A stretch of DNA of 60,083 nucleotides from a virus. Position 1 is the first letter of the stretch. Each line of letters opens with the position of its first letter. A program made the translations under genes and the position numbers. Under the pieces are notes generated by a model. That model ran no database searches. It was not told where the DNA came from and saw nothing but the letters and a program-made list of their open reading frames with translations. The stretch lies in the IMG/VR virus record IMGVR_UViG_3300030109_004892, positions 1 through 60,083 of that record, one strand, 5' to 3'. This document shows positions 1 to 60,083 of the stretch, in pieces.

Positions 1-1
1 A

Positions 2-70
2 CAAAAGGAGCTAGAGGAAAAGATAGATAAGCGAATTAAAAGAGCGCTAGAAAATCCTCTTGGTGGATAA
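2..70 (+). CDS. C-terminal fragment of a coiled-coil membrane-anchored protein
   Basis: Only the last 22 codons and the TAA are inside the window. The peptide ends in KRIKRALENPLGG. The gene at the far end of the window (59544-60083) ends in the same 22 residues with one Ile/Met difference, so this is the tail of that gene's homologue or of another allele of it. The stop overlaps the ATG of the next gene (TAATG). Function is not known. The full-length version has one N-terminal membrane segment and a long coiled coil. Confidence 0.75.
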   Translation, partial: QKELEEKIDKRIKRALENPLGG

Positions 71-228
71 TGGCAAATAAACAATACAAATGGTTTTTAA
101 CAAAACGCAATAGAGCTATGAAAAAGAATAACCCTATTGCGAAAGAACTATATACTCCTCAATATAAACCAAAAGTTGTAGAGAGTAAAAAGGTATATGA
201 TAGGAAAAATGATGAAAATATCAGATAA
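70..228 (+). CDS. Small basic protein, 52 aa, unknown function
   Basis: The ATG overlaps the stop of the preceding gene (TAATG), which is typical of translational coupling. The protein is rich in Lys, Arg, Asn and Tyr (begins MANKQYKWFLTKRNRAMKK) and has no membrane segment. Its 3' end overlaps the start of the following gene. I do not recognise a named family. It sits in the run of late genes that leads to the neck and tail genes, so a virion-assembly role is possible but unproven. Confidence 0.6.
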   Translation: MANKQYKWFLTKRNRAMKKNNPIAKELYTPQYKPKVVESKKVYDRKNDENIR

Positions 229-604
229 TACAAGTGTAAGTATGCCTATGAGAAATCTTCTCAGCATACTAGGAGCTACAGCTCTGGGTGTGTGGGCTTA
301 TTTTGGCGTGATAGAGCGCTTAAACAACATCGAGACACAAGGTAAGTTAATGTTATCAGACGTTGAAAAAAACACAGAATTTAGAATTAAATGGCCTCGT
401 GGTGAAATGGGTAATTTGCCAGCCGATAGTCAACAAGACATGCTCATTGAATTTATGGCAACACAGATAGAAGCCATGCAAGAAGAAATGGAGGGTATGA
501 TGAGTAACACCGTAAATATAAAAAGAGCACAGCAAGATATAGAAAAATTAATTACAGATACAGAAAAGCTGGAGGACAAAGTGAGGGCCAATGGAAGTCA
601 TTAG
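212..604 (+). CDS. Membrane-anchored coiled-coil protein, 130 aa
   Basis: The protein has a short polar N-terminus, one membrane segment at about residues 15-33 (LLSILGATALGVWAYFG), then a charged helical domain with Met/Glu-rich stretches likely to form a coiled coil. The ATG at 212 is preferred because AGGA lies 6 nt upstream. ATGs at 197 and 209 are in frame and cannot be excluded. The architecture matches the gene at 59544-60083, suggesting a family of inner-membrane coiled-coil proteins in one operon. Lysis or envelope functions (spanin- or holin-accessory-like) are possible, but no diagnostic motif is visible. Confidence 0.7.
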   Translation: MKISDNTSVSMPMRNLLSILGATALGVWAYFGVIERLNNIETQGKLMLSDVEKNTEFRIKWPRGEMGNLPADSQQDMLIEFMATQIEAMQEEMEGMMSNTVNIKRAQQDIEKLITDTEKLEDKVRANGSH

Positions 605-896
605 CGTAATACTCATGTTTGTTTTTGGTAATATGAATGACCAAGCAACTCAAATGACACAGTATATTCCTATGAAGTCATTATCTTCTTGTATGAAAGA
701 AGTACGATTACTTAAAAAGAAAAATACTGGATATGATAAAGATGCTTTCTGTGGTCCTGGTATAGTAGAAATTAAAGATGGTGAAGTAATGGCTCTTTAT
801 AATGAAATACCAGAAGGTGCCACGATGGTAAAAAAAGATATAGATGCAGCAGCATTTGAGCGATGGTCTTTAAGAGCAAAAGCGAAGTGGGATTAA
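591..896 (+). CDS. Hypothetical protein with hydrophobic N-terminus, 101 aa
   Basis: It overlaps the previous gene by 14 nt and the next by 3 nt, so it belongs to the same operon. The first 13 residues (MEVISVILMFVFG) could be a weak signal or membrane anchor. Cys at about 33 and 54 could form a disulfide in the periplasm. The C-terminal half is acidic and then basic. I do not recognise the family. Confidence 0.65.
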   Translation: MEVISVILMFVFGNMNDQATQMTQYIPMKSLSSCMKEVRLLKKKNTGYDKDAFCGPGIVEIKDGEVMALYNEIPEGATMVKKDIDAAAFERWSLRAKAKWD

Positions 897-967
897 TGGA
901 ACCAGTAACAGTAATTTATATTATTTTTGGAACTTTATGGGTTATGGGTGCTATTACTTATTTATAA
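896..967 (+). CDS. Very small single-pass membrane protein, 23 aa
   Basis: The ATG overlaps the TAA of the gene before (TAATG). Almost the whole product is one hydrophobic segment (VTVIYIIFGTLWVMGAITYL). Tight coupling on both sides argues that it is a real micro-gene. Function is unknown. Such peptides in phage operons are often holin or antiholin accessories, but that is a guess. Confidence 0.5.
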   Translation: MEPVTVIYIIFGTLWVMGAITYL

Positions 968-970
968 AAT

Positions 971-1111
971 ATGGCTCAAAAAATACCATCAAACGAATAT
1001 TTTACTCCAGTTAAAAAAAGAACTTCAATTGGTCATTCTTCAAGATCTAAACCTAAAAATAAACATAAGTTAAAATCATGGAAAAGTTACAACCGACAAG
1101 GCAACAAATAA
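971..1111 (+). CDS. Small basic protein, 46 aa (IGHSSRSKPKNKHK type)
   Basis: It begins 3 nt after the preceding stop and runs 34 nt into the next gene. The product is strongly basic, with the segment TSIGHSSRSKPKNKHK followed by a Trp/Tyr-containing tail ending in YNRQGNK. I recall comparable short proteins from marine phage genomes, always unnamed. Nucleic-acid or virion binding is plausible from the charge only. Confidence 0.6.
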   Translation: MAQKIPSNEYFTPVKKRTSIGHSSRSKPKNKHKLKSWKSYNRQGNK

Positions 1112-1662
1112 TCGAAGACGTTAGACTTTGGTCTAAACATTTTTTAGAAGTTCCCAACCTCCATTTAGGTGGAGTGCCTGCGTGTCCTTTTGCTAAAAAA
1201 GCTTGGGTAGATAAAAAAGTATGGGTTGCTGTTAAAACCAAACACAGCTCATATAAAAAAGAATTAAATGACCATCTTAAAAATTTAGACTTTACTAAGA
1301 AAGAAATATTAATATTTTGTGACCCTTATTTTAGTTATTCTCCTGATGAACTTCATATGGCTACTGAAGATTTTAATGAATGGTATAATAGAAAAGACTT
1401 CTATTTTATGAGTTTTCATCCTTCTAATCCTGCAACGGAAGAAGAACAAAGGTTCCTTGTTTCCCCAAATAAGGATGTAGATGTATCAGGACCTGATTAT
1501 AAATATTCTATGATGTTGGTACAAAAGTTCTCGCAATTACAGGAAGCTTCTGATAAATTGCACAAGCAAGGTTATTATAAACAATGGCCTGACGAATACT
1601 ATCGAGACGTCGTAGTATCACGTGCTAATAAATACAAACAGATCAATGGAGGTCTATCATGA
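1078..1662 (+). CDS. DUF1415-like protein, 194 aa
   Basis: The spacing of W...NL...CPFAKK near the N-terminus (about residues 18-42), DFNEWY near 98-103 and SFHPSNP near 112-118 resembles DUF1415, a small bacterial family of unknown function with a CPFAK motif and a later FHP motif. The match was judged by eye and is remote. No membrane segment is present. The gene overlaps the preceding one and ends inside the start of the following one, so it is co-translated with virion-type genes. The conserved Cys-Pro-Phe-Ala could be a catalytic or redox Cys. Confidence 0.6.
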   Translation: MEKLQPTRQQIIEDVRLWSKHFLEVPNLHLGGVPACPFAKKAWVDKKVWVAVKTKHSSYKKELNDHLKNLDFTKKEILIFCDPYFSYSPDELHMATEDFNEWYNRKDFYFMSFHPSNPATEEEQRFLVSPNKDVDVSGPDYKYSMMLVQKFSQLQEASDKLHKQGYYKQWPDEYYRDVVVSRANKYKQINGGLS

Positions 1663-2033
1663 TGGGTAAAAAGAAAACTGCTAAAATGAGAGGCGGAGGA
1701 AGAGTTAAAAAAACTGCTAAAATGCGTGGTGGTGGTAAAGTTAAGAAAATGAATATGGGTGGTCGTACAGGCGACATGATGTATTCAAGAGGATACGGAG
1801 TCGATGAAAAAGGAAAACGTATGCCTACTATGTTAATGGATCGTGGTCCAGAAGGCATGAAAAAAGGTGGTAAAGTTAAGAAAAAAAAGCAAGGTTATAA
1901 AGATCGTAAAGATGAATCTATTGCTATGCGTATTAAAAAGAAAAGAACAAAGAAACAATTAAAAGCAAGCAGAAATGAATCTTATGGTAAGTTTGGTAGT
2001 AAAGCCCGTAAAAAAGGCAAGATTAATAAATAA
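1659..2033 (+). CDS. Lys/Arg/Gly-rich protein with GG-V-KK repeats, 124 aa
   Basis: The ATG at 1659 follows GGAGG with a 6-nt spacer. The product is extremely basic and carries three copies of an RGGG/KKGG-[RK]-V-KK motif (MRGGGRVKK, MRGGGKVKK, MKKGGKVKKK). Similar GG-containing motifs recur in several other small proteins of this genome (47069, 51047, 51319). It lies directly upstream of the gp4-like gene. It could be a DNA-condensing or capsid-interior protein, which is inferred from charge and position only. Confidence 0.65.
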   Translation: MMGKKKTAKMRGGGRVKKTAKMRGGGKVKKMNMGGRTGDMMYSRGYGVDEKGKRMPTMLMDRGPEGMKKGGKVKKKKQGYKDRKDESIAMRIKKKRTKKQLKASRNESYGKFGSKARKKGKINK

Positions 2034-2737
2034 TGCCAACTTATGCCAGTACTGCTGATTTTGATCTTTCAATAAGTGAAATTGTTGAAGAGGCTTTTGA
2101 ACGCTGTGGATTACAAGATCGAAGTGGTTATGAATTAAAAACTGCTCGTAGATCTTTAAATCTTTTATTAGCTGAATGGTCTAATAGAGGACTTAATCTA
2201 TGGACTATAAAAAAACAAACTGCTGCGTTAGCAGCAGATACAACCAGTTTATCTGGTACTTCTTTGTATGGTGCAGGAGCAAATGCTGCTTCTGAAATTG
2301 TAGAAATAACAGACATGGTTATTCGTGATTCAAGTAATAATGAATATTCATGTTCTCCCATTAGTCGTTCAACATATTTAAATTATACGGTTAAAACTTC
2401 TAGTGGAAGACCTACTCAATTTTATTTTGAAAAGACTATTAATCCTACTTTGTATTTATATCCGGCAGCGGATGTAGCTTATACTGTAGTTTATTATGCT
2501 ATGTTAAGAATGAAAGATTCTGGTGCTTATACTAATAATGCAGAAATACCTTTTTCTTTTTTACCGTGTTTAACAGCAGGTTTAGCTTATTATATAGCTT
2601 TAAAATATGCTCCTGAAAGAACTCAAATTTTAAAAATAGCTTATGAGGAAGAATTTAGAAGAGCAGCAGATACTAATAGAGGAAATGTAAGTTCACACTT
2701 TGTGCCTAAATTAGGAATTACAGCGGGGACATACTAA
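2033..2737 (+). CDS. P22 gp4-like tail accessory / head-completion protein
   Basis: The product (234 aa) has the N-terminal pattern EEAFERCG...A...LNLLLAEWSNRGLNLWTI, which is characteristic of the P22 gp4 family of packaged-DNA stabilisation / neck proteins that assemble under the portal after DNA packaging. The middle is beta-rich and the C-terminal part is helical (YYIALKYAPE). It overlaps the previous stop by 1 nt and is followed by further neck genes, consistent with the P22-like portal at 47506. The family call rests on motif resemblance. Confidence 0.75.
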   Translation: MPTYASTADFDLSISEIVEEAFERCGLQDRSGYELKTARRSLNLLLAEWSNRGLNLWTIKKQTAALAADTTSLSGTSLYGAGANAASEIVEITDMVIRDSSNNEYSCSPISRSTYLNYTVKTSSGRPTQFYFEKTINPTLYLYPAADVAYTVVYYAMLRMKDSGAYTNNAEIPFSFLPCLTAGLAYYIALKYAPERTQILKIAYEEEFRRAADTNRGNVSSHFVPKLGITAGTY

Positions 2738-3126
2738 TGGGACGTTATTCATCCGGACAATTTGCTTTAAGAATCTCTGATAGAGATGGACAAGCATATC
2801 CATATAATGAAATGGTTCAGGAATGGACAGGAGCCTGGGTTCATATTTCAGAATACGAACCTAAATCTCCTTTATTAAATCCTACTAATCATCCTACCGA
2901 TGCACAATCATTAGAACATGCAAAACCTCAAGTAGTAGATTCTACTGTTGAGGTAGGATTAATTGGAATAGCCGCTAATAATTTTGGAGCTTTAAATGAA
3001 ACAGCTACTCTTTCTGATGGTTCAGTAGTTACTGTTAAAAGTATGATGCCATTAGGTATACAACGACCTTCAAAAATAACTAAGATGCAAAGTTTTATAG
3101 GAAATGTTACAGTGAGTACGTCATGA
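2737..3126 (+). CDS. Conserved phage structural protein, unknown, 129 aa
   Basis: Located between two neck-adaptor genes, with a 1-nt overlap upstream and 4-nt overlap downstream, so it almost certainly belongs to the virion connector module. The N-terminal part (GRYSSGQFALRISDRDGQAYPYNEM) resembles small proteins I have seen beside gp4-like genes in marine phages, where they have no name. Low-complexity Pro/Asn region around residues 48-60. Confidence 0.65.
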   Translation: MGRYSSGQFALRISDRDGQAYPYNEMVQEWTGAWVHISEYEPKSPLLNPTNHPTDAQSLEHAKPQVVDSTVEVGLIGIAANNFGALNETATLSDGSVVTVKSMMPLGIQRPSKITKMQSFIGNVTVSTS

Positions 3127-3788
3127 CCGATTATTCAGATTTAAATGATAATGTAAGAAACTATACAGAAACAGATAATAATATTTTATCTGATAGTATT
3201 ATACAACCTTTTATAAAATCTATTGAGGATCAAGTAATGAGAACAGTAGATCTTACTTATTATCGTAAATATGACACAGCAACATTAACAATAAATAATC
3301 CTTTTTTACCCCTTCCTAGTGATTGGCAAAATACACGTTATGTTCAAATTTTTAATGCCGCTTCAGCAACTCCTGAGAGAACTTACTTGCTACAAAAAGA
3401 TATTTCGTTTATGAATGAATATTGGCCAGATAGAACTGCAACTGGTACCCCTAAGTATTATGCTATGTGGGATCAAGACACGCATTATATTGCGCCAACT
3501 CCCGATGCTGCCCTTACTGTGGAGCTCGCATACACGTACAAGCCTGATGGCTTATCAAGTGGACAAACATCTACTTGGTTAAGTCAAAATGCTCCGAACG
3601 TGCTATTATATGGTTGTATTTTACAAGCACTTGGATACTTGAAAGGTCCGGCAGATATGATACAATATTATGATAAAATGTTTAATCAGTCTATGCAATC
3701 TTTAGCCACATATGAGATGGGGCGTGATCGTAGAGACGAATTTCGGGACGGCGTTATTCGTATCCCTCTCGAATCAAGGAACCCATAG
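3123..3788 (+). CDS. Neck adaptor protein (SU10 adaptor-like), 221 aa
   Basis: The sequence opens with helices (IIQPFIKSIEDQVMRTVDL), followed by a beta-rich middle (LPLPSDW, YVQIFN, Y..YKPDGLS) and a helical C-terminus (LLYGCILQALGYLKG...YYDKMFNQSM). That is the layout of phage adaptor proteins of the SU10 adaptor/gp6-like type that join portal and tail. Its place next to the gp4-like gene supports this. The start overlaps the preceding gene by 4 nt. Confidence 0.65.
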   Translation: MTDYSDLNDNVRNYTETDNNILSDSIIQPFIKSIEDQVMRTVDLTYYRKYDTATLTINNPFLPLPSDWQNTRYVQIFNAASATPERTYLLQKDISFMNEYWPDRTATGTPKYYAMWDQDTHYIAPTPDAALTVELAYTYKPDGLSSGQTSTWLSQNAPNVLLYGCILQALGYLKGPADMIQYYDKMFNQSMQSLATYEMGRDRRDEFRDGVIRIPLESRNP

Positions 3789-3797
3789 GAGATTATT

Positions 3798-4244
3798 ATG
3801 GCAATTACTCAAGCTGTATGCAACAGTTTTAAAGTGGAGATCCTGAAAGGCCTACACAACTTCACGGCAACGACAGGGAACGCTTTTAAATTAGCATTAT
3901 ACGACAACGAAGCGACTTTAAGTAAATCAACAACTGCATTTCAACAAACTGACGAAGTGGGTGCATCAGGCACTTACGCTGAAGGTGGTGGTGCGTTAAC
4001 ATCTGTTACGCCAGCATTATCTACAGACACTGCTGTTTGTGATTTCAGTGATATTTCATTCACAAGTGCAACTATTTCAGCACAAGCTGCTGTAATTTAT
4101 AATAGTTCAACTGTATCTGGTTTGACTACCAATGCGTCCGTTTGTGTATTAGATTTTGGTGCAGTAAAAACTTCGACTTCAGGAACATTTACAATTACGT
4201 TCCCTGCTGCTGAAGCTACTGCTGCAATTTTAAGGATCGCATAA
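3798..4244 (+). CDS. Conserved virion protein, 148 aa (tail- or head-associated)
   Basis: The sequence motif AVCNSFKVEILKGLHNF near the N-terminus followed by FKLALYDNEATLS and a Ser/Thr/Ala-rich beta region is a pattern I recall from marine phage structural operons, without a defined function. GGAG lies 7 nt upstream of the ATG. Its place between neck adaptors and tail fibres suggests a minor tail or decoration component. No enzymatic motif is visible. Confidence 0.65.
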   Translation: MAITQAVCNSFKVEILKGLHNFTATTGNAFKLALYDNEATLSKSTTAFQQTDEVGASGTYAEGGGALTSVTPALSTDTAVCDFSDISFTSATISAQAAVIYNSSTVSGLTTNASVCVLDFGAVKTSTSGTFTITFPAAEATAAILRIA

Positions 4245-4255
4245 GGAGATAAATT

Positions 4256-6028
4256 ATGGCCTCTCTTCAAGGATGGGGCCGACAGACCTGGAGTTCGGGT
4301 GCTTGGGATCAACAAGCACCTGTAGACGCTACAGGTAGTGGTCTCACTTCTACAGTTGGAACTGTATCGCTTTCGACGACAAATATATTTAGCGTAACAG
4401 GAAACCAACTTACATCTAGTATTGGCGACGCTACTCAGGCATCTGAGTATGCAGCGACTGGTAATGCGGTAACAACATCGTTAGGCACAATGCCTAATCC
4501 AACGATTGTTGATGACCAATTATTAACTGGATGGAACAGAGGTGTAGGCACATCAGTACCACTAGGATGGAACGCAGCATCTTGGGGTAATGGCGATTTT
4601 ATTTTAACTACAAGCAACGGATTATCTGGTGCTTCAATGACTTCTTCTCTTGGAGAAGAATCACCAATAATTAGTGTAGACTTTACACCTACTGGAATAG
4701 GTACCACTTCATCTGTAGGAACAGCTACGGCAATTGGTAATCAAATTACAACTCCTAATGGTAATGTTATTACATCATCTTTAGGTACAGAGACTGTAAC
4801 TGGATCTTCAACACATACTCTCACTGGCATAGGATTAACTTCGCAAGTAGGAGATGAAGATGCTCAAGGTGTTCGCCAATCAGGTTGGAACCGTGGAGCA
4901 AACCAAGTTACCGGTGAATTAATTGGTTGGGGTGATAACCTTTGGGGTACTTTAACAACCTCTTATGCTTTAACAGGAGCTCAAGCAACCACAGCAACCA
5001 CAGCCCCTGCGATTAATACAGACTTTAATATTACTGTTACTGGTGTTGGCTTAACTAGTTCAACTGGTGTACTTGGCGGCTTTGCTCAAGCTACTGGCGT
5101 TTCAGCTACATCATCAATAGGAACATTCTCTATATCAGGAGATTCAACATTAACTATCGTTGCTGCTAGTGAACCTGAAATGGATATTTCTACAGGAACC
5201 GCAGTTGTTGAAATTGGTAAAACAGCTTTCCCATCAGGAAATGCTATTAATGCAAGTCTTGGTTCTTTAACTGTAACTGGTACCGGTGTAATTTCGCCAA
5301 CAGGTGTTAATTTAACTGGTAGTATAGGAACTGAAGCAGTATCTACTGATGTCAATGTTGTAGGCGTAGGTGGACTTGTCACAAAAACTGTAACTGTTGT
5401 AAGTACAGCAAGTGGAAATAAATATTTTATTGATGGTGTTCAACAAGAAACTTTAGAGTTAGCTGAAGGAAACACATATAAATTTGATCAGTCAGATAAT
5501 ACTAATGATGGACATCCATTCCGTTTTTCTACAACATCAGACGGCACACACGGTGGAGGGTCTGAATATACAACTGGTGTAACAACAAATGGAACTCCAG
5601 GTAACGCAGGAGCATATACTCAAATAACTATAGCTTCTAGTGCACCAACTCTTTATTACTATTGTACTCAACATCCAGGCATGGGTGGTCAAGCTAATAC
5701 CCCTGCTTCTGATGGAAATGAATTTACTGCAAACGGCGCAACCAGTAATGTGGGATCTGCTACAATTAGTGGCGGAGCAACTGTTTCAGCAAGTGGAAAT
5801 GGATTAACTTCATCACTAGGTGAAGAAACACAAGAAACTAGCTATGAAGCACCTAGCGTTCAAGCGGTTGCAGATGTTGGTAATCCTACTATTAATATAA
5901 GTGTGGACTTTACACCTACTGGAGTTTCTGCTACAAGTAGTACAGGAACTTTACAAGGTACTTTTTGGAATGTTGTAGATGATTCTAACTCAGCAATAAG
6001 TTGGACGGAAGTCCATAAAGCTGCATAA
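4256..6028 (+). CDS. Repeat-rich tail protein with cupredoxin-like domain, 590 aa
   Basis: Most of the protein consists of short beta repeats of the form TG-x-G-(L/V/A)-T-S-S-x-G, separated by Trp-containing linkers such as GWNRG and GWG. Residues about 378-483 form a different domain: YFIDGVQQETLELAEGNTY, then GHPFRF (His420), then LYYYCTQHPGMGG (Cys470, His473, Met476). The Cys-x2-His-x2-Met spacing is that of amicyanin-type blue copper sites. The gene lies upstream of an S74 fibre, so it is probably a tail or receptor-contact protein. Copper binding is an inference from the ligands. AGGAG precedes the ATG. Confidence 0.75.
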   Translation: MASLQGWGRQTWSSGAWDQQAPVDATGSGLTSTVGTVSLSTTNIFSVTGNQLTSSIGDATQASEYAATGNAVTTSLGTMPNPTIVDDQLLTGWNRGVGTSVPLGWNAASWGNGDFILTTSNGLSGASMTSSLGEESPIISVDFTPTGIGTTSSVGTATAIGNQITTPNGNVITSSLGTETVTGSSTHTLTGIGLTSQVGDEDAQGVRQSGWNRGANQVTGELIGWGDNLWGTLTTSYALTGAQATTATTAPAINTDFNITVTGVGLTSSTGVLGGFAQATGVSATSSIGTFSISGDSTLTIVAASEPEMDISTGTAVVEIGKTAFPSGNAINASLGSLTVTGTGVISPTGVNLTGSIGTEAVSTDVNVVGVGGLVTKTVTVVSTASGNKYFIDGVQQETLELAEGNTYKFDQSDNTNDGHPFRFSTTSDGTHGGGSEYTTGVTTNGTPGNAGAYTQITIASSAPTLYYYCTQHPGMGGQANTPASDGNEFTANGATSNVGSATISGGATVSASGNGLTSSLGEETQETSYEAPSVQAVADVGNPTINISVDFTPTGVSATSSTGTLQGTFWNVVDDSNSAISWTEVHKAA

Positions 6029-6078
6029 AAGTTTTGACAAACTTTATTTTAACTAATAATAATTATATAGGAGATTAA

Positions 6079-7416
6079 ATGAGTTCAACATATTCAACAA
6101 GTTTGAGAATAGAGCTTCAAGCTACTGGTGCAAATTCAGGAACTTGGGGAACTATTACGAACAATAACTTTTCACAATCATTAGAGTTTTCGATTGCTGG
6201 AGTAACTAATGTTGCATGTGGAGATGCTGCTGTAACTACACTTACAAATGGCGATGGCCCACAATCACAAGCAAATAACCAAGCAAGAAATGCTCACATA
6301 AGACTTACAGGTGCACACGGTGCAGTAAGAATAGCTCAATTTCCAGCTACTCAAAAAGTTTATTTAATTACTAACGCAACTACAGATTCTGGATCTTCTG
6401 GTCCTTATGCAATGACTTGCAGATTAGGTGCTTCAGGTAATACAATTTCAATAGCTAACGGAGCAACAAGACTTGTTTCAACTGATGGCACAAACTGGTA
6501 TGATGTTTTTGCTGCTGGTGGAGTTTATGGTGGTGGTTTCTTAGCTGATAGCGCAGTAGACGTTAATGGAAAAGAATTAATTTTAGATGCAGATGCAGAC
6601 ACAAGTTTAACAGCAGACACAGATGATCAAATAGATGTAAAAATAGCTAACATAGATGTTGCTACTCTTACTACTGCAAATTCTGGTGACTTAGTAATTA
6701 CAAATGCAGTTCAAGATAAAGATTTTGTAGTTAAAGGTGATGACAATGGCGGTGCTATTACTGCACTAACACTTGATATGTCAGAAGCTGGAGCAGCAGA
6801 ATTTAATTCAACTGTTACTGCAACTCAAGGTATTTTTACAGCAGGAGCACAAGTTAAAAATGGTGCTACAGGCGCAGGTTTTATAGAATTTTATGAAGAC
6901 TCAGATAATGGAACAAATAAAGTTACTTTCGCAGGTCCTTCAGCAACAGCAGATGTAACTATTACACTGCCAGCACAAGCAGGCACAGTGGTTGTTTCAA
7001 ACACAACGGCTGGTAATGATGTTCAATTAGATTCTTTAGGTATTGCGACAGCAGCTTCAGGAACAGCAGGCGAGATTAGAGCAACAAATGATGTAACTGC
7101 TTTTTATTCTTCTGACGTTTCACTTAAAGAAAACATAGTTAACATTCCTTCACCAATGGATTTAGTTTCAAAATTAAATGGTGTTCTATTTGATTGGAAA
7201 AAAGATTATATAGATCAAAAAGGCGGAGAAGATGGTTATTTTGTTCGTAAAAAAGATGTTGGAGTTCTTGCACAAGATGTAGAAAAAGTCTTACCTGAAA
7301 TAGTAGGAACAAGAGATGATGGAATTAAAGCTGTTAAATATGATCGTTTAACTTCTTTGTTAATTGAATGTGTAAAAGACTTGCAAGGACAAATAGATAA
7401 ACTAAAAAGGAGTTAA
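6079..7416 (+). CDS. Tail fibre with S74 intramolecular chaperone domain, 445 aa
   Basis: The N-terminal region starts STYSTSLRIELQATGANSGTWG, which is common in fibre proteins of marine phages. The C-terminal ~100 residues carry the peptidase S74 signature: SSDVSLKENI, then FDWKKDY, VGVLAQDVEKVLPEIV, and YDRLTSLLIECVKDLQ. In this family the Ser of SDxxxK and the Lys five residues later cut the chaperone off after trimerisation, and both are present here. The middle (residues ~60-340) is a beta-rich shaft. GGAG lies 6 nt upstream of the ATG. Likely role: host receptor binding. Confidence 0.85.
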   Translation: MSSTYSTSLRIELQATGANSGTWGTITNNNFSQSLEFSIAGVTNVACGDAAVTTLTNGDGPQSQANNQARNAHIRLTGAHGAVRIAQFPATQKVYLITNATTDSGSSGPYAMTCRLGASGNTISIANGATRLVSTDGTNWYDVFAAGGVYGGGFLADSAVDVNGKELILDADADTSLTADTDDQIDVKIANIDVATLTTANSGDLVITNAVQDKDFVVKGDDNGGAITALTLDMSEAGAAEFNSTVTATQGIFTAGAQVKNGATGAGFIEFYEDSDNGTNKVTFAGPSATADVTITLPAQAGTVVVSNTTAGNDVQLDSLGIATAASGTAGEIRATNDVTAFYSSDVSLKENIVNIPSPMDLVSKLNGVLFDWKKDYIDQKGGEDGYFVRKKDVGVLAQDVEKVLPEIVGTRDDGIKAVKYDRLTSLLIECVKDLQGQIDKLKRS

Positions 7417-7418
7417 TA

Positions 7419-8420
7419 ATGCCTACTCCCAGTGCACCTAATGCAATATCACTCTCAGACGTAAACGACGAACTAGGTAATTCATCAACTGCTCAAATTA
7501 ATATGAGCGCTGCAGCAGTTAGAAGTTTAGCAGGAATTGGTTCTGCACCCGCAGTAATAACAATGGACGATCTTAGAGGCGTATCTGCTGAATATGACAT
7601 AGATTATTTATCAGTTGCAGGTGGCGGATCTGGTGGAACAGCTGAAGGATATTCAAATGGTACAACAGGTGGTTCTGGAGCAGGTGGCATGCTTACAGGA
7701 ACATTTACAGGAATTACCAGTGGAGGAACTCTTACAGTCACCGTTGGTGGCGGAGGAGCTGCAAGATCTGGTGGACAAAACGATGGAAACGCTGGATCAA
7801 ATTCTGGAATAGCTTCACCTTTAATTACAAACGTTACTTCTATTGGTGGCGGATATGGAGGTGGCGGTGGAAGTGATGACCCTGGTGGTGTTGGTGGTTC
7901 TGGTGGGGCAGCTTCAAGCTATCCTGGACCAGGAAATGCTGGTGCTGCTGGTACATCTGGTCAAGGCAATTCTGGTGGAACATCAAATACAGACAACAAC
8001 CGTGGCTCTGGTGGCGGCGGTGGAAAAGGCAATCCTGGAGGAAACTCATCAAGTCACTCTACCCCAGGCGGTGGTGGCGCTGGAGGATCAAGCAGTATAC
8101 AAGGCTCTCCTGCTACTTTTGCAGGTGGCGGTGGCGGTGGCGGCTCTAGTAGTAATAATGGTGGCTCCGGTGGTTCTGGCGGGGGAGGTACTGGTGGAAA
8201 AACTGATACTGGACAATCAGGAACTGCAAACACAGGCGGTGGTGGCGGTGGTGCTGGAAACAGTAGTGGTGATACATCAGGTGCAGGTGGTTCTGGCGTT
8301 GTAATTTTAAGTGTACCTACAGATAATTATTCAGGAACAACAACAGGTTCTCCAACAGTAACAACAAGTGGAACTAATACCATTATTAAATTTACTGGTT
8401 CAGGAACCTTAACAACTTAG
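7419..8420 (+). CDS. Glycine-rich tail adhesin, 333 aa
   Basis: After an N-terminal ~60-residue segment (ISLSDVNDELG...ITMDDLRG) the protein continues YLSVAGGGSGG and then a long region of glycine runs separated by short Ser/Asn/Thr stretches, ending in a beta segment (GSGVVILSVP). This is the glycine-rich domain of phage tail tips, comparable in style to the polyglycine adhesins of T4-like gp38. It follows the S74 fibre by 2 nt. It probably supplies variable receptor specificity. The GGTGGC repeats create long spurious frames on both strands. Confidence 0.75.
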   Translation: MPTPSAPNAISLSDVNDELGNSSTAQINMSAAAVRSLAGIGSAPAVITMDDLRGVSAEYDIDYLSVAGGGSGGTAEGYSNGTTGGSGAGGMLTGTFTGITSGGTLTVTVGGGGAARSGGQNDGNAGSNSGIASPLITNVTSIGGGYGGGGGSDDPGGVGGSGGAASSYPGPGNAGAAGTSGQGNSGGTSNTDNNRGSGGGGGKGNPGGNSSSHSTPGGGGAGGSSSIQGSPATFAGGGGGGGSSSNNGGSGGSGGGGTGGKTDTGQSGTANTGGGGGGAGNSSGDTSGAGGSGVVILSVPTDNYSGTTTGSPTVTTSGTNTIIKFTGSGTLTT

Positions 8421-8428
8421 GATTATGT

Positions 8429-8869
8429 ATGGCTCATTTTGCACAACTAGACGATAACAATATTGTAACAGGAGTTTTCGTTGTTAATAACGATGTTATT
8501 ACTGATGAAAACGGCGATGAACAAGAATCTCTTGGTCAAGCTTTTTTTCAAAACCATCATGGCGATACTAAAACATATTTAAAATGTTCATATAACACAA
8601 TGAGAAATAAGTATTGGGATGATATAGTTAATAGAGTTGAGGGAGATCAAAGTAAAAAATTAAGAGGTAATTATCCGAGTATTGGATACACATATGATCC
8701 AACGGCAGATGTTTTTTATGAACCTAAACCTTGGCCTTCTTGGGTTTTAGACACAACAACTTATACGTGGAAAGCTCCTACTGTTCAACCAACGGCAAAT
8801 GATAGTGATACTTTTGATTGGAAATGGGATGAATCATCAACAAGTTGGGTAAAATCCCCTCCTGAGTAA
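8429..8869 (+). CDS. Conserved tail-operon protein, 146 aa
   Basis: The sequence starts MAHFAQLDDNNIVTGVFVVNN and ends with Trp/Pro-rich motifs (PKPWPSWVLD, TYTWKAP, FDWKWDE). I recall the same layout in marine phage and cyanophage tail operons, where it is unnamed. It closes the + strand tail block and converges on the oxygenase cluster. A weak GAGTAA/TTACTC inverted repeat straddles the junction and may terminate transcription. Function unknown. Confidence 0.7.
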   Translation: MAHFAQLDDNNIVTGVFVVNNDVITDENGDEQESLGQAFFQNHHGDTKTYLKCSYNTMRNKYWDDIVNRVEGDQSKKLRGNYPSIGYTYDPTADVFYEPKPWPSWVLDTTTYTWKAPTVQPTANDSDTFDWKWDESSTSWVKSPPE

Positions 8870-8870
8870 A

Positions 8871-9392
8871 TTAAAACCAATTAAAATTAATTACTCCTCT
8901 TACTTGTGAATCTGTATGCGTAGATCCTGCGTGTAAAACTTTTGTTGGAAAAATAACTATTCTGTTTTCTACACAATCAACTTTCTTGTTATTTTCAAAA
9001 ACAGACGGACCATTCGTTGTATTTAAAAAATATATAGCTGTCTTCATTTGATTTAAACTTAAATCATCATCATAATCTTGATGTAGACCGTAAGGTTTTA
9101 TTTCAGTTTCTTTTATAGTTAAATTTGCTTTAACTCTTTTTATAGCGTTTGGTTGTAAAATTTTAAAGAAAGGAAGTAAGTTATTATAATAAGCACTATT
9201 TGGAATAAAGTCATAATAAAACATATGAGTAAATTGCGTAACACCATCATCTATAACTTTATTGTAATTTAAAAACCAAGGGAATTCACTTTTGTTTAGT
9301 AATATGTCTTGCAAATTTTTAAATATTTTTTTGTCTAAAAAATTATCTATTACTCTTATTTCGTCGTGTTTCATTACTTCAATATCAAACAT
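8871..9392 (-). CDS. Putative Fe(II)/2-oxoglutarate-dependent oxygenase 1
   Basis: The double-stranded beta-helix signature is visible: PYGLHQDYDD (His and Asp ligands), IYFLN, a later RIVIFPTKVLHAG (second His ligand), and Arg about 11 residues later (QVRGVINF) to hold 2-oxoglutarate. The length of ~173 aa fits small phage oxygenases. The ATG at 9392 overlaps the TAA of the upstream gene (TAATG), and an in-frame ATG at 9404 is possible. It is the last gene of the - strand oxygenase operon. The substrate is unknown. Protein, sugar or DNA hydroxylation are all possible. Confidence 0.8.
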   Translation of the reverse strand: MFDIEVMKHDEIRVIDNFLDKKIFKNLQDILLNKSEFPWFLNYNKVIDDGVTQFTHMFYYDFIPNSAYYNNLLPFFKILQPNAIKRVKANLTIKETEIKPYGLHQDYDDDLSLNQMKTAIYFLNTTNGPSVFENNKKVDCVENRIVIFPTKVLHAGSTHTDSQVRGVINFNWF

Positions 9393-9979
9393 TAAAATAC
9401 CCACGATATATAGGTGTAACGAGTTCTTTTGGTAACAGGTTCTACTTTATGAGGAAACATAAAAGAAGAAGGAAAAATTAATACTTCCCCTGCTTTTATT
9501 TTATATTCTTTTTTATCAAACATAATAAATTCACCGCCCTCATAATCATCATTTAAAGAACCTAAGATACTGAGGAAAGGAATACCTTTTCTTTTACCAT
9601 CAAACATAGAATGAATATGATCACAATGAAGAGCCATTTTTTTGTTTTTTTTGTATCTATTAAATCTTATAGCTGTGTAACCATGCCATTCAGTAAACCA
9701 AGGCGTATCCAAATCTTTAAAATATTTATTAAGAGCATGCCATATTGAATCCATTATAATCTTTTTTTGTTCCCCAAGAGCTTGATGATAATAAAGAACA
9801 GACAACTCTTTACTACCTGATCTTGTGTGTGATTTTTTTAATCCTTCGTTATAAAAAGTATGTTGATTCCAACCCTCACTTTTATTTATGTTTTTAATAC
9901 AACTTTTACAAACGTCTTTGTCTATAACTTTATATGTTTTTATAAATTGATATAAAAACTCATTGTTGTAATTTATCAT
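9392..9979 (-). CDS. Putative Fe(II)/2-oxoglutarate-dependent oxygenase 2 (P4H-like)
   Basis: The product (195 aa) has ALHCDHIHSMFDG (His118, Asp120), then FLSILGSLNDDYEGGEF, a prolyl-4-hydroxylase-type strand, then EVLIFPSSFMFPHKVEPV (His177) and Arg187. The YEGGEF element and spacing place it near the P4Hc/PiuC-like 2OG oxygenases. All three metal ligands and the co-substrate Arg are present, so it is likely active. It overlaps the next upstream gene by 4 nt, so the operon is translationally coupled. Confidence 0.85.
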   Translation of the reverse strand: MINYNNEFLYQFIKTYKVIDKDVCKSCIKNINKSEGWNQHTFYNEGLKKSHTRSGSKELSVLYYHQALGEQKKIIMDSIWHALNKYFKDLDTPWFTEWHGYTAIRFNRYKKNKKMALHCDHIHSMFDGKRKGIPFLSILGSLNDDYEGGEFIMFDKKEYKIKAGEVLIFPSSFMFPHKVEPVTKRTRYTYISWVF

Positions 9980-10602
9980 AGTATTAATTCTGTAAGACTT
10001 TTTGTATCACCTAGTGTTCCTTTTATGTATGTATTAAAAGCCAAACTTATTCTTTCATTATTATCTTTTTTTGTTTTTACACTATGAGGAGTAGTAGAAG
10101 GAAAGAGTATTAACATTCCTGTTTTTATTTTATAGTTCCATTGAGCAGAATTAAAAAGACCATAGGTATGAGGATTCATTAATATATTTTCTAATGGTTG
10201 TCTTTTTTCCAATACAATACTATCAAACTCTGGATTAGCTTTTATGTAAAGAACTCCTGACACAAAAGAATTTTGATGCGAATGTAAATGATGAAACTCG
10301 TTATTTTTTGTATAGTTAAGCCACGATTGAGTAATATAAAGTTTTAAATCTTTTTTCTTTGGCATATAAACTTTTTGAAAATACTCATTAATATGTCTTG
10401 TTAAAGTGCTTTTTAATTGTTGAAAAGATTTTGTGTTTAAAACATAAGTATTATTACTTGTAATATTTCCAATGTTTCCATAACAATTTTTTTTATGATT
10501 ATTAACAGCTGTTAACTCTGCTTTAGTAAATTTTTTTACATCAAACGAATAATAAATAGGTACAGGAAAAATACCATCTATAGCGTAATCAAAAGTTTTC
10601 AT
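9976..10602 (-). CDS. Putative 2OG-Fe(II) oxygenase 3 (PF13759/TIGR02466-like)
   Basis: The N-terminal IFPVPIYYSFD, then EFHHLHSHQNSFVSGVLYIKA (His104-His109 region), then MLILFPSTTPHSV (His173) with ERISLAFN (Arg184) follow the TIGR02466 / 2OG-FeII_Oxy_5 pattern (H-x-H...SGVxY...FP...H...R). In this family the carboxylate ligand of the classical HxD motif is often replaced, so activity is less certain than for neighbours with HxD. Operon member with 1-4 nt overlaps on each side. Confidence 0.8.
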   Translation of the reverse strand: MKTFDYAIDGIFPVPIYYSFDVKKFTKAELTAVNNHKKNCYGNIGNITSNNTYVLNTKSFQQLKSTLTRHINEYFQKVYMPKKKDLKLYITQSWLNYTKNNEFHHLHSHQNSFVSGVLYIKANPEFDSIVLEKRQPLENILMNPHTYGLFNSAQWNYKIKTGMLILFPSTTPHSVKTKKDNNERISLAFNTYIKGTLGDTKSLTELIL

Positions 10603-11309
10603 TAGTAAATTTTATTACCTGTTGTAAAAGGGGTTGAATAACTTCTTTGTAAACCCGTTGTAGGAGTAGATATTTCATTAAAAAAAACAATTAATGTTAA
10701 CCTGTCTTGATCAATATTTGTATCAAATTTTCCTGCTCCATGCCATAGATAACCATCAAATCCAATGCACCTATTAAATAAATTTTTAAAACTAGCGGTC
10801 TCAGTAAAAAGAGAATTGTTTAATTTGTGAACTTTATTAAAAAATTTTTTTTCTTTTTCTGTTATTTCAACATTATCTCTAATCTTTTTATAATATAATT
10901 TTTTTGCTGATGCATAATCATTTGGAATTGTTTTAGCGCCATCTTTTTGTTCGTAAAAAGAAGTGCCTGAATTTAAATCAGCCAAGGGTGAGAGATAAAT
11001 AATAAAGGTGTGATTAACAGGATAGTCAGTGTGAATCCACCCTTCTGTATACTTAGTATTAACAATTTGAAAGTGAGCGTTTGCTTGATAGTAAAGATGT
11101 TTCATGTCCTCTTCACTATGATGGGCTCTTAAATATTTTATACAAATATGAGAGAAAAAATCTGGATAAATAATATGCAACGGTTGAGATCTGTATCCAG
11201 GCCATCTTCCCTCATCATCAGCCTCATAAGACAAAGTATTTGCATAATTAACTATTGAGGTAGGATTTTGAAAAAAATTATCTATACAAGTTAAAGGATA
11301 TTTAATCAT
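10602..11309 (-). CDS. DUF6445-like putative oxygenase 4, 235 aa
   Basis: The motifs WIHTDYPVNHTFIIYLSP (His93, Asp95), SGTSFY, and CIGFDGYLWHGAGKF (His190) followed by DRLTLIVFFN (Arg203) match the layout of DUF6445, a family with a 2OG-oxygenase fold. I chose the ATG at 11309, which lies inside the stop region of the upstream gene (AATGATTAA). A longer frame needs a TTG at 11333. Also part of the same coupled operon. The substrate is unknown. Confidence 0.75.
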   Translation of the reverse strand: MIKYPLTCIDNFFQNPTSIVNYANTLSYEADDEGRWPGYRSQPLHIIYPDFFSHICIKYLRAHHSEEDMKHLYYQANAHFQIVNTKYTEGWIHTDYPVNHTFIIYLSPLADLNSGTSFYEQKDGAKTIPNDYASAKKLYYKKIRDNVEITEKEKKFFNKVHKLNNSLFTETASFKNLFNRCIGFDGYLWHGAGKFDTNIDQDRLTLIVFFNEISTPTTGLQRSYSTPFTTGNKIY

Positions 11310-11625
11310 TTGGATCTTTTCCAGGGTTAACAAAATAAGTTAGATTACCTATTTTTTCATTAGATAAAATTGCATCTTTTAATTTAAGATAAATTTTATG
11401 AGTGGTTTTATTTACAACTTCAGCGGGTTGTTCAAAGTTTAAATTGTGTTTAATATATTCTTGAGTTTTTTTCTTAGTAAAAAGAATTATAGATCCAGGA
11501 GTTAAATTAACAGAAAATTTTGGTTGAACGCTTATTGCTCTAACATCATTTCCGTAGAAAACTTTCACACCTTCATAATTAGATTTTTTATATTTTAAGT
11601 CTTTTAAATAATTTATTTCTTCCAT
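11302..11625 (-). CDS. Unknown protein within oxygenase operon, 107 aa
   Basis: No recognised domain. The sequence is charged with a central beta-like stretch (KFSVNLTPGSIILFTKKK) and basic N-terminus. It is overlapped by the DUF6445-like gene downstream and separated by 2 nt from the oxygenase upstream, so it is co-expressed with them. It lacks His/Asp iron ligands, so it is not an oxygenase itself. A partner or substrate role is possible. Confidence 0.65.
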   Translation of the reverse strand: MEEINYLKDLKYKKSNYEGVKVFYGNDVRAISVQPKFSVNLTPGSIILFTKKKTQEYIKHNLNFEQPAEVVNKTTHKIYLKLKDAILSNEKIGNLTYFVNPGKDPND

Positions 11626-11627
11626 TA

Positions 11628-12296
11628 TTATAATTGCATTCTTTGATTATTAGAATCAAAAATACTTAAATTACCTGCAACAGATACTCTTTCTCCTTTT
11701 GTTTTATAAGGAATTACAGCGTGCATTAAATTGTGTGGAAACAAATATAACTCTCCTACCTCGGGTAAAAAACTATGTCCGTTATTAACCCAAAAATTAG
11801 GTTCACCATAATAAAAATCAAGGGCTCCTGGCCCTGCTGAACTTCCTTGATATTTATTTCTTTCTTTCTCAAGTTTAGGAACTTTTACAAATAAAACAAA
11901 AGACATGTGACAATTGGTGTGAACATGACTAGGATTAAATTCATTTTCTTGCATAAAATTAATCCATAAATTATCCAATTTAACATTTTGTAAGGCACCA
12001 AGAGGATAACTTTGTCCTGCACGTCGAGGAGACCATTTCTTCATAAAATGGTGTAAATATCCGTGAGCTATTTTAACAATATGAGGTTCAAATGATGCTT
12101 TAATATCATCAGAAAAATAATATTCTTTTTCTATGACTCCCGCTAAATCTTTTCTTGCATCATTATTTTTTTGTTTTCTCCCTGCTTTTAACAACTTGTT
12201 AGTAATTTGTTTACTAACCTTAGTTCTAAACAACAAAGGTCCCCAATAAAAATAATTAAAACTTATCTCTTCCATTCTTTTTTCTGTCTCTTTCAT
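11628..12296 (-). CDS. Putative 2OG-Fe(II) oxygenase 5 (PF13759-like)
   Basis: Carries WINFMQENEFNPSHVHTNCH (His124, His126), SFVLFVKVP, and GELYLFPHNLMHAVIPY (His192) with GERVSVAGNL (Arg203). This is the same H-x-H / FP-x-x-x-x-H / ER-x-S arrangement as the TIGR02466-type members of this cluster. Length 222 aa. A + strand gene (12403-12618) interrupts the operon just upstream, so a separate promoter or read-through from upstream is needed for this segment. Confidence 0.8.
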   Translation of the reverse strand: MKETEKRMEEISFNYFYWGPLLFRTKVSKQITNKLLKAGRKQKNNDARKDLAGVIEKEYYFSDDIKASFEPHIVKIAHGYLHHFMKKWSPRRAGQSYPLGALQNVKLDNLWINFMQENEFNPSHVHTNCHMSFVLFVKVPKLEKERNKYQGSSAGPGALDFYYGEPNFWVNNGHSFLPEVGELYLFPHNLMHAVIPYKTKGERVSVAGNLSIFDSNNQRMQL

Positions 12297-12338
12297 AGCA
12301 TATTTTCTCTGTCAAGAAAACAATTATAAAAAGATTGC

Positions 12339-12366
12339 TTGATATATTTGGCACACATGTTTAAAT
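12339..12366 (+). promoter_or_regulatory. Putative sigma70-type promoter for the 12403 gene
   Basis: TTGATA at 12339-12344, a 16-nt spacer and TTAAAT at 12361-12366, followed by AGGAG at 12393-12397 and the ATG at 12403. It is placed in the only intergenic gap of the oxygenase cluster and points against the cluster. Confidence 0.4.
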
Positions 12367-12402
12367 TAGATCTCACCCAAAATTTAAAAATCAGGAGATA
12401 TT

Positions 12403-12618
12403 ATGGAAAATCAAGAAGTATTGAAGGCTATAGCTACCCTTGTAGATAAGGTGAGTAAGTATCACGAACGTTTATTACAATTAGAACGAGAAAAAGAAAG
12501 GTTAAGTGATGCCTTTGCAAGACATCTTCAAGGATGTGCTTGTCATAATACTTCAGATGAAGAAGTAATATTAACAGGCTTAGATTCTGATATAGAGTGC
12601 GAAGCTTGTAGTGCTTAA
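12403..12618 (+). CDS. Small coiled-coil/Cys protein encoded against the oxygenase operon, 71 aa
   Basis: The product has a helical charged N-terminal half with a heptad-like pattern (LLQLEREKERLSDAF) and a C-terminal part with four Cys (CACHN...CEAC), possibly a metal site. AGGAG is 5 nt from the ATG. The gene is on the + strand between two - strand oxygenase genes and converges with the downstream one (1-nt gap). Because it has its own promoter-like sequence it may be expressed at another time, perhaps as a moron-like regulator. Function is unknown. Confidence 0.65.
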   Translation: MENQEVLKAIATLVDKVSKYHERLLQLEREKERLSDAFARHLQGCACHNTSDEEVILTGLDSDIECEACSA

Positions 12619-12870
12619 TTATTCAGGTGTTTCGCCTAGCATATCTGCTAATGATGGAGCAAATACTTTTACATCTCTCCTAATTTTTTCTGCTGTTGTA
12701 GAAGTTCCTGGATTATCAACATCAGCTTGAGCTGCATCTTCTGATTCATATTCAACACCTGTATCAGCGTGAGTAATTGTTGTTTCAGTTTTTACTTTAT
12801 AGTGAGGAATTCTTCTTCCATCACTTGTTGTAATGTGTCCTAGTAATTCAGCGGGTTCAACTATCGGCAT
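12619..12870 (-). CDS. Conserved small acidic protein, 83 aa
   Basis: Sequence MPIVEPAELLGHITTSDGRRIPHY followed by a segment with THADTGVEYESEDAAQADVD and an end SLADMLGETPE. I recall similar proteins in marine phages, with no assigned function. GGAGAG lies 7 nt before the ATG. The ATG is inside the 3' end of the upstream oxygenase gene (14-nt overlap). Beta-rich and acidic, without membrane segments. Confidence 0.65.
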   Translation of the reverse strand: MPIVEPAELLGHITTSDGRRIPHYKVKTETTITHADTGVEYESEDAAQADVDNPGTSTTAEKIRRDVKVFAPSLADMLGETPE

Positions 12871-13453
12871 CTTTGTCTCTCCAATTTATGTTAAAACTAA
12901 TGATAACTCTATCTTCATCAGAATTATTTGTTTGTACTTCATGTTGTAACCAAGATGGGAAAAAAATCAAGGAATTTTCAATAGGTTCCCATTGTACGCT
13001 GTGAGCGAGGTGTATAGAAGCTTTATCTGTTTTTGGGGGTGATAGTACCTCTGACTGTGGTTTTGGCTCTAGAAACACAATACTGCCACTTTTTTTAGGT
13101 GCCTTTAAATAAAATACACCAGATAGATAGTTATAAGGATGAGTATGAACATTATTTCTAGATCTTGGTGGATTAATCATGCCCCACATTCCAGTCACTT
13201 CAGGAACATAATTATCTTTGACATCCATGTGATTAAAACAATCTTTAGAATATTTAAGAATATCATTAACTAAAGGCTTAAACTTTTTTATTTTATATAT
13301 TTCATCATTACTATGCCATCCACCAATGTTTGATCGAGGCATTCCTTTTTGATCCTTTTCTCGTAATTGATAAATAGCATCAACAAGATTTTCATGACCT
13401 TCAAGTGGAAGAGAAAATACAGGGGTAATAAATAAAGAATGAAGATTAATCAG
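12857..13453 (-). CDS. Putative 2OG-Fe(II) oxygenase 6 (TIGR02466-like), non-ATG start
   Basis: The core carries RNNVHTHPYNYLSGVFYLKA (His103, His105), SGSIVFLEP, and SLIFFPSWLQHEV (His171) with EDRVIISFN (Arg182), a near-textbook TIGR02466 pattern. The first in-frame ATG (13342) would delete the family's usual N-terminal strand. That strand is encoded just upstream in frame (SLFITPVFSLPLEGHENLV) and is preceded by AAAGGA five nt before a CTG codon at 13451-13453 (the next codon is ATT). I therefore place the start there, giving 198 aa. Confidence 0.8.
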   Translation of the reverse strand: MINLHSLFITPVFSLPLEGHENLVDAIYQLREKDQKGMPRSNIGGWHSNDEIYKIKKFKPLVNDILKYSKDCFNHMDVKDNYVPEVTGMWGMINPPRSRNNVHTHPYNYLSGVFYLKAPKKSGSIVFLEPKPQSEVLSPPKTDKASIHLAHSVQWEPIENSLIFFPSWLQHEVQTNNSDEDRVIISFNINWRDKDADS

Positions 13454-13812
13454 AGTTGTCCTTTCGTAATCTCCAAATAACTTGCAGTAACATGTACTTG
13501 GTTAGCTGCATTAGCTTGAACTTTCATAACATCACTTTCTTGTAAAACTAATGGTTGTTCTAATAATTCTGTTGTTGTTTTTGTAGCAACACTTTTTTCT
13601 TTAAATACTTCAAACGTCGCTGATGATCTCAAAACTTCTATATCAAGAAGAGTGGTATTAGCTGAGTCATTACAAACTAAAATAGATTTAATAACTGCTG
13701 TTGTGGGTGCAACGGGAGGTGATGCACCAGGATCCGCTGCTGGTACAGTAATTAAAGTTGTTAAGTCTGTCGTAGTAACATCCAACATTGCGCTTTTAAA
13801 TACATTAGCCAA
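13450..13812 (-). CDS. Conserved virion-associated protein, 120 aa, TTG start
   Basis: Begins MANVFKSAMLDVTTTDLTTL and continues with beta-strand repeats (IKSILVCNDSANTTLLDIEVL, SDVMKVQANAANQVHVTASYLEI). This is the pattern of small trimer-forming beta proteins found with neck/tail genes of cyanophages and pelagiphages. The start is TTG with AGGAGG 9 nt upstream, inside the end of the preceding small gene. It is embedded in the oxygenase cluster, so it is a candidate physical target of those enzymes. Confidence 0.7.
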   Translation of the reverse strand: MANVFKSAMLDVTTTDLTTLITVPAADPGASPPVAPTTAVIKSILVCNDSANTTLLDIEVLRSSATFEVFKEKSVATKTTTELLEQPLVLQESDVMKVQANAANQVHVTASYLEITKGQL

Positions 13813-13972
13813 AGAAAAAAGCCTCCTGCTCGGATTCTTCTTTTAATTCGTTTTGGTAGTTTGTATTAAGAAGTAAAATAATTTGATCCAACATAGCAAT
13901 CATTTGATTAAATTGACTAGCACTATATTCTGGTGTTGCGTTAGGTAATCTTGTTATTGTTATTTTAGCCAT
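13805..13972 (-). CDS. Small conserved protein upstream of virion gene, 55 aa
   Basis: Short protein MAKITITRLPNATPEYSASQ followed by a helical segment (FNQMIAMLDQIILLLN) and an acidic Phe-rich tail (EEESEQEAFFFG-like). It overlaps the start of the next gene by 8 nt and follows the oxygenase at 13974 by 1 nt. I recall similar short sequences beside tail genes of marine phages. It may be a chaperone or a minor virion peptide. Function unknown. Confidence 0.65.
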   Translation of the reverse strand: MAKITITRLPNATPEYSASQFNQMIAMLDQIILLLNTNYQNELKEESEQEAFFFG

Positions 13973-13973
13973 A

Positions 13974-14504
13974 CTATCTTTTAGAATAAATTAGGCTTAA
14001 AGTCATTCTAAATTTAGGCCCTTTTATGGATTGTGGTCTAATTGTGTGTGGAATAGAACCGTCAAACAGTAATATTCTACCTGGTATAAAAGATGAGGCA
14101 AAATCAATTTTTTGTAAATTTAAGGGATCATAGAATAATGTTTCACCATACCATCCATCTTTCCAATCCAAGTTCACATAATACAATGCTATCTGTTTAT
14201 TCCAATGTGTGTGAATATAATGCACATCTTCGGACTTTACTAAGTTAATTATAATGCGTTCTAGTTTTTTATTTTGAAACCAAGGTGTTTCTTCTATACA
14301 ATTTTCAATACACGGAAGTATATTTTCTTTTGATAAATCTTTTATAGACCATTCTGAAAATAAATTAGGTTCACTTTCTTTTACAACAACTGCATCTTCC
14401 CATCCTAATTTGTAAAAAGAATTATGTGTTGATTTATATATTTCACTTCTTGTTTTAAAAGATACTTTGTTGTCAAATATTTTTATTTTTTTATCTTCTT
14501 CCAT
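13974..14504 (-). CDS. Putative 2OG-Fe(II) oxygenase 7, 176 aa
   Basis: Motifs: DVHYIHTHWNKQIALYYVN, WYGETLFYDP, then PGRILLFDGSIPHTIRP (His153) and FRMTLSLIY (Arg166). The LYYVN...GETLFYD strand pair is typical of a 2OG oxygenase subgroup seen in phages and marine bacteria. The carboxylate ligand is not in the usual HxD position. The ATG at 14504 overlaps the gp10-like gene by 14 nt. A longer in-frame start at 14552 would overlap much more and is less likely. Confidence 0.75.
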   Translation of the reverse strand: MEEDKKIKIFDNKVSFKTRSEIYKSTHNSFYKLGWEDAVVVKESEPNLFSEWSIKDLSKENILPCIENCIEETPWFQNKKLERIIINLVKSEDVHYIHTHWNKQIALYYVNLDWKDGWYGETLFYDPLNLQKIDFASSFIPGRILLFDGSIPHTIRPQSIKGPKFRMTLSLIYSKR

Positions 14505-16335
14505 CAGGTCTAAGTTGAAGCTTAGTTGAGCCAAGTCTCCAAGCTGTATCACCTATAGTATTTGACTCCCATTTTATCTTCACTGCTCTTCCTCTCCCTC
14601 TTACATTAATTTTCTGCGTTGTGCTAGAAATAGTTCCTGAAGTAGAAACACTATTTGTGGATTGAGGATATTGGTTTAATGTTAAAGTAGCCGTTAAGGT
14701 ATTTGATAGATTATCAAAGTCAGGAACTAATTTACTAACTGACATTAAATTATCCCCATCTGCTATTTCTACTGAACCTGTAGTTAAAAAAGCTGAAATT
14801 GCTGCACCATTCGCTTGATTATTACCTGTCTCATGTTCATAAACATAAGAAGCTCCTGCGGTCAAACCTAATATAGTAGATACATTTGCTGTTACACTTG
14901 TGCTATATTCTGTTGCGATTGGTTGTTCATATACATAAGCACCGAGCCAGGTTGTTCTGGCTAAACTTATTGTGTACCAAGTATTTTCTAAATAATTGTA
15001 AACAACACCTCTATCTATTTGTGTTGCATTAGATGATGGGTAGTACCAAATAATTTCATTAAAGGCTGTGTTTAATCCAACGGCGATATCATTTCTATTT
15101 GTATAACTCATATCATCGAATACATAATCCTGTACAGAGCAAGGCATTTTTTTAACAACACCATCATACAAATAAAAAGAATCATCTGACATCCAATATG
15201 CTTTTCCATTTACCTCTATTGCTGCGTGTTGTGCTATCAATCCACAGTTAGCACCAAGTTGTCTCATACCAAAAGTAAAAGGTGTTCCAACAAATTGAAT
15301 ACCGTGCATAGAAGTATCGGTCCAAACAAGTATTTGACCTGAAGATTTAACAGCGCCCATTATTTTAGAACCGTCAGATATACGAAGTGAACCTGCTTCA
15401 TTAGTAGCTACAGGAGTATAATCAGTAGCATCTTCTCTATCAGAAAAACGAAAAAATAAATCATCCTGAGTAGAAGTGTTACCAATTGTTGTTTCTGTTC
15501 CAAAAATTAATAAGTGTCTGGTATCAGTAGAAACCAAACTAAATCTAGAAGCTGTCGGAGCATTAGATAAAGCTGTTGCTCTATTGCTTACTCCCCCTGA
15601 TGTATCCCAAACAAAAGTACCACCATTTAAAACAGTAGCAATTAAATCTTCTCCAAAGTTATCTAAGGACCATTGACGTGCTGACAATACAACATCTGAA
15701 CTAGACCTAGCAGTGCCCCAAGTACTTAATCCCCAAGTTAATGTACCCCAACCATATCCAAAAGTAGAAGTAGCAGGTCCTGTAGTTATTTGATAGTTAG
15801 CATTTCCTGCTCCGCCTCCTCCGGATGTTGAGCCAGAGGCTGTACTAGTATGAGTAACTTTATATGTGTTAGCATCTACATAAGTTGTAACTTCAAACTC
15901 GTTGTTCATATCTAAACCATCAATCGTAGAAAAAGAATCAAAAGTTACAAAGTCTCCTGCAGCAGCTCCATGATCTGCGTCTGTAACAGTTACTGTAGTA
16001 GTGCCGTTTGTTGTAAAAGGATTGGTTAAAGAAGCTGTTTCTCTAATAGGGGTAATATCAGTAAAGCCACCACCTACATAAATATATAGTTTTCTATCTG
16101 TTCCTAAAGCTAGATATCTGGTTCCATCTAAACCAATCCAGGAATATGTATCACGGACCACGCCCACAATAGTTTTATTAGGACTAGGTAAGTATGCCCA
16201 ACCACTCCATCTCTCAGGTTTTCCGTAGTGAAAACGTACAAAATCAGAGTCAACATATTTACGTTGGTCTCCTGCTGAATAAGCAGTATCTTGTTTATCT
16301 ATACCTGGTTGGAACTTTAAATCAGTTAATTTCAT
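14491..16335 (-). CDS. P22 gp10-like tail hub / DNA stabilisation protein, 614 aa
   Basis: Starts MKLTDLKFQPGIDKQDTAY, then DSDFVRFHYGKPERWSGW, the N-terminal signature of gp10-like proteins, which close the tail below gp4 in P22-type phages. The rest is beta-rich and contains RDTYSWIGLDGTRYLALGT, MGAVKSSGQILVWTD and MRQLGANCGL, consistent with the family. It is encoded on the - strand, opposite to portal and gp4 genes, and lies inside the oxygenase cluster. The C-terminal part is Thr/Ser-rich. Confidence 0.8.
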   Translation of the reverse strand: MKLTDLKFQPGIDKQDTAYSAGDQRKYVDSDFVRFHYGKPERWSGWAYLPSPNKTIVGVVRDTYSWIGLDGTRYLALGTDRKLYIYVGGGFTDITPIRETASLTNPFTTNGTTTVTVTDADHGAAAGDFVTFDSFSTIDGLDMNNEFEVTTYVDANTYKVTHTSTASGSTSGGGGAGNANYQITTGPATSTFGYGWGTLTWGLSTWGTARSSSDVVLSARQWSLDNFGEDLIATVLNGGTFVWDTSGGVSNRATALSNAPTASRFSLVSTDTRHLLIFGTETTIGNTSTQDDLFFRFSDREDATDYTPVATNEAGSLRISDGSKIMGAVKSSGQILVWTDTSMHGIQFVGTPFTFGMRQLGANCGLIAQHAAIEVNGKAYWMSDDSFYLYDGVVKKMPCSVQDYVFDDMSYTNRNDIAVGLNTAFNEIIWYYPSSNATQIDRGVVYNYLENTWYTISLARTTWLGAYVYEQPIATEYSTSVTANVSTILGLTAGASYVYEHETGNNQANGAAISAFLTTGSVEIADGDNLMSVSKLVPDFDNLSNTLTATLTLNQYPQSTNSVSTSGTISSTTQKINVRGRGRAVKIKWESNTIGDTAWRLGSTKLQLRPDGRR

Positions 16336-16351
16336 GTTGGAGTATACTAAA

Positions 16352-17140
16352 TTATTTATTGTTTTGTGGCAAGAATTGAGTGGCTACATTACCTTTGAAA
16401 GGGTAATTACCAAAATGAGTCATACCACTAAGAATATCAGCATATATTTTACCACCTATTTTCTGCCATAAACGACAAAAAGAATAATCTTCAGATAAAT
16501 ATCTTTTAGTTTCTGGTTCCACCATAGTATCAAAAAATGCATAGTTCCAATCAGATGTATCATGATAATCAAATTCTGTATCATGTGGTTGATTTAAATG
16601 TTGGTCAGATTTAAATTTTAAATCAGGATAGGCCTTAGCCATTTTCTCAAACACTTGTCTTTTTATCAACATAAAACCTGTTGCACCGTCTAACACTTCA
16701 ATAAATCCTTTTTCCACTTTAACATTGTTTGGATCTTTAACATTTAAATTATATTGTAAAGAAGCTGCGTGTAATTCATCTTCTCCTATGTTAGGATCTT
16801 CAGTTACTCTTCTTTTAACTTTTGTCCAATCAATTAATTTACGAGGATAAACACCTGTTGTTACATCCTGATCTAAATCTAACATACGAAAAACTGATTC
16901 AGGATTAAAAGCAATATCAGCATCAATAAATAAAAGATGAGTATATTTTTTTTCATCCATAAATAATTGCACTAAAGTATTACGAGCCCGTGTTACTAAT
17001 GATTCATTACCAATTGTACCAATTTGAATTTCTATTTTCTTTTGAGAAGCTAAAGCAATAAGTTGTAAACAACTTTTAAAATAATCTGCTGTAAGCATAC
17101 CCCCATAACAAGGGGTACCTATGAAGATCTTATGTGACAT
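16352..17140 (-). CDS. Family 2-like glycosyltransferase (GT-A fold), 262 aa
   Basis: N-terminal KIFIGTPCYGG, then ESLVTRARNTLV and THLLFIDADIAF (Asp73-x-Asp75, the metal and nucleotide-sugar binding DxD motif), followed by VTTGVYPRK and later DGATGFMLIKR and YLSEDYSFC. This order is typical of GT-A enzymes in marine phages and cyanophages. It may glycosylate virion proteins, possibly after hydroxylation by the neighbouring oxygenases, or alter the host surface. It overlaps the next oxygenase by 11 nt. The acceptor is unknown. Confidence 0.85.
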   Translation of the reverse strand: MSHKIFIGTPCYGGMLTADYFKSCLQLIALASQKKIEIQIGTIGNESLVTRARNTLVQLFMDEKKYTHLLFIDADIAFNPESVFRMLDLDQDVTTGVYPRKLIDWTKVKRRVTEDPNIGEDELHAASLQYNLNVKDPNNVKVEKGFIEVLDGATGFMLIKRQVFEKMAKAYPDLKFKSDQHLNQPHDTEFDYHDTSDWNYAFFDTMVEPETKRYLSEDYSFCRLWQKIGGKIYADILSGMTHFGNYPFKGNVATQFLPQNNK

Positions 17141-17642
17141 CTTTATAAAATATGTTTAATGTAGATCTATTAGAGCTATCACCGAAAGATTGTAAATCTG
17201 AATGTGGTATTTTCATGCCATTAAAAAACAAAGCTCTATTTTCTACAAAACCTATGTGAGAAGATAATTGATTGTTATGCATAAACCCAGTGCCATTATT
17301 AAGGAGGGGTTCTCCCTTAACAAATAAAAGAAAGTTTGCGACATTTCCTTTATCATCATCTGTATGAAACAAAGGTTCTTTGTTATTTTGTCTATAGTGT
17401 GCACTCACGGATATCGGCTCAAGGTTCCTGTGCGGAAAAAAATATTGTTTAATTAACTTTAACAATGGATCATCGTGAAAACTTTTAGGAAAGGTGTGTC
17501 TATGACCATACACTTGACCTTCTGGATTATCTACTTGAGTATAGCTTAAATTCATAAGAGTATTTTGTAATGATTTTAATGTAGCTTCATCCAAAAAATC
17601 ATCAACATACATAACAAATTTTGTATTTTTATTGTGTTGCAT
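17130..17642 (-). CDS. Putative 2OG-Fe(II) oxygenase 8, 170 aa
   Basis: PLFHTDDDKGNVANFLLFVKG (His93, Asp95), NNGTGFMHN, ENRALFFNGMKIPHSDLQS (His147) and NRSTLNIFY (Arg159) give a complete HxD...H...R set, so the enzyme is probably active. It resembles the DUF6445 group in the xGTGFM element. It is coupled to the glycosyltransferase gene (11-nt overlap) and to the small gene upstream (14-nt overlap). Confidence 0.8.
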   Translation of the reverse strand: MQHNKNTKFVMYVDDFLDEATLKSLQNTLMNLSYTQVDNPEGQVYGHRHTFPKSFHDDPLLKLIKQYFFPHRNLEPISVSAHYRQNNKEPLFHTDDDKGNVANFLLFVKGEPLLNNGTGFMHNNQLSSHIGFVENRALFFNGMKIPHSDLQSFGDSSNRSTLNIFYKDVT

Positions 17643-17913
17643 AATCTACTTTTAAATATTCTATTTTCTTTAACCAATCTTTGGGTATAGCAATAGCGCC
17701 ACCACCTGTAACATCATCTTTGTCTTTGCTGTAAGATCTCATAATAACTATTCTTTCATCATTATTAGTAATCATCCAACCTACTTCTTGGCACACGGCC
17801 AACGGTGCATTAATAACTTCTTTTATATCCAGCCACCCAGTTTCTGTATCACGGGCATCGAGCCACGTCACACGGACCATTGGAATTTTATTTATATCAA
17901 ACCCTTCACCCAT
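17629..17913 (-). CDS. Small conserved protein, 94 aa
   Basis: The product contains RVTWLDARDTETGWLDIKEV, then VGWMITNNDERIVIMRSYSK and AIAIPKDWLKKIEYL. I recall the same pattern in small marine phage proteins, where it has no defined function. A compact alpha/beta SH3-like or ubiquitin-like fold is conceivable. The ATG and the upstream TAA share a base, so it is co-translated with the upstream oxygenase. Confidence 0.7.
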   Translation of the reverse strand: MGEGFDINKIPMVRVTWLDARDTETGWLDIKEVINAPLAVCQEVGWMITNNDERIVIMRSYSKDKDDVTGGGAIAIPKDWLKKIEYLKVDYATQ

Positions 17914-18584
17914 TATTCATTAATAGGTTCTTTTTTCTTTAGCTGTAAATTAAAAGAAACAGATCTTCTCTCTTCATTTTGTGTTCTGAAAGGATAAACA
18001 CCATGAGATAACCAAGCAGGAAAAAGATATATTGCGCCAACCTCTGGAGTAGCTTGATGTTTATGACCACTAAAAGTTGCTGCTTGTCCACAGTGCCAAA
18101 TAATATCTCCCACACAAGGATAATGATCTTCTTTTGCGTATTCGTCTTTAAGACTAGGGGGTACACGTAAATAAATTACACCTGATAATTCTCCTTGATG
18201 AATATGAAAAGGATTGAAGTCTCCCGCCCACTGGCTCACGGCCCACATAGATTCAACAACCATTGATCCTACAAAAGCAGGTGATATAGTATCACTTGCA
18301 GGAGGAATAGAAATGTATTGTTTAACTATTTCACCTATCGCATTAATGATTGGTTTAAATTTTTTACCCTCTAAATCTTCCATAGGATATCTAACTTCTT
18401 GCTTAACATTGCCTGCTAAGTTCATTGAATGATCATATTCCTTAGCTAATTTTTTATCATTAAATAACTGTGATGCCTTATCATCTAACACTTTAATCAT
18501 ACTATTAGGTAATTTACCTTGTAATATAGTAGGACCAAAAGGTCTTACGGCATGAAATTCTATTTTAGTTGGTTCTTTATTCAT
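17913..18584 (-). CDS. Putative 2OG-Fe(II) oxygenase 9 (PF13759-like), 223 aa
   Basis: FNPFHIHQGELSGVIYLRV (His127, His129), GDIIWHCGQ, GAIYLFPAWLSHGVYPF (His194) and ERRSVSFNL (Arg206 or 207) give the TIGR02466-type arrangement. N-terminal VRPFGPTILQGKLP corresponds to the usual opening strand. It is the first oxygenase of the - strand operon and overlaps a 49-aa leader gene. It is the closest sequence counterpart, by motif order, of oxygenase 5 (11628-12296). Confidence 0.8.
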   Translation of the reverse strand: MNKEPTKIEFHAVRPFGPTILQGKLPNSMIKVLDDKASQLFNDKKLAKEYDHSMNLAGNVKQEVRYPMEDLEGKKFKPIINAIGEIVKQYISIPPASDTISPAFVGSMVVESMWAVSQWAGDFNPFHIHQGELSGVIYLRVPPSLKDEYAKEDHYPCVGDIIWHCGQAATFSGHKHQATPEVGAIYLFPAWLSHGVYPFRTQNEERRSVSFNLQLKKKEPINE

Positions 18585-18726
18585 CTTTTTTCTCTTTTTT
18601 CTTTTCTGTTTGTTCTTTATGTTTTCTCATATTTTCTTTTACAAATTCTATTTCATCTTTATTTAAAGGTCTTCCATATGGGGGTGCAGGAACTACAGGG
18701 GTTGGGGTTTTCTTGGTAGCCATCAT
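18577..18726 (-). CDS. Small Pro/Lys-rich leader gene of oxygenase operon, 49 aa
   Basis: AAAGGA is 5 nt upstream of the first of two ATGs. The product starts with a Pro-rich segment (TPTPVVPAPPYGRPL), then DEIEFVKENMRKHKEQ and a Lys/Glu tail. Its stop overlaps the start of oxygenase 9. It is the first gene after the divergent promoter region. Function unknown. Confidence 0.6.
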   Translation of the reverse strand: MMATKKTPTPVVPAPPYGRPLNKDEIEFVKENMRKHKEQTEKKKEKKDE

Positions 18727-18742
18727 TCTTTCCTTTCGGTTA

Positions 18743-18770
18743 GCTATAAATATCTATTGTCATATAGCAA
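18743..18770 (-). promoter_or_regulatory. Putative promoter for the oxygenase operon
   Basis: On the - strand, TTGCTA (18765-18770), a 16-nt spacer and TATAGC (18743-18748), 17 nt before the first ATG of the operon. It is weaker than the overlapping + strand promoter. Confidence 0.35.
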
Positions 18771-18785
18771 TAATTTGCCTATAAA
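18757..18785 (+). promoter_or_regulatory. Putative sigma70-type promoter for the internal-protein operon
   Basis: TTGTCA (18757-18762), exactly 17 nt, then TATAAA (18780-18785). It drives the + strand genes from 18865. It overlaps the - strand promoter, so the two directions may compete. The rest of the gap (18786-18864) is AT-rich leader. Confidence 0.5.
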
Positions 18786-18864
18786 TATATAATTAAATTG
18801 GCATTTCTACAAGTTTAGCCTCCTTGCACTATTTACCGACAATCATGATTTGCAGAAGGAGAAC

Positions 18865-19656
18865 ATGCTAAAGAAGATTTTTAAAGCAGCAAAAAAAGCA
18901 GCACCTATAATTGGTGCAGGATTAGGATATTTATACGGAGGCCCAATGCTAGGCTCTGCTATTGGCGGAGGTCTCGGAAGTTTGGTTGCTGGTAAAAGTC
19001 CACAAGAAGCTCTTAAATTTGCAGCCTTATCAGGATTAGCAGGAGGAGCTCTTAGTAAATTTGGAGGTGTTCAGGCAGGTCAAGGATTAGGTGGAATATT
19101 TAATAAACCTGTAGGCACAAATATAACTAGAGAAATTGCTGGAAGACCTATGCAAGCAGCTACTTTTCCTAAACAAAATATACTTCAAAAAGGTTTGGGA
19201 TATGTTAAAAAAAATCCAATTAAATCTGCATTAGCAGGTTTAGGTATAGCTACTGCAGCAGGAGCAGGTGGAGAAGAAGAAGTAACATCTACCTATGAAG
19301 ACGTATATGGAAAAGTTCCTGGATTTAGAGATCTAGGTCAAGCGGATATTGCGCCTCCTCAATTAATACCTTATGGTACTGCTAATCAACCTTACGGTTT
19401 TAGTTTAGCTAATGGGGGAATAATAAGTTTAGCAGATGGTGGAGACTTTCCTCGTAAGAATGGTAGGATAGCAGGACCAGGAACCGAGACTAGTGATGAA
19501 GTGCCAGCGATGTTAAGTGATGGAGAATTTGTTGTTAATGCAAGAACAGTCCGAGGACTTGGGGCAGCGATGGGTGCTGAAGGAAGAGAAGATGAAAGAG
19601 ACAGAGGATCAAAATTTTTATACAGTATACAAAATAATTATGGAGGAAAAGCATAA
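18865..19656 (+). CDS. Glycine-rich amphipathic virion protein with GPGTxTSD motif, 263 aa
   Basis: The ATG at 18865 follows AAGGAG by 4-5 nt and is preferred over an upstream TTG. The N-terminus is a basic amphipathic helix (MLKKIFKAAKKAAPIIGAG), then Gly-zipper-like hydrophobic segments (GAGLGYLYGGPMLGSAIGG). The C-terminal part has GRIAGPGTETSDEVPAMLSD, GEFVVNARTVRGLG, a motif I recall from virion proteins of marine phages. Membrane-active N-terminus plus genomic place suggest an ejected internal protein. Function is inferred. Confidence 0.7.
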   Translation: MLKKIFKAAKKAAPIIGAGLGYLYGGPMLGSAIGGGLGSLVAGKSPQEALKFAALSGLAGGALSKFGGVQAGQGLGGIFNKPVGTNITREIAGRPMQAATFPKQNILQKGLGYVKKNPIKSALAGLGIATAAGAGGEEEVTSTYEDVYGKVPGFRDLGQADIAPPQLIPYGTANQPYGFSLANGGIISLADGGDFPRKNGRIAGPGTETSDEVPAMLSDGEFVVNARTVRGLGAAMGAEGREDERDRGSKFLYSIQNNYGGKA

Positions 19657-20645
19657 TGGTTGAAACTTACACAAATATTACTGCCCAGCCACCTTACATA
19701 GAAAAAAGAGCAGAACAATTATTAGCTTCCGTATATGGAGATCCAAAGGCTGTAAAAAAGGCGGGTGAAACCGATGAAGCTTTTAACTTACGAAAATTTG
19801 GTAGAGCAGGTATAGCTCAACCTATTCCACAATTTCAATTTGCAAGTTTTTCACCAGAACAACAACAGGCATTTCAATTAGCTAGTCAAGGTATTGGTTC
19901 GTATGCGCCGTACTTACAACAAGCAGGACAACAAGCAGGACTTGGAGCTACTACACAAGCTATTGGAGCAGGACAATTATTAAGCGGAGCACAAGCTTAC
20001 AATCCTAATCAGGCGCAAGCTTTTATGAATCCTTATCAACAAAGTGTAACACAAGAAGCTCTTAAAGAATATGATCGTCAAGCACAAATAGCTCAACAAG
20101 GTTTAGCTTCTCAAGCACAAAAGGTAGGTGCTTTTGGTGGATCACGTATGGGTGTTCAAGAAGCAGAAATGGGAAAAAATTTAGCTGACATTAAATCAAG
20201 AAGAATTTTTGAAGACTTATCAAGAAACTTTCAACAAGCACAAGGTGCAGCAATGGGATCATTTGCTGATCAACAACGAAGAGCATTACAAGCAGGCCAA
20301 GGTTTAGGTCAATTAGGTTTAGGTCAAGCAAGCACAGGTAAAACTATGGCTGGTCTTGGTGCATTAACTCAACAACTAGGTCAAGGGGATGTTCAGTCAC
20401 TTCTTGGTATTGGTGGTATGAAACAACAACTAGGTCAAGGAATGTTAGAAGCTCAAAGACAACAACAACTGATGGCACAACGTGAACCATTTACTAGACT
20501 TGGATTTGCTAGTGATATTTTACGAGGAGTTCCAAGTGGTCAATATCAATATACTCAACAACCACAAACTAATCCATTTGCTCAAGCATTAGGACTTGGT
20601 ATCGCAGGACTAGGAGCTTATGGACAATTTCAAGGTGGTAGTTAA
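19656..20645 (+). CDS. Gln/Ala-rich helical virion protein, 329 aa
   Basis: Composition is dominated by Gln, Ala, Gly and Leu. The middle has AQKVGAFGGSRMGVQEAEM and long predicted helices such as NPNQAQAFMNPYQQSVTQ. A Gly/Gln-rich degenerate repeat (QGLGQLGLGQA, QQLGQG) follows. The start overlaps the previous stop. In marine phages similar genes precede the large internal protein and have no assigned function. An ejection or core protein is likely. Confidence 0.65.
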   Translation: MVETYTNITAQPPYIEKRAEQLLASVYGDPKAVKKAGETDEAFNLRKFGRAGIAQPIPQFQFASFSPEQQQAFQLASQGIGSYAPYLQQAGQQAGLGATTQAIGAGQLLSGAQAYNPNQAQAFMNPYQQSVTQEALKEYDRQAQIAQQGLASQAQKVGAFGGSRMGVQEAEMGKNLADIKSRRIFEDLSRNFQQAQGAAMGSFADQQRRALQAGQGLGQLGLGQASTGKTMAGLGALTQQLGQGDVQSLLGIGGMKQQLGQGMLEAQRQQQLMAQREPFTRLGFASDILRGVPSGQYQYTQQPQTNPFAQALGLGIAGLGAYGQFQGGS

Positions 20646-21832
20646 TGGGTTTAAATAATATACAAAAATCAAACCGAAAAGTTTTAGATAGACCAATGTT
20701 TGCTAAGATGAAAGATGGCACTATTAAGCCAGTGCAATATCATTATGTTGGTGCAGCAATTAGTGTAGGAAGCAGAACATTGCCTTATATAGCAAAAGGA
20801 TTACAAGCAGCTAAAAATACTTTACCAGCAATAATAAGCAAAGGAAAAAATTTAATAACTAGAGGAGGACCAAAAGTTACAGGCGGAGGAACAACAGGCA
20901 CGGCTATCGTTCCTTACACAGGAGGGGGTGCTGGTTTACCTGCTGTTAGTAGTGTAGCAAAATCTAAACTACCTCTTCTTAGAATGCTTGGTTTAGGCAC
21001 GGCACCATTTGCTATAAGTGAAATAAGTGATTTGGTAATGAAGGAAAAGGAAGAAAAAGAAGATCCATACAAAGGTAGTGGCAAAATAGAAAGACCTAAA
21101 GACTCGCCTACAGGGATACCTTCAAAAAAAGATGAGGGAACTAAAATTGAAGAGGATGTTATTACAGATATTAATAAAGGTAATCTTGATGAGATGATTA
21201 GCGAGAAAATAGAATTATTTAAAAGTAAATTAGGAGATGGATCTGATAGGAAAAAAACAGCGGGTTTTGGAATGCTTACGGAAATAGGTTTAAATTTAAT
21301 GCAAGCTAGAGGAGGAAACTTTTTAGATAAATTATCTCGTTCTGCTACAGACCCATTAAAAACTTTTACAAAAATAGGACAAGCTATTAATGATCGTATG
21401 GATAAGATTACAATGGCAGGTATAGAATCAGGTATTAAATCTTTTGAAGCAGATAAAGATCGTGCACTTACAGAAAAAGACATTGCAGCTAGGGCTAAAC
21501 CTGATGATGTAAGAACCTTAGAATACCTACAACAATTGCCGGGTGTTAAAGATTTACCTATTGAACAGATTATTCGTCTATCTAAAAACAAAGCTATTAT
21601 GAGTGACCAAGAATTCTATCAAGAATTATCTTTAAATTTAACTAGAGGTAATCCTGATATTACAGCGCAAGAAATTTCAGATATATTTACTTCAATTAAA
21701 CAAGGTAGTCCTGGAGAAACTATGACAATTGAAGCACAAATTTCTCAATTAAAAAAAGCAGGAAAAACAGATACCGAAATTAAAGCAGCCTTAATTCAAA
21801 TAGGTGAAGACCCATCTAAATATGTAATTTAA
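20645..21832 (+). CDS. Probable internal virion protein, 395 aa
   Basis: The N-terminal third has a hydrophobic stretch (AISVGSRTLPYIAKGLQAAK) and a Gly/Thr-rich linker, then PLLRMLGLGTAPFAISEI. The middle is Lys/Glu-rich. The C-terminal part is helical with ISQLKKAGKTDTEIKAALI. No enzymatic motif found. It is coupled to the genes on both sides (1-nt overlap upstream). Role inferred from context as part of the ejected protein set. A 225-aa - strand frame inside it is a shadow. Confidence 0.6.
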   Translation: MGLNNIQKSNRKVLDRPMFAKMKDGTIKPVQYHYVGAAISVGSRTLPYIAKGLQAAKNTLPAIISKGKNLITRGGPKVTGGGTTGTAIVPYTGGGAGLPAVSSVAKSKLPLLRMLGLGTAPFAISEISDLVMKEKEEKEDPYKGSGKIERPKDSPTGIPSKKDEGTKIEEDVITDINKGNLDEMISEKIELFKSKLGDGSDRKKTAGFGMLTEIGLNLMQARGGNFLDKLSRSATDPLKTFTKIGQAINDRMDKITMAGIESGIKSFEADKDRALTEKDIAARAKPDDVRTLEYLQQLPGVKDLPIEQIIRLSKNKAIMSDQEFYQELSLNLTRGNPDITAQEISDIFTSIKQGSPGETMTIEAQISQLKKAGKTDTEIKAALIQIGEDPSKYVI

Positions 21833-21833
21833 A

Positions 21834-24800
21834 ATGGCTAATCAATTATTAGATCAATTTGATTTAACTACAAAAAAAGAAGAAGTAACTGTTCCAAATA
21901 ATACAGGTAACAGGTTATTAGACCAATTTAATAATAGTGGAGGTAACTACACTTCTACCACTGAAGAACCAGAAAAAAAAGCGGGATACATAGTATCAGC
22001 AGGTGCAGGTGTATTATCAGGTGCAGAAAAAGCAGTTGAAGGATTAGTTACAACAGGAACTCTTCTTGCAGATTTAGGACTAGGAACAGAACTTACAAAG
22101 AAAGTAGAAGACTGGTTTGACAGCCAAGAAGCTTTTAATAAACTAGAAGATCTAGCTGATGATACATGGTTGGGTAAGACAACAGAAATTTTAACTCAAT
22201 TAGGTGTACCAGGAGGCTTTGCTTTAAAAGGTGCTAATGCTTTACTCAAAGCGAAAAATTTAGGAATATTAAATAAGTCTCCTAACCTAGCTAGGTTTGG
22301 TGCAGCGGGTGTAGCAGATGCTATAGCTAGCACAAAAGACATTCCTACAATAGGAGATTTTCTTGGTGCAGGACCCACGGAACAAAGATTAAATCAAGGA
22401 GAAGAAGGAAGGGCTGAAGCCTTTAGAAGATTAACTAATAAATTTAAATTTGGAATGGAAGGTGCATTAGGGTTTTCTTTATTTGATAAAGTATTAATAC
22501 CCGGTGCAAAAGCAGGTTTTAAAAAAGTTATACCCACTGTTGCAGGAGTAATAAGAGGTATTAAAGGACCGGGTAGCACTATCGTAAGAAAAGAATTTGA
22601 TCCTCGATATGAAGCATACATTAAAGTAAAAGATGAAATAGATGCAATAAAAGCTAAAGGTAAGAGAGAGGGTTCTCTAGATGTTAAAAGCGTTGAAGAT
22701 CTTAAAGTAGCACAAGCTAAATTAAAAAACTTTATAAAACAAGGGGTAGACAAACTAGATCAACCACGGGATGTTACTCAACAATTAGAAACAGGATGGC
22801 AATTTAGTAGTAATAATATCATTAGAAAGTTTCAAGAATTAATTGGTTCTAAACTTACGGCCGCTTCTAAATATGCGGGAACAGATATTTTTAAACAAGT
22901 TAGAGATAAAATTAATCTTACTAGAGGTTTAGAAGAAGATGTAAGAATTAATACTCAACGATTAGGTAATGCTGTTGATGAATTATTAAATCCTAAAAAT
23001 TCTAACAACATGATTAAAGAACTAGAAAAAAGAGGGTTAAAGAGTAGAGAAAAGTTAATGGAAGCAATGCATGAATTCTTGACCACGGGTGGCATGGGAA
23101 GAATGGTTAAGTATACTTCAGGTCCTAAAAAAGGAAAAACAGAATATCGCCCATACACACAACAAGAGCTTGTAAAAAGAAAACAATTTGTTGACAGTAA
23201 TATTCCTGAAGAACTTCTCCCTCACATGATAACCATACGAGATCAAATAGATGCTCTTAGTAATACATTATTAAAGACTCCTGGTATTGAAAAAGCTGCA
23301 GGAGTAACTCCTCAATTTTTAGATACAGTGCGAGCAAACATAGGGGAATATATTGTTAGGCAATACAGGGCAAAAGGTGCAAACAAAAAAATGTCAGAGG
23401 AGTGGATTGAAAGTTTATATAATACTAAAGAAGGACTTAAAATTATAGACCGAGCAAAAGTTTTAATTAGTAAAGCTAACCCAAAAATGTATGGAGAAAT
23501 AATAGGCGAAACAGTAGATCCTATAACAGGAAAAAAATTTGGTGGAAGATTTGTTCCGTACAATGAATTAAATGCAAGACAAATGGATGATGAAATTAAA
23601 AAGATTTTATATTCAGGTGGAGACTTTGAAAAATTAGGGGATAGTTTTGAAAGATTAATTACTGTAGATAAAAGTATTGCAAGGGGACGAAAGCAAGTTC
23701 CTAAAGCTATTCGGGATCTTTTAGGAGAAGTACGTAATTTAGATGAGTCTTATATTAATACTGTAAGAAAATTAAATGATTATGCTTCTACTACCAAATT
23801 TTATAATGATGTTTTAGCTAGCGGTGACGGAAAATATTTTTTTAATACACCAGAAATAGCAGAAGGAGGATTAAAATTTACTACACGTATTAATTCTGAC
23901 AATGCATTAGATGGTTTGTATACGACTCCTCAACTAGCAAAAGCTCTTGGAGAATTAGCTTCTAATAATAATAATCGTTTTTTAAATTCACCTATTTACA
24001 ATACTTTTTTCTTAGGACCTAAAGCCTTTACACAAGAATCTCTTACAACATTAAATCCATTTACTCATGTACGTAACGTTGTAAGTGCTCTGTCTTTTAC
24101 AGGAATGAATGGTAATTGGTTTCGTAATCCTGGAAAAATATATGAAGAATTTACCGATACTTTAAATGTAATTAAAGGAGAAACTAAAAGTAAATTAGAA
24201 ACAGAATTAGGTAGGAAAATATACAGAGATAAAAAAAGTTTAGCACAAATAGATGCTTATGTTAAAAATGTTCGTGAACTTCAAGAACTAGGTGTTATTA
24301 ATAATAGTCCTAGACTTCAAGACATGGCTAATCTGGTTGATGATGTATCTAAAACATTTGATGGTTCAGAAACAGTTGTTCCAGAAAGTGTTCTTTATAA
24401 AATATTTAAAGGATTTGATCCTGCTGGAAAAAGTGGACTTAGTAAACTTAGAAGAACAGCAAGAAACTTATATGCTTCAGAAGATAATTTTTTTAAAGTT
24501 CAAAATTATGTAGCTGAACAAAACAAATACAAAAGTGTTTGGGATGATTTTTATAAAAATGATGTCAATGGTTTTGTTAATAAATATAAAAATGAAGCAG
24601 CAAAATATGGTGTGAGTAGTGAGGATTTATTTACTCGTCGAGGATACGATAGGTTTGTTAAAGAAAAATCAGCGGACATTGTAAAAAATAATATACCTAA
24701 CTATGATTATGTAGGAGACTTTATCCAACAATTAAGACGTCTTCCTCTTGGAAACTTTGTTTCATTTCCTGTAGAAACAATTCGTACGGGTATTAACACA

Positions 24801-26150
24801 TTAAGACAAGGAGTAAAAGAAGTAGGAGACCCAATGACTGCGGGTATAGGAATGAAAAGAATACTAGGTGTCACAACTTTTGGAGGATTAATGGGCCAAG
24901 GAATGGTAGAATTAGGACAATTAATGTACGGTGTATCAGATAAAACACTAAATGCACTTAAAGAATATTTACCTGATTGGTCTAAGAACTCTAGTATTGT
25001 TCCAATTAAACAAGGTGGCCAATTATACTTTATAGATTTTTCACATACTAATGCTTATGATTTACTTACAAGACCAGCACGAGCTGCTATTAATGCTTTT
25101 AATCAAGGTCGAGAAAATGAAGAAACAGTTCTTAAATCTGTTGAGGCTGCAGGTTTTGATGCTCTTAGAGAATTAGCACAACCTTTTATATCCGAATCAA
25201 TTATTACTGAATGGTACGGGGATGTTTTATTTAGAGGAGGCGAAAAGAAAAATGGTAAAAGAATATGGCAAGAAAACGATCCTTTCCCTGAAAAATTTTT
25301 TAAAGGAGCGGTATCTTTATTTGGTAGAGCAGCCCCTTTTGGATACAAACAAATGGAAAGAATTTATTTATCGGGTGTAGGAAATAAAGACCAATACAAT
25401 CGTGGTTATAAATTTATGAACGAAGTGTCAGGAACTTTTGGATTTAGAATTCAAGACCCATTTATTGAACAAGGACTTAGTTTTAAAATTAATGGTCAAC
25501 AAAAACAAGAAAGAGCGGCGAAGAAAGAAATTAGTTCTGTAGTTTTTGATGGTAATGCTACAGTAGAAGACGTAATAAAAGCTTATGAAAGAGCAAATGA
25601 AATTAAATTTAAAGCGGATCAAGCTTTGTTTAAACAAATAGAAGCTGCAAAATATTTAGGATTGTCAGAAAAATTAATTAAAAAAGAATTAAGAGATAGA
25701 TATTCTAATAAAGAAGCTTCTGCTTTAATACGAGGTAATTTTTCTCCTATTAAACTTTCTTCTTTTGCTATGAAAACAGTAAAAGATAATCACTTAATGA
25801 GAGGACAAAATGATCCTACCCAATTACTTAGACAACTTTCCAGGGATATCTTTAATAACTATAAAGGAAATGTATTCTTTGAAGATGTAGAAGGATTGTT
25901 TGAAAGACCCTTAGATTTAATGGGGGATAGAACTCCTAACTTAGTAGTCCCTCAAGGAGAAACCGTTGCCCCTCCTGTTATTAATACTCCTAATGTACCT
26001 AGTGGAGGTGGAAATCTTTTATTAGAACAGTTTGATTCTAGCCAAATGATACAACCATCAGGTAATGTAATTAACCCATCTGACACATCTCAACTTGCCA
26101 AAAGCGGAGATATTGATATAACAGAAGCTATAGCAGCAAGGAGAACATAA
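21834..26150 (+). CDS. Very large internal virion (ejection) protein, 1438 aa
   Basis: The longest gene of the window. It begins MANQLLDQFD and repeats the same short motif (RLLDQF at residues 27-32, LLLEQF near 1395-1400). Residues ~50-90 and 130-180 are hydrophobic/helical, and the central part is Lys/Glu-rich. Near residue 975 is RLPLGNFVSFPVETIRTG, a sequence I recall from large internal proteins of marine phages. No lysozyme or transglycosylase motif was recognised. The size and place after other internal proteins fit a DNA-ejection protein analogous in role to T7 gp16. Confidence 0.7.
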   Translation: MANQLLDQFDLTTKKEEVTVPNNTGNRLLDQFNNSGGNYTSTTEEPEKKAGYIVSAGAGVLSGAEKAVEGLVTTGTLLADLGLGTELTKKVEDWFDSQEAFNKLEDLADDTWLGKTTEILTQLGVPGGFALKGANALLKAKNLGILNKSPNLARFGAAGVADAIASTKDIPTIGDFLGAGPTEQRLNQGEEGRAEAFRRLTNKFKFGMEGALGFSLFDKVLIPGAKAGFKKVIPTVAGVIRGIKGPGSTIVRKEFDPRYEAYIKVKDEIDAIKAKGKREGSLDVKSVEDLKVAQAKLKNFIKQGVDKLDQPRDVTQQLETGWQFSSNNIIRKFQELIGSKLTAASKYAGTDIFKQVRDKINLTRGLEEDVRINTQRLGNAVDELLNPKNSNNMIKELEKRGLKSREKLMEAMHEFLTTGGMGRMVKYTSGPKKGKTEYRPYTQQELVKRKQFVDSNIPEELLPHMITIRDQIDALSNTLLKTPGIEKAAGVTPQFLDTVRANIGEYIVRQYRAKGANKKMSEEWIESLYNTKEGLKIIDRAKVLISKANPKMYGEIIGETVDPITGKKFGGRFVPYNELNARQMDDEIKKILYSGGDFEKLGDSFERLITVDKSIARGRKQVPKAIRDLLGEVRNLDESYINTVRKLNDYASTTKFYNDVLASGDGKYFFNTPEIAEGGLKFTTRINSDNALDGLYTTPQLAKALGELASNNNNRFLNSPIYNTFFLGPKAFTQESLTTLNPFTHVRNVVSALSFTGMNGNWFRNPGKIYEEFTDTLNVIKGETKSKLETELGRKIYRDKKSLAQIDAYVKNVRELQELGVINNSPRLQDMANLVDDVSKTFDGSETVVPESVLYKIFKGFDPAGKSGLSKLRRTARNLYASEDNFFKVQNYVAEQNKYKSVWDDFYKNDVNGFVNKYKNEAAKYGVSSEDLFTRRGYDRFVKEKSADIVKNNIPNYDYVGDFIQQLRRLPLGNFVSFPVETIRTGINTLRQGVKEVGDPMTAGIGMKRILGVTTFGGLMGQGMVELGQLMYGVSDKTLNALKEYLPDWSKNSSIVPIKQGGQLYFIDFSHTNAYDLLTRPARAAINAFNQGRENEETVLKSVEAAGFDALRELAQPFISESIITEWYGDVLFRGGEKKNGKRIWQENDPFPEKFFKGAVSLFGRAAPFGYKQMERIYLSGVGNKDQYNRGYKFMNEVSGTFGFRIQDPFIEQGLSFKINGQQKQERAAKKEISSVVFDGNATVEDVIKAYERANEIKFKADQALFKQIEAAKYLGLSEKLIKKELRDRYSNKEASALIRGNFSPIKLSSFAMKTVKDNHLMRGQNDPTQLLRQLSRDIFNNYKGNVFFEDVEGLFERPLDLMGDRTPNLVVPQGETVAPPVINTPNVPSGGGNLLLEQFDSSQMIQPSGNVINPSDTSQLAKSGDIDITEAIAARRT

Positions 26151-27859
26151 TGCCACCACCGGGATATAAAGGTAAAAGACCAAGTAGACCTAAAAGAAAT
26201 AGGCCTAAAAGAAGTGGGCCTAAACGAGGTGCTGGTGGTAGAAGAGCTAACCTTAGACGTTCGGCACGAAGAAGTGCAGAAGCTAGGCAAGACAAAGCTC
26301 GTAGTGGTCAAGCGAGTAGAAGAAAAGCTGATGTAAGAAAAGGGGGCGAAAGTACAGGCAGAGAAGCAGGTATTGCTGCTGCTAATAAATATATTCCTAA
26401 GAAAAAACAAACATCTTTAGAACAAAGTGTAGGTAGTCTTGATAGACGAATTAATACAGCCTTACAAAAAGGAAACACAGCTTTAGCTAAAGACCTTCGT
26501 TCAAAGAAAAAAGGGTTTGTTAAAAAACTAGGATTGTCAAGAGCGCATGACGCTATGATTAATGCAGCTCCTCTTAGTAAAAGAGACCAAATAAAAAAAC
26601 AAATAAAAGCTAATCCTAATATGTTAAACACAACAGGTAAGGAAATTTTTGATGAAACAATGGACATGGATTTTCTAGATCCAACAAGACAACTACAAAA
26701 CGAATATCCAGAAGCCTATGCAGATATGTATCCTATTTCTAATCAATTACAAAAAGGATTACCAGGTGTACGTTTTGCTAAAGAGGCTTTAGGGTTAGAC
26801 AAGAAAAAAATTCCTTACACAGATCCTGATATGCCAGGAGTACGATACCCATTGGACATAACTTTTGGTGCAGGTGAGGGTGCAACTCCTATAACAACAA
26901 GATCAGATAGACAAAGCCCATTAGATGAAAAACCTTTTACTATTTCAGACAGACAACCAGGAATAGATTTTATTCCAGAAGTAAGAACAGTTACAGAAAA
27001 AGACAAACAAGCAGCTATTGACAGAGGAATTAGTCCCGAGTTTATTTTTTCTCTTCCCGATGATCCTCGCACAGAACTTATAGAATCAGATTTAAATACA
27101 GGTTCAGCTTTGCAATTAGCAGAAGCAGCAAATGTACAAGATACTTTATCAGATTTAGTTAGACCTGAGTTTACCTCCTCTAATGTGTTTGCTTTACCAG
27201 AACAAGTTAAAGAAAACTTAAATAAAGATGCTAAAGAAAATGTAAAAACTTACGAAATAGAAACATATGGCAAAGAAATAACAAGCGATGACTTAGCCAA
27301 GGCTGGTGTAAATGAAGCTTATTATAACATGAATTTTGATACTCCTATAATTCAAAAACAATTGTTTGAGTCAGGTGTAATCAAGGAAAAAGATGTTCAA
27401 GCTCCTATAGTAAAGGATGTTGAAGCAGCACAGAGTGGTAACTTAGCAGGACAAATTGCTGGGGTTCCATTAGATCTAATAGGTTTTATGGGTGGAAATT
27501 TGGTTCCTGGTTATGAAAACATGACAGACTATGTTAAAAATCGGGCTTTTGTTCCTCAAAAAACATACACCGGAACAGAATATTTAGATAAATTAGCTGC
27601 TGACAAACAAACTGCTATTAATAATGTTAATAGATTAAATATAGATGATATTAAAAAAACAGAGTTAACAAATTTTATAAACAACCCACCAGATATGACT
27701 ACTGGTTTGTTGGATCAAAATAATTTAAGTCTTTCTGATATGGTGGTTAACGAAAATTTTGATACGGGAGTAAACACGGATCAAGGTTCTCTTGATGTAT
27801 TAAATTCATTAGCAGAAAAACCTAATTATTTAAAAAGATTATTTGGTTTTAATCAATAA
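26150..27859 (+). CDS. Virion-operon protein with very basic N-terminus, 569 aa
   Basis: The first ~75 residues are Arg/Lys/Gly/Pro-rich (e.g. RPSRPKRNRPKRSGPKRG) and could bind DNA. The rest is acidic-to-neutral, with helices and loops (e.g. DLIGFMGGNLVPGYENM). It overlaps the large internal protein by 1 nt. I do not recognise a domain. It is probably an internal or core protein on the basis of charge and operon position. Confidence 0.6.
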   Translation: MPPPGYKGKRPSRPKRNRPKRSGPKRGAGGRRANLRRSARRSAEARQDKARSGQASRRKADVRKGGESTGREAGIAAANKYIPKKKQTSLEQSVGSLDRRINTALQKGNTALAKDLRSKKKGFVKKLGLSRAHDAMINAAPLSKRDQIKKQIKANPNMLNTTGKEIFDETMDMDFLDPTRQLQNEYPEAYADMYPISNQLQKGLPGVRFAKEALGLDKKKIPYTDPDMPGVRYPLDITFGAGEGATPITTRSDRQSPLDEKPFTISDRQPGIDFIPEVRTVTEKDKQAAIDRGISPEFIFSLPDDPRTELIESDLNTGSALQLAEAANVQDTLSDLVRPEFTSSNVFALPEQVKENLNKDAKENVKTYEIETYGKEITSDDLAKAGVNEAYYNMNFDTPIIQKQLFESGVIKEKDVQAPIVKDVEAAQSGNLAGQIAGVPLDLIGFMGGNLVPGYENMTDYVKNRAFVPQKTYTGTEYLDKLAADKQTAINNVNRLNIDDIKKTELTNFINNPPDMTTGLLDQNNLSLSDMVVNENFDTGVNTDQGSLDVLNSLAEKPNYLKRLFGFNQ

Positions 27860-27861
27860 CA

Positions 27862-28071
27862 ATGAATCTATCAATGCGTGATTGGATATGGGTTGGTTGT
27901 ATAGTAGCTGGTATCGCTTTCACTAACGGGATGATGTCATCACGAGTCACGGCCCTTGAATCAAAAATAAAAGATATGGACATGCTACGTATTGATGCAC
28001 GGCTCTCGGTTATTGAAATACAAGTAAAAGAAATAAATCAAAAGTTAGATAAAATTTTAAGTATTAATTGA
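27862..28071 (+). CDS. Small membrane-anchored coiled-coil protein, 69 aa
   Basis: N-terminal membrane segment (DWIWVGCIVAGIAFTNGMM) followed by a charged coiled coil (LESKIKDMDMLRIDARLSVIEIQVKEINQKLDKIL). This layout fits a phage haemolysin XhlA-like or spanin-like accessory. It converges with the glucosaminidase gene by 15 nt, supporting a lysis-related role, but that is an inference. Confidence 0.65.
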   Translation: MNLSMRDWIWVGCIVAGIAFTNGMMSSRVTALESKIKDMDMLRIDARLSVIEIQVKEINQKLDKILSIN

Positions 28072-28605
28072 TACATTAAACAAGTTTGGATATTCTCTTA
28101 ATAGGTATCCTATTGTTGCTTTTAATTTAGGAATATAATTAGGATCTACAGCATATCCTTTCAAAGTTTCTATTAATGCAATAACATCTATTTCTTCGCT
28201 TATATATTGTTTTACCCTTAAATCTTGGTAATCTTTAAAAAGATGATGTCTATTTAAAAGTTGAATATAATCAGCAACTGATTCACATTTACGTTCATAC
28301 ACACGAATCATAATACTAGGATCACCTAAAGCTTTTAAATGTTTTGAAGTAGGATCAGTTTCTATTATTCCATAAAAATTATTTCCTTCTTTAGCAAAAC
28401 GAGAGTTACCCCAATCAGATTCAAGAGCTGCTTGAGCAACACTAATAATTATAATAGATCGTGAAGGAGGGGGAAGATAACTATTTGTTAACTGCGTACA
28501 TTCAATAATACCTTCTACAAATTCTTCTTGTGTAGAGTAATTAAAATCAAAATTATTTAATGTTGTATTGCATAGTAAAAATAAAGTTAAACATAAAGAT
28601 TTCAT
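28057..28605 (-). CDS. Glucosaminidase-type lysin (Bax/GH73-like) with signal peptide
   Basis: The product (182 aa) has a hydrophobic N-terminus (KSLCLTLFLLCNTTL) that could act as a signal sequence, and then SVAQAALESDWGNSRFAKEGNNFYGI, where Glu62 is the expected catalytic acid of the glucosaminidase (Bax, FlgJ-like) family. The family cleaves peptidoglycan between GlcNAc and MurNAc. A C-terminal stretch (YAVDPNYIPKL) also fits the family. It is in the - strand replication operon, away from the GH24 lysozyme, so it may act at entry or as a second endolysin. Confidence 0.8.
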   Translation of the reverse strand: MKSLCLTLFLLCNTTLNNFDFNYSTQEEFVEGIIECTQLTNSYLPPPSRSIIIISVAQAALESDWGNSRFAKEGNNFYGIIETDPTSKHLKALGDPSIMIRVYERKCESVADYIQLLNRHHLFKDYQDLRVKQYISEEIDVIALIETLKGYAVDPNYIPKLKATIGYLLREYPNLFNVSINT

Positions 28606-28614
28606 ATCATGAAC

Positions 28615-29052
28615 TTATTTATTTTTTTTAAGATATGCAATCATTCTCCTTAATTCTGTTGTACTTTCTTTAACCATACCTAAACTTAAATTATGTCGCT
28701 GACATATTAAACCTCTTGGTAAAAGCTTAGGATTGTTTCGATAATCTTTTCTTGTATATTTATGATCATGATCAATAACTAATTCTGCTAGATTACTTCT
28801 CCCCTTTTTTCTACTTGGAGCCTTATTATATAAAACATCTTTATCACACATCACACATTTAGGTTCTTGTTTAAGCCACCAGTCTGCCACACTTTTACCC
28901 CATTCACATTTAACTTTGCGATAACGCAGAGTTATTCTACCTTCAAGTGTAGATCGTAGTTTTGTCTGTTCTTTTTTTCTTGATCTATTAATAGCAGCTT
29001 TTCCCTTTGCAGTATTAATATATGTTTCCTGTCTTTTTCTTGCGTATGCCAT
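28615..29052 (-). CDS. Recombination endonuclease VII-like nuclease, 145 aa
   Basis: Cys66-x2-Cys69, then LVIDHDHKYT (His95-Asp96-His97), then PRGLICQRHNLSLG (Cys117, His120, Asn121) match the endonuclease VII / HNH ββα-metal fold that resolves branched DNA before packaging. The basic N-terminus likely contacts DNA. In the usual family the second zinc knuckle is CxxC, while here it is Cys-x2-His. It is located 1 nt downstream of the DNA polymerase gene. Confidence 0.85.
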   Translation of the reverse strand: MAYARKRQETYINTAKGKAAINRSRKKEQTKLRSTLEGRITLRYRKVKCEWGKSVADWWLKQEPKCVMCDKDVLYNKAPSRKKGRSNLAELVIDHDHKYTRKDYRNNPKLLPRGLICQRHNLSLGMVKESTTELRRMIAYLKKNK

Positions 29053-29053
29053 A

Positions 29054-30922
29054 TTATTTTGCCTCCCCCCATGAAGGACCTATCTCTGCATCTACTTTAG
29101 ATGGCACACGTAATTCAATCGCATGTTCCATTACTTCAATAATCTTTTTCTTTTCTTCTTCAGAAGAAAATGACATGTCTAATTCATCATGCACCTGGAT
29201 CAAGGGAAGGAACCCTTCTTTATGCAATTTGACCATAGCCATTTTAGTTTGATCTGCTGCTGATCCTTGGATTAATCTATTCAAAGCTTTGTATGTCCAA
29301 GCACGTTTAATTTTATTCATTCCACCATGTTTTATTTCTGCTTCTTCCCTAGGCAATGCTTTATGAACACCAAAATAATTTGGTTCCCATAAATGAAACC
29401 GACATTTACGACCTAGAATAGTTCTAATGTATCCTTTTTCTCCTGCCCTACGCATAGTTTTATCTGTTAATTCTTTTACAAAAGGCACAGTTGAATGGTA
29501 TTGTTTAAAGACTGTATCTATATCATCTTTATCTAGCCCTAATTCGCTCATCAGTTTACCTTTACCCATTCCGTACATCATCCCTAGGTTAATTGTTTTA
29601 GCCTGCTTACGGTCTATATTTGCCATGTTTGCAACAGCTTGATGAAAGTCTATATCTTGGTTGGTATAGCCATCTACTAAAGGAGCTACCCCTTCTAATT
29701 CTATTCGGTCACTTATTATAGCACCATAATGAACTAATAAACGTGGCTCTTGCTGTGAATAATCAAAAATCCCCCACTTCTCCCCTTCTTCCGGGATAAA
29801 TAATGATCTTATTTTAGGACTAATTTTAGGGTTTCTTGCAGGAATCTGTTGTAAGTTAGGGTTTTGCATACTTAATCTTCCGGAAATAGTACCACCTGTT
29901 TCCGATCTCAATTGATTTACATCTGCATGAATGCGCCCTTTATGAGAATGTTTTAAAATAGAATCAATAAAAGTAGTATATGCTTTGTTTATTTCTCTTG
30001 CCTCAACAATTTGTTTAGCAAAGGGATGGGAATGAGTAGATAAAAAGTTCTTATCAAAACTAGGAAGACCTGTAGGTGTACGATTGTAAGGTATCTTTAA
30101 CTTATCAAAAGCTTTTGCAATAGATAATGGTGCTAAAATCTCTACCTCAAACCCACACTTCTTATATAAACTCTCTAATATCTTTTTCTCTCCCGCTTTA
30201 AACTCTGCTTTAAGACGTTCTGCTTTTTCTATATCCACTCTCACTCCTCTTCTTTTCATGTGAAATAGAATAGGAAGAAGTTCTGTTTCTAAATTAAATA
30301 CCGATGTTAATTCTTGTCTAATTAATTCTACCTTTAGTGCATTCCATAGCTTTAATGTGACAGCAGCATCTTGTTCAGCATAAGGACCCACGTACATAGC
30401 TGGTAACAAATGCATCTCTGCTTTTGCATCTACACCAAAGTCTTTTGCAGCTTCATACAATCCAGCCTCTGATTTTGTTTCTCCTACATATTCTTGCGCT
30501 ATTTCTTTTAAAGAATAATTTCTTCTGTTCTCATCAATCAAAGGAGCAGCAATCATTGTGTCACAAATACGGCCTTTTACTTCAAGGCCCATGGCACTTA
30601 ACCATCCCACATCATAGATAGCATTATGAAATATTTTATCGCACGGTAAATCTAATATCTTTTGTAATTGTCGTTTAAAAACTTTCTCGTCAAAGTTGCC
30701 ACCACCAGGATGTGCAAGAGGAAAGTATCCTTGCCAACCCTCCACGGCCAACGCTACACCAATAACTTTTCCTTTTTTAACAGCCCATCCAGGTCCTGTT
30801 GTTTTTAAACCAGGATCATGAGTTTCTAAGTCGATAGCTATCTCTGTTGCAGCTTCAAGATTAGGAATGTTTTCCGGAGGAATCCACTCACTAGGTGCTT
30901 GGAACAAAGACGGCTGTCTCAC
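29054..30922 (-). CDS. polA: Family A DNA polymerase with 3'-5' exonuclease, Leu762 type
   Basis: 622 aa. Exonuclease motifs: AIDLETHDPG (Exo I, Asp-x-Glu), then HNAIYDVGWL and AEQDAAVTLKL (Exo II and III). Polymerase motif A is WGIFDYSQQEPRLLVHYG (near residue 386), motif B RKQAKTINLGMMYGMGKG (near 441), and motif C IQVHDELD (near 577). The residue equal to E. coli Pol I Phe762 is Leu (INLG). In viral family A polymerases Leu762 has been linked with slower or temperate replication. It lacks the 5'-3' exonuclease domain, as in phage enzymes. It makes the new phage DNA. Confidence 0.95.
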   Translation of the reverse strand: MRQPSLFQAPSEWIPPENIPNLEAATEIAIDLETHDPGLKTTGPGWAVKKGKVIGVALAVEGWQGYFPLAHPGGGNFDEKVFKRQLQKILDLPCDKIFHNAIYDVGWLSAMGLEVKGRICDTMIAAPLIDENRRNYSLKEIAQEYVGETKSEAGLYEAAKDFGVDAKAEMHLLPAMYVGPYAEQDAAVTLKLWNALKVELIRQELTSVFNLETELLPILFHMKRRGVRVDIEKAERLKAEFKAGEKKILESLYKKCGFEVEILAPLSIAKAFDKLKIPYNRTPTGLPSFDKNFLSTHSHPFAKQIVEAREINKAYTTFIDSILKHSHKGRIHADVNQLRSETGGTISGRLSMQNPNLQQIPARNPKISPKIRSLFIPEEGEKWGIFDYSQQEPRLLVHYGAIISDRIELEGVAPLVDGYTNQDIDFHQAVANMANIDRKQAKTINLGMMYGMGKGKLMSELGLDKDDIDTVFKQYHSTVPFVKELTDKTMRRAGEKGYIRTILGRKCRFHLWEPNYFGVHKALPREEAEIKHGGMNKIKRAWTYKALNRLIQGSAADQTKMAMVKLHKEGFLPLIQVHDELDMSFSSEEEKKKIIEVMEHAIELRVPSKVDAEIGPSWGEAK

Positions 30923-31185
30923 TTATCCCTTTCGTTAAGTTCTCCCGCTATAGCTGCGTAGGCTGCTAAGTCTATATAGCTATCTGTTTTATGTGCATGC
31001 ATTAGTCTTGCCACTTTAACTAAAGCCATACACATCGCCACATCATGTGCAGTTATCTTTTTGCGGAGGAAAATAGACCACAATGCAGCGATGTTCTTGT
31101 GATTAGTAAGCTTATCGCCATAATCGTCTTGACGGTCCTTACCTATTAATTCTTTTGCTAGTTCTAAAATATTTTGAGAGATCAT
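30919..31185 (-). CDS. DUF6378-like protein, 88 aa
   Basis: Residues read ELAKELIGKDRQDDYGDK, then IAALWSIFLRKKITAHDVAM, CMALVKVARL and DSYIDLAAYAAIAGE, which fits DUF6378 (R..DYG, WS..L, KxAR, DSY.D.A.YA). This family occurs in phage nucleotide/replication operons and is all-helical, MazG-like in style. The ATG at 31185 gives the ATGA overlap with the upstream gene and is preferred to 31203. It is coupled to the DNA polymerase by a 4-nt overlap. Confidence 0.75.
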   Translation of the reverse strand: MISQNILELAKELIGKDRQDDYGDKLTNHKNIAALWSIFLRKKITAHDVAMCMALVKVARLMHAHKTDSYIDLAAYAAIAGELNERDK

Positions 31186-31637
31186 TTTTTTAAAATAAAG
31201 CAAGCAATATGCCTACCTAATCCTTTCCCGTGACTATTATCTTCTGTTGCCAACCATTTAACATCTTTTAAATTTCTAACTTCTGCTCCAGCTTCTAGCA
31301 TCATTAATATCCATTTATCTACTGGAAAAACAAATACTACATCTTTACCTTTTTCATGTTCTGCAAGAACTTTTCTAACCCATGCTGTTGGACCTTTCTT
31401 TTTTCCTTCATGTATTATAGATCCAAAGGGAGGGTTAACATAACTAGATTTTCCCCACTCACACGTAAGACCATCAAAATCTTTTGGTAAAGGATAAGGA
31501 CACGGATCAAAATCAAAATTAAATTCTTTGTCTAACTTGTTATATAAATCTGGTGGAGTTAACCAATAATGTTTTCCATCTTTAGGATTACCTATTTTAA
31601 ATTTATTTTTATTTGGATCTTTAACTACTTTAACCAT
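31182..31637 (-). CDS. Phage DNA N6-adenine methyltransferase (Dam-like, PF05869)
   Basis: 151 aa. It has WLTPPDLYNKL, FDFDPCPYP, DGLTCEWGKSSYVNPPFG (catalytic NPPF motif near residues 68-71) and WVRKVLAE, matching the phage Dam family. It transfers a methyl group from SAM to adenine in DNA and could protect phage DNA or mark it. It lies between the DUF6378-like gene and the helicase and overlaps both. Confidence 0.85.
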   Translation of the reverse strand: MVKVVKDPNKNKFKIGNPKDGKHYWLTPPDLYNKLDKEFNFDFDPCPYPLPKDFDGLTCEWGKSSYVNPPFGSIIHEGKKKGPTAWVRKVLAEHEKGKDVVFVFPVDKWILMMLEAGAEVRNLKDVKWLATEDNSHGKGLGRHIACFILKK

Positions 31638-33187
31638 TAAAATATTTCTTGGAATTCTCGTGTGGATTCAGATTCAATAATATGTAAAGATTTTTTTGCT
31701 CTTGTTACTCCCACGTAAAACACTCGCCTCTCATCGTCTTGTTGCAAAAAATAGTTGTCATCAACTTTTTTTGGTAAATCTGTTAATAGCATAACATGGT
31801 CAGCTTCGCCACCCTTAGCTGCATGAATGGTAGATAATTTTATATTTTTAGATACATTAAAGTCTTTTTGGCGCTGTAATGCAGCGTTTATATATATTTT
31901 TTGAGAGTCTGGTATGTTGTCTAAAGCATAGTCCCAAGGTCTATCTTTATGTACATTTAACCCATGATTCAAAATTAAAGTATCGTGATCATAATCTTTT
32001 TCTTCATCAGCACCACGTAGTTCTTTATATCCATGTGCTATATGATTATTACCGGACATATAATAATACATATCCTTTACCATCCGAAAAGGAATAACAC
32101 CTCCCTCTTGTATTCTCTTCCATCCAATAATAGCATTCAACATTTTCTCGGATACACTTGAACGATTGTATCTTTCAAAAAACAATCCTCTTGTTTTAAG
32201 GTCCTCGGCTATTTGATCTAATAAATAATTTGTACGACCTAGTATCAACCAGGTCCCTTGTGTTAAATCCATTGTATAATTTAAACGACTACGATGATAA
32301 ACAACTTTGCCTTCTTCTTCTCGTGGCTGCCATTCTTTTTTTACTCTGTCAACAACAGGAGTAATTATTTTTTGAGCAATCTTATGGACTTTCTTAGGAA
32401 TACGATAAGACTTATTAAGTATTTCTCTTTTGCTTTTAATCTTTTTTAATCTTCCTATGTCGGCACCGGCCCAATTAAATATAGCTTGGTCATCATCACC
32501 TGCAATGTATGCACGATCAGCCTTACGAATAAGTTGCTCTACCATTTGCCATTGAATAAAACTTAAATCTTGGGCTTCATCAACAATAACTACATCTAAA
32601 GTAGGTGCATTATCCATCTTAATAAATTCTAAAATCATATCGGTAAAATCAAATAGGGTATGTTTCTTTTTATATTGGGCTATCCCTCTATCGACATAAC
32701 TTAATTTTTCAAACCCACCTTCTATATGTAAATTACTTCTCATAAATTGATTCTGTAATGACACTCCTTGAATCTTTGCTTGATCTATTAAAGATAAATA
32801 AACATCCTTAGAACTAGAAATCCCTAATTCATTAACAGTCTTATTGGGATTATCTATTCTAATTTGTAACCAGTCAGAAAGTTCTTTATAATTTAAATCA
32901 CCCATCACGTCTGCTGGTTTTAAATTTAAATGATGATAAGCTAAACTATGTAGTGTTCTAAAATAAGTAAAATCTTTTTTGTCTAATTTAAATTTTATTA
33001 TCGCTCTTGTAACAGCTTCTCGTGCAGCTTTTTGTGTAAAAGAAAAGTATCCTATTTTCCCTACAGGTGTGCCATTATTAATTTCTTCCTCCACTATATT
33101 TAAAAGTCTTGTGGTTTTACCTGTACCAGGTGGACCAAACACAGTCACAATTTTCTCTGCATGTCTATCGTTTAGAACCATCTTCAT
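31637..33187 (-). CDS. SF1 (UvrD/Rep-like) DNA helicase, 516 aa
   Basis: Walker A VFGPPGTGKTTR (residues 17-27), Walker B VVIVDEAQDLS, motif III AGDDDQAIFNWAGAD, then TIHAAKGGEADHVMLL (motif V) and RRVFYVGVTRAKK (motif VI). These are all present in order for superfamily 1A helicases. It unwinds DNA 3' to 5'. No DnaB-type replicative helicase was recognised in the window, so this enzyme may be the main helicase of phage replication. It shares 23 nt with the small gene upstream. Confidence 0.9.
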   Translation of the reverse strand: MKMVLNDRHAEKIVTVFGPPGTGKTTRLLNIVEEEINNGTPVGKIGYFSFTQKAAREAVTRAIIKFKLDKKDFTYFRTLHSLAYHHLNLKPADVMGDLNYKELSDWLQIRIDNPNKTVNELGISSSKDVYLSLIDQAKIQGVSLQNQFMRSNLHIEGGFEKLSYVDRGIAQYKKKHTLFDFTDMILEFIKMDNAPTLDVVIVDEAQDLSFIQWQMVEQLIRKADRAYIAGDDDQAIFNWAGADIGRLKKIKSKREILNKSYRIPKKVHKIAQKIITPVVDRVKKEWQPREEEGKVVYHRSRLNYTMDLTQGTWLILGRTNYLLDQIAEDLKTRGLFFERYNRSSVSEKMLNAIIGWKRIQEGGVIPFRMVKDMYYYMSGNNHIAHGYKELRGADEEKDYDHDTLILNHGLNVHKDRPWDYALDNIPDSQKIYINAALQRQKDFNVSKNIKLSTIHAAKGGEADHVMLLTDLPKKVDDNYFLQQDDERRVFYVGVTRAKKSLHIIESESTREFQEIF

Positions 33188-33326
33188 CCTGAATTAACAT
33201 TAAATTTAACTTGATCATTTTTAAATCATCAACTAGCATTCGCCTGGTTAATTTTTGTCTTCTATTCTCTGCTTTAGCTACAAGCTTAGAAGCTATAGCT
33301 AGAGTTTCTTTAATTAGTTTACTCAT
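33165..33326 (-). CDS. Small basic helical protein, 53 aa
   Basis: GGAGG lies 7 nt upstream of the ATG. Product MSKLIKETLAIASKLVAKAE... is one or two helices with many Lys/Arg and a short acidic tail. It overlaps the helicase start by 23 nt and the upstream zinc-ribbon gene by 4 nt (ATGA). I cannot assign it. Expressed with primase and helicase, so perhaps a replication accessory. Confidence 0.6.
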   Translation of the reverse strand: MSKLIKETLAIASKLVAKAENRRQKLTRRMLVDDLKMIKLNLMLIQDEDGSKR

Positions 33327-33490
33327 TTTTTATCCTCCAATCCCGTTGCCTCTGGATGACTCCAATAATCTTTACGAAGTATTTTAAAAAGTTTGTAGCA
33401 GCTATCACAATAAAACTTATCTTTTGGATCTTCTATTACTGCATCTTTATCACAGTATTTACATTTTACATATTCATCTTCATTTGACAT
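33323..33490 (-). CDS. Small zinc-ribbon protein, 55 aa
   Basis: It has two CxxC knuckles, KCKYCDKDA and FYCDSCYKL, spaced 15 residues apart, which is a rubredoxin-like zinc ribbon. The ATG overlaps the stop of the primase gene (TAATG) and its stop overlaps the next ATG (ATGA). Likely DNA- or protein-binding accessory of the replication operon. Confidence 0.7.
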   Translation of the reverse strand: MSNEDEYVKCKYCDKDAVIEDPKDKFYCDSCYKLFKILRKDYWSHPEATGLEDKK

Positions 33491-34995
33491 TAAAATGGTA
33501 CCTCCTCATTATTTTCTTTTGGTAAATTAAATTCGTCTTTTTGTTTTTCTATTTTTGGAACCCACCATACTCGTGTATTCCTACCTCTAATCCTACGAAC
33601 AACACAATCCCCATTCAATTGTCTAAGTCGTGCGCCTATTCTTGTAGGATCAAACCCTTTAAATCTTTTCTTCTCTAAATATTCTTCTAACTTTGCCATT
33701 AAGAAATATGTTTTATCTTCTTCAGTAAATGCTTTACCTAATCTCAGCTCATCTAAATGAGTTCCTTCTCCTTGATCCAAAATGAAAGCTTCCAAGTGTC
33801 CATCAAATCGTCCCTCTATTCTTACATCATCCGGCATTTCAATTACTTCTACATTCTCAATTAATTCTTTTATTTTATTCATCCACTCTTGACGGCTCAC
33901 GGTATTTAACACCACATTAATTTGATCAATACATGCAAGAATAAATTCAGATTGATTATAAAGCTGCCGAGTAGATAAGCTGACCCCCTGGCCATCGACA
34001 CTTATAAACCAAACAGAATTATCTGATTGATACTTTTGTAAGTTAGAAAATTTATGTTCATAAGCAAAGCCAATACCATATTCTCTTTTGCGACATTCAA
34101 TTGAGTCACAAAAAGCACACATAGGTTGGTCTTTACATTTGTATTGGTATTCTTGTTTCGTATGTTGATTGATTATTTTTTGTACTTGTTTATACTCTAA
34201 AGGGGGAGTGATATGTTGATGATTAAAAGAAGAGACTTTATCTTCCCACCCTTCTTTCCATTTCTTTTTTGCATACACTGCATATTGATAAAGAGTATTG
34301 TCTCTTCCTCCCTCCCCAATTCCTTGATCCATTAATGTTTGAATACATGGAGGACCATCACTTAATTCATTCTTATCATCTATATTAATTTTAGGTTTTA
34401 CTTTATTTAAGTCTTTGACTTTGTATTTATCATAGAGTTCATAAAATTCTTGCAACGAAGCAGAAGTACCATCATCCAAAAAAGCATAACGATTAGACTC
34501 ATCGCCATTAAAATAGGGAAGATTAAGAAAATTACCAGTATCGCCCCTTTCAGTATTAAGTTTAATTTGTTTAGGAAATACTTCACAATTACCATACCCT
34601 AGCACTGCAGCTAATTGAGTTAACTTATTACGAAGATCCTCTGCTGCAACTGGATATTCTGTAAATAAAAATAAATGTGCACCACCACTTTTAGATCGAC
34701 ATACTATAAAAGGTAGTTCTAATTTTCTAATTTTTTCTATAATTTTTTTATGTTCTAAAGGATAAGTATCAATATCAATACAACCCCAAGAACAAGTGCT
34801 ATCATCTCTAATGGGGATGATACCAAGACTAGGTTCCACACCCTCAAGATGATTCTTCCATAATGTATCTGATACATTATCTTTTTTAATGTATGCATTT
34901 CCTCCCTGCTTTCCATTTTTTAAATCCCCTGAAAGGTATTGGCCATAGGCTCTATCTAACCCGGAAAATATTTGTTTAAATTTTTCTATACTCAT
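33490..34995 (-). CDS. Archaeo-eukaryotic-type (AEP) DNA primase, 501 aa
   Basis: N-terminal primase catalytic elements are visible: WGCIDIDTYP (Asp74-x-Asp76), FIVCRSKSGGAHLFLF (His107 in the SGGxH motif) and GDTGNFLNLPYF, in the order of AEP primases. A Cys cluster (CKDQPMCAFCDSIECR) in the middle could hold zinc. The C-terminal half is probably a helical accessory domain. It makes primers for the family A polymerase. The combination of AEP primase and UvrD-like helicase replaces the usual T7-type primase-helicase. Confidence 0.8.
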   Translation of the reverse strand: MSIEKFKQIFSGLDRAYGQYLSGDLKNGKQGGNAYIKKDNVSDTLWKNHLEGVEPSLGIIPIRDDSTCSWGCIDIDTYPLEHKKIIEKIRKLELPFIVCRSKSGGAHLFLFTEYPVAAEDLRNKLTQLAAVLGYGNCEVFPKQIKLNTERGDTGNFLNLPYFNGDESNRYAFLDDGTSASLQEFYELYDKYKVKDLNKVKPKINIDDKNELSDGPPCIQTLMDQGIGEGGRDNTLYQYAVYAKKKWKEGWEDKVSSFNHQHITPPLEYKQVQKIINQHTKQEYQYKCKDQPMCAFCDSIECRKREYGIGFAYEHKFSNLQKYQSDNSVWFISVDGQGVSLSTRQLYNQSEFILACIDQINVVLNTVSRQEWMNKIKELIENVEVIEMPDDVRIEGRFDGHLEAFILDQGEGTHLDELRLGKAFTEEDKTYFLMAKLEEYLEKKRFKGFDPTRIGARLRQLNGDCVVRRIRGRNTRVWWVPKIEKQKDEFNLPKENNEEVPF

Positions 34996-35089
34996 AAGAC
35001 AGCTTTGTTTTGCGAGTCGTTGGGTGTATAAGTTTAAATGAACCTCGTTGGATACCTATACACCCTAGTGAAGTGACTCGAACCTCCAT
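34976..35089 (-). CDS. Possible micro-ORF between ssDNA-binding protein and primase genes, 37 aa
   Basis: A basic peptide (begins MEVRVTSLGCIGIQRGSFK) is open and overlaps the primase start by 20 nt. The ribosome site is poor (AAAAGG lies only about 1 nt before the ATG). The frame also continues upstream without interruption to the TAG of the preceding gene. It may be a real small gene, a read-through extension or chance. The DNA here also forms strong inverted repeats (see that entry). Confidence 0.3.
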   Translation of the reverse strand: MEVRVTSLGCIGIQRGSFKLIHPTTRKTKLSYEYRKI

Positions 35090-35111
35090 GCCTTTTGGAA
35101 CTACCCAACGA
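35017..35111. repeat. Nested inverted repeats between primase and ssDNA-binding protein genes
   Basis: TCGTTGGGT (35017-35025) pairs perfectly with ACCCAACGA (35103-35111), and the overlapping GGGTGTATA (35022-35030) pairs with TATACACCC (35057-35065). TCGTTGG also recurs at 35045-35051. The two helices share GGGT, so they are mutually exclusive. Possible attenuator, operator or processing signal. No tRNA cloverleaf could be folded. Confidence 0.5.
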
Positions 35112-35113
35112 AA

Positions 35114-35881
35114 CTAGAATGGAGTTTTATCGTTTTGTTTTTCTTCCATATCAGGTACTAACTTATCTTTAGCTAGTGCCATCTCTTCAGAAAACGAACG
35201 AGCTTCTCTAACCTGTGCCTCATTTGAAAGCATTGAATCAACTTCAATCTTCCATTTGTACCAGGTTTTATCCCCGTTCTTTGTCTTTTCTGATTTCAAC
35301 AAATACGAATGAGACCACATCGGTGGTGTAAAATGTACACCCTCCGAATTCTTGATCTTCAAATTCTTCATCTTACTATTCCAATTTCTACTTGGAGTTA
35401 GCTGAGATGATTTCATTGATATAACAGCTTGACTTGTCTCTCCCTTCCCACCAATTATTAATACAAAATAATTTGCTGTCTCTTCAATGTAATTACCTGA
35501 ATTATCATTGGTGTAATATTTACTATCCTCCCCACGAACAGTATTGTTCATGACATCTTTGGATTGGTGCACGGCCACCGGCCCTTTAGCACCACTTCCA
35601 ACCGGAGCCCATTCAACGTACGTTTTATGGTAGACACAAGGAACCACTTTGACTCCTTGGTCTGAAGGCCACCAGTCGCCAGTCACAGAGTTAAATATAT
35701 GACCACTTCTCAGTGACTCATCATTCTCTATTTCTGGAGACATAGCTTGTAGTAGTTTTAATCGAGGAAGTTGCAGATCATCTGCATTCATATCCTCAAA
35801 ACCAGTTTGTACATTTTCAAACTGACTCATAATTGCAACGGCCGAACTGCCATTGTTTTTTTTCACAACTGTTTTATTCAT
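35114..35881 (-). CDS. Putative ssDNA-binding protein, 255 aa
   Basis: The body has LQLPRLKLLQAMSPEI, GHIFNSVTGDWW, VKVVPCVYHKTYVEW, TANYFVLI, and PPMWSHSYLL, an OB-fold-like succession of beta strands. I recall this family next to replication genes in marine phages, where it is usually unnamed. The C-terminus is charged and ends in KTPF, like the Pro-Phe tips by which SSB proteins recruit partners. This is why I suggest ssDNA binding. The alternative is a recombination accessory. It lies between a coiled-coil protein gene and the primase. Confidence 0.55.
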   Translation of the reverse strand: MNKTVVKKNNGSSAVAIMSQFENVQTGFEDMNADDLQLPRLKLLQAMSPEIENDESLRSGHIFNSVTGDWWPSDQGVKVVPCVYHKTYVEWAPVGSGAKGPVAVHQSKDVMNNTVRGEDSKYYTNDNSGNYIEETANYFVLIIGGKGETSQAVISMKSSQLTPSRNWNSKMKNLKIKNSEGVHFTPPMWSHSYLLKSEKTKNGDKTWYKWKIEVDSMLSNEAQVREARSFSEEMALAKDKLVPDMEEKQNDKTPF

Positions 35882-35904
35882 AATTTATACCTCATTGTTT
35901 AAAG

Positions 35905-36465
35905 TTACGATTGTTTGATACTGACTTTATTAAGCCTAAAGGCACCAAACAATTTATCATCAAAGTCTACTCCATCTCTGGATTTTGCATTCAAGTACGA
36001 CCTAAGTGTACTCGGATGTATTGATGAATTCTCATTCGGAACGAGTCCCGAATCTTCTGCTAGTTGTCTGAATTCCTGGGCAATTTTGTCTTCACCCTTT
36101 TTGAAATCCACACTTACTATGTTCTTTATTATATCACCATCTCCTTGATCTCGCACCCAATTAAATGCAGCTACTTTATTCTCTTCTTTAATACTGCAAT
36201 AGAGTTGCTCTTTTGTAGTGACTTTAGATCCATCAGTTAATTTTAATTCTGATACACCTTTTGATTGTAGAAGATCAGTAATACTATCTGCTAGGACCTG
36301 TTCTTCTTCTTTTAATTTTTTGACCATCGTCTCAGCCGTCATGATCTTATCTTGTATAGCTTTTATTCTTTCCAACTCTGCGCCTAGCTGACCTAGTGCC
36401 TCATCATCAATTTCATTAAAAGCTTTGGTAGATTCTTCTTCAAATAAATTTGTTATTTTATTCAT
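35905..36465 (-). CDS. Coiled-coil protein of replication operon, 186 aa
   Basis: Residues ~20-65 form a heptad-like coiled coil (LGAELERIKAIQDKIMTAET, MVKKLKEEEQVLADS), followed by a small alpha/beta domain with LKLTDGSKVTTKEQ and HPSTLRSYL. I recall the same protein type in marine podoviruses with no function assigned. First gene of the - strand replication operon, preceded by GGGAG and a good promoter. Confidence 0.65.
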   Translation of the reverse strand: MNKITNLFEEESTKAFNEIDDEALGQLGAELERIKAIQDKIMTAETMVKKLKEEEQVLADSITDLLQSKGVSELKLTDGSKVTTKEQLYCSIKEENKVAAFNWVRDQGDGDIIKNIVSVDFKKGEDKIAQEFRQLAEDSGLVPNENSSIHPSTLRSYLNAKSRDGVDFDDKLFGAFRLNKVSIKQS

Positions 36466-36491
36466 ATCTATTCTCCCACATTATCTTTTAT

Positions 36492-36520
36492 TATTTACTT
36501 GCATTAAATCTTATAGTCAA
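36492..36520 (-). promoter_or_regulatory. Promoter of the replication operon (TTGACT-N17-TAAATA)
   Basis: On the - strand TTGACT (36515-36520), a 17-nt spacer starting ATAAGATTT, then TAAATA (36492-36497), about 27 nt before the ATG at 36465. The spacer element ATAAGATTT recurs in other promoters of this window. Confidence 0.6.
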
Positions 36521-36527
36521 GTATAAA
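36499..36527 (+). promoter_or_regulatory. Divergent promoter for the SNF2 helicase gene
   Basis: TTGCAT (36499-36504), 17 nt, TATAAA (36522-36527). The ATG at 36539 is only 11 nt beyond the -10 hexamer, so the mRNA leader would be very short. It overlaps the - strand promoter almost completely. Confidence 0.5.
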
Positions 36528-36538
36528 AAAAATTAATT

Positions 36539-38005
36539 ATGGGAGAGTATAAATTTAAGACAAAACCTTACGATCATCAGCTAAAAGCTTTACAGAAATC
36601 CTGGGATAAAGAATACTACGGTCTCTTTATGGAGATGGGTACAGGTAAATCTAAGGTTTTAATTGATGAAATTGCTAGTCTTTATATGCGAGGTAAGATT
36701 ACGGCTGCATTAATTGTTGCTCCTAAAGGTGTGTATAGAAACTGGGAAAAGGGGGAACTACCTGCTCATATGCCTGATGAAATACCTATTCATGTGGCTG
36801 CATGGAAAGCTCCAAGTGAGATGACGATCCAAGATAAAAAAGATTTAAAAGAAATATTAATAGCTAATGGTAGACTTCGTATACTGTTAATGAATGTCGA
36901 AGCTTTTAGTGGAGTAAAAGGTAGTAAGTTTGCTGCACAGTTTTTACACAAATCTAACACACTCATGGCCATAGATGAAAGCACCACGATTAAAACACCA
37001 AGTGCTTCTAGAACAAAAAACATTTTAAAGATTGGTAAGTTAGCTAAGTACCGTAGGATTATGACAGGTTCTCCTGTCACTAAGAATCCTTTAGATGTGT
37101 ACTCCCAATTAGAATTTTTAAGTGATAAGATACTGCGCCAGAATTACTGGGCGTTCAGATCTAGGTTTGCGATTATGCGTAATGTGAACTTTGGTCCACG
37201 CTCCACGCAACTTGTTGTTGGGTTTCAACGAATACCAGAACTCAATACTATTGTAGAGAACCATTCATACCGAGTATTGAAAGAAGATTGTTTGGATCTT
37301 CCGGATAAAGTTTATGAAAAAAGATTTGTTGGTCTTACTCCTGAACAAGTGAAAGCGTATGAAGAGATGAGACGATTTAATATGACTGAACTAGAAGGGG
37401 AAACCATGACAAGTTTATCAAGCCTCACGGCTCTTATCAGGTTACATCAGATAAGCTGTGGTCATATTGCTCTTGATAATGGAGAAACAAAACCTTTGAA
37501 AAGCAATAGGATGAATGAACTTCTTAATGTTCTTGATGAAGTTGAAGGCAAGGTTATCATCTGGGCTAGTTATAGATTTGATCTCAAACATATTGAAGAA
37601 ACATTGAAAGAAAAATTTGGAGAAGAAAGTACAGCATCTTATTTTGGAGATACAAAAGATAAAGACCGACAAGCAATTGTTGAACGATTCCAGGATAAGA
37701 ACTCTAAGCTGAAATATTTTGTGGGTAATCCATCAACTGGTGGATACGGCTTAACATTAACAGCAGCTCATACTGTAATTTATTATTCGAATACTTATGA
37801 CTTGGAAAAGCGAATGCAATCTGAGGATAGGGCGCACAGAATTGGTCAAGTTAATAAAGTGACTTACATTGATTTGATTAGTGAGGGAACTATAGATGAA
37901 AAAATTGTTCAGAGCTTACGTAGCAAGATTGATATCGCAAGTGCTGTGATGGGTGAGGACGTTAAACAATGGTTAATTGAACCAGTAAATAAAAGGAGAA
38001 AATGA
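36539..38005 (+). CDS. SNF2-family (SF2) helicase/ATPase, 488 aa
   Basis: Motifs in order: YDHQLKAL (Q-motif), FMEMGTGKSKV (Walker A, residues 30-40), LIVAPKGVYRNWEKGE, MAIDEST (motif II, DEST in place of DEAH), RIMTGSPVTKNP (motif III), and the C-terminal VIIWASYRFD, FVGNPSTGGYGLTLTAAH, and QSEDRAHRIGQ (motif VI). Known SNF2-like phage proteins act in replication or recombination by remodelling protein-DNA complexes. It is transcribed away from the replication operon, from the divergent promoter region. Confidence 0.9.
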   Translation: MGEYKFKTKPYDHQLKALQKSWDKEYYGLFMEMGTGKSKVLIDEIASLYMRGKITAALIVAPKGVYRNWEKGELPAHMPDEIPIHVAAWKAPSEMTIQDKKDLKEILIANGRLRILLMNVEAFSGVKGSKFAAQFLHKSNTLMAIDESTTIKTPSASRTKNILKIGKLAKYRRIMTGSPVTKNPLDVYSQLEFLSDKILRQNYWAFRSRFAIMRNVNFGPRSTQLVVGFQRIPELNTIVENHSYRVLKEDCLDLPDKVYEKRFVGLTPEQVKAYEEMRRFNMTELEGETMTSLSSLTALIRLHQISCGHIALDNGETKPLKSNRMNELLNVLDEVEGKVIIWASYRFDLKHIEETLKEKFGEESTASYFGDTKDKDRQAIVERFQDKNSKLKYFVGNPSTGGYGLTLTAAHTVIYYSNTYDLEKRMQSEDRAHRIGQVNKVTYIDLISEGTIDEKIVQSLRSKIDIASAVMGEDVKQWLIEPVNKRRK

Positions 38006-38178
38006 TGGATACATCTAAATATAAATCAGTAGCCACGAAAATGGATACTTATCATAAGGCCAAATTAATGGCTGAGAATACACATAGAAGCATTGGTGCT
38101 TACATTTCTATGGTCATTGATGAGGCTTGGAAGAAACAAAAACCTGCATTAAAGAGTAAACTTAATAGTGCCTCGTAA
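38002..38178 (+). CDS. Ribbon-helix-helix-like regulator, 58 aa
   Basis: ATG overlaps the helicase stop (ATGA). The sequence YKSVATKMDTYHKAKLMAEN followed by HRSIGAYISMVIDEAWKK matches the beta-helix-helix layout of CopG/Arc-type proteins (strand, helix, 'RSIGAYI' second helix). These bind DNA as dimers and repress promoters. It may autoregulate or act at the TTGACT promoters of this phage. Inferred from the fold pattern. Confidence 0.65.
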   Translation: MMDTSKYKSVATKMDTYHKAKLMAENTHRSIGAYISMVIDEAWKKQKPALKSKLNSAS

Positions 38179-38341
38179 ACTTTCTCTTGAAGTGAGATTG
38201 AAAAGAGCGCTGGAAAAAGTATCGAAGTCAGCGCTTCGAGACCCACGGACCAGGGAACAAATGGTTGTTCGCATGAGGTGGGAGCGTTTAAGAAATATTG
38301 TTTGGAGAAGATATGACCAAAAAAATATGTCCGAATTGTAA
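38168..38341 (+). CDS. Small Arg-rich protein, 57 aa, GTG start
   Basis: The GTG start lies inside the end of the RHH gene. Product MPRKLSLEVRLKRALEKVSK... is almost entirely helical and very basic (about a quarter Arg/Lys) with Trp in the C-terminal part. It overlaps the next gene by 29 nt. Possible nucleic-acid-binding partner of the RHH protein. Not recognised. Confidence 0.5.
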   Translation: MPRKLSLEVRLKRALEKVSKSALRDPRTREQMVVRMRWERLRNIVWRRYDQKNMSEL

Positions 38342-38552
38342 TGGTAATGGATTCACACGACATACTTGGGAGGCAACAGATGTAATAATTCAATGCAAAG
38401 TCTGTCATTCCCAAGGGGAATTAGACGAAGATAAACATTATTCTCAGAGCTGGGATGAGACAGATCATCTGGGAAAACCTTATAGAACCTTATATTATGG
38501 ACCACTTTTAGATCCTGAGAGCTTTCCTGGATATAAAATTGACCAAGATTAA
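38313..38552 (+). CDS. DnaJ-type zinc-finger protein, 79 aa
   Basis: ICPNCNGNGF and QCKVCHSQG are CxxCxGxG-type repeats as in the DnaJ Cys-rich domain, about 20 residues apart, which could bind one zinc. I take the ATG at 38313, with GGAG 5 nt upstream. An in-frame TTG at 38298 is a weaker choice. C-terminal part is acidic with Tyr/Pro. A chaperone-like or regulatory role is possible. Confidence 0.75.
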   Translation: MTKKICPNCNGNGFTRHTWEATDVIIQCKVCHSQGELDEDKHYSQSWDETDHLGKPYRTLYYGPLLDPESFPGYKIDQD

Positions 38553-38582
38553 GTAGATTTTTTATACAAATTATCTTATAAT
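38539..38582 (+). promoter_or_regulatory. Putative promoter for the 38606 gene
   Basis: TTGACC (38539-38544), 18 nt, TATACA (38563-38568), and a perfect TATAAT at 38577-38582 that could act as a second -10. The region is the only gap between two + strand genes. Confidence 0.4.
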
Positions 38583-38605
38583 GCGTCTTTTAACTAAGGC
38601 TACTT

Positions 38606-38809
38606 ATGAGTATTCGATTGCCTGATAGTCCGATAAGAAAAATTTATCGGTGTAATAAATGTAATAAACTCTCTGTTAATTTTTGGAATGCGAAACATGA
38701 CAGAACTTATACAATAGAGGAATGGTTATCTGTTTGTGAAGAGGGAAAAGAATCTTTGCGCAAGATCCTCGCTCCTATTATGGAAGACCCTAAATTTTTT
38801 TTAGATTAA
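38606..38809 (+). CDS. Small Cys-containing protein, 67 aa
   Basis: Contains one CNKC knuckle (YRCNKCNKLSVNFWNAKH), with one more Cys later (SVCEEG) and His near it, so a full zinc site is uncertain. Acidic C-terminal helix. It ends before a convergent - strand gene; a short AATCAG/CTGATT hairpin (38837-38853) lies at the junction. Not recognised. Confidence 0.55.
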   Translation: MSIRLPDSPIRKIYRCNKCNKLSVNFWNAKHDRTYTIEEWLSVCEEGKESLRKILAPIMEDPKFFLD

Positions 38810-38843
38810 AAAGTTGAATATGACTCTAGGTTAATTAATCAGC

Positions 38844-39440
38844 TTATCTGATTTTCATTCTTTTTAATTTAGTTTTATATTTTTTAATATAAGTTTTGGC
38901 TCTTTGTTCTTTTGTTCCCCAAGACTTAATTAATTTTTCTAAATTAATTCTTTTAGCATTTTGTTTTTCATCTTTAGTAGGTTTAGCTTTTGGTTTACTT
39001 TTAAGTTTACCTTCAAGCCAACCACTATTAATGACAAACTGTGCCATCTCTTGCTCAATTTTAGCTTGAGCAAGGTCATGATCATTTGAATTTGGAAAAC
39101 GAAAATCATGAACATAATGTGAAACATCATGTACTAATCTTCGCCAACCTTTTGAAAGAGTATTGGTATCACCATTAAGACTTAACCAACATTTTCTAAC
39201 TTCGGTTTTCCAAGTTTTAGTTTTCTTAAATCTCCACCTTCTAACAGGTAGTTTATAAGTTATCCATTTATTGGATAATTCAGACCAAACTTTTTTAGTT
39301 CCAAATTTAGCTATCAATTTTTTGTAAGCTCTTTCAGCTTCATCTCTTTCTAAGATGGGTAGTTGATCAGGAAACATACGATTAACTTGACCATAAGTTT
39401 TTTTAGCAACCTGATTTATTTGTTGATGCAAAGTTTGCAT
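38844..39440 (-). CDS. Protein with HDVSHxxHD motif, possible metalloprotease-like, 198 aa
   Basis: The central part GWRRLVHDVSHYVHDFRFPN contains His-Asp-x-x-His like a metal site, preceded by a Trp/Lys-rich segment and followed by EQEMAQFVINSGWLEGKL, then a Lys-rich tail. I recall this protein from several marine phages without a function. Zn binding by the His residues is an inference. The gene is isolated on the - strand next to a long AT-rich gap. Confidence 0.6.
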   Translation of the reverse strand: MQTLHQQINQVAKKTYGQVNRMFPDQLPILERDEAERAYKKLIAKFGTKKVWSELSNKWITYKLPVRRWRFKKTKTWKTEVRKCWLSLNGDTNTLSKGWRRLVHDVSHYVHDFRFPNSNDHDLAQAKIEQEMAQFVINSGWLEGKLKSKPKAKPTKDEKQNAKRINLEKLIKSWGTKEQRAKTYIKKYKTKLKRMKIR

Positions 39441-39738
39441 AATTCACTTCCTTTTAGTTAAGAGTCATATTCACTTTTTAAAGAACAGTATCTAATCATT
39501 ACTTATGAAGTAATTTTTAATACAACAACAAAAAGATTATAACATTTTTTTAAAAAAATTTCTTACGACTAAAAATTTTGGGAATCAAAATCTGCTAAAT
39601 ATTTTTTTTAATCGCAGAAAATCATGCGACAATGTTTCCATAATAGATGAAATTAGTTTTTTTGAGGGTTAAATTTTTTCCTCGCAACAGCGCAGTTTAC
39701 TTGGGGTGATTTTTTTTATCCACAGGATTTTCTGCCAA
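39441..39738. other. AT-rich non-coding region with perfect DnaA box (origin candidate)
   Basis: About 300 nt with no credible gene, long A/T runs, short inverted repeats (ATTACTT/AAGTAAT near 39500) and TTATCCACA at 39716-39724, the E. coli DnaA-box consensus. Unwinding-type A/T tracts lie directly to the left. Candidate origin or replication-control region. Confidence 0.45.
39716..39724 (+). promoter_or_regulatory. DnaA box
   Basis: TTATCCACA, an exact match to the strong DnaA-box consensus, in AT-rich DNA with no overlapping gene. It is the only exact copy I noticed in this gap. Confidence 0.5.
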
Positions 39739-39740
39739 TT
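39728..39740 (+). repeat. Direct repeat copy 1 (13 bp)
   Basis: TTTTCTGCCAATT is repeated exactly at 41286-41298. The two copies bracket the small-gene block 39739-40940 and the iteron region. Confidence 0.5.
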
Positions 39741-39840
39741 ATTTTTTAGATCCGAAGTGTCTTTCCCCAGCTATAAAGATCATAAGGGCAATACAAATCA
39801 AAACAATAAGTATCGCCCCTAGTAGAATATTAGTTATCAA
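39739..39840 (-). CDS. Single-pass membrane micro-protein, 33 aa, TTG start
   Basis: GGAGG stands 5 nt before a TTG that overlaps the TGA of the preceding gene (TTGA). Product is one hydrophobic helix (NILLGAILIVLICIALMIFI) and a short basic tail (GERHFGSKK). It ends next to the DnaA box region. Real translation is likely because of the ribosome site. Function unknown. Confidence 0.5.
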   Translation of the reverse strand: MITNILLGAILIVLICIALMIFIAGERHFGSKK

Positions 39841-40067
39841 GCTACCTCCTCCTTTTTTACTTCTTCTTCGTAATACCCTTTAGCAATCGCAACCTCATGA
39901 TCAAAGTTGTAATGATCTTTAATTTCAGAAATATCAGGGTAGAATTTACAGTAGTGCATAATATCTGCAATTATATCAGCAACTCTACCATGATCTTTAT
40001 CTTCTCCAATCATTTCTTTAATTCTATTTGCTCTTTCGTAGTTTGATTTATAAAAAGGATTACTCAT
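39837..40067 (-). CDS. Hypothetical acidic helical protein, 76 aa
   Basis: Starts MSNPFYKSNYERANRIKEMI, with a His/Asp-rich centre (EIKDHYNFDHEVAIAKGYYE) and a Glu/Lys tail. Overlaps both neighbours by 4 nt (ATGA), so part of the five-gene - strand operon starting at 40940. Not recognised. Confidence 0.6.
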   Translation of the reverse strand: MSNPFYKSNYERANRIKEMIGEDKDHGRVADIIADIMHYCKFYPDISEIKDHYNFDHEVAIAKGYYEEEVKKEEVA

Positions 40068-40540
40068 GCTACCCCCTCAAGTTTGGTGCTGTTAGCGTAT
40101 GGTTTCCATTCTCTCTTCCACATAAAAGTCTTTCTTTCTTTTCCATCCAAATTATTGATAATAAATGATTCCTTTTTAATTTTAAGTTTTGGATAGACAA
40201 CTCTTAGCATAGCTCTAATGGAAGATGATATGTTTTTATAATGTTTATCGTCCTCCACTATGTCGTATAGATTTTTCAAAAATGGATTATCTGTATCCTC
40301 AGTATAGTAATCTCCGACTATCGCTACATGATCACCGGTCCACCGGCCAATGAATTTATGACCAGATACATCACCACCTCCTCGATTGTCATTACCTTGC
40401 GCAATCATCAAACAATAAAGGACATCGGCCATTGAACCTTCAAATCCTATTTGTTCGTAATGTTTTGCCATGATTCCTATATCATGGCCCACGACATATT
40501 CTTTTTTAGTTATGTTAATTAACTTATGATACTGTCCCAT
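40064..40540 (-). CDS. Conserved hypothetical protein, 158 aa (GQYHKLINITKKEY type)
   Basis: The sequence GQYHKLINITKKEYVV, RGGGDVSGHKFIGRWTGDHV and AIVGDYYTEDTDNPFLKNLYD resembles an unnamed family that I recall from bacteria and phages (GRWAGDRI...IAGDY pattern). Function is not known. It overlaps the zinc-ribbon gene upstream by 1 nt and the small gene downstream by 4 nt. Confidence 0.6.
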   Translation of the reverse strand: MGQYHKLINITKKEYVVGHDIGIMAKHYEQIGFEGSMADVLYCLMIAQGNDNRGGGDVSGHKFIGRWTGDHVAIVGDYYTEDTDNPFLKNLYDIVEDDKHYKNISSSIRAMLRVVYPKLKIKKESFIINNLDGKERKTFMWKREWKPYANSTKLEGVA

Positions 40541-40776
40541 TACGCTACCTCCAATAGAAATTCACTGCACCTTGTTTTCTCGTTCCAATCGCAAGTAAAA
40601 TTTTCTGCTCTTGGACAATCAGCACAAGGTAACATTTCCTTATGATTACATTCTGAACAATTAGATTTACCATGAGATAAAATCTCAACTTGACATCCAC
40701 AATCTGGACATACTTCATTAACAGTAAATGGTTTAGTAAATCTAACTTTCCATTGCTCTTGTAAATAGTCAATCAT
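40540..40776 (-). CDS. Zinc-ribbon protein, 78 aa
   Basis: Cys pairs VCPDCGCQ and NCSECNHKE form one zinc ribbon, and a second group (LPCADCPR...FTCDW...RCSEF) could form another. Typical of small DNA- or protein-binding phage factors. ATG overlaps the upstream TGA by 4 nt. Confidence 0.7.
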   Translation of the reverse strand: MIDYLQEQWKVRFTKPFTVNEVCPDCGCQVEILSHGKSNCSECNHKEMLPCADCPRAENFTCDWNEKTRCSEFLLEVA

Positions 40777-40940
40777 TGCGCAACCTCCTCTGGTTCTCTC
40801 ATTCCATCATCATAATTAGGATCATTAACTCTATCCCAAATGTCCTGATTTATTGCGCCATGCTTTAAACAAAACTGAAGTTTTGATAATTCAGCCGCCT
40901 CTTCTTCCATAGTAAGCAACCATGCTTTCATTTTACCCAT
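40773..40940 (-). CDS. Small acidic protein, first gene of operon, 55 aa
   Basis: GGAGG precedes the ATG (40940). Product MGKMKAWLLTMEEEAAELSK..., helical N-terminal half and a C-terminal DPNYDDGMREPEEV. The stop overlaps the next ATG. The promoter TTGACA-N17-TATTTA is 34 nt upstream. Not recognised. Confidence 0.6.
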   Translation of the reverse strand: MGKMKAWLLTMEEEAAELSKLQFCLKHGAINQDIWDRVNDPNYDDGMREPEEVAQ

Positions 40941-40973
40941 ATTCGCCTCCGTTTTTAAGGGTTATTTATATAC

Positions 40974-41002
40974 TAAATATCCCATGTAATATAAGATGTC
41001 AA
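40974..41002 (-). promoter_or_regulatory. Promoter of the 40940-39739 operon
   Basis: On the - strand TTGACA (40997-41002, a perfect -35), 17-nt spacer beginning TCTTAT, then TATTTA (40974-40979). ATCTTAT, the reverse complement of the shared ATAAGAT element, overlaps the -35/spacer junction. Confidence 0.6.
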
Positions 41003-41315
41003 TAAAAAATGTCCCTCACACAGAAGAATGAAAACTATGTGAGGGAAGGGAGTGAATAACCTCTTTTTGATTGAGGCAAGACCATCTATACACATAATCA
41101 ATACAGTGTATAGTGTTTTTTGACCCTATTCTCTTTACAAAAACTCACTTACCCCCTTGTAGCGGCGTAGCAGTGTAGCAGTAGAGAAAATCACTATACA
41201 TATCAATGATTTAAACCTCAATTTGATGCTACGTCAGTGCTACACCATAGAAATCAGGCGTAGCAGTAAATAATTAAAATCTTTATTTTCTGCCAATTTA
41301 AATTATAAGAATAGT
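41003..41315. repeat. Non-coding region with palindromes and GTAGCAGT iterons
   Basis: No gene seen in 313 nt. It holds a 9-bp inverted repeat TCCCTCACA/TGTGAGGGA (41012-41020 and 41038-41046), an 8-bp repeat CTATACAC/GTGTATAG (41086-41093 and 41106-41113) with a third copy CACTATACA at 41192-41200, and GTAGCAGT units near 41168, 41175 and 41270 plus inverted forms GATGCTACGTCAGTGCTACAC near 41226. This density of short repeats is typical of a replication or operator region. Confidence 0.55.
41304..41309 (+). promoter_or_regulatory. -10 element for leaderless terS transcript
   Basis: TATAAG with exactly 6 nt to the ATG at 41316, so transcription would start on or next to the ATG. No ribosome-binding sequence is present. 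The same distance is seen at the terL gene. Confidence 0.45.
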
Positions 41316-41819
41316 ATGGATATTGATATCATTAGAGATAGATTAACCCCTAAACAGATTAAATTTTGTGTTTTGTTCGTTGAACATGGAGAAGAAATGA
41401 CAGCCAAAGATTGTGCAATCCAAGCAGGATATGCTGAATCAGTGGCGGCAAAGACTGCATCTGAACTTAGAAAAAAACCTCATGTGGCTGAGTATATTAG
41501 AGAACTTAGAAATCAGGAGGAAAAGAAATATGAGGTTAATCTTCATAGGCATTTGAAAAGATTAGATCAATTAAGTAAAGGTGCTGAGGATAAAGGCAAC
41601 TGGAATGCGGCGGTTCAAGCTGAGAAATCTAGAGGTCAAGTGGCTGGTCTTTACATTGATCGAAAAGAAATCATGCATGGATCTATTGACCAGCTTAGTC
41701 GAGAAGAAGTGGATAAATTACTAACAGATATGGATAAGAAATTATCTATCGAAGGGAGCTTTGAAGTATTAGATGACGACAAAACCGGAGACAAAATTCT
41801 GGAAAAGGATAAAGGATAA
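41316..41819 (+). CDS. terS: Terminase small subunit, 167 aa
   Basis: RLTPKQIKFCVLFVEHGEEM, AKDCAIQAGYAESVAAKTAS, and LRKKPHVAEYIREL give the helix-turn-helix pattern of Terminase_2-type small subunits, which bind the packaging site and recruit TerL. The C-terminal part is helical and acidic (EGSFEVLDDDKTGDKILE). No ribosome site, but a -10 hexamer sits 6 nt before the ATG (leaderless). It overlaps the nuclease gene by 47 nt. TerS is 3.6 kb from terL (45403), with small - strand genes in between. Confidence 0.8.
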   Translation: MDIDIIRDRLTPKQIKFCVLFVEHGEEMTAKDCAIQAGYAESVAAKTASELRKKPHVAEYIRELRNQEEKKYEVNLHRHLKRLDQLSKGAEDKGNWNAAVQAEKSRGQVAGLYIDRKEIMHGSIDQLSREEVDKLLTDMDKKLSIEGSFEVLDDDKTGDKILEKDKG

Positions 41820-42183
41820 GTTTACAAAAATTACCCTCACTAGAGTTGAGGCCATTACTCCTACAGGACTGCCTGATTTAAATGCTTTTTTTATTGACAA
41901 CGAAAAAAGATGTCATGAATTTTGGATCGAGTTGAAGGTAAGTTCAGGTAATCAGGTTAAGCTATCGCCAGGTCAAATATCGTGGCATATGCACAGATTT
42001 AAATTGGGTGCTAAATCAATTATCATGGTACAGACCCCCTCTCGAAGAGGCATTGCTCTGTACTCTGGGGGAAGGTCCTTGAACCTTGCGTCCCAAGGCT
42101 TGAACCTTGAACCCTGTGCCTTGTTCCCTGAGCCTTGTGCCTGGCAGGAGCTTGAGTCTTGCCTCATGAATCTTGCGTCTTAA
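41773..42183 (+). CDS. VRR-NUC/PD-(D/E)XK-type nuclease, 136 aa
   Basis: TKFWKRIKDKFTKITLTRVE, then PTGLPDLNAFF and CHEFWIELKVSSGNQVKLSP, PGQISWHMHRF and KSIIMVQTP give the VRR-NUC layout (Asp of PDL, Glu-x-Lys of ELK). These enzymes cut branched or gapped DNA. The last ~35 residues (LNL...EPCALFPEPCA) are encoded by heptanucleotide repeats and are unlikely to belong to the fold. The repeats seem to have invaded the 3' end. Confidence 0.75.
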   Translation: MTTKPETKFWKRIKDKFTKITLTRVEAITPTGLPDLNAFFIDNEKRCHEFWIELKVSSGNQVKLSPGQISWHMHRFKLGAKSIIMVQTPSRRGIALYSGGRSLNLASQGLNLEPCALFPEPCAWQELESCLMNLAS

Positions 42184-42211
42184 CCTTGATCCTTGTGCCT
42201 TGATCCTTGTT
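42077..42211. repeat. Heptanucleotide repeat cluster A (CCTTGNN)
   Basis: Degenerate units CCTTGaa, CCTTGtg, CCTTGtt and CCcTGag follow one another with a 7-nt period, about 15 units with some decay. The cluster spans the 3' end of the nuclease gene and the 3' end of the zinc-ribbon gene on the other strand. A second cluster is at 43035-43114. Confidence 0.75.
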
Positions 42212-42341
42212 CAATCCTATCGCATTCCTCACATATTATTTCTAATTCGTATTCATAACCTTTTTCTGTGTCAGATATTTTTACATCACATCTGTCACAA
42301 ACTAGTTCTATGTCTTCATCATAAAGATTAATGAGCGACAT
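42180..42341 (-). CDS. Small zinc-ribbon protein, 53 aa
   Basis: The sequence LVCDRCDVK and IICEECDRI (two CxxC pairs 18 residues apart) predicts a zinc ribbon. The final ten residues come from the heptamer repeats. The ATG is within the 3' end of the GP88-like gene (14-nt overlap). Likely co-transcribed with it. Confidence 0.65.
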   Translation of the reverse strand: MSLINLYDEDIELVCDRCDVKISDTEKGYEYELEIICEECDRIEQGSRHKDQG

Positions 42342-42957
42342 AACTTACATTCTGTATATTGATATTCCAACAAGCCCTGCAAGACTTGCATTCGTTGCCT
42401 TGCTTATTAGCTGGGCAACTGTAACCAATTGCTTTTGATTTTTGGTGAACTGTTGACGTTAGCCCCACGTTAGAGTGAGGCTTTCCGTCAATCATCGTAG
42501 CTGAAACCCTGATCGCCAGGTTTCCAGGAAGTGAATGACCCTCTTTTAAATAGGTCTTCAAGATACCGGCTTCACGTGTTGGCAACCAATGTCTCACTTT
42601 TGGCGTTGCCATTGCTACAGCTACAATCTTTTTAAGATGGTCAAGTGACTGTAAATCGCCTGAATCGTGCCATCTGAAATAAGGAATTTTTTTACTATAG
42701 TTATTTATTAATAGAATCATAGACTCAACCCAATTGTCATTGGTGATAGATTCTAATCTGTTAGCGTGAGCCGCTTTCACGCCCTTAAAAGTATAGCGAC
42801 CCTTCAATGCATAACACATTGAGCAAGTACTATTTTTTATTAGTCTAAGTTTAGATCCTACGCTGCATTCAAATGCGCTTAGACCGTAACCATACCCAGG
42901 CATCTTGGATGGTTTACTTAAACCGCCAACGTTTGCCCATGCTTCTTTTATATTCAT
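42328..42957 (-). CDS. GP88-like protein, 209 aa
   Basis: Cys motifs STCSMCYALKGRY near residue 43-55 and a C-terminal CPANKQGNECKSCRACW, together with FRWHDSGDLQS and HWLPTREAGIL, fit the phage 'gene product 88' family, whose function is not known. The Cys cluster may hold metal. I place the start at the ATG 42957 because AGGGGTG stands before it and a promoter lies at 42985-43013. A longer frame to 43146 would be made of repeat DNA and is rejected. Flanked by heptamer repeat clusters on both sides. Confidence 0.75.
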   Translation of the reverse strand: MNIKEAWANVGGLSKPSKMPGYGYGLSAFECSVGSKLRLIKNSTCSMCYALKGRYTFKGVKAAHANRLESITNDNWVESMILLINNYSKKIPYFRWHDSGDLQSLDHLKKIVAVAMATPKVRHWLPTREAGILKTYLKEGHSLPGNLAIRVSATMIDGKPHSNVGLTSTVHQKSKAIGYSCPANKQGNECKSCRACWNINIQNVSYVAH

Positions 42958-42984
42958 AATATTCACCCCTTTATTATTTATTAT

Positions 42985-43013
42985 TATATAAGATATTATG
43001 GGAACATAATCAA
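42985..43013 (-). promoter_or_regulatory. Promoter of the GP88-like gene
   Basis: On the - strand TTGATT (43008-43013), 17 nt, TATATA (42985-42990). The spacer ends in TATCT and the overlapping sequence ATATCTTAT matches the element shared with other promoters. Confidence 0.55.
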
Positions 43014-43034
43014 GTAAATAATTAAAAAAAATTT

Positions 43035-43114
43035 CTTGATTCCTGGGCCTTGTGTCTTGTTCCCTGTGGCCCTTGTTCCCTGTGGCCCCTGTTCCTTGTT
43101 CCCTGTGCCTTGTT
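43035..43114. repeat. Heptanucleotide repeat cluster B (CCTTGNN)
   Basis: CCTTGTG, CTTGTT, CCCTGTGG and CCTTGTT units. The 16-bp unit TTGTTCCCTGTGGCCC occurs almost twice in tandem. Same 7-nt theme as cluster A, same orientation, about 0.8 kb away. Confidence 0.75.
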
Positions 43115-43125
43115 TCTTTTTTAAT

Positions 43126-43315
43126 GTAGTGGGGGGACGTTTGCAAAACTTCGAATCGGATTCAGAATCCCCCCGTGTGCCATGGTATACTTCGGGCGAC
43201 CATGCTACCCCTTTTTGGGCTGGTGGGTATACACTAGAAATTAATCGTTTTAACACCAACCCAAAACTCTTAAATTTATTCACCCATAATTTATTCCCTT
43301 TTTTAAAATTAATAA
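43126..43315. other. Structured non-coding block, locally GC-richer
   Basis: GGGGGGA (43131-43137) can pair with TCCCCCC (43168-43174), with TTTGCAAA and GAATC/GATTC palindromes in the loop. Further right GTATAC palindromes flank a CCATG/ACCATG segment. No convincing gene in either strand and no tRNA cloverleaf found. Confidence 0.45.
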
Positions 43316-43344
43316 TTGACATTACATAAGATTTATCCCATAGT
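43316..43344 (+). promoter_or_regulatory. Promoter for the 43379 gene
   Basis: TTGACA (43316-43321, perfect -35), 17 nt containing ATAAGATTT, CATAGT (43339-43344). The same DNA read on the other strand has TTGACT at the right edge, so the element is near-symmetrical (TTGAC...GTCAA). Confidence 0.6.
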
Positions 43345-43378
43345 CAAGTATTAATTAACCATAACAGAGGAGTGTATT

Positions 43379-43948
43379 ATGGCTGAAATGAAAGTATATC
43401 AGAGGGAACATTTTGAGAGAAAAATAAATCAGCTCTTAACCCCTGAGATTGAAAAAGAAGAGATGTTATTATCATCAACTATTGCTGATATGACAGAGTC
43501 GGCTGAGAAAAACTTAGCAAAAAAAATCGGGGCGGATAAGATTATTAATGAACTTGAACTTGCTGAATTACAATTAGAAAGAGCAAGAAGCAAGGCAATA
43601 AGTTTTTTTAGACAAGCGTCTAGGAAGCGGGTATCATTTAAAAAATCTTTATCGTATGATTTTGAATATAGGGAAAATTCAAAAACTATAACGCCAAAGT
43701 ATTGTAGAGACCAGATTAGAACTTGGGCTCAGAAACTTGCACAAAAAGAAGCCGAGAAGCTACCTATTGGAAGACGCATTAGTTATCTTAAAGCAGTACA
43801 AACAAATGCTCAGGATACTATTATGGAATGTCATGTAGGTACTGAGTTAAAAGATATGTTAGGTGATATCTTGAAACCTTTAGGTTTAGCTTGGCAGCGA
43901 CCACTACCTGCGATTGCCCCACCAAGTAAGGACATACCTGAAGATTAA
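43379..43948 (+). CDS. Hypothetical helical protein, 189 aa
   Basis: The ribosome site is GAGGAG. The product starts MAEMKVYQREHFERKINQLL, is mainly helical with Lys/Glu-rich segments, and has a Pro-rich C-terminus (RPLPAIAPPSKDIPED). No known domain recognised. It is a single-gene operon with its own TTGACA promoter and a strong terminator, which suggests expression early in infection. Function unknown. Confidence 0.65.
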   Translation: MAEMKVYQREHFERKINQLLTPEIEKEEMLLSSTIADMTESAEKNLAKKIGADKIINELELAELQLERARSKAISFFRQASRKRVSFKKSLSYDFEYRENSKTITPKYCRDQIRTWAQKLAQKEAEKLPIGRRISYLKAVQTNAQDTIMECHVGTELKDMLGDILKPLGLAWQRPLPAIAPPSKDIPED

Positions 43949-44015
43949 GAGTTTTAATTGCAACATAAGGCGTAAAGCATGGATATACTTGCCACCATGT
44001 GAGCGGTTAAAAATT

Positions 44016-44038
44016 AAGGGGGCATAAGCCCCCTTTTT
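44016..44038. terminator. Bidirectional terminator AAGGGGGC-loop-GCCCCCTT
   Basis: An 8-bp GC-rich stem (44016-44023 with 44028-44035), 4-nt loop, then TTTTT on the + strand and TTAATTTTT on the - strand. Placed between two convergent genes. Confidence 0.85.
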
Positions 44039-44177
44039 AATTGGTTTTATTTAATCTTGAAACCTTGAGCATTAGCTCATTAATCTTATCAATCCAAATT
44101 CTCTTGAGCCATGTGTCTTGAGTTATAGATAATTGTTTTTCTAAGATCCTTATTTTATGTAGTAGTATCTGTTCCAT
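44037..44177 (-). CDS. Small coiled-coil protein, 46 aa
   Basis: Starts MEQILLHKIRILEKQLSITQ and is a single basic helix with heptad character. I take the ATG at 44177, 2 nt after the stop of the micro-gene upstream. The longer frame to 44264 would run through that gene. Not recognised. Confidence 0.5.
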   Translation of the reverse strand: MEQILLHKIRILEKQLSITQDTWLKRIWIDKINELMLKVSRLNKTN

Positions 44178-44179
44178 TT

Positions 44180-44251
44180 TTAAATCCAATGCGGAACAGC
44201 TAACATTAACAAGCTTACAAATAAAAATAAAATAAACCAATGTGCTTTCAT
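44180..44251 (-). CDS. Membrane micro-protein, 23 aa
   Basis: AGGAGGAG is just upstream of the ATG (44251). Product MKAHWFILFLFVSLLMLAVPHWI is a single membrane helix. The ATG is within the TAA of the preceding gene (TAATG). Likely real because of the strong ribosome site, function unknown. Confidence 0.55.
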   Translation of the reverse strand: MKAHWFILFLFVSLLMLAVPHWI

Positions 44252-44418
44252 TACTCCTCCTCACCTATTACTAAATCAAAACACTTAATCCAACAAATAG
44301 ATAAACCTATTAAGAATACATCGCTAAAAAATGTGTATTGAAATATATTATAATCAGTTAGCAGCCACGCTAACATTAACGTAGTTAGTATTAACATTAT
44401 AACTTTTACTTGTTTCAT
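44251..44418 (-). CDS. Two-helix membrane protein, 55 aa
   Basis: Starts MKQVKVIMLILTTLMLAWLL and has a second hydrophobic segment (FFSDVFLIGLSICWIKCF). The ATG at 44418 follows GGGGGC by 8 nt. A TTG at 44433 is also possible. It belongs to the chain of tiny overlapping genes on the - strand. Not recognised. A host-membrane takeover role is conceivable. Confidence 0.5.
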   Translation of the reverse strand: MKQVKVIMLILTTLMLAWLLTDYNIFQYTFFSDVFLIGLSICWIKCFDLVIGEEE

Positions 44419-44420
44419 AA

Positions 44421-44579
44421 TTACAGCCCCCAAGTTTCTATAAATTTTTGTAAAGTAAGAACATCATTATAAATGTGATTATCTCTTTCTTGTTCCTCAC
44501 ACTCCTCATAGTGTTTTAGTTCAAACTCATGCATATATTCTACAACCTTCTTTAAACTTTTTATTTCATCATTGTTCAT
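44421..44579 (-). CDS. Small acidic helical protein, 52 aa
   Basis: AAAGGA is 6 nt before the ATG at 44579 (another ATG at 44585 touches the ribosome site). Product MNNDEIKSLKKVVEYMHEFE..., with alternating Glu/His/Tyr, is one long helix. Not recognised. Confidence 0.55.
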   Translation of the reverse strand: MNNDEIKSLKKVVEYMHEFELKHYEECEEQERDNHIYNDVLTLQKFIETWGL

Positions 44580-44598
44580 TTTCATTCCTTTAATTTAA

Positions 44599-44622
44599 TT
44601 GGGGCGTTTAATTACGCCCCAA
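44599..44622. terminator. 9-bp hairpin after the 44627 gene
   Basis: TTGGGGCGT (44599-44607) and ACGCCCCAA (44614-44622) are perfectly complementary with a 6-nt loop. It stands in the gap between two - strand genes and could terminate or stabilise the upstream mRNA. There is no long T tract. Confidence 0.55.
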
Positions 44623-44626
44623 GTAT

Positions 44627-44824
44627 TTAATCTTCATTAGGTCTTTCCCAATCTCCATAATCTTGGGCACATTCATTGTGATATTCGTTAATCATCTCTT
44701 CAATGATTTCGTCTACCTCTTCAGGCGTATGACCTTGACTACGCAACAACGCTCTTTGTTGTTGCTCCCATTCCTCCTCTATTGAAAGTTGGTTATTCAA
44801 AGCCATTGTATTTACTTTACCCAT
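44627..44824 (-). CDS. Acidic Gln/Glu-rich protein, 65 aa
   Basis: GGGGG precedes the ATG at 44824 by 6 nt, inside the 3' end of the upstream gene. An ATG at 44806 is also in frame. Product contains EEEWEQQQRALLRSQGHTP and EEVDEIIEEMINEYHNE. No domain recognised. Confidence 0.6.
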   Translation of the reverse strand: MGKVNTMALNNQLSIEEEWEQQQRALLRSQGHTPEEVDEIIEEMINEYHNECAQDYGDWERPNED

Positions 44825-45090
44825 TCAATACCCCCTATCTTAAGACTTGTTAAAGTATTAAGATTAATAGACCTCCAAGACTTTTTCGGCTCTTTAGTTT
44901 TTCTTAATACTGTAATGTCAATCACTTCTAATAAGTGGTCTCTATTCCCTTTTAATTCTCCACCATTGAAAAACTTTTCATTAGTGGGTAGTTTGCAAAG
45001 CATAGTTCTTTTTGTTTTATCTGCTTTTATAAATTGTACAGAAAACAATTTAGAGCCGATACTTTGTTTTACATTCTTTTTTATAAACAT
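44812..45090 (-). CDS. WYL_2/DUF2693-like SH3-barrel protein, 92 aa
   Basis: SKLFSVQFIKADKTKRTMLCKL, LLEVIDI, SWRSINLNTLTSLKIGGIEW follow the pattern of the small Sm-like/SH3 beta-barrel proteins (WYL_2) common in T7-like and cyanophages. Their role is not settled. Nucleic-acid binding has been suggested. First gene of the small - strand operon, with a TTGACT promoter 33 nt upstream. Confidence 0.7.
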   Translation of the reverse strand: MFIKKNVKQSIGSKLFSVQFIKADKTKRTMLCKLPTNEKFFNGGELKGNRDHLLEVIDITVLRKTKEPKKSWRSINLNTLTSLKIGGIEWVK

Positions 45091-45122
45091 TTTATTTTTC
45101 CTTTATGTTAAATGTTTAAATA

Positions 45123-45151
45123 CTTATAAAATCTTATATTTCATAAGTCAA
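45123..45151 (-). promoter_or_regulatory. Promoter of the 45090-44037 operon
   Basis: On the - strand TTGACT (45146-45151), 17-nt spacer ending ATAAGATTT, then TATAAG (45123-45128), as in the other shared-motif promoters. Confidence 0.65.
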
Positions 45152-45390
45152 GATAAAATAGGAATTTTCCTATATTATCTTATATAGGTAGACGGCTAAA
45201 AATTAAGAGTGTTTTAAATTAATTTATTTATTTGGGGATAACTTTTTTTTTCTTACCTACAGCATAAAAAGAAGTATCATTCCTTCAAATTTGAAAATAA
45301 AAAAATAAAAAAGGGGGCAACCCCTAAATTTTGGGTAGGTATTTATTATTTATATATATATATATTATTTTACTCATATAGACTTTATGG
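45152..45390. other. AT-rich gap upstream of terL
   Basis: No gene seen. The region contains long A/T tracts, a GGGGgcaaCCCC hairpin near 45313-45324 and an alternating (TA)n run near 45352-45366. It separates the - strand operon from the late + strand block and may host regulatory sites. Confidence 0.4.
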
Positions 45391-45396
45391 TATAAA
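45391..45396 (+). promoter_or_regulatory. -10 element for leaderless terL transcript
   Basis: TATAAA with exactly 6 nt to the ATG at 45403 and no ribosome site between. No clear -35 (TTTTAC at the expected place). Confidence 0.4.
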
Positions 45397-45402
45397 CATC
45401 GG

Positions 45403-46893
45403 ATGGCTGACCTTAATGCTTTTAAGAGGCTAACTAATTTTGATAATTTAAGCCCGAGTGAATTAGAGACATTACAAAAAAAGTTAACACTACGTAAAAA
45501 AACCTTTGATCTAAAATCATTGGCGCAAAATAATTTTTTAAAGTTTGTTAAACAAGTATGGCCTGAGTTTATAGAGGGGCCCCATCACATAAAAATTGCA
45601 GAAAAGTTTCAAGCATTAGCCGAGGGGAAGATAAAACGGCTAATTGTAAATATGCCACCCAGACATACAAAATCAGAATTTGCATCATTCTTATTTCCCG
45701 CATGGATGATGGGCCGTGATCCACGGCTCAAGATTATTCAAACCACCCACACAGCAGAACTATCTTATCGTTTCGGTAGAAAGGTTCGTAACCTTATGGA
45801 AGAAAATACTTTCCAAGATATTTTTGATGACATTCAATTATCCCAAGATTCAAAAGCTGCGGGACGTTGGGAAACAAATAAAGGGGGAGAGTACTTCGCC
45901 GCAGGTGTAGGTGGTGCAATTACAGGACGTGGTGCAGATTTATTAATTATTGATGATCCACATTCCGAGCAAGATGCACTAAGTGAAACGGCAATGGAGT
46001 CAGCTTACGAGTGGTATACATCTGGTCCAAGACAAAGACTTCAACCAGGCGGAAAGATTGTTATTGTTATGACAAGGTGGTCTACAAAAGATCTAACCGG
46101 AGAATTAATGAAAGCACAAAAAGATGTGAAAGCAGATCAGTGGGACGTGATTGAGTTTCCAGCAGTCTTGAATGATAAACCTATTTGGCCAGAATATTGG
46201 AAGCTAGAAGAATTAGAATCGGTTAAAGCTTCACTATCCGTTCCGAAATGGAATGCACAGTGGCAGCAGAATCCAACTTCAGAAGAAGGTTCCATTATAA
46301 AACGAGAGTACTGGCAGATTTGGGATAAGCCCAATCTCCCTAAATTACAACATGTCATTCAATCGTACGACACGGCCTATAGTAAAAAAGAAACTGCAGA
46401 CTTCTCAGCGATAACAACGTGGGGTGTATTTATGCATAATGATATTACCCCTAATATAATTTTGTTAGATGTAGAGAAAGGACGATGGGATTTTCCAAAA
46501 TTAAAAGATGTTGCTTTAGAGCAATATAAATACTGGGAGCCCGAGACAATAATCATTGAGGCGAAAGCAAGTGGATTACCCTTGACTCAAGAACTACGGC
46601 GCTTTGGTATTCCTGTTGTTAATTTTACACCGAGCCGTGGTAATGATAAACATGTAAGAGTAAATGCTGTATCAACACTATTTGAAGCAGGACAGGTATG
46701 GTGTACAGAAGACCGTTGGGCAGAAGAATTAGTTGAAGAATGTGCTGCTTTCCCTTATGGTGACAACGATGATTTAGTTGATAGCATGACACAAGCGTTA
46801 ATGCGTTATCGACAAGTAGGTTTGGCTGTACATCCAGAGGATTATGAGGATCCTCCAGGTCTTCCTCCTACGCAATTGTTGGAGTATTATTGA
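45403..46893 (+). CDS. terL: Terminase large subunit, 496 aa
   Basis: ATPase: VNMPPRHTKSEFAS (deviant Walker A, residues 83-96), LLIIDDPH (Walker B), VIVMTRWS (coupling motif). Nuclease: IQSYDTAYSKKETADFSAI with the first acidic residue, then TIIIEAKASG and DDLVDSMTQAL with further acidic residues. The layout is that of headful-type large terminases that cut concatemers and drive DNA into the procapsid. No ribosome site, only a -10 element 6 nt ahead (leaderless). It starts the late gene block. Confidence 0.92.
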   Translation: MADLNAFKRLTNFDNLSPSELETLQKKLTLRKKTFDLKSLAQNNFLKFVKQVWPEFIEGPHHIKIAEKFQALAEGKIKRLIVNMPPRHTKSEFASFLFPAWMMGRDPRLKIIQTTHTAELSYRFGRKVRNLMEENTFQDIFDDIQLSQDSKAAGRWETNKGGEYFAAGVGGAITGRGADLLIIDDPHSEQDALSETAMESAYEWYTSGPRQRLQPGGKIVIVMTRWSTKDLTGELMKAQKDVKADQWDVIEFPAVLNDKPIWPEYWKLEELESVKASLSVPKWNAQWQQNPTSEEGSIIKREYWQIWDKPNLPKLQHVIQSYDTAYSKKETADFSAITTWGVFMHNDITPNIILLDVEKGRWDFPKLKDVALEQYKYWEPETIIIEAKASGLPLTQELRRFGIPVVNFTPSRGNDKHVRVNAVSTLFEAGQVWCTEDRWAEELVEECAAFPYGDNDDLVDSMTQALMRYRQVGLAVHPEDYEDPPGLPPTQLLEYY

Positions 46894-47072
46894 TGAAGAA
46901 GTCAAAATATAAACCAGGGTTCACGGTTAAAGGCACTAAAAGAAAAAAAACAAAGTCAGAAAAGGAAGCTGCCTCTTTCCAAAACCCAAAAAAAGGTTAT
47001 TATAAGTTTACACAACCTAAAAGTTGGGTATCATTATTAAAGAAAAAACAGAAGAAGAATAGATTAGTATGA
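46893..47072 (+). CDS. Small Lys-rich protein, 59 aa
   Basis: Starts MKKSKYKPGFTVKGTKRKKT. The ATG overlaps the terL stop (TGATG), preferred over a TTG at 46890. Highly basic, ends KKKQKKNRLV. Probably DNA- or RNA-binding. Not recognised. Lies between terL and portal like other small basic genes of this phage. Confidence 0.6.
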   Translation: MKKSKYKPGFTVKGTKRKKTKSEKEAASFQNPKKGYYKFTQPKSWVSLLKKKQKKNRLV

Positions 47073-47506
47073 CCAGTAAAAAAGAGTTAAAAATGCGAAA
47101 GCTTTATTTTGATTTAGGAAGAGATGATTATATGGCTATGGATGAATATCTTCAGAGTGGACAAGCAAAAAAAGATCTTAAAGAAGCAGGTTTTAAAAAA
47201 GGCGGATATGTTAAATCATCTGCTCAAACCTCAGTAATTCCTGGAGCAAAAGTCAAGGGTAGTGCACAAGGGTCCACGATCCCCGGTGCAAAAGCTAAAG
47301 GTTCGGCAGAAGGTTCTGTTATTCCTATGAAAATGAAACATGGGGGTGATCCAAAAAAAGGTAGTATGTTAAGTATTACTATTGAGAAAAAACCAATTGA
47401 TAAAAAAACAATGAATATGATTAAGGAAGCAGAAAAAACAGGTAATGTTGTTAAAATGAAATCAGGTGGCCTAGCGAAACGTGGCTACGGAAAGGCAAGA
47501 AGATAA
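47069..47506 (+). CDS. Repeat protein with IPGAK-type units, 145 aa
   Basis: Three imperfect units of about 14 residues follow each other: SAQTSVIPGAKVKG, SAQGSTIPGAKAKG, SAEGSVIPMKMKHG. GG motifs (FKKGGYVK, MKHGGDPKK, MKSGGLAKR) flank them, as in other basic proteins of the genome. Overlaps its neighbours by 1-4 nt. Position between terL and portal suggests a packaging or procapsid role. Not recognised. Confidence 0.65.
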   Translation: MTSKKELKMRKLYFDLGRDDYMAMDEYLQSGQAKKDLKEAGFKKGGYVKSSAQTSVIPGAKVKGSAQGSTIPGAKAKGSAEGSVIPMKMKHGGDPKKGSMLSITIEKKPIDKKTMNMIKEAEKTGNVVKMKSGGLAKRGYGKARR

Positions 47507-49911
47507 TGGCAGTTGAAAGACCAGCAGGTTATGATCCAGCACCATCAGATCCGATGGGTGATGCTTCTAATGAAATAGAAATTCAAGAAGAAATAGGAGA
47601 AGGAATTATTGAAAACGAAGATGGTTCTGTAACTATTGGAGCAGAGGAAGAGATACAAGAAGATATTCCTTTTGGTGCTAACTTAGCAGAAATTTTAGAA
47701 GATGATGTATTAGAATCAATTTCATCTGAACTGAGAGAACAATTTGAAGATGATAAGTCTTCACGAGATGAATGGTATTTTTCTTACACAAAAGGTTTAG
47801 ATCTTTTAGGATTTAAATATCAAGAAAGATCACAGCCATTTCAAGGAGCAAGTAATGTTACACATCCACTTTTAGCAGAAGCTGTTACACAGTTTCAAGC
47901 ACAAGCATATAAAGAATTACTTCCAAGCGGGGGCCCTGTTAAATGTAATGTGGTAGGAGTACAAGATGTTCAAGTAGAAGAACAGGCGCAACGTGTTAAA
48001 GAATACATGAACTTTCTTATTACAGAAGAAATGGAAGAGTATGATGCAGACACAGACCAATTACTTTTTTATTTACCACTAGCAGGTTCTTCTTTTAAAA
48101 AAATTTATTACGATGCAGGATTAGCACGACCTGTATCTAAATTTATTCCGAGTGAAGATTTAATTGTTCCTTATTTAGCAACCGATTTACAATCAGCAGA
48201 ACGAGTGACGCATGTCATAAAAATGACAAAAAATGAAATTCGTAAAGCTCAGGTTGCAGGGTTGTATAGAGATGTAGAATTAATGAATCCAGATATGGAT
48301 GAAGACCGTATTCAAAAAAAATATAATCAATTAGAAGGTGTTTCTAAAGTTAACTATGATGAGTTGTATGAAATTTTGGAGATGCATTGCGATTTAGACA
48401 TAGAAGGTTTCGAAGATCAAGACGAGCAATCAGGAGAACCTACAGGTATAAAGATTCCATATGTTGTTACTATTGACGAGGGAACAGGAAAAATTTTATC
48501 CATCTACAGAAACTACCGAGAAGAAGATCCCCTTAGAAAAAAAATACCATACTTCATTCATTATAAATTTTTACCAGGTCTTGGTTTTTATGGCTTTGGC
48601 CTTATTCATATGTTGGGGGGTTTGTCCAGGACTGCTACGGCAGCTCTCCGTCAACTCGTTGATGCGGGAACATTATCTAATTTACCAGCAGGATTTAAAG
48701 CACGAGGGATTAGAATTGCTGATGATGATACACCATTACAACCAGGAGAGTTCAGAGACATAGATGCACCAAGCGGTGATCTTCGACAAGGTCTTATGCC
48801 TCTTCCTTACAAGGGACCTGATCAAACTTTATTTGCTTTATTAGGTTATGTAGTTGATGCAGGAAAAAGATTTGCTTCTGTAGCAGATCAGAAAATGGGT
48901 GAAGGTTCACAAGCAAACCCAGTTGGTACAACAATGGCTATTATTGAACAAGGTTCAAAAGTCATGAGTGCTATTCATAAAAGATTACACTATGCACAAC
49001 GAAAAGAATTTAAAATTTTAGCAAGAATTATTCAAGATTACTTACCACCAGAGTATCCATATGCAGTGGTGGGTGGTAATCAAATGATTAAGCAAACTGA
49101 TTTTGATAATCGTGTGGATGTTATGCCGGTTTCGGACCCTAATATCTTTTCTATGTCTCAACGTATTACGTTGGCACAAACACAATTACAATTAGCACAA
49201 GCAAACCCCCAAATACACAACCAATATGAGGCCTATAGACGTATGTATCAGGCAATGGGGGTACAAAATATAGAGGCATTACTTCCGCCTCCACCAAAAC
49301 CTATGCCAATGGATCCGGCAGTAGAGAATTCACAGATGTTGTTGCAAAAACCAGCGATGGCTTTTCCTCAACAAGATCATCTTGCTCATATTGACACGCA
49401 CCGTGCCTTTATGTCGACGTATTTAGTGAAAAATTCTCCACCAGTTTTGTCTTTAATACAGTCACATATTTCTCAACACATTAGTGAACAAGCAAAAGAG
49501 GAAGTTATGATGAAAAATCAACAAGAAATACAAAATTTAACACAACAATATGGTGGTCAGATACCACCAGAACTACAACAACAGTTCGATATTGAAATTG
49601 CTAAACAAACTGCTGTTAGAATTAAAGAATTAACAGAAGAAATGGTAGCAGAAGAGCAAGAATATCTAGAAGGAATGCAACAAGACCCACTAGTTACACT
49701 TAAAAAAGAAGAATTAGGTCTACGTGCAGAAGAATTAGAGCTTCGAGCTCAAAAAGATGGTGAAAGACTTGCACTTGATGAACAAAAAGCAGAGATTGAC
49801 GCTCTTCAAGAGCAAGAAAAAATTGATAATGCTAATAGACACGCTACAATTAGAGAAGAAATACAGCTAAAAAAGATTGATCAACCTTCTAAACTAAGGA
49901 ATAAATATTAG
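47506..49911 (+). CDS. P22-like portal protein, 801 aa
   Basis: Acidic N-terminal ~60 residues, then RDEWYFSYTKGLDLLGF, FQGASNVTHPLLAEAVTQFQ, YLPLAGSSFKKIYYD, HYKFLPGLGFYGFGLIHMLG and PFPYKGP-like segments (LPYKGPDQTLFALLGY), the pattern of P22 gp1-type portals of about 700-800 aa. The C-terminus has a long charged helix (LKKEELGLRAEELELRAQKD) that may form the barrel. It makes the dodecameric ring where DNA enters. Directly downstream of small basic genes and terL. Confidence 0.9.
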   Translation: MAVERPAGYDPAPSDPMGDASNEIEIQEEIGEGIIENEDGSVTIGAEEEIQEDIPFGANLAEILEDDVLESISSELREQFEDDKSSRDEWYFSYTKGLDLLGFKYQERSQPFQGASNVTHPLLAEAVTQFQAQAYKELLPSGGPVKCNVVGVQDVQVEEQAQRVKEYMNFLITEEMEEYDADTDQLLFYLPLAGSSFKKIYYDAGLARPVSKFIPSEDLIVPYLATDLQSAERVTHVIKMTKNEIRKAQVAGLYRDVELMNPDMDEDRIQKKYNQLEGVSKVNYDELYEILEMHCDLDIEGFEDQDEQSGEPTGIKIPYVVTIDEGTGKILSIYRNYREEDPLRKKIPYFIHYKFLPGLGFYGFGLIHMLGGLSRTATAALRQLVDAGTLSNLPAGFKARGIRIADDDTPLQPGEFRDIDAPSGDLRQGLMPLPYKGPDQTLFALLGYVVDAGKRFASVADQKMGEGSQANPVGTTMAIIEQGSKVMSAIHKRLHYAQRKEFKILARIIQDYLPPEYPYAVVGGNQMIKQTDFDNRVDVMPVSDPNIFSMSQRITLAQTQLQLAQANPQIHNQYEAYRRMYQAMGVQNIEALLPPPPKPMPMDPAVENSQMLLQKPAMAFPQQDHLAHIDTHRAFMSTYLVKNSPPVLSLIQSHISQHISEQAKEEVMMKNQQEIQNLTQQYGGQIPPELQQQFDIEIAKQTAVRIKELTEEMVAEEQEYLEGMQQDPLVTLKKEELGLRAEELELRAQKDGERLALDEQKAEIDALQEQEKIDNANRHATIREEIQLKKIDQPSKLRNKY

Positions 49912-49912
49912 A

Positions 49913-50155
49913 ATGTTTAATATACATCATTTAGATGGTAATGATGCAGATATTAATAATTTAACTGCTATTGTCTATAATTCTATTCATGAATTATTAG
50001 TTAGAGATAAACTTGATCCAGTTCACTTGGCTATTGCCCTAACTTGTGCATCAAGAATGTTATTAAAAGATTTTGTAAATGGTAAGGATGTACCTGCTTT
50101 TGTAGAATATGCAAATAATCTCTTGATTGATCACGATAAAATCACTAAACATTAG
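49913..50155 (+). CDS. Small helical protein, 80 aa
   Basis: MFNIHHLDGNDADINNLTAI, then helices (LAIALTCASRMLLKDFV). One nt separates it from the portal stop. I recall similar short proteins downstream of portals in marine phages, but without a known function. Confidence 0.6.
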   Translation: MFNIHHLDGNDADINNLTAIVYNSIHELLVRDKLDPVHLAIALTCASRMLLKDFVNGKDVPAFVEYANNLLIDHDKITKH

Positions 50156-50161
50156 TATATT

Positions 50162-50386
50162 ATGAAAGCAAAATATATCAATGGTTCTAAATACCCAAAT
50201 GCTAAAATGACTGTGACTACAGACATGAATCCTTATGCAGGACCTAATGTAAATAAAACTTCTATTCTTTCAACAGCATCAGCTGCTGTCGAAGGACCGA
50301 AAGTTGTTGACAATTTAGGTGCTGGACCAAAAGGTCAACGCAGTAAAGCACAAATTAAAAAGGTTCCTTTTAAAGGCGTTTTTTAA
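50162..50386 (+). CDS. Small protein, 74 aa
   Basis: MKAKYINGSKYPNAKMTVTT, ... GAGPKGQRSKAQIKKVPFKGVF. Gly, Pro and Lys-rich, possibly disordered. Its stop overlaps the next ATG (TAATGG). No domain recognised. Confidence 0.6.
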   Translation: MKAKYINGSKYPNAKMTVTTDMNPYAGPNVNKTSILSTASAAVEGPKVVDNLGAGPKGQRSKAQIKKVPFKGVF

Positions 50387-50481
50387 TGGAGTGTAAAAAC
50401 TGTGGGCATGGATGTCACTGTAGTGACGGCAGTTCTTGTCAATCATGTGATTGCAAAAACTGTGAACATGTAGTAGACTAA
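50386..50481 (+). CDS. Cys-rich micro-protein (metallothionein-like), 31 aa
   Basis: MECKNCGHGCHC...SCQSCDCKNCEH holds eight Cys and three His among 31 residues, in CxxC, CxC and CxxC spacing. ATG overlaps the preceding stop. Such a density is seen in metallothioneins and tiny zinc clusters. Metal storage, a host factor mimic or a virion zinc peptide are possible. Similar sequences are, as far as I recall, found in other marine phages. Confidence 0.6.
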   Translation: MECKNCGHGCHCSDGSSCQSCDCKNCEHVVD

Positions 50482-50504
50482 CGCACTTTAACAAAGGAGG
50501 TTGT

Positions 50505-50639
50505 ATGAACCTATTAAAAGATCTATGGGGCCATATTAAAGAATGGTCCGATTGGAAGATGAAGGACTGGATTAAGGCCGCTATCGTAGCGATCGTAGTT
50601 ATCTGGGTAATTAGCTGGATGACAGGCGGAGCAGCTTAG
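50505..50639 (+). CDS. Small membrane protein, 44 aa
   Basis: AAAGGAGG stands 4-5 nt before the ATG. Sequence MNLLKDLWGHIKEWSDWKMK is amphipathic, followed by one membrane helix (AAIVAIVVIWVISWMTGG). It precedes the holin by 3 nt, so it is probably a lysis accessory or second holin. Confidence 0.65.
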   Translation: MNLLKDLWGHIKEWSDWKMKDWIKAAIVAIVVIWVISWMTGGAA

Positions 50640-50642
50640 ACG

Positions 50643-51038
50643 ATGGTCTGGCAACTTTTAGCAAAACCCCTACTCGGCGTTGCTGCGGATACAGTTCGTG
50701 GCTTCGTCGAGACCAAGAAAGCGAAAGCTGAATTAAAGATCACAGAAGTTAAAGCAGCTACTAAGCTGAAAGAAGATCAGATCGCCGGAAAAGTAAAATG
50801 GGAAGCATCAGCCGTGGATCAAATGAAAGGTTCGTGGAAAGACGAACTAATTTTAATTTGTCTTTTGGCTCCAGCGACACTCGTATTTTTTCCAGGAATG
50901 ACAGAACATATTCATGCTGGGTTTGTAGCCCTGCAGTCACTTCCGGACTATTATAAACACCTCTTATACATCGCCTGCTCAGCTAGCTTCGGCATCAAGG
51001 CCGGAAAAGGTGCAATGGGATTATTAAAAAAGAAATAG
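50643..51038 (+). CDS. Holin (GTA_holin_3TM-like), 131 aa
   Basis: N-terminal amphipathic/charged helix (TVRGFVETKKAKAELKITEV) and GSWKDELILICLLAPATLVFF followed by a second hydrophobic segment (HLLYIACSASFGIKAG) and a Lys tail. The SWKDE motif before the membrane segment fits holins of the 3TM GTA family. It would open the inner membrane to release the GH24 lysozyme (52064). Confidence 0.75.
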   Translation: MVWQLLAKPLLGVAADTVRGFVETKKAKAELKITEVKAATKLKEDQIAGKVKWEASAVDQMKGSWKDELILICLLAPATLVFFPGMTEHIHAGFVALQSLPDYYKHLLYIACSASFGIKAGKGAMGLLKKK

Positions 51039-51046
51039 GAGGACTA

Positions 51047-51319
51047 ATGAAAGATTTAAGTGGAGACGGTAAGATAACTCAAAAAGATGTTCTTATTGGT
51101 AGAGGAGTCATTAAAGCTAAAAAAGGTGGACGAGTAAAAAAGAAAAAACTTGACATTAAAAAAGCTATTAAAAAACCCGGTTCATTGCGTAAGTCTTTAG
51201 GTATAAAAAAAGGAAAAAAGATTCCTTTGAAAAAATTAAATAAAGCTGCGAAAGCACCGGGAAAATTAGGACAACGAGCAAGATTTGCCAAAACATTATC
51301 TAAACTTAGAAAAAAATAA
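51047..51319 (+). CDS. Basic protein with EF-hand-like loop, 90 aa
   Basis: Residues 3-14, DLSGDGKITQKD, fit the Ca2+-binding EF-hand loop (D-x-S-x-D-G-x-I-x-x-x-D). Next come AKKGGRVKKKK and the segments KPGSLRKSLGIKKGKKIPLK, KAAKAPGKLGQRARFAKTL, which I recall from small basic phage proteins. AGGAGG is upstream of the ATG. The EF-like loop may be a calcium-dependent switch in assembly. Function is unknown. Confidence 0.65.
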   Translation: MKDLSGDGKITQKDVLIGRGVIKAKKGGRVKKKKLDIKKAIKKPGSLRKSLGIKKGKKIPLKKLNKAAKAPGKLGQRARFAKTLSKLRKK

Positions 51320-51582
51320 TGGGCAAGCTTTGTGCAAAAGGTAAGGCAGCAGCTAAACGTAAATTTAAAGTTTATCCGTCCGCTTACGCTAACATGTATG
51401 CAAGTTCAATTTGCTCTGGCAAAACAGTTGAGGGTGGAAAGAAAAAGAAAAAAGCCGGTGGTGGTATAATTAATAAAATTTCTCAACAACGAAAAAAAAT
51501 ATCTAGTTTTAATCAAGGCGGCATTGCAAAAGGATGCGGTGGAATTATGGAAAATAAACGTAAGGTAACAAAGTTTACGTAA
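51319..51582 (+). CDS. DUF5872-like basic protein, 87 aa
   Basis: MGKLCAKGKAAAKRKFKVYP, SAYANMYASSICSGKTV is the short DUF5872-type motif (CxxGKxAAKRKF-KVYPSAYA) of marine phages. The C-terminal half has GG repeats (KKKAGGGIIN, FNQGGIAKGCGGI). Overlaps both neighbours by 1 nt. Likely a virion or DNA-binding component, function not known. Confidence 0.7.
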   Translation: MGKLCAKGKAAAKRKFKVYPSAYANMYASSICSGKTVEGGKKKKKAGGGIINKISQQRKKISSFNQGGIAKGCGGIMENKRKVTKFT

Positions 51583-52067
51583 TGGCTAAAAAAGGATTAA
51601 GAGCTTGGGTAAAAGAAAAGTGGGTTGACATAGGAGCCCCAAAGAAAGATGGAAAGTATCAACCTTGTGGAAGAAAAAAAGGAAGTAAAAGAAAATATCC
51701 TAAGTGTGTTCCATTGGCTAAAGCGAGGTCTATGAGTTCGTCTCAAAAAAGATCTGCTGTTTCTAGAAAAAGAGCTGCTGGTAATCCTGGTGGTAAACCA
51801 ACTAATGTAAAAACAATTATTAAAAAAGCTAATGGAGGATTGTCTTCTAAAAATTTAACTGTTCCTCAACGCATGGCAAATGCTGCTGGAATGAAACCAG
51901 TTATTGCTACTAAACCCAAAGGTGATCCTACAGGACAAAAACTAAAAGGTAAAGCATTAACAGGAGCAATTGTTCGTAAAACAAATGGAGGATTTATTGA
52001 AGTAACACCAAAAGGTTTTGGACGTATGCTTAAAAACAAAAGACCAATGACAAGGATATATACATGA
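51582..52067 (+). CDS. DUF5872-type protein, 161 aa
   Basis: The sequence GLRAWVKEKWVDIGAPKKDG, then YQPCGRKKGSKRKYPKCVPL and KARSMSSSQKRSAVSRKRAA is the DUF5872 pattern, a family of basic phage proteins with two conserved Cys (PCGRKKGSKRKYPKC). The C-terminal part contains NGG motifs (KANGGLSSK, KTNGGFIEV). Overlaps the previous gene by 1 nt and the lysozyme gene by 4 nt. Confidence 0.75.
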   Translation: MAKKGLRAWVKEKWVDIGAPKKDGKYQPCGRKKGSKRKYPKCVPLAKARSMSSSQKRSAVSRKRAAGNPGGKPTNVKTIIKKANGGLSSKNLTVPQRMANAAGMKPVIATKPKGDPTGQKLKGKALTGAIVRKTNGGFIEVTPKGFGRMLKNKRPMTRIYT

Positions 52068-52504
52068 ATATGGAAAGATTATTACAATCCGTTAAGGATC
52101 ACGAGGGGTACAGAAACAAGGTATACCTAGATACCCTAGGTAAGAGAACAGTGGGGGTAGGGCACCTCTGCGTCGAAGATTTTTGGGAAGATGACAAAGA
52201 GTATGAAGAAAAATTTTTAATGACTATACTAGAACATGATTTACAAACAGCAATTAAAGGTGCTGAAGACTTAATGCAAGAGCATGGATGTTCCGATATA
52301 GATGATTTAGCTAAGGAACTTATAATTGAAATGGTGTTTCAGCTTGGAAAAACAGGCGTGTCTAAGTTCCGTAATATGTGGAAACATTTATCAACACTTG
52401 AGTATTCTTTAGCGGCGAGCGAAATGCTCGATAGTCGTTGGGCAAAACAAACCCCCAACAGAGCCCAAAACATGAGTAACAAGATGAGCAGTATAGGAGC
52501 ATAG
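52064..52504 (+). CDS. GH24 phage lysozyme (endolysin), 146 aa
   Basis: DHEGYRNKVYLDTLGKRTVG contains the catalytic triad Glu14-x8-Asp23-x5-Thr29 of T4-type lysozyme, followed by VGVGHLC. C-terminal SRWAKQTPNRAQNM is also family-typical. There is no signal peptide, so export needs the holin at 50643. It cleaves the MurNAc-GlcNAc bond. An in-frame Met at residue 3 is an alternative start. Confidence 0.9.
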   Translation: MNMERLLQSVKDHEGYRNKVYLDTLGKRTVGVGHLCVEDFWEDDKEYEEKFLMTILEHDLQTAIKGAEDLMQEHGCSDIDDLAKELIIEMVFQLGKTGVSKFRNMWKHLSTLEYSLAASEMLDSRWAKQTPNRAQNMSNKMSSIGA

Positions 52505-52725
52505 TGGATATAGTAAGAGTTGTAGATTATCTCAAAAAAATATTAAAAACTAGACAAGACCAAGTAAATCAAGTTATAACATCAGATGTAAAAAACTTTG
52601 AAGAATATAAATATCTTCTAGGAAAATTACACGCTTATAAAGAAACTATACAGGAACTCACGGACCTGCTAAAAAAACAGGAGCAATATGAAGACGAAAT
52701 CGAAGATAATAACCCGAGAAAATAA
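52504..52725 (+). CDS. Small coiled-coil protein, 73 aa, GTG start
   Basis: GTG at 52504 overlaps the lysozyme stop by 1 nt. The protein is one or two charged helices (VVDYLKKILKTRQDQVNQVI, KLHAYKETIQELTDLLKKQE) with an acidic end. I recall related short proteins near lysozyme genes in marine phages, without function. Overlaps the GroES-like gene by 38 nt. Confidence 0.65.
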   Translation: MDIVRVVDYLKKILKTRQDQVNQVITSDVKNFEEYKYLLGKLHAYKETIQELTDLLKKQEQYEDEIEDNNPRK

Positions 52726-53110
52726 TATCATAGATATTAATGAAAAACCCTACAAAACAAAAAAAGAAATAGGAAAAGTTCCAGATCCCACAGGTTTTAG
52801 AATTGTTTTATTTCCTTTGTTGTTAGAGAAAAAAACTAAAGCAGGTTTACATCTTACAGATGAAACTGTAGCTGAAGCACAAGTAGCTACTAATGTTTGT
52901 CGTGTTCTAAAAGTAGGACCCGATGCTTATAAAGATAAAGAAAGATTTCCCAATGGTCCTTGGTGCAAGAGTACTGATTGGGTACTTATTACCAAATATG
53001 CAGGATCTAGAATTCGTATTGATGGTGGTGAGCTTAGAATAGTGAATGATGATGAAATACTGGCGGTCATTGATCATCCAAAAGATATACTGCCAGCAAG
53101 TTTATTTTAG
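52688..53110 (+). CDS. GroES-like co-chaperonin, 140 aa
   Basis: The core reads DPTGFRIVLFPLLLEKKTKA, GLHLTDETVAEAQVAT, RVLKVGPDAYKD, DWVLITKYAGSRIRIDGG and ELRIVNDDEILAVI, which is the Cpn10 fold: mobile loop near EKKTKAGLHL, then the beta barrel. No GroEL was seen, so it likely works with host GroEL to fold capsid proteins, as gp31 does in T4. It lies directly upstream of scaffold and capsid genes. Confidence 0.85.
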   Translation: MKTKSKIITRENNIIDINEKPYKTKKEIGKVPDPTGFRIVLFPLLLEKKTKAGLHLTDETVAEAQVATNVCRVLKVGPDAYKDKERFPNGPWCKSTDWVLITKYAGSRIRIDGGELRIVNDDEILAVIDHPKDILPASLF

Positions 53111-53119
53111 GAGAGAAAT

Positions 53120-54008
53120 ATGGCGAAAGAAAAATTAGTTCCTTTAGATGTAACAGGCAACGCTGTTGAAGTAACTTTAAAGGATGAAGACTCTAAAGAA
53201 GAAGTTGTTGTAGAGGAAAGCAATGTAAAAGAAATTGTAGAAGAAGCTCCTCAAGAAGTTGAAACTAAAGAAGAAGTTGAAACTAAAAAAGAAGAAAAGA
53301 CTGAAGCTTCAGAAGATACAGATCCCTATAAAACTGATGACTTAGGAGACTACAGTAAAAATGTTAAAAAACGAATTAACAATCTTGTTGGCCGTATGCG
53401 AGAAATGGAAAGGCTTTACAAAGATGTTCAAGATGAAAACGAAGAATTAAAACAAAGATATACAAATGTTGGAAAAGGTTATGTATCTGAGTATGAAGGT
53501 AGAGTAACAAATGCTGCAGAAGCAGCTAAAGCTAGACTTAAAAAAGCAATAGAAGATAATGATACAGAAGGCCAAGTTTCTGCACAAGAACAGTTAGCTC
53601 AAGCTAAAGCAGACGCCACAAGATTAGCTTCTATGAAACAAGCTCAAAAAAATGATGAAAGAAATTATGCTTCTCAACCGGTTCAACAACAAGAACCCCA
53701 ACAAGATTATGCTGAACAACCGTCTTATGATCCTCGTGCAGAGGAATGGGCAGCAAGAAATGAGTGGTTTGGTGCTGATAGAATGATGACAGGAGCAGCA
53801 ATGGAACTACATAATCAACTTGTTAATGAAGAAGGATTTGACCCAACGTCAAATGAGTACTATAAAGAAGTAGATTCTCGCATGAGAAATGAGTTTCCTC
53901 ATAAAATCTGGACGCCGAGTAGTGAAGCTCACACCTTCACAAATAGCAATAGCGAAAAGACTCAATGTGCCATTGGAAGAATACGCAAAACACGTGAAGG
54001 AGGCGTAA
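53120..54008 (+). pseudogene. Scaffolding protein gene with +1 frameshift at 53903-53906
   Basis: The acidic N-terminal part (EVVVEESNVKEIVEEAPQEV), the coiled coil (MREMERLYKDVQDENEELKQ) and Gln-rich region are typical of scaffold proteins upstream of the major capsid gene. After residue ~262 the frame continues as an unrelated tail (stop at 54013), but the next frame encodes VKLTPSQIAIAKRLNVPLEE (then YAKHVKEA and TAA at 54006-54008), the C-terminus typical of this family. A single extra A in the AAAA run (53903-53906) would explain it. It may be an assembly error, a true mutation or programmed +1 shifting. Confidence 0.75.
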
Positions 54009-54009
54009 T

Positions 54010-54474
54010 ATGACTGAAAAATTAAAAAAATCCACACGCAAAATTGAAACCCGTGAAAAGAAAGCTCGTAAGAGAGGATGGGTTCCTCCTTCGAACTTGG
54101 ATGCACCCGAACCACCCGAAGGTTTTCACCATCGTTGGGTTCGTGCTGAATTTCGTGGCGAACAAGATGAAAAAAACATCATGGCTCGTTTACGATCAGG
54201 ATATGAATTTGTAAGAAAAGAAGAGTATCCTGACAGAATGGATCTTCCGTCTATTAGTGATGGAAAGTTCAAAGGTGTTATTGGAGTCGGAGGATTATTA
54301 TTGATGCGTTGTCCGATAGAAGTTAAGGAAGATAGGGATGCCTACTTCGCCGAAATTACTAAAGGAAAACAAGATTCCATTGATAATGATCTTATGAAAG
54401 ACGAGCACCCTTCTATGCCTATCTCGAAAGAGAAACGCAGTAGGGTTGAATTTGGTGGAAACAAAAAGTCTTAA
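54010..54474 (+). CDS. Conserved virion-operon protein, 154 aa
   Basis: RKRGWVPPSNLDAPEPPEGF, HHRWVRAEFRGEQDEKNI, then EEYPDRMDLPSISDGKFKGV and GVGGLLLMRCPIEV. I recall this protein between scaffold and capsid genes in many marine phages, where it is unnamed. Basic N-terminus and beta-rich middle. Possibly a capsid-internal or head-assembly protein. Confidence 0.75.
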   Translation: MTEKLKKSTRKIETREKKARKRGWVPPSNLDAPEPPEGFHHRWVRAEFRGEQDEKNIMARLRSGYEFVRKEEYPDRMDLPSISDGKFKGVIGVGGLLLMRCPIEVKEDRDAYFAEITKGKQDSIDNDLMKDEHPSMPISKEKRSRVEFGGNKKS

Positions 54475-54519
54475 ATAAGTAAGGCCGATGTCTCTACCAG
54501 AGTCTAAAGGAGACATATT

Positions 54520-55125
54520 ATGGCAAATATAGATGCTGCTTTCGGATTACGACCTTTCGTAAGAGAAGGCTCTTCATATAATACCCAAGGTATGAATGCT
54601 TATGCTATTCAAACTGCTAGTATAGCTGGCGTTGCTAATGAAATTTTTACAGGACAAGGGGTAATACCTCTAGCTACTGGAGTAATTAGTTATGCAGGTG
54701 CAGCAGCAGGTGGCACAGTACCATATCTCGGTGTTTTTATGGGCTGTAAATATACAGCACTAGACGGCACGCCAACGTGGTCAGCTTATTATCCAGGCAC
54801 TGCTTCTTGTAAAGCAAATACAGAAGTTATTGGTTATATAATAGATGATCCAAATCAATTATTTTTAATAAATTGTGATGCGGCGGCAGCCGATGGACTA
54901 GTTTTTGCTAATGCAAACTTTGCTACAAGTATAACTGGAAGTACAACTTCTGGTTATTCTGCAGGCGAATTAGCAGTAAGTACAGCAAACACTACAGCCT
55001 CCCTTAACTTGAGAATTCTCGGTTTCGAAGATTCTCCTAGCAATGATGACGCAACCGTTGCTGGTCGATTAGCGATAGTTAAACTTAACGTACATTTCTT
55101 TAACACAGCGACAGGAATAAACTAA
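54520..55125 (+). CDS. Head decoration/minor capsid protein, 201 aa
   Basis: MANIDAAFGLRPFVREGSSY followed by YAIQTASIAGVANEIFTGQG, TVPYLGVFMGCKYTA and EVIGYIIDDPNQLF is a protein pattern I recall just upstream of the major capsid gene in marine phages. GGAG precedes the ATG. The beta-rich fold with an Ile/Val pattern resembles trimeric capsid cement proteins. Role inferred. Confidence 0.7.
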   Translation: MANIDAAFGLRPFVREGSSYNTQGMNAYAIQTASIAGVANEIFTGQGVIPLATGVISYAGAAAGGTVPYLGVFMGCKYTALDGTPTWSAYYPGTASCKANTEVIGYIIDDPNQLFLINCDAAAADGLVFANANFATSITGSTTSGYSAGELAVSTANTTASLNLRILGFEDSPSNDDATVAGRLAIVKLNVHFFNTATGIN

Positions 55126-55139
55126 TAGGAGACTAGAAA

Positions 55140-56042
55140 ATGGCTATAAGTAGAGCACAACTAGCTAAAGAGCTAGAACCTGGTTTAAACGCCCTGTTTG
55201 GACTAGAGTACGCACGTTATGAAAACGAGGCCGCAGAAATCTTCGACAATGAATCTAGTGATAGAGCATTCGAAGAAGAGGTTATGTTGGTTGGCTTTGG
55301 CGAAGCTTCTGTAAAAGCGGAAGGTGCAGCAGTTGGTTTTGATACCGCTTCTGAATCTTTCACTGCGAGATACGTGCATGAAACAATTGCACTAGCATTC
55401 GCTTTAACGGAAGAAGCAGTCGAAGATAACTTATATGATACTTTATCTGCTCGTTATACAAAAGCATTGGCTCGTTCAATGGCGTATACAAAACAAGTTA
55501 AAGGTGCTGATGTATTAAACACAGCATTTGCAACGACTGGCGGTGATGGTGTTACTTTATGTAATACTGCACACCCAACTGCTTTAGGTGGTAACTTCTC
55601 AAACAGAAGTGCTACAGATGCAGATTTAAACGAAACCTCATTAGAACAAGCGATGATTGATATTGCTGGTTTTATCGACGAAAGAGGGCTAAAAATTGCA
55701 ATGCAGGGAAGAAAATTAATTATCCCAGTAAACATTCAATTCGTAGCTGATAGAGTCTTGAACTCAACTCTAAGAGTCGGTACTGCTGACAATGATATCA
55801 ACGCTCTGAAAAATATGGGTATGTTACCAGGTGGTTATACAGTTAACCACTATCTATCAGATACTGATGCATACTTTATTAAAACAGATTGTCCTAATGG
55901 ATTCAAACACTTCACAAGAGCTGCCCTTGCTACTGGCATGGAAGGCGATTTTGACACAGGAAATATGAGATACAAAGCTAGAGAGAGATACAGCTTTGGT
56001 TACTCTGATCCTAGAGCGGTTTACGGATCTCAAGGTTCATAA
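55140..56042 (+). CDS. Major capsid protein, 300 aa
   Basis: MAISRAQLAKELEPGLNALF, FGEASVKAEGAAVGFDTASE, YVHETIALAFALTEEAVEDN and LYDTLSARYTKALARSMAYTK are typical of the Mu gpT-like/HK97-type major capsid proteins. FITLC-like segment (GVTLCNTAHPTALGG), then a C-terminal domain with PDPRAVYG-like end (YSDPRAVYGS). GGAG lies upstream, a strong terminator follows. Expected to be the most abundant late product. Confidence 0.88.
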   Translation: MAISRAQLAKELEPGLNALFGLEYARYENEAAEIFDNESSDRAFEEEVMLVGFGEASVKAEGAAVGFDTASESFTARYVHETIALAFALTEEAVEDNLYDTLSARYTKALARSMAYTKQVKGADVLNTAFATTGGDGVTLCNTAHPTALGGNFSNRSATDADLNETSLEQAMIDIAGFIDERGLKIAMQGRKLIIPVNIQFVADRVLNSTLRVGTADNDINALKNMGMLPGGYTVNHYLSDTDAYFIKTDCPNGFKHFTRAALATGMEGDFDTGNMRYKARERYSFGYSDPRAVYGSQGS

Positions 56043-56070
56043 AAATTACTGGATCCTCCCAGATAGAAGA

Positions 56071-56096
56071 AGGCGGTTGCAAGACCGCCTTTTTTG
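56071..56096 (+). terminator. Rho-independent terminator after the capsid gene
   Basis: Stem AGGCGGT/ACCGCCT (56071-56077 and 56084-56090), 6-nt loop, followed by TTTTTTG. Placed right after the major capsid stop, allowing a higher level of capsid mRNA. Confidence 0.9.
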
Positions 56097-56201
56097 TTTT
56101 ACAATATAATTCCTAGTATTAATTTAGTTACGCAGACTGGCTAGGCAGACGGTATAGAGACGGCGTAGCGATAATGGTCTATACGACCAAAGGAGAATAA
56201 A

Positions 56202-56765
56202 ATGGCTAGAACTACTTTTCAAGGACCAGTAAGATCCCTTAATGGGTTCTTAGGAACAGGTCCTGATATGGCTCAATCAATAAGTGCAGGAACCACAGAC
56301 GGTGGAACTGATATTGCGGGCATAGATAAATATCAAGGCAAGGTTGTACAAATCGGAAACGCCGTTACTGTATTTAACTTACCTTCAATCATAGACACAG
56401 CAAGTTCTGAAACTGCAGGACCAGGAACTGATCCTAACTCTACAAATAGAGTTGGAATGATCTATGAGTTTTTAATGACTGCAAGTTTAACTTCAAGTAA
56501 CACTTTTACTTTAAATGCAGGAACTGCAGCAGGTAGAGATACAGCAGATGTGTTTAGAGGTATGGCGATCTACAACAACACAGCAACTGATCCAGGAGCC
56601 GTGACTGCTTTTAGCGCAGGTGGAACTGACACTTTAACTTTAACTGCTACTACTAAAGGTGGACTAGAAGGAGCTCACATTAGATGTAGAGCTGTTGATG
56701 GTTTAATTTGGTTAGTCGAAGCACAATTAATCGGAAACGGTACATTTGCTAATCCTTGGAGTTAA
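56202..56765 (+). CDS. Conserved capsid-associated protein, 187 aa
   Basis: MARTTFQGPVRSLNGFLGTG, then NAVTVFNLPSIIDTAS, YEFLMTASLTSSNTFTLNAG and LRCRAVDGLIWLVEAQL-type segments. I recall similar proteins next to capsid genes in marine phages. The beta-rich sequence suggests a head decoration or fibre protein. AAAGGAG is upstream of the ATG. A 110-nt leader follows the terminator. Confidence 0.7.
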   Translation: MARTTFQGPVRSLNGFLGTGPDMAQSISAGTTDGGTDIAGIDKYQGKVVQIGNAVTVFNLPSIIDTASSETAGPGTDPNSTNRVGMIYEFLMTASLTSSNTFTLNAGTAAGRDTADVFRGMAIYNNTATDPGAVTAFSAGGTDTLTLTATTKGGLEGAHIRCRAVDGLIWLVEAQLIGNGTFANPWS

Positions 56766-56767
56766 TA

Positions 56768-57082
56768 ATGTTTGCTTTAAAAACTAAACAATTAACTTCT
56801 AGTGGACAAGTAACTACTAAAGTAAGTGCAGGAAGTAATACACTTAGTGCTCCTGCTCGGGTGTTAGGATTAACTGTTCAATGTGGTGGAACTGAAGGCA
56901 GAATTGATTTGGTAGATGATGGTGCAAGTGGCACTGTTAAATTTACTCAAGTTACTCCTGCTATTGGTTCTGGAGAAGATGAGATTCTTCAAATTGATTT
57001 TCCTGAAATGGGATTAAAATTTGATACCGATCTTTATGTTTTCTTTAACCAAGCTACTAAAGTTAATGTAATTTATGGCTAA
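56768..57082 (+). CDS. Small beta-rich virion protein, 104 aa
   Basis: I place the start at the ATG 56768 (GGAG 6 nt before), not at the TTG 56756. MFALKTKQLTSSGQVTTKVS, VLGLTVQCGGTEGRID, FPEMGLKFDTDLYVFFNQAT: all-beta pattern of small capsid or fibre proteins. Coupled to the next gene by an 8-nt overlap. Not further recognised. Confidence 0.65.
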   Translation: MFALKTKQLTSSGQVTTKVSAGSNTLSAPARVLGLTVQCGGTEGRIDLVDDGASGTVKFTQVTPAIGSGEDEILQIDFPEMGLKFDTDLYVFFNQATKVNVIYG

Positions 57083-57353
57083 GGATAAACAACCACCAAA
57101 AACAAAAAAATATTTCCGCTCCACAAAGTCTGGGGCGGGAATGACTAAAGCTGGGACTGCACGTTACAGACGTGAGAACCCTGGTTCTAAATTAAAAACA
57201 GCCGTAACAGGCAAAGTTAAAAAAGGATCTAAAGCTGCTAAAAGAAGAAAATCATATTGTGCTAGAAGTGCAGGTCAAATGAAACAGTTTCCTAAAGCTG
57301 CAAAAAATCCTAACTCAAGATTACGTCAAGCAAGAAAAAGATGGAAATGTTAA
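57075..57353 (+). CDS. DUF6321-like basic protein, 92 aa
   Basis: KSGAGMTKAGTARYRRENPG, KAAKRRKSYCARSAGQMKQF and PKAAKNPNSRLRQARKRWKC are the conserved strings of the small basic family I know as DUF6321, widespread in marine phages. Two Cys near residues ~63 and 92. Strong positive charge suggests DNA contact within the capsid. No function proven. Confidence 0.75.
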   Translation: MAKDKQPPKTKKYFRSTKSGAGMTKAGTARYRRENPGSKLKTAVTGKVKKGSKAAKRRKSYCARSAGQMKQFPKAAKNPNSRLRQARKRWKC

Positions 57354-57917
57354 ATGAGAATTCTTTTTTTTGTATTATGTTTTATTTTAGTTGCTAGTGC
57401 AATTACGAGCGCTAATGGAGCAGATACGAACACGGTGTCTTCGACCGTTGTAACGGACAAGGCACCACCAACTGCAAACTCACCAAGTGTTGTTGTAAAC
57501 AATTCTGATGTGTGTAAGACAGCGGCAGCAGGTGCGGTGCAAACCCAGATTCTAGGTATTAGCAGCGGAATTACTATTACGGACGAAAATTGTGAACGTA
57601 TAAAATTAAGTCGCTCACTTTACTCGATGGGCATGAAGGTGGCCGCAGTGTCAACACTTTGTGCTGATCCTCGTGTGTGGGATGCAATGTATATGGCAGG
57701 TACATATTGTCCGTACATGGGAGCTATAGGGGAAGAAGCTAAAGAAGGGTGGGAAAAAAATCCTGCTTTAGTACCTGAAGGATCTCAAGTATTTAAACAA
57801 ATAGAAATTAAACAAAAAGAACAACAAACAACTGGACTAACGGATGGGCAAAAACTTCTTAAATTTATTGTATTGGGTATGGCTATGCATTCTGGTATCG
57901 TGGCATTCGCCCCTTAG
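57354..57917 (+). CDS. Secreted protein with signal peptide, 187 aa
   Basis: The first ~22 residues (MRILFFVLCFILVASAITSA) form a clear signal peptide with Ala at the cleavage site. Then Thr/Val/Pro-rich linker, and a Cys-containing core (CKTAAAGAVQTQILGISSG, DPRVWDAMYMAGTYCPYMGA). The last ~25 residues share DNA with the signal peptide of the next gene. I recall related proteins from marine phages, no function known. Likely periplasmic during infection. Confidence 0.7.
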   Translation: MRILFFVLCFILVASAITSANGADTNTVSSTVVTDKAPPTANSPSVVVNNSDVCKTAAAGAVQTQILGISSGITITDENCERIKLSRSLYSMGMKVAAVSTLCADPRVWDAMYMAGTYCPYMGAIGEEAKEGWEKNPALVPEGSQVFKQIEIKQKEQQTTGLTDGQKLLKFIVLGMAMHSGIVAFAP

Positions 57918-59541
57918 AGCAGAATGTCCTGTTACTGCAACAGGATTATGTACGCCAGGAGTCGAAGAAACCATTGTTATAGATGAAGTAGAAACCATTG
58001 AATATGAAGCTGACGGATATACAGTTACAACAGAAACTACTACTACAACCACAACAATAACTACAACTAATGAAGATTCAGGAGATATTCTTGATGGAGA
58101 TGCTGGTTATGTTTCATCTAAATTTGAGGGGGACATGGATACAGACTGGGGAGGTCAAGGTCCTGCATCAATGCCTTCTGGCAATAGTTGTTATAATTTA
58201 GGTGCCGATAAATGTGCACAAATAACTGGTAGTGGCAATAGCACATCGACACAAGGTGTACCGGGCATGGGCACGACATTTATACAAACAATTGATATAT
58301 CAGATCTTGATATACAAAATGGAGGAAGAACTAATTATTCAATAAAAGTAGATAAGCAAGATTCACAGGATAGAATCTATATGCACATTACAGGTAAGGA
58401 TGGAAATACATCAGTCTTTAGTGGAACAGATATATTATCAGAATCAGGTGTTAATAGTGGTTATCAAACTTATGAAAGTGGTTTTGATTTTGCAGGAGGA
58501 ATTACAACATTAACCATAGAAATTGGAGGTAGAGATATTAATCTAGCAATCGGACCCTTGTTCGATGATGTTACAATTAATGTGCTCTATAACGTTGTCA
58601 GTCAAATAGTTACAGAACATATACTTAGTGTTGAAATGTGGGTAGCATATGGTGGTAGCACAGAAGCAGAAGTTATAGATATTGTAGAAAATATTTTTGA
58701 ACATAATGATGTTGTAGATGCACCAGGCGATGATCTATATTTTGAACCAGAGTTTGATGAGCCTGACATGAATATGTCATATGACACAGTTGAAATGGAA
58801 ATGGAGATGGACTTTGATTTCGAAATGGACTTTGAAATGCCTGTTATGGAAGTGGATATACCTGAAATGGAAATGGCAAATATTGAAATGGAAATGGAGT
58901 TTGAAATGGAGATGGAACTAGAGATGCCTGATTTAGAACTACCAGATCCTGAAATGAATATGGAAATGCCAGAACCTGAAATGGATATGGAAATGCCAGA
59001 ACCTAATATGGAACCAGAAACAGAATCTATGAACGAACCAGATATGGAAGAACCAGAATCTAAACCAGAAATAGAGGAGGTAAAAGATGAACCTATTGAA
59101 GAACCTACTGAAGAATCTAAAGAAAATGTGGCTGAAAAGCCAGAGGCTGAAGAAAGCGCACCAGAGGCTGATGCAGATGAAGATCAACCAGAAGATATGG
59201 AAGAACCAGAAGATAAAGGTGAAACCGAAGAAAAACCTGTAAAAAAAGAAGAACAAAAAGAAAAAGCTGCTAAAAAGATCGTGAAGAAGATGGGCGATAA
59301 AGGTAGATATGATTCAACAAATCAGTTAAAAACACTAATAGTCATGCAAGTTTTAGGTGATACAAAAACTTTTTTTGACTCACAAAAACAATTAAATGAT
59401 CGGGAAGGATTTTTTACAGACATGATAATACCTGACACACAAATACCTAATAATAATATAGGACAGTATTTATTATTTGCTGGAAGTGAAGGACTCATGA
59501 ATGAAATAATTGATAGTCAATGGCAGACGGATTTGGAGTAG
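57844..59541 (+). CDS. Secreted Glu/Met-repeat protein, 565 aa
   Basis: Signal peptide MGKNFLNLLYWVWLCILVSW...RA, then a Thr-rich segment (TVTTETTTTTTTITTTN), a beta-rich domain (residues ~90-270) resembling a lectin/adhesin-type module, and from about residue 310 to 400 an unusual Glu-Met/Glu-Phe alternation (EMEMEFEMEMELEMPDLEL, PEMDMEMPEPNM) with Pro. A Glu/Lys-rich spacer and a helical C-terminus follow. The start overlaps the preceding gene by 74 nt in a different frame. Function unknown. A surface or periplasmic bridge is possible. Confidence 0.7.
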   Translation: MGKNFLNLLYWVWLCILVSWHSPLRAECPVTATGLCTPGVEETIVIDEVETIEYEADGYTVTTETTTTTTTITTTNEDSGDILDGDAGYVSSKFEGDMDTDWGGQGPASMPSGNSCYNLGADKCAQITGSGNSTSTQGVPGMGTTFIQTIDISDLDIQNGGRTNYSIKVDKQDSQDRIYMHITGKDGNTSVFSGTDILSESGVNSGYQTYESGFDFAGGITTLTIEIGGRDINLAIGPLFDDVTINVLYNVVSQIVTEHILSVEMWVAYGGSTEAEVIDIVENIFEHNDVVDAPGDDLYFEPEFDEPDMNMSYDTVEMEMEMDFDFEMDFEMPVMEVDIPEMEMANIEMEMEFEMEMELEMPDLELPDPEMNMEMPEPEMDMEMPEPNMEPETESMNEPDMEEPESKPEIEEVKDEPIEEPTEESKENVAEKPEAEESAPEADADEDQPEDMEEPEDKGETEEKPVKKEEQKEKAAKKIVKKMGDKGRYDSTNQLKTLIVMQVLGDTKTFFDSQKQLNDREGFFTDMIIPDTQIPNNNIGQYLLFAGSEGLMNEIIDSQWQTDLE

Positions 59542-59543
59542 CA

Positions 59544-60083
59544 ATGGCAGAGTTTGAATTTGCTGGAATGAAATTTAAAGGTGGCAAAATATTTGTTATA
59601 CTTACAGCATTAACTACACTTGGTGGAGGATTATGGGGTGGCTTTGAATTTTACAAAGACTACCTTAACATGAAAGAACAGATACAAAATTATGTTGCAC
59701 CTGATCTTTCAGAGTTTGATAAAAACATTGCACTTACAAAAGAAGAAATGAAAAGTAAGACAGATCTATTACAAACAGAAATAGAAATGTTAATGGGTGA
59801 AATGGAAATGATGATGCAAGAAATAAGATTAGTATCTGATGTAGCTAATGAATTAAAAAATGATTTAAGACAAGATGTGCGTAGAGTTGAATCAATTGTT
59901 AATGATGTTGAACAACAAATAAAAGAAGATTCAAGAGATAATGCTAAAGATTTAAAATCTACAATTGATACTTTAGAAGATGACATGAAAAAGTTAGAGG
60001 AAAAAATAAAACTAGCACAAAAAGAGTTAGAAGAAAAAATGGATAAAAGGATTAAAAGAGCATTAGAAAATCCTTTGGGAGGG
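59544..60083 (+). CDS. Membrane-anchored coiled-coil protein, 3' end outside the window
   Basis: The product has a short N-terminus, one membrane segment (FVILTALTTLGGGLWGGFEF) and a long coiled coil (VRRVESIVNDVEQQIKEDSR). The open frame is cut at the window end without a stop, and its last 22 codons match the 22 codons at 2-67. Either the gene continues into the start of the window (circular genome, variants at the joint) or a homologue lies there. It resembles the gene at 212-604 in layout. Confidence 0.8.
   Translation, partial: MAEFEFAGMKFKGGKIFVILTALTTLGGGLWGGFEFYKDYLNMKEQIQNYVAPDLSEFDKNIALTKEEMKSKTDLLQTEIEMLMGEMEMMMQEIRLVSDVANELKNDLRQDVRRVESIVNDVEQQIKEDSRDNAKDLKSTIDTLEDDMKKLEEKIKLAQKELEEKMDKRIKRALENPLGG

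Follow-up and report, generated by a model that had tools for sequence, protein, structure and literature searches.

Why would a phage carry nine oxygenase genes beside its tail fibre? Few accessory genes are as numerous in marine phages as those for 2-oxoglutarate (2OG) oxygenases, with one to five in typical T4-like cyanophages and up to 24 at most, and their role has so far been listed as unknown or guessed to be in host metabolism. The window studied here, a stretch of 60,083 nucleotides comprising positions 1 to 60,083 of the IMG/VR virus record IMGVR_UViG_3300030109_004892, raises the question of what such enzymes act on when they form an array next to fibre and adhesin genes. No terminal repeat was found in the window, and a megablast comparison of the block with phage records gave zero matches.

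Composition of the array

The array at 8871-18584 holds nine divergent 2OG-Fe(II) oxygenase genes (Table 1), located where a sequence-only reading had placed them. That reading had put the nine oxygenase genes on one strand, which is correct; the block as a whole is not on one strand, since a conserved open reading frame of 71 amino acids (K5) runs the other way. In related contigs K5 has 56 members, and in 56 contigs it again runs opposite to the array. Searches against Pfam, PHROG and NCBIfam gave oxygenase-family matches for all nine genes. The His...His...Arg motifs that had been noticed also hold, with HxD/HxH, the distal histidine and the arginine invariant in eight of the nine families; the exception is ox7 of the window, which has HxN (HWN) at the metal site where its orthologues have HxD (HWD, 4/4). 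All nine genes have dN/dS values of 0.09-0.35 and are therefore maintained genes.

Table 1. Genes of the oxygenase block and of the adjoining fibre region.
Feature	Position	Strand	Assignment	Profile match (E-value)	Motif
S74-chaperone tail fibre	6079..7416	+	possible substrate	PF13884 1.2e-11	
Gly-rich adhesin	7419..8420	+	proposed substrate; homologue of HTVC008M gp065	PF21722 2.9e-16	
K17	8429..8869	+	small protein 3' of fibre/adhesin genes, convergent with the array	phrog_7759 3e-36	
ox1	8871..9404	-	phrog_274-type 2OG oxygenase, slot 3 (fibre-linked)	phrog_274 7e-42	H108xD110...H158...R169, invariant among 19 sequences
ox2	9392..9979	-	prolyl-4-hydroxylase-like 2OG oxygenase, slot 3	PF13640 2.6e-13	H118xD120...H177...R187
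ox3	9976..10602	-	PF13759/TIGR02466 oxygenase, slot 3	PF13759 1.1e-20	H107xH109...H173...R184
ox4	10602..11333	-	DUF6445 family, 2OG-type motif, slot 3	PF20043 1.9e-13	H101xD103...H198...R211, invariant
K25/K30	11302..11625	-	small gene, seen solely with type-B fibre set; no Pfam family		
ox5	11628..12296	-	PF13759 oxygenase, slot 3	PF13759 3.7e-16	H124xH126...H192...R203
K5	12403..12618	+	small conserved ORF, inner edge of slot 3		
gene a	12619..12870	-	small backbone gene; 62/90 related contigs		
ox6	12857..13342	-	PF13759/TIGR02466 oxygenase, conserved backbone; 70 related contigs	PF13759 5.8e-23	
gene b	13450..13812	-	small virion-type backbone gene; 70 contigs	phrog_1276 1.1e-6	
ox7	13974..14552	-	FlmC-like/phrog_274-type 2OG oxygenase, slot 2	phrog_274 1.7e-15	
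tail/stabilization	14491..16335	-	gp10-like structural protein, backbone	phrog_3287 3.8e-78	
glycosyltransferase-like	16352..17140	-	backbone	phrog_1574 2.1e-45; phrog_34859 (glycosyltransferase) 2.3e-4	
ox8	17130..17642	-	2OG oxygenase, slot 1	phrog_274 1.5e-10	H93xD95...H147...R159, invariant across 49 sequences
gene c	17629..17913	-	small backbone gene; 48 contigs	phrog_25889	
ox9	17913..18584	-	PF13759 oxygenase, conserved backbone; 43 members	PF13759 5.8e-18	

The four PF13759 genes (ox3, ox5, ox6, and ox9) score 60-82 bits against a gathering cut-off of 27, and all four also match TIGR02466, whose stricter cut-off is reached solely by ox3 and ox6 (2.6e-30 for ox6). Solved relatives with the double-stranded beta-helix are found by sequence for ox6 (PDB 3bvc 1.8e-13) and ox2 (PKHD hydroxylases in the PDB, 2.6e-5), and by structure model for ox8. 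Structure prediction had been proposed as a check on the array, and in the case of ox8 (pLDDT 90, pTM 0.87) the model matches PHD2/P4H and other 2OG enzymes (best E 6e-7, TM 0.59-0.71), so that ox8 is predicted to fold like prolyl hydroxylases; the AlphaFold model of ox4 reached a pLDDT of 46, probably because its alignment is shallow. Neither the ox8 nor the ox4 alignment had a match in the PDB profile search, and HHalign links the two at 92%. The ox4 protein passes the DUF6445 gathering cut-off (51 bits vs 24), probably starts at the ATG at 11309 rather than the TTG at 11333, and has its motif residues at 92/94/189/202 in the shorter row A4. HHalign left ox7 and ox1 unlinked to the remaining oxygenases, and their assignment therefore rests on PHROG, NCBIfam, and PDB profile matches, the last being to prolyl 4-hydroxylases, PHD2, and OGFOD1 (profile A2, the ox7/ox1 group). 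Membership of ox7 in the FlmC family was considered and rejected: NF052475 matches at 3.5e-14 but with 53 bits against a cut-off of 240, which makes ox7 a relative outside the family.

The gp10-like tail protein that had been named among the oxygenases is phrog_3287, and the copy in a relative is called “stabilization protein.” The neighbouring glycosyltransferase is less certain; its FIDADIAF motif is visible and phrog_34859 matches, but the best curated glycosyltransferase family in Pfam gave 16.8 bits against a cut-off of 27. PHROG 1574, to which this gene belongs, is annotated as of unknown function.

Variable slots and linkage to the fibre

A search for the gene set elsewhere, also suggested in the sequence-only reading, gave 90 related contigs, which were picked by similarity to the window and are not a random sample. 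In these contigs a conserved backbone of ox9, the glycosyltransferase-like gene, the tail gene, and ox6 is broken by three variable slots. The slots carry mainly further oxygenases, together with sulfotransferase, carbamoyltransferase, tryptophan halogenase, and O-methyltransferase genes; the O-transferases accompanying oxygenases in relatives are sulfo-, carbamoyl-, and methyl-transferases. Nine oxygenases in one operon had been called uncommon, a rarity that was overstated: related contigs with a complete block hold 6-11, the cyanophage S-CREM1 has nine oxygenase-type genes in succession, and the array is not unprecedented. The slot architecture and the lock of slot 3 to fibre type are new here.

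This lock was measured in the 41 contigs where ox6 and a fibre are both present, of which 25 have fibre type A (with a collar domain) and 16 have type B. Families K10 and K12 are present in 25/25 type A and 0/16 type B contigs (p = 1e-11), while K21, K23, K25, K30, K31, and K34 occur in type B contigs only (K25 in 0/25 and 8/16, with identical counts for K30). Between contigs whose ox6 genes share at least 95% identity, the mean Jaccard index of slot 3 is 0.46 if the fibre type is alike and 0.02 if it differs. The ox6 tree implies at least six switches of fibre type, and slot 3 switched along with the fibre in 6/6 of the independent pairs that have support (sign test p = 0.031). Slots 1 and 2, upstream, had no association with fibre type in the 41 contigs. 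Within type B, slot-3 content correlates with sequence identity of K17 (r 0.91), the Gly-rich adhesin (0.92), and the S74 fibre (0.73), as against 0.12 for ox6 and 0.11 for the tail gene of the backbone; by position, the correlation is 0.92 at the second fibre-side gene, 0.07 at the fourth, and 0.27 at the next gene on the other side of slot 3. Within type A, fine-scale variation of slot 3 hardly tracks fibre sequence (partial r 0.04 and 0.18). The slot-3 oxygenase set is exchanged together with the fibre.

Possible functions of the array

The best explanation, and by a little a probable one, is that the cassette hydroxylates, and sometimes further decorates, the phage's own adhesin or fibre. 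The block would then be a tailoring island of three variable slots inside a conserved backbone of tail genes, with ox1-ox5 travelling as a single cassette with the Gly-rich adhesin, K17, and the S74 fibre. These five enzymes most likely would hydroxylate side chains of the adhesin or fibre before or during assembly, drawing on Fe(II), O2, and 2-oxoglutarate. In relatives, the sulfo-, carbamoyl-, and methyl-transferases, the tryptophan halogenase, and glycosyltransferase-like genes may further alter that protein or the hydroxyl groups introduced by the oxygenases, while the backbone enzymes (ox6, ox9, and the glycosyltransferase-like protein) may act on a constant virion component. The benefit could be varied receptor contact, stability, or evasion. 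It counts in favour that several of the structures related by sequence or fold belong to protein hydroxylases (P4H, PHD2, and OGFOD1), and that the adhesin/K17/oxygenase layout recurs in the myovirus HTVC008M. Against it stand the loose tracking of fibre sequence within type A and the phages Bellamy and Melnitz-2, in which the Gly-rich protein and K17 have no oxygenase nearby. Hydroxylation followed by glycosylation, as first proposed, has less support: the glycosyltransferase-like gene lies in the conserved backbone outside the fibre-linked slot and members of its family adjoin DNA-replication genes in two phages, Cr30 and phiM12. The mimivirus collagen-type system also joins a viral 2OG hydroxylase to glycosyl transfer, there onto a structural protein with repeats, although in a eukaryotic virus and with different enzymes. 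Literature on cyanophage sulfo-/carbamoyltransferases, on collagen with oxygenase and tail fibre, and on virion hydroxyproline yielded no description of such a system.

If the slots are simply hot spots for cargo, then fibre and adjacent cargo could recombine in one piece whatever the enzymes do. Slot 3 directly adjoins the fibre genes, and part of its association with the fibre could therefore stem from physical linkage; the non-adjacent slots lack the association, and the correlation is gone by the fourth fibre-side gene. Such hitchhiking is nevertheless unlikely as the explanation, given the strength of the correlation still seen at the second fibre-side gene compared with the first gene opposite, the presence of the adhesin/K17/oxygenase unit in a myovirus (HTVC008M) as well, recognisable cargo that is chiefly tailoring chemistry, and purifying selection on all nine oxygenases. 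The sequence-only reading had offered surface sugars beside virion proteins; the virion half is the better supported, with slot 3 tracking fibre type and adhesin, and the sugar half survives as a rival only, in which host glycans or lipids (LPS, capsule) are modified in the course of infection, for instance to keep out a second phage (superinfection), and the fibre link reflects the receptor to be altered. Glycans or small molecules are common substrates of the glycosyltransferase-like, sulfotransferase, NodU-type carbamoyltransferase, and RMNT/CmcI methyltransferase families, and a receptor-altering gene could likewise travel with the fibre. Host-surface modification is still rather improbable: neither the block nor the slots showed genes for nucleotide-sugar synthesis, the structures related to the ox7 group and to ox8 include protein hydroxylases, and one glycan hardly explains many different oxygenases per fibre.

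Two further readings have lower probability. The oxygenases of T4-like cyanophages have been published as auxiliary metabolic genes (PMC3037559, PMC9602691, PMC9964418), which would consume 2-oxoglutarate or otherwise reprogramme host metabolism; this is quite improbable here, as it leaves unexplained the lock to fibre type, the presence of nine divergent enzymes in a single block, and their interchange with sulfo- and carbamoyl-transferases. DNA hypermodification, by TET/JBP-like base hydroxylation and then glycosylation, would suit the replication-side relatives of the glycosyltransferase-like gene and the “DNA endonuclease” label that some members bear in PHROGs. It is the least probable of these accounts, with oxygenase families that are P4H/PF13759-like, a block situated among virion genes, and a scan of replication-side genes that showed just a Dam-type adenine methylase; the window also has no TET_JBP (PF12851) match, a weak point in that control genomes are equally silent.

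Comparable arrays and wider significance

Tailoring of the phage's own adhesin or fibre may extend beyond this lineage. It is possible, though tentative, that marine phages of more than one morphotype chemically diversify their receptor-binding proteins by interchangeable, adhesin-specific enzyme cassettes, which would combine hydroxylases with sulfo-, carbamoyl-, methyl-, and glycosyl-transferases and halogenases. The coupling of oxygenase set and adhesin makes chemical tailoring of receptor-binding proteins a concrete and testable alternative to a metabolic role. If true, it would add a second layer of host-range variation on top of amino-acid sequence, so that phage host range could not be predicted from sequence alone. 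A large class of oxygenases now termed “auxiliary metabolic” would thereby acquire a function, and in ocean viromes this label would have to be reconsidered for oxygenases, halogenases, carbamoyltransferases, and “ferrochelatases” alike. The phages HTVC008M and HTVC023P are cultured, and direct testing is therefore possible.

The HTVC023P-type pelagiphages resemble the window in related lineage, tail region, gene families, and colocated 2OG-Fe(II) oxygenases, although the tail protein is only ~43% identical; the part of the source available interprets the oxygenases as auxiliary metabolic genes with “ferrochelatase” partners and does not mention fibres (PMC9599517). The genes gp65-gp67 of HTVC023P adjoin the fibre-side K17 gene. 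The “ferrochelatase,” gp67, belongs to family K16 and has an invariant H108xD110...H161 that fits a 2OG-type enzyme; at E 0.01 Pfam gave no family, ferrochelatase included, for gp67 or for L031:6769-7389, and the label looks wrong. The PHROG label “DNA endonuclease V,” implying DNA repair, looks wrong as well, for its members match 2OG families and the profile matches prolyl hydroxylases.

The Pelagibacter myovirus HTVC008M (gp065-gp072) combines a Gly-rich adhesin and K17 with a convergent array of oxygenases (K16-K18-K34-K9-K21) from families shared with the window, but the oxygenases number five instead of nine, and the set is flanked by baseplate and neck genes in a T4-like genome; no account of these genes as a unit was found in the literature. 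Direct comparison shows the window's adhesin to be homologous to gp065, with the N-terminus 52% identical, while tblastn with the adhesin gave no matches, probably because of low-complexity filtering. The cyanophages S-CREM1 and S-SCSM1 have ten and 24 members of the window's families, partly arrayed, and a tryptophan halogenase, but are T4-like myoviruses whose oxygenases were published as host-metabolism genes (PMC9964418, PMC9602691). The nine consecutive oxygenase-type genes of S-CREM1 follow a Gly_rich_2 protein and a halogenase, and seven oxygenases of S-SCSM1 are near tail fibre genes. Bellamy and Melnitz-2 have the Gly-rich protein and K17 without an oxygenase inside 4 kb. Homologues of K17 lie at the oxygenase arrays of both HTVC008M and P-RSM4, and the P-RSM4 array also includes a carbamoyltransferase and is a few genes away from a fibre.

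Oxygenase genes of the array

The sequence-only reading had proposed nine oxygenase genes in one array. This is confirmed: all nine proved real when the ORFs of the 60,083-base IMG/VR virus record were listed and positions 8871-18584 were scanned with Pfam, PHROGs, and NCBIfam. At least four groups are present: ox3, ox5, ox6, and ox9 belong to the PF13759/TIGR02466 group, ox2 to PF13640 (prolyl-4-hydroxylase-like), and ox4 to DUF6445, while ox1, ox7, and ox8 are of the phrog_274 type. The array did not arise by recent tandem duplication, because the nine genes have little sequence in common, with BLAST matches only among ox3, ox5, ox6, and ox9 and in a marginal ox5/ox7 pair.

Orthologue alignments of eight families show three invariant elements: HxD (the PF13759 group has HxH instead), a distal His, and, 10-13 residues after it, an Arg. 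The ox7 of the window has Asn (HWN) at the position of the metal-ligand Asp, which is HWD in four orthologues; this enzyme may have been altered or have lost its activity recently. The metal site of ox3, ox5, ox6, and ox9 is HxH...H rather than HxD...H in all orthologues, possibly a three-histidine triad unusual among 2OG enzymes. Ox8 has no Pfam oxygenase match, and its structural model (pLDDT 90) matches 2OG enzymes, PHD2 and P4H among them. A profile built for the ox7/ox1 group finds P4H, PHD2, and OGFOD1 among PDB entries, and solved structural relatives exist for ox6 and ox2. Ox4 is assigned from its motif and Pfam family, together with a 92% match of its profile to that of the ox8 family. 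Across all nine genes, dN/dS is 0.09-0.35.

Slot architecture and fibre type

Matches to the tail protein, ox6, and ox4 were combined with five annotated phage loci and the window, leaving 90 distinct contigs. The related contigs have the constant order ox9 - c - GT - tail - b - ox6 - a (GT, glycosyltransferase-like gene; a, b, and c, small backbone genes), interrupted by three variable slots: slot 1 around c/GT (ox8 in the window), slot 2 at tail/b (ox7), and slot 3 between a and the fibres (ox1-ox5). The cargo is mostly additional oxygenases, 6-11 per block spanning ox9 to the fibre. Other cargo includes a sulfotransferase (PF13469, 3.7e-7), a split NodU-type carbamoyltransferase (PF02543, PF16861), a tryptophan halogenase (PF04820, 1e-104), an RMNT/CmcI methyltransferase on the opposite strand (PF04989, 1.5e-7), and DUF6065. 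Families K48/K111 and K163 have no Pfam match above cut-off; from their motifs we read them as GT9-like and as a methyltransferase, respectively. The cargo enzymes share the property of adding chemical groups or derivatizing them. A short ORF on the inner side of slot 3 may delimit the cassette that is exchanged.

The fibres are of two types: type A has a collar domain (PF07484), while type B, as in the window, has K17 (a small protein), a Gly-rich adhesin, and an S74 fibre. Families K10 and K12 are in 25 of 25 type A contigs and none of the 16 type B contigs; K21, K23, K25, K30, K31, and K34 are found only in type B among the same contigs. Where ox6 identity is at least 95%, the slot-3 Jaccard index is 0.46 within a fibre type versus 0.02 between types. 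On the ox6 tree the fibre type changed at least six times (eight by parsimony), and all independent pairs showed a matching switch of slot 3 (p = 0.031). Among type B contigs, the content of slot 3 correlates at 0.91 with K17, 0.92 with the Gly-rich adhesin, and 0.73 with the S74 fibre; the value is only 0.27 for the adjoining gene on the opposite side and 0.11-0.13 for ox6, b, and tail. Linkage thus shows a strong asymmetry, in which slot 3 belongs to the fibre rather than to the backbone. The fine-scale association is weak within type A, and no association with fibre type was found for slots 1 and 2.

Such asymmetry falls short of proof of function, since mechanical reasons could make the cassette travel as one piece, and hitchhiking of this kind, by linkage only, is the main rival to modification of the virion. 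Similar arrangements recur independently in other phages. The cultured Pelagibacter myovirus HTVC008M has a Gly-rich protein whose N-terminus is 52% identical to the window adhesin, then K17, and after it five oxygenase genes in a convergent array (K16, K18, K34, K9, K21). In cyanophage S-CREM1, nine oxygenase-type genes stand in a row after a Gly_rich_2 protein (the Pfam family of the window adhesin) and a halogenase. Seven of the nine have matches to oxygenase, JmjC, or DUF6445 families of Pfam, in some cases under the curated threshold, and of the remaining two, one fits the K16 model. P-RSM4 has K17 within an oxygenase array that contains a carbamoyltransferase, a few genes from a fibre, and S-SCSM1 has seven oxygenases near tail fibre genes. 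Bellamy and Melnitz-2 are counter-examples, with a Gly-rich protein and K17 and no oxygenase within 4 kb. We favour virion modification, at about an even chance of being correct.

Published accounts and annotation

Gene clusters of the same kind as this oxygenase array are already known. HTVC023P-type phages have been described with eight non-orthologous colocated 2OG genes and "ferrochelatase" partners (PMC9599517), and the same oxygenase families have been classed as auxiliary metabolic genes (PMC3037559, PMC9602691, PMC9964418, PMC10436341); the portions of these five accounts available to us do not connect the oxygenases with fibres. The adhesin-coupled, slot-based organization with O-transferases and halogenases appears to be undescribed in the literature searched.

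HTVC023P gp67 is a member of K16, a "ferrochelatase" family in which HxD...H is invariant and for which Pfam gave no ferrochelatase match. K16 is most likely another 2OG-type enzyme; its PDB matches are weak and do not prove the fold. The marine-phage "ferrochelatase" annotation appears to fall on a 2OG-type family, with HTVC008M gp068 and the P-RSM4 "ferrochelatase" as further cases. The labels "DNA endonuclease V" (phrog_274) and "minor coat protein" (phrog_1644) are likewise attached to 2OG-type proteins.

Elsewhere in the window, a tail protein with matches to phage tail PHROGs and no Pfam match at 0.01 has a cupredoxin-like stretch that could bind copper.

Positions of individual features in the window and in related loci
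Locus	Position	Strand	Feature
Window	4256-6028	+	Tail protein with cupredoxin-like stretch, YYYCTQHPGMGG plus upstream His
Window	12403-12618	+	Conserved 71-aa ORF at slot 3's inner edge, not on the strand of the block; family with 56 members among related contigs
L008	15089-17152		Four tandem oxygenase genes (K43/K58); ox1-type genes locally amplified next to the fibre
L101	2339-3223		K44, HD/DUF6817 domain fused to a 2OG oxygenase domain; slot 3 of type A phages
L031	6769-7389		Probable 2OG-type family labelled "ferrochelatase"
L085	7295-7915		HTVC023P gp67, probable 2OG-type family labelled "ferrochelatase"
Window	57844-59541	+	Long low-complexity Met/Glu/Asp repeat protein, EMEMEFEMEMELEM...
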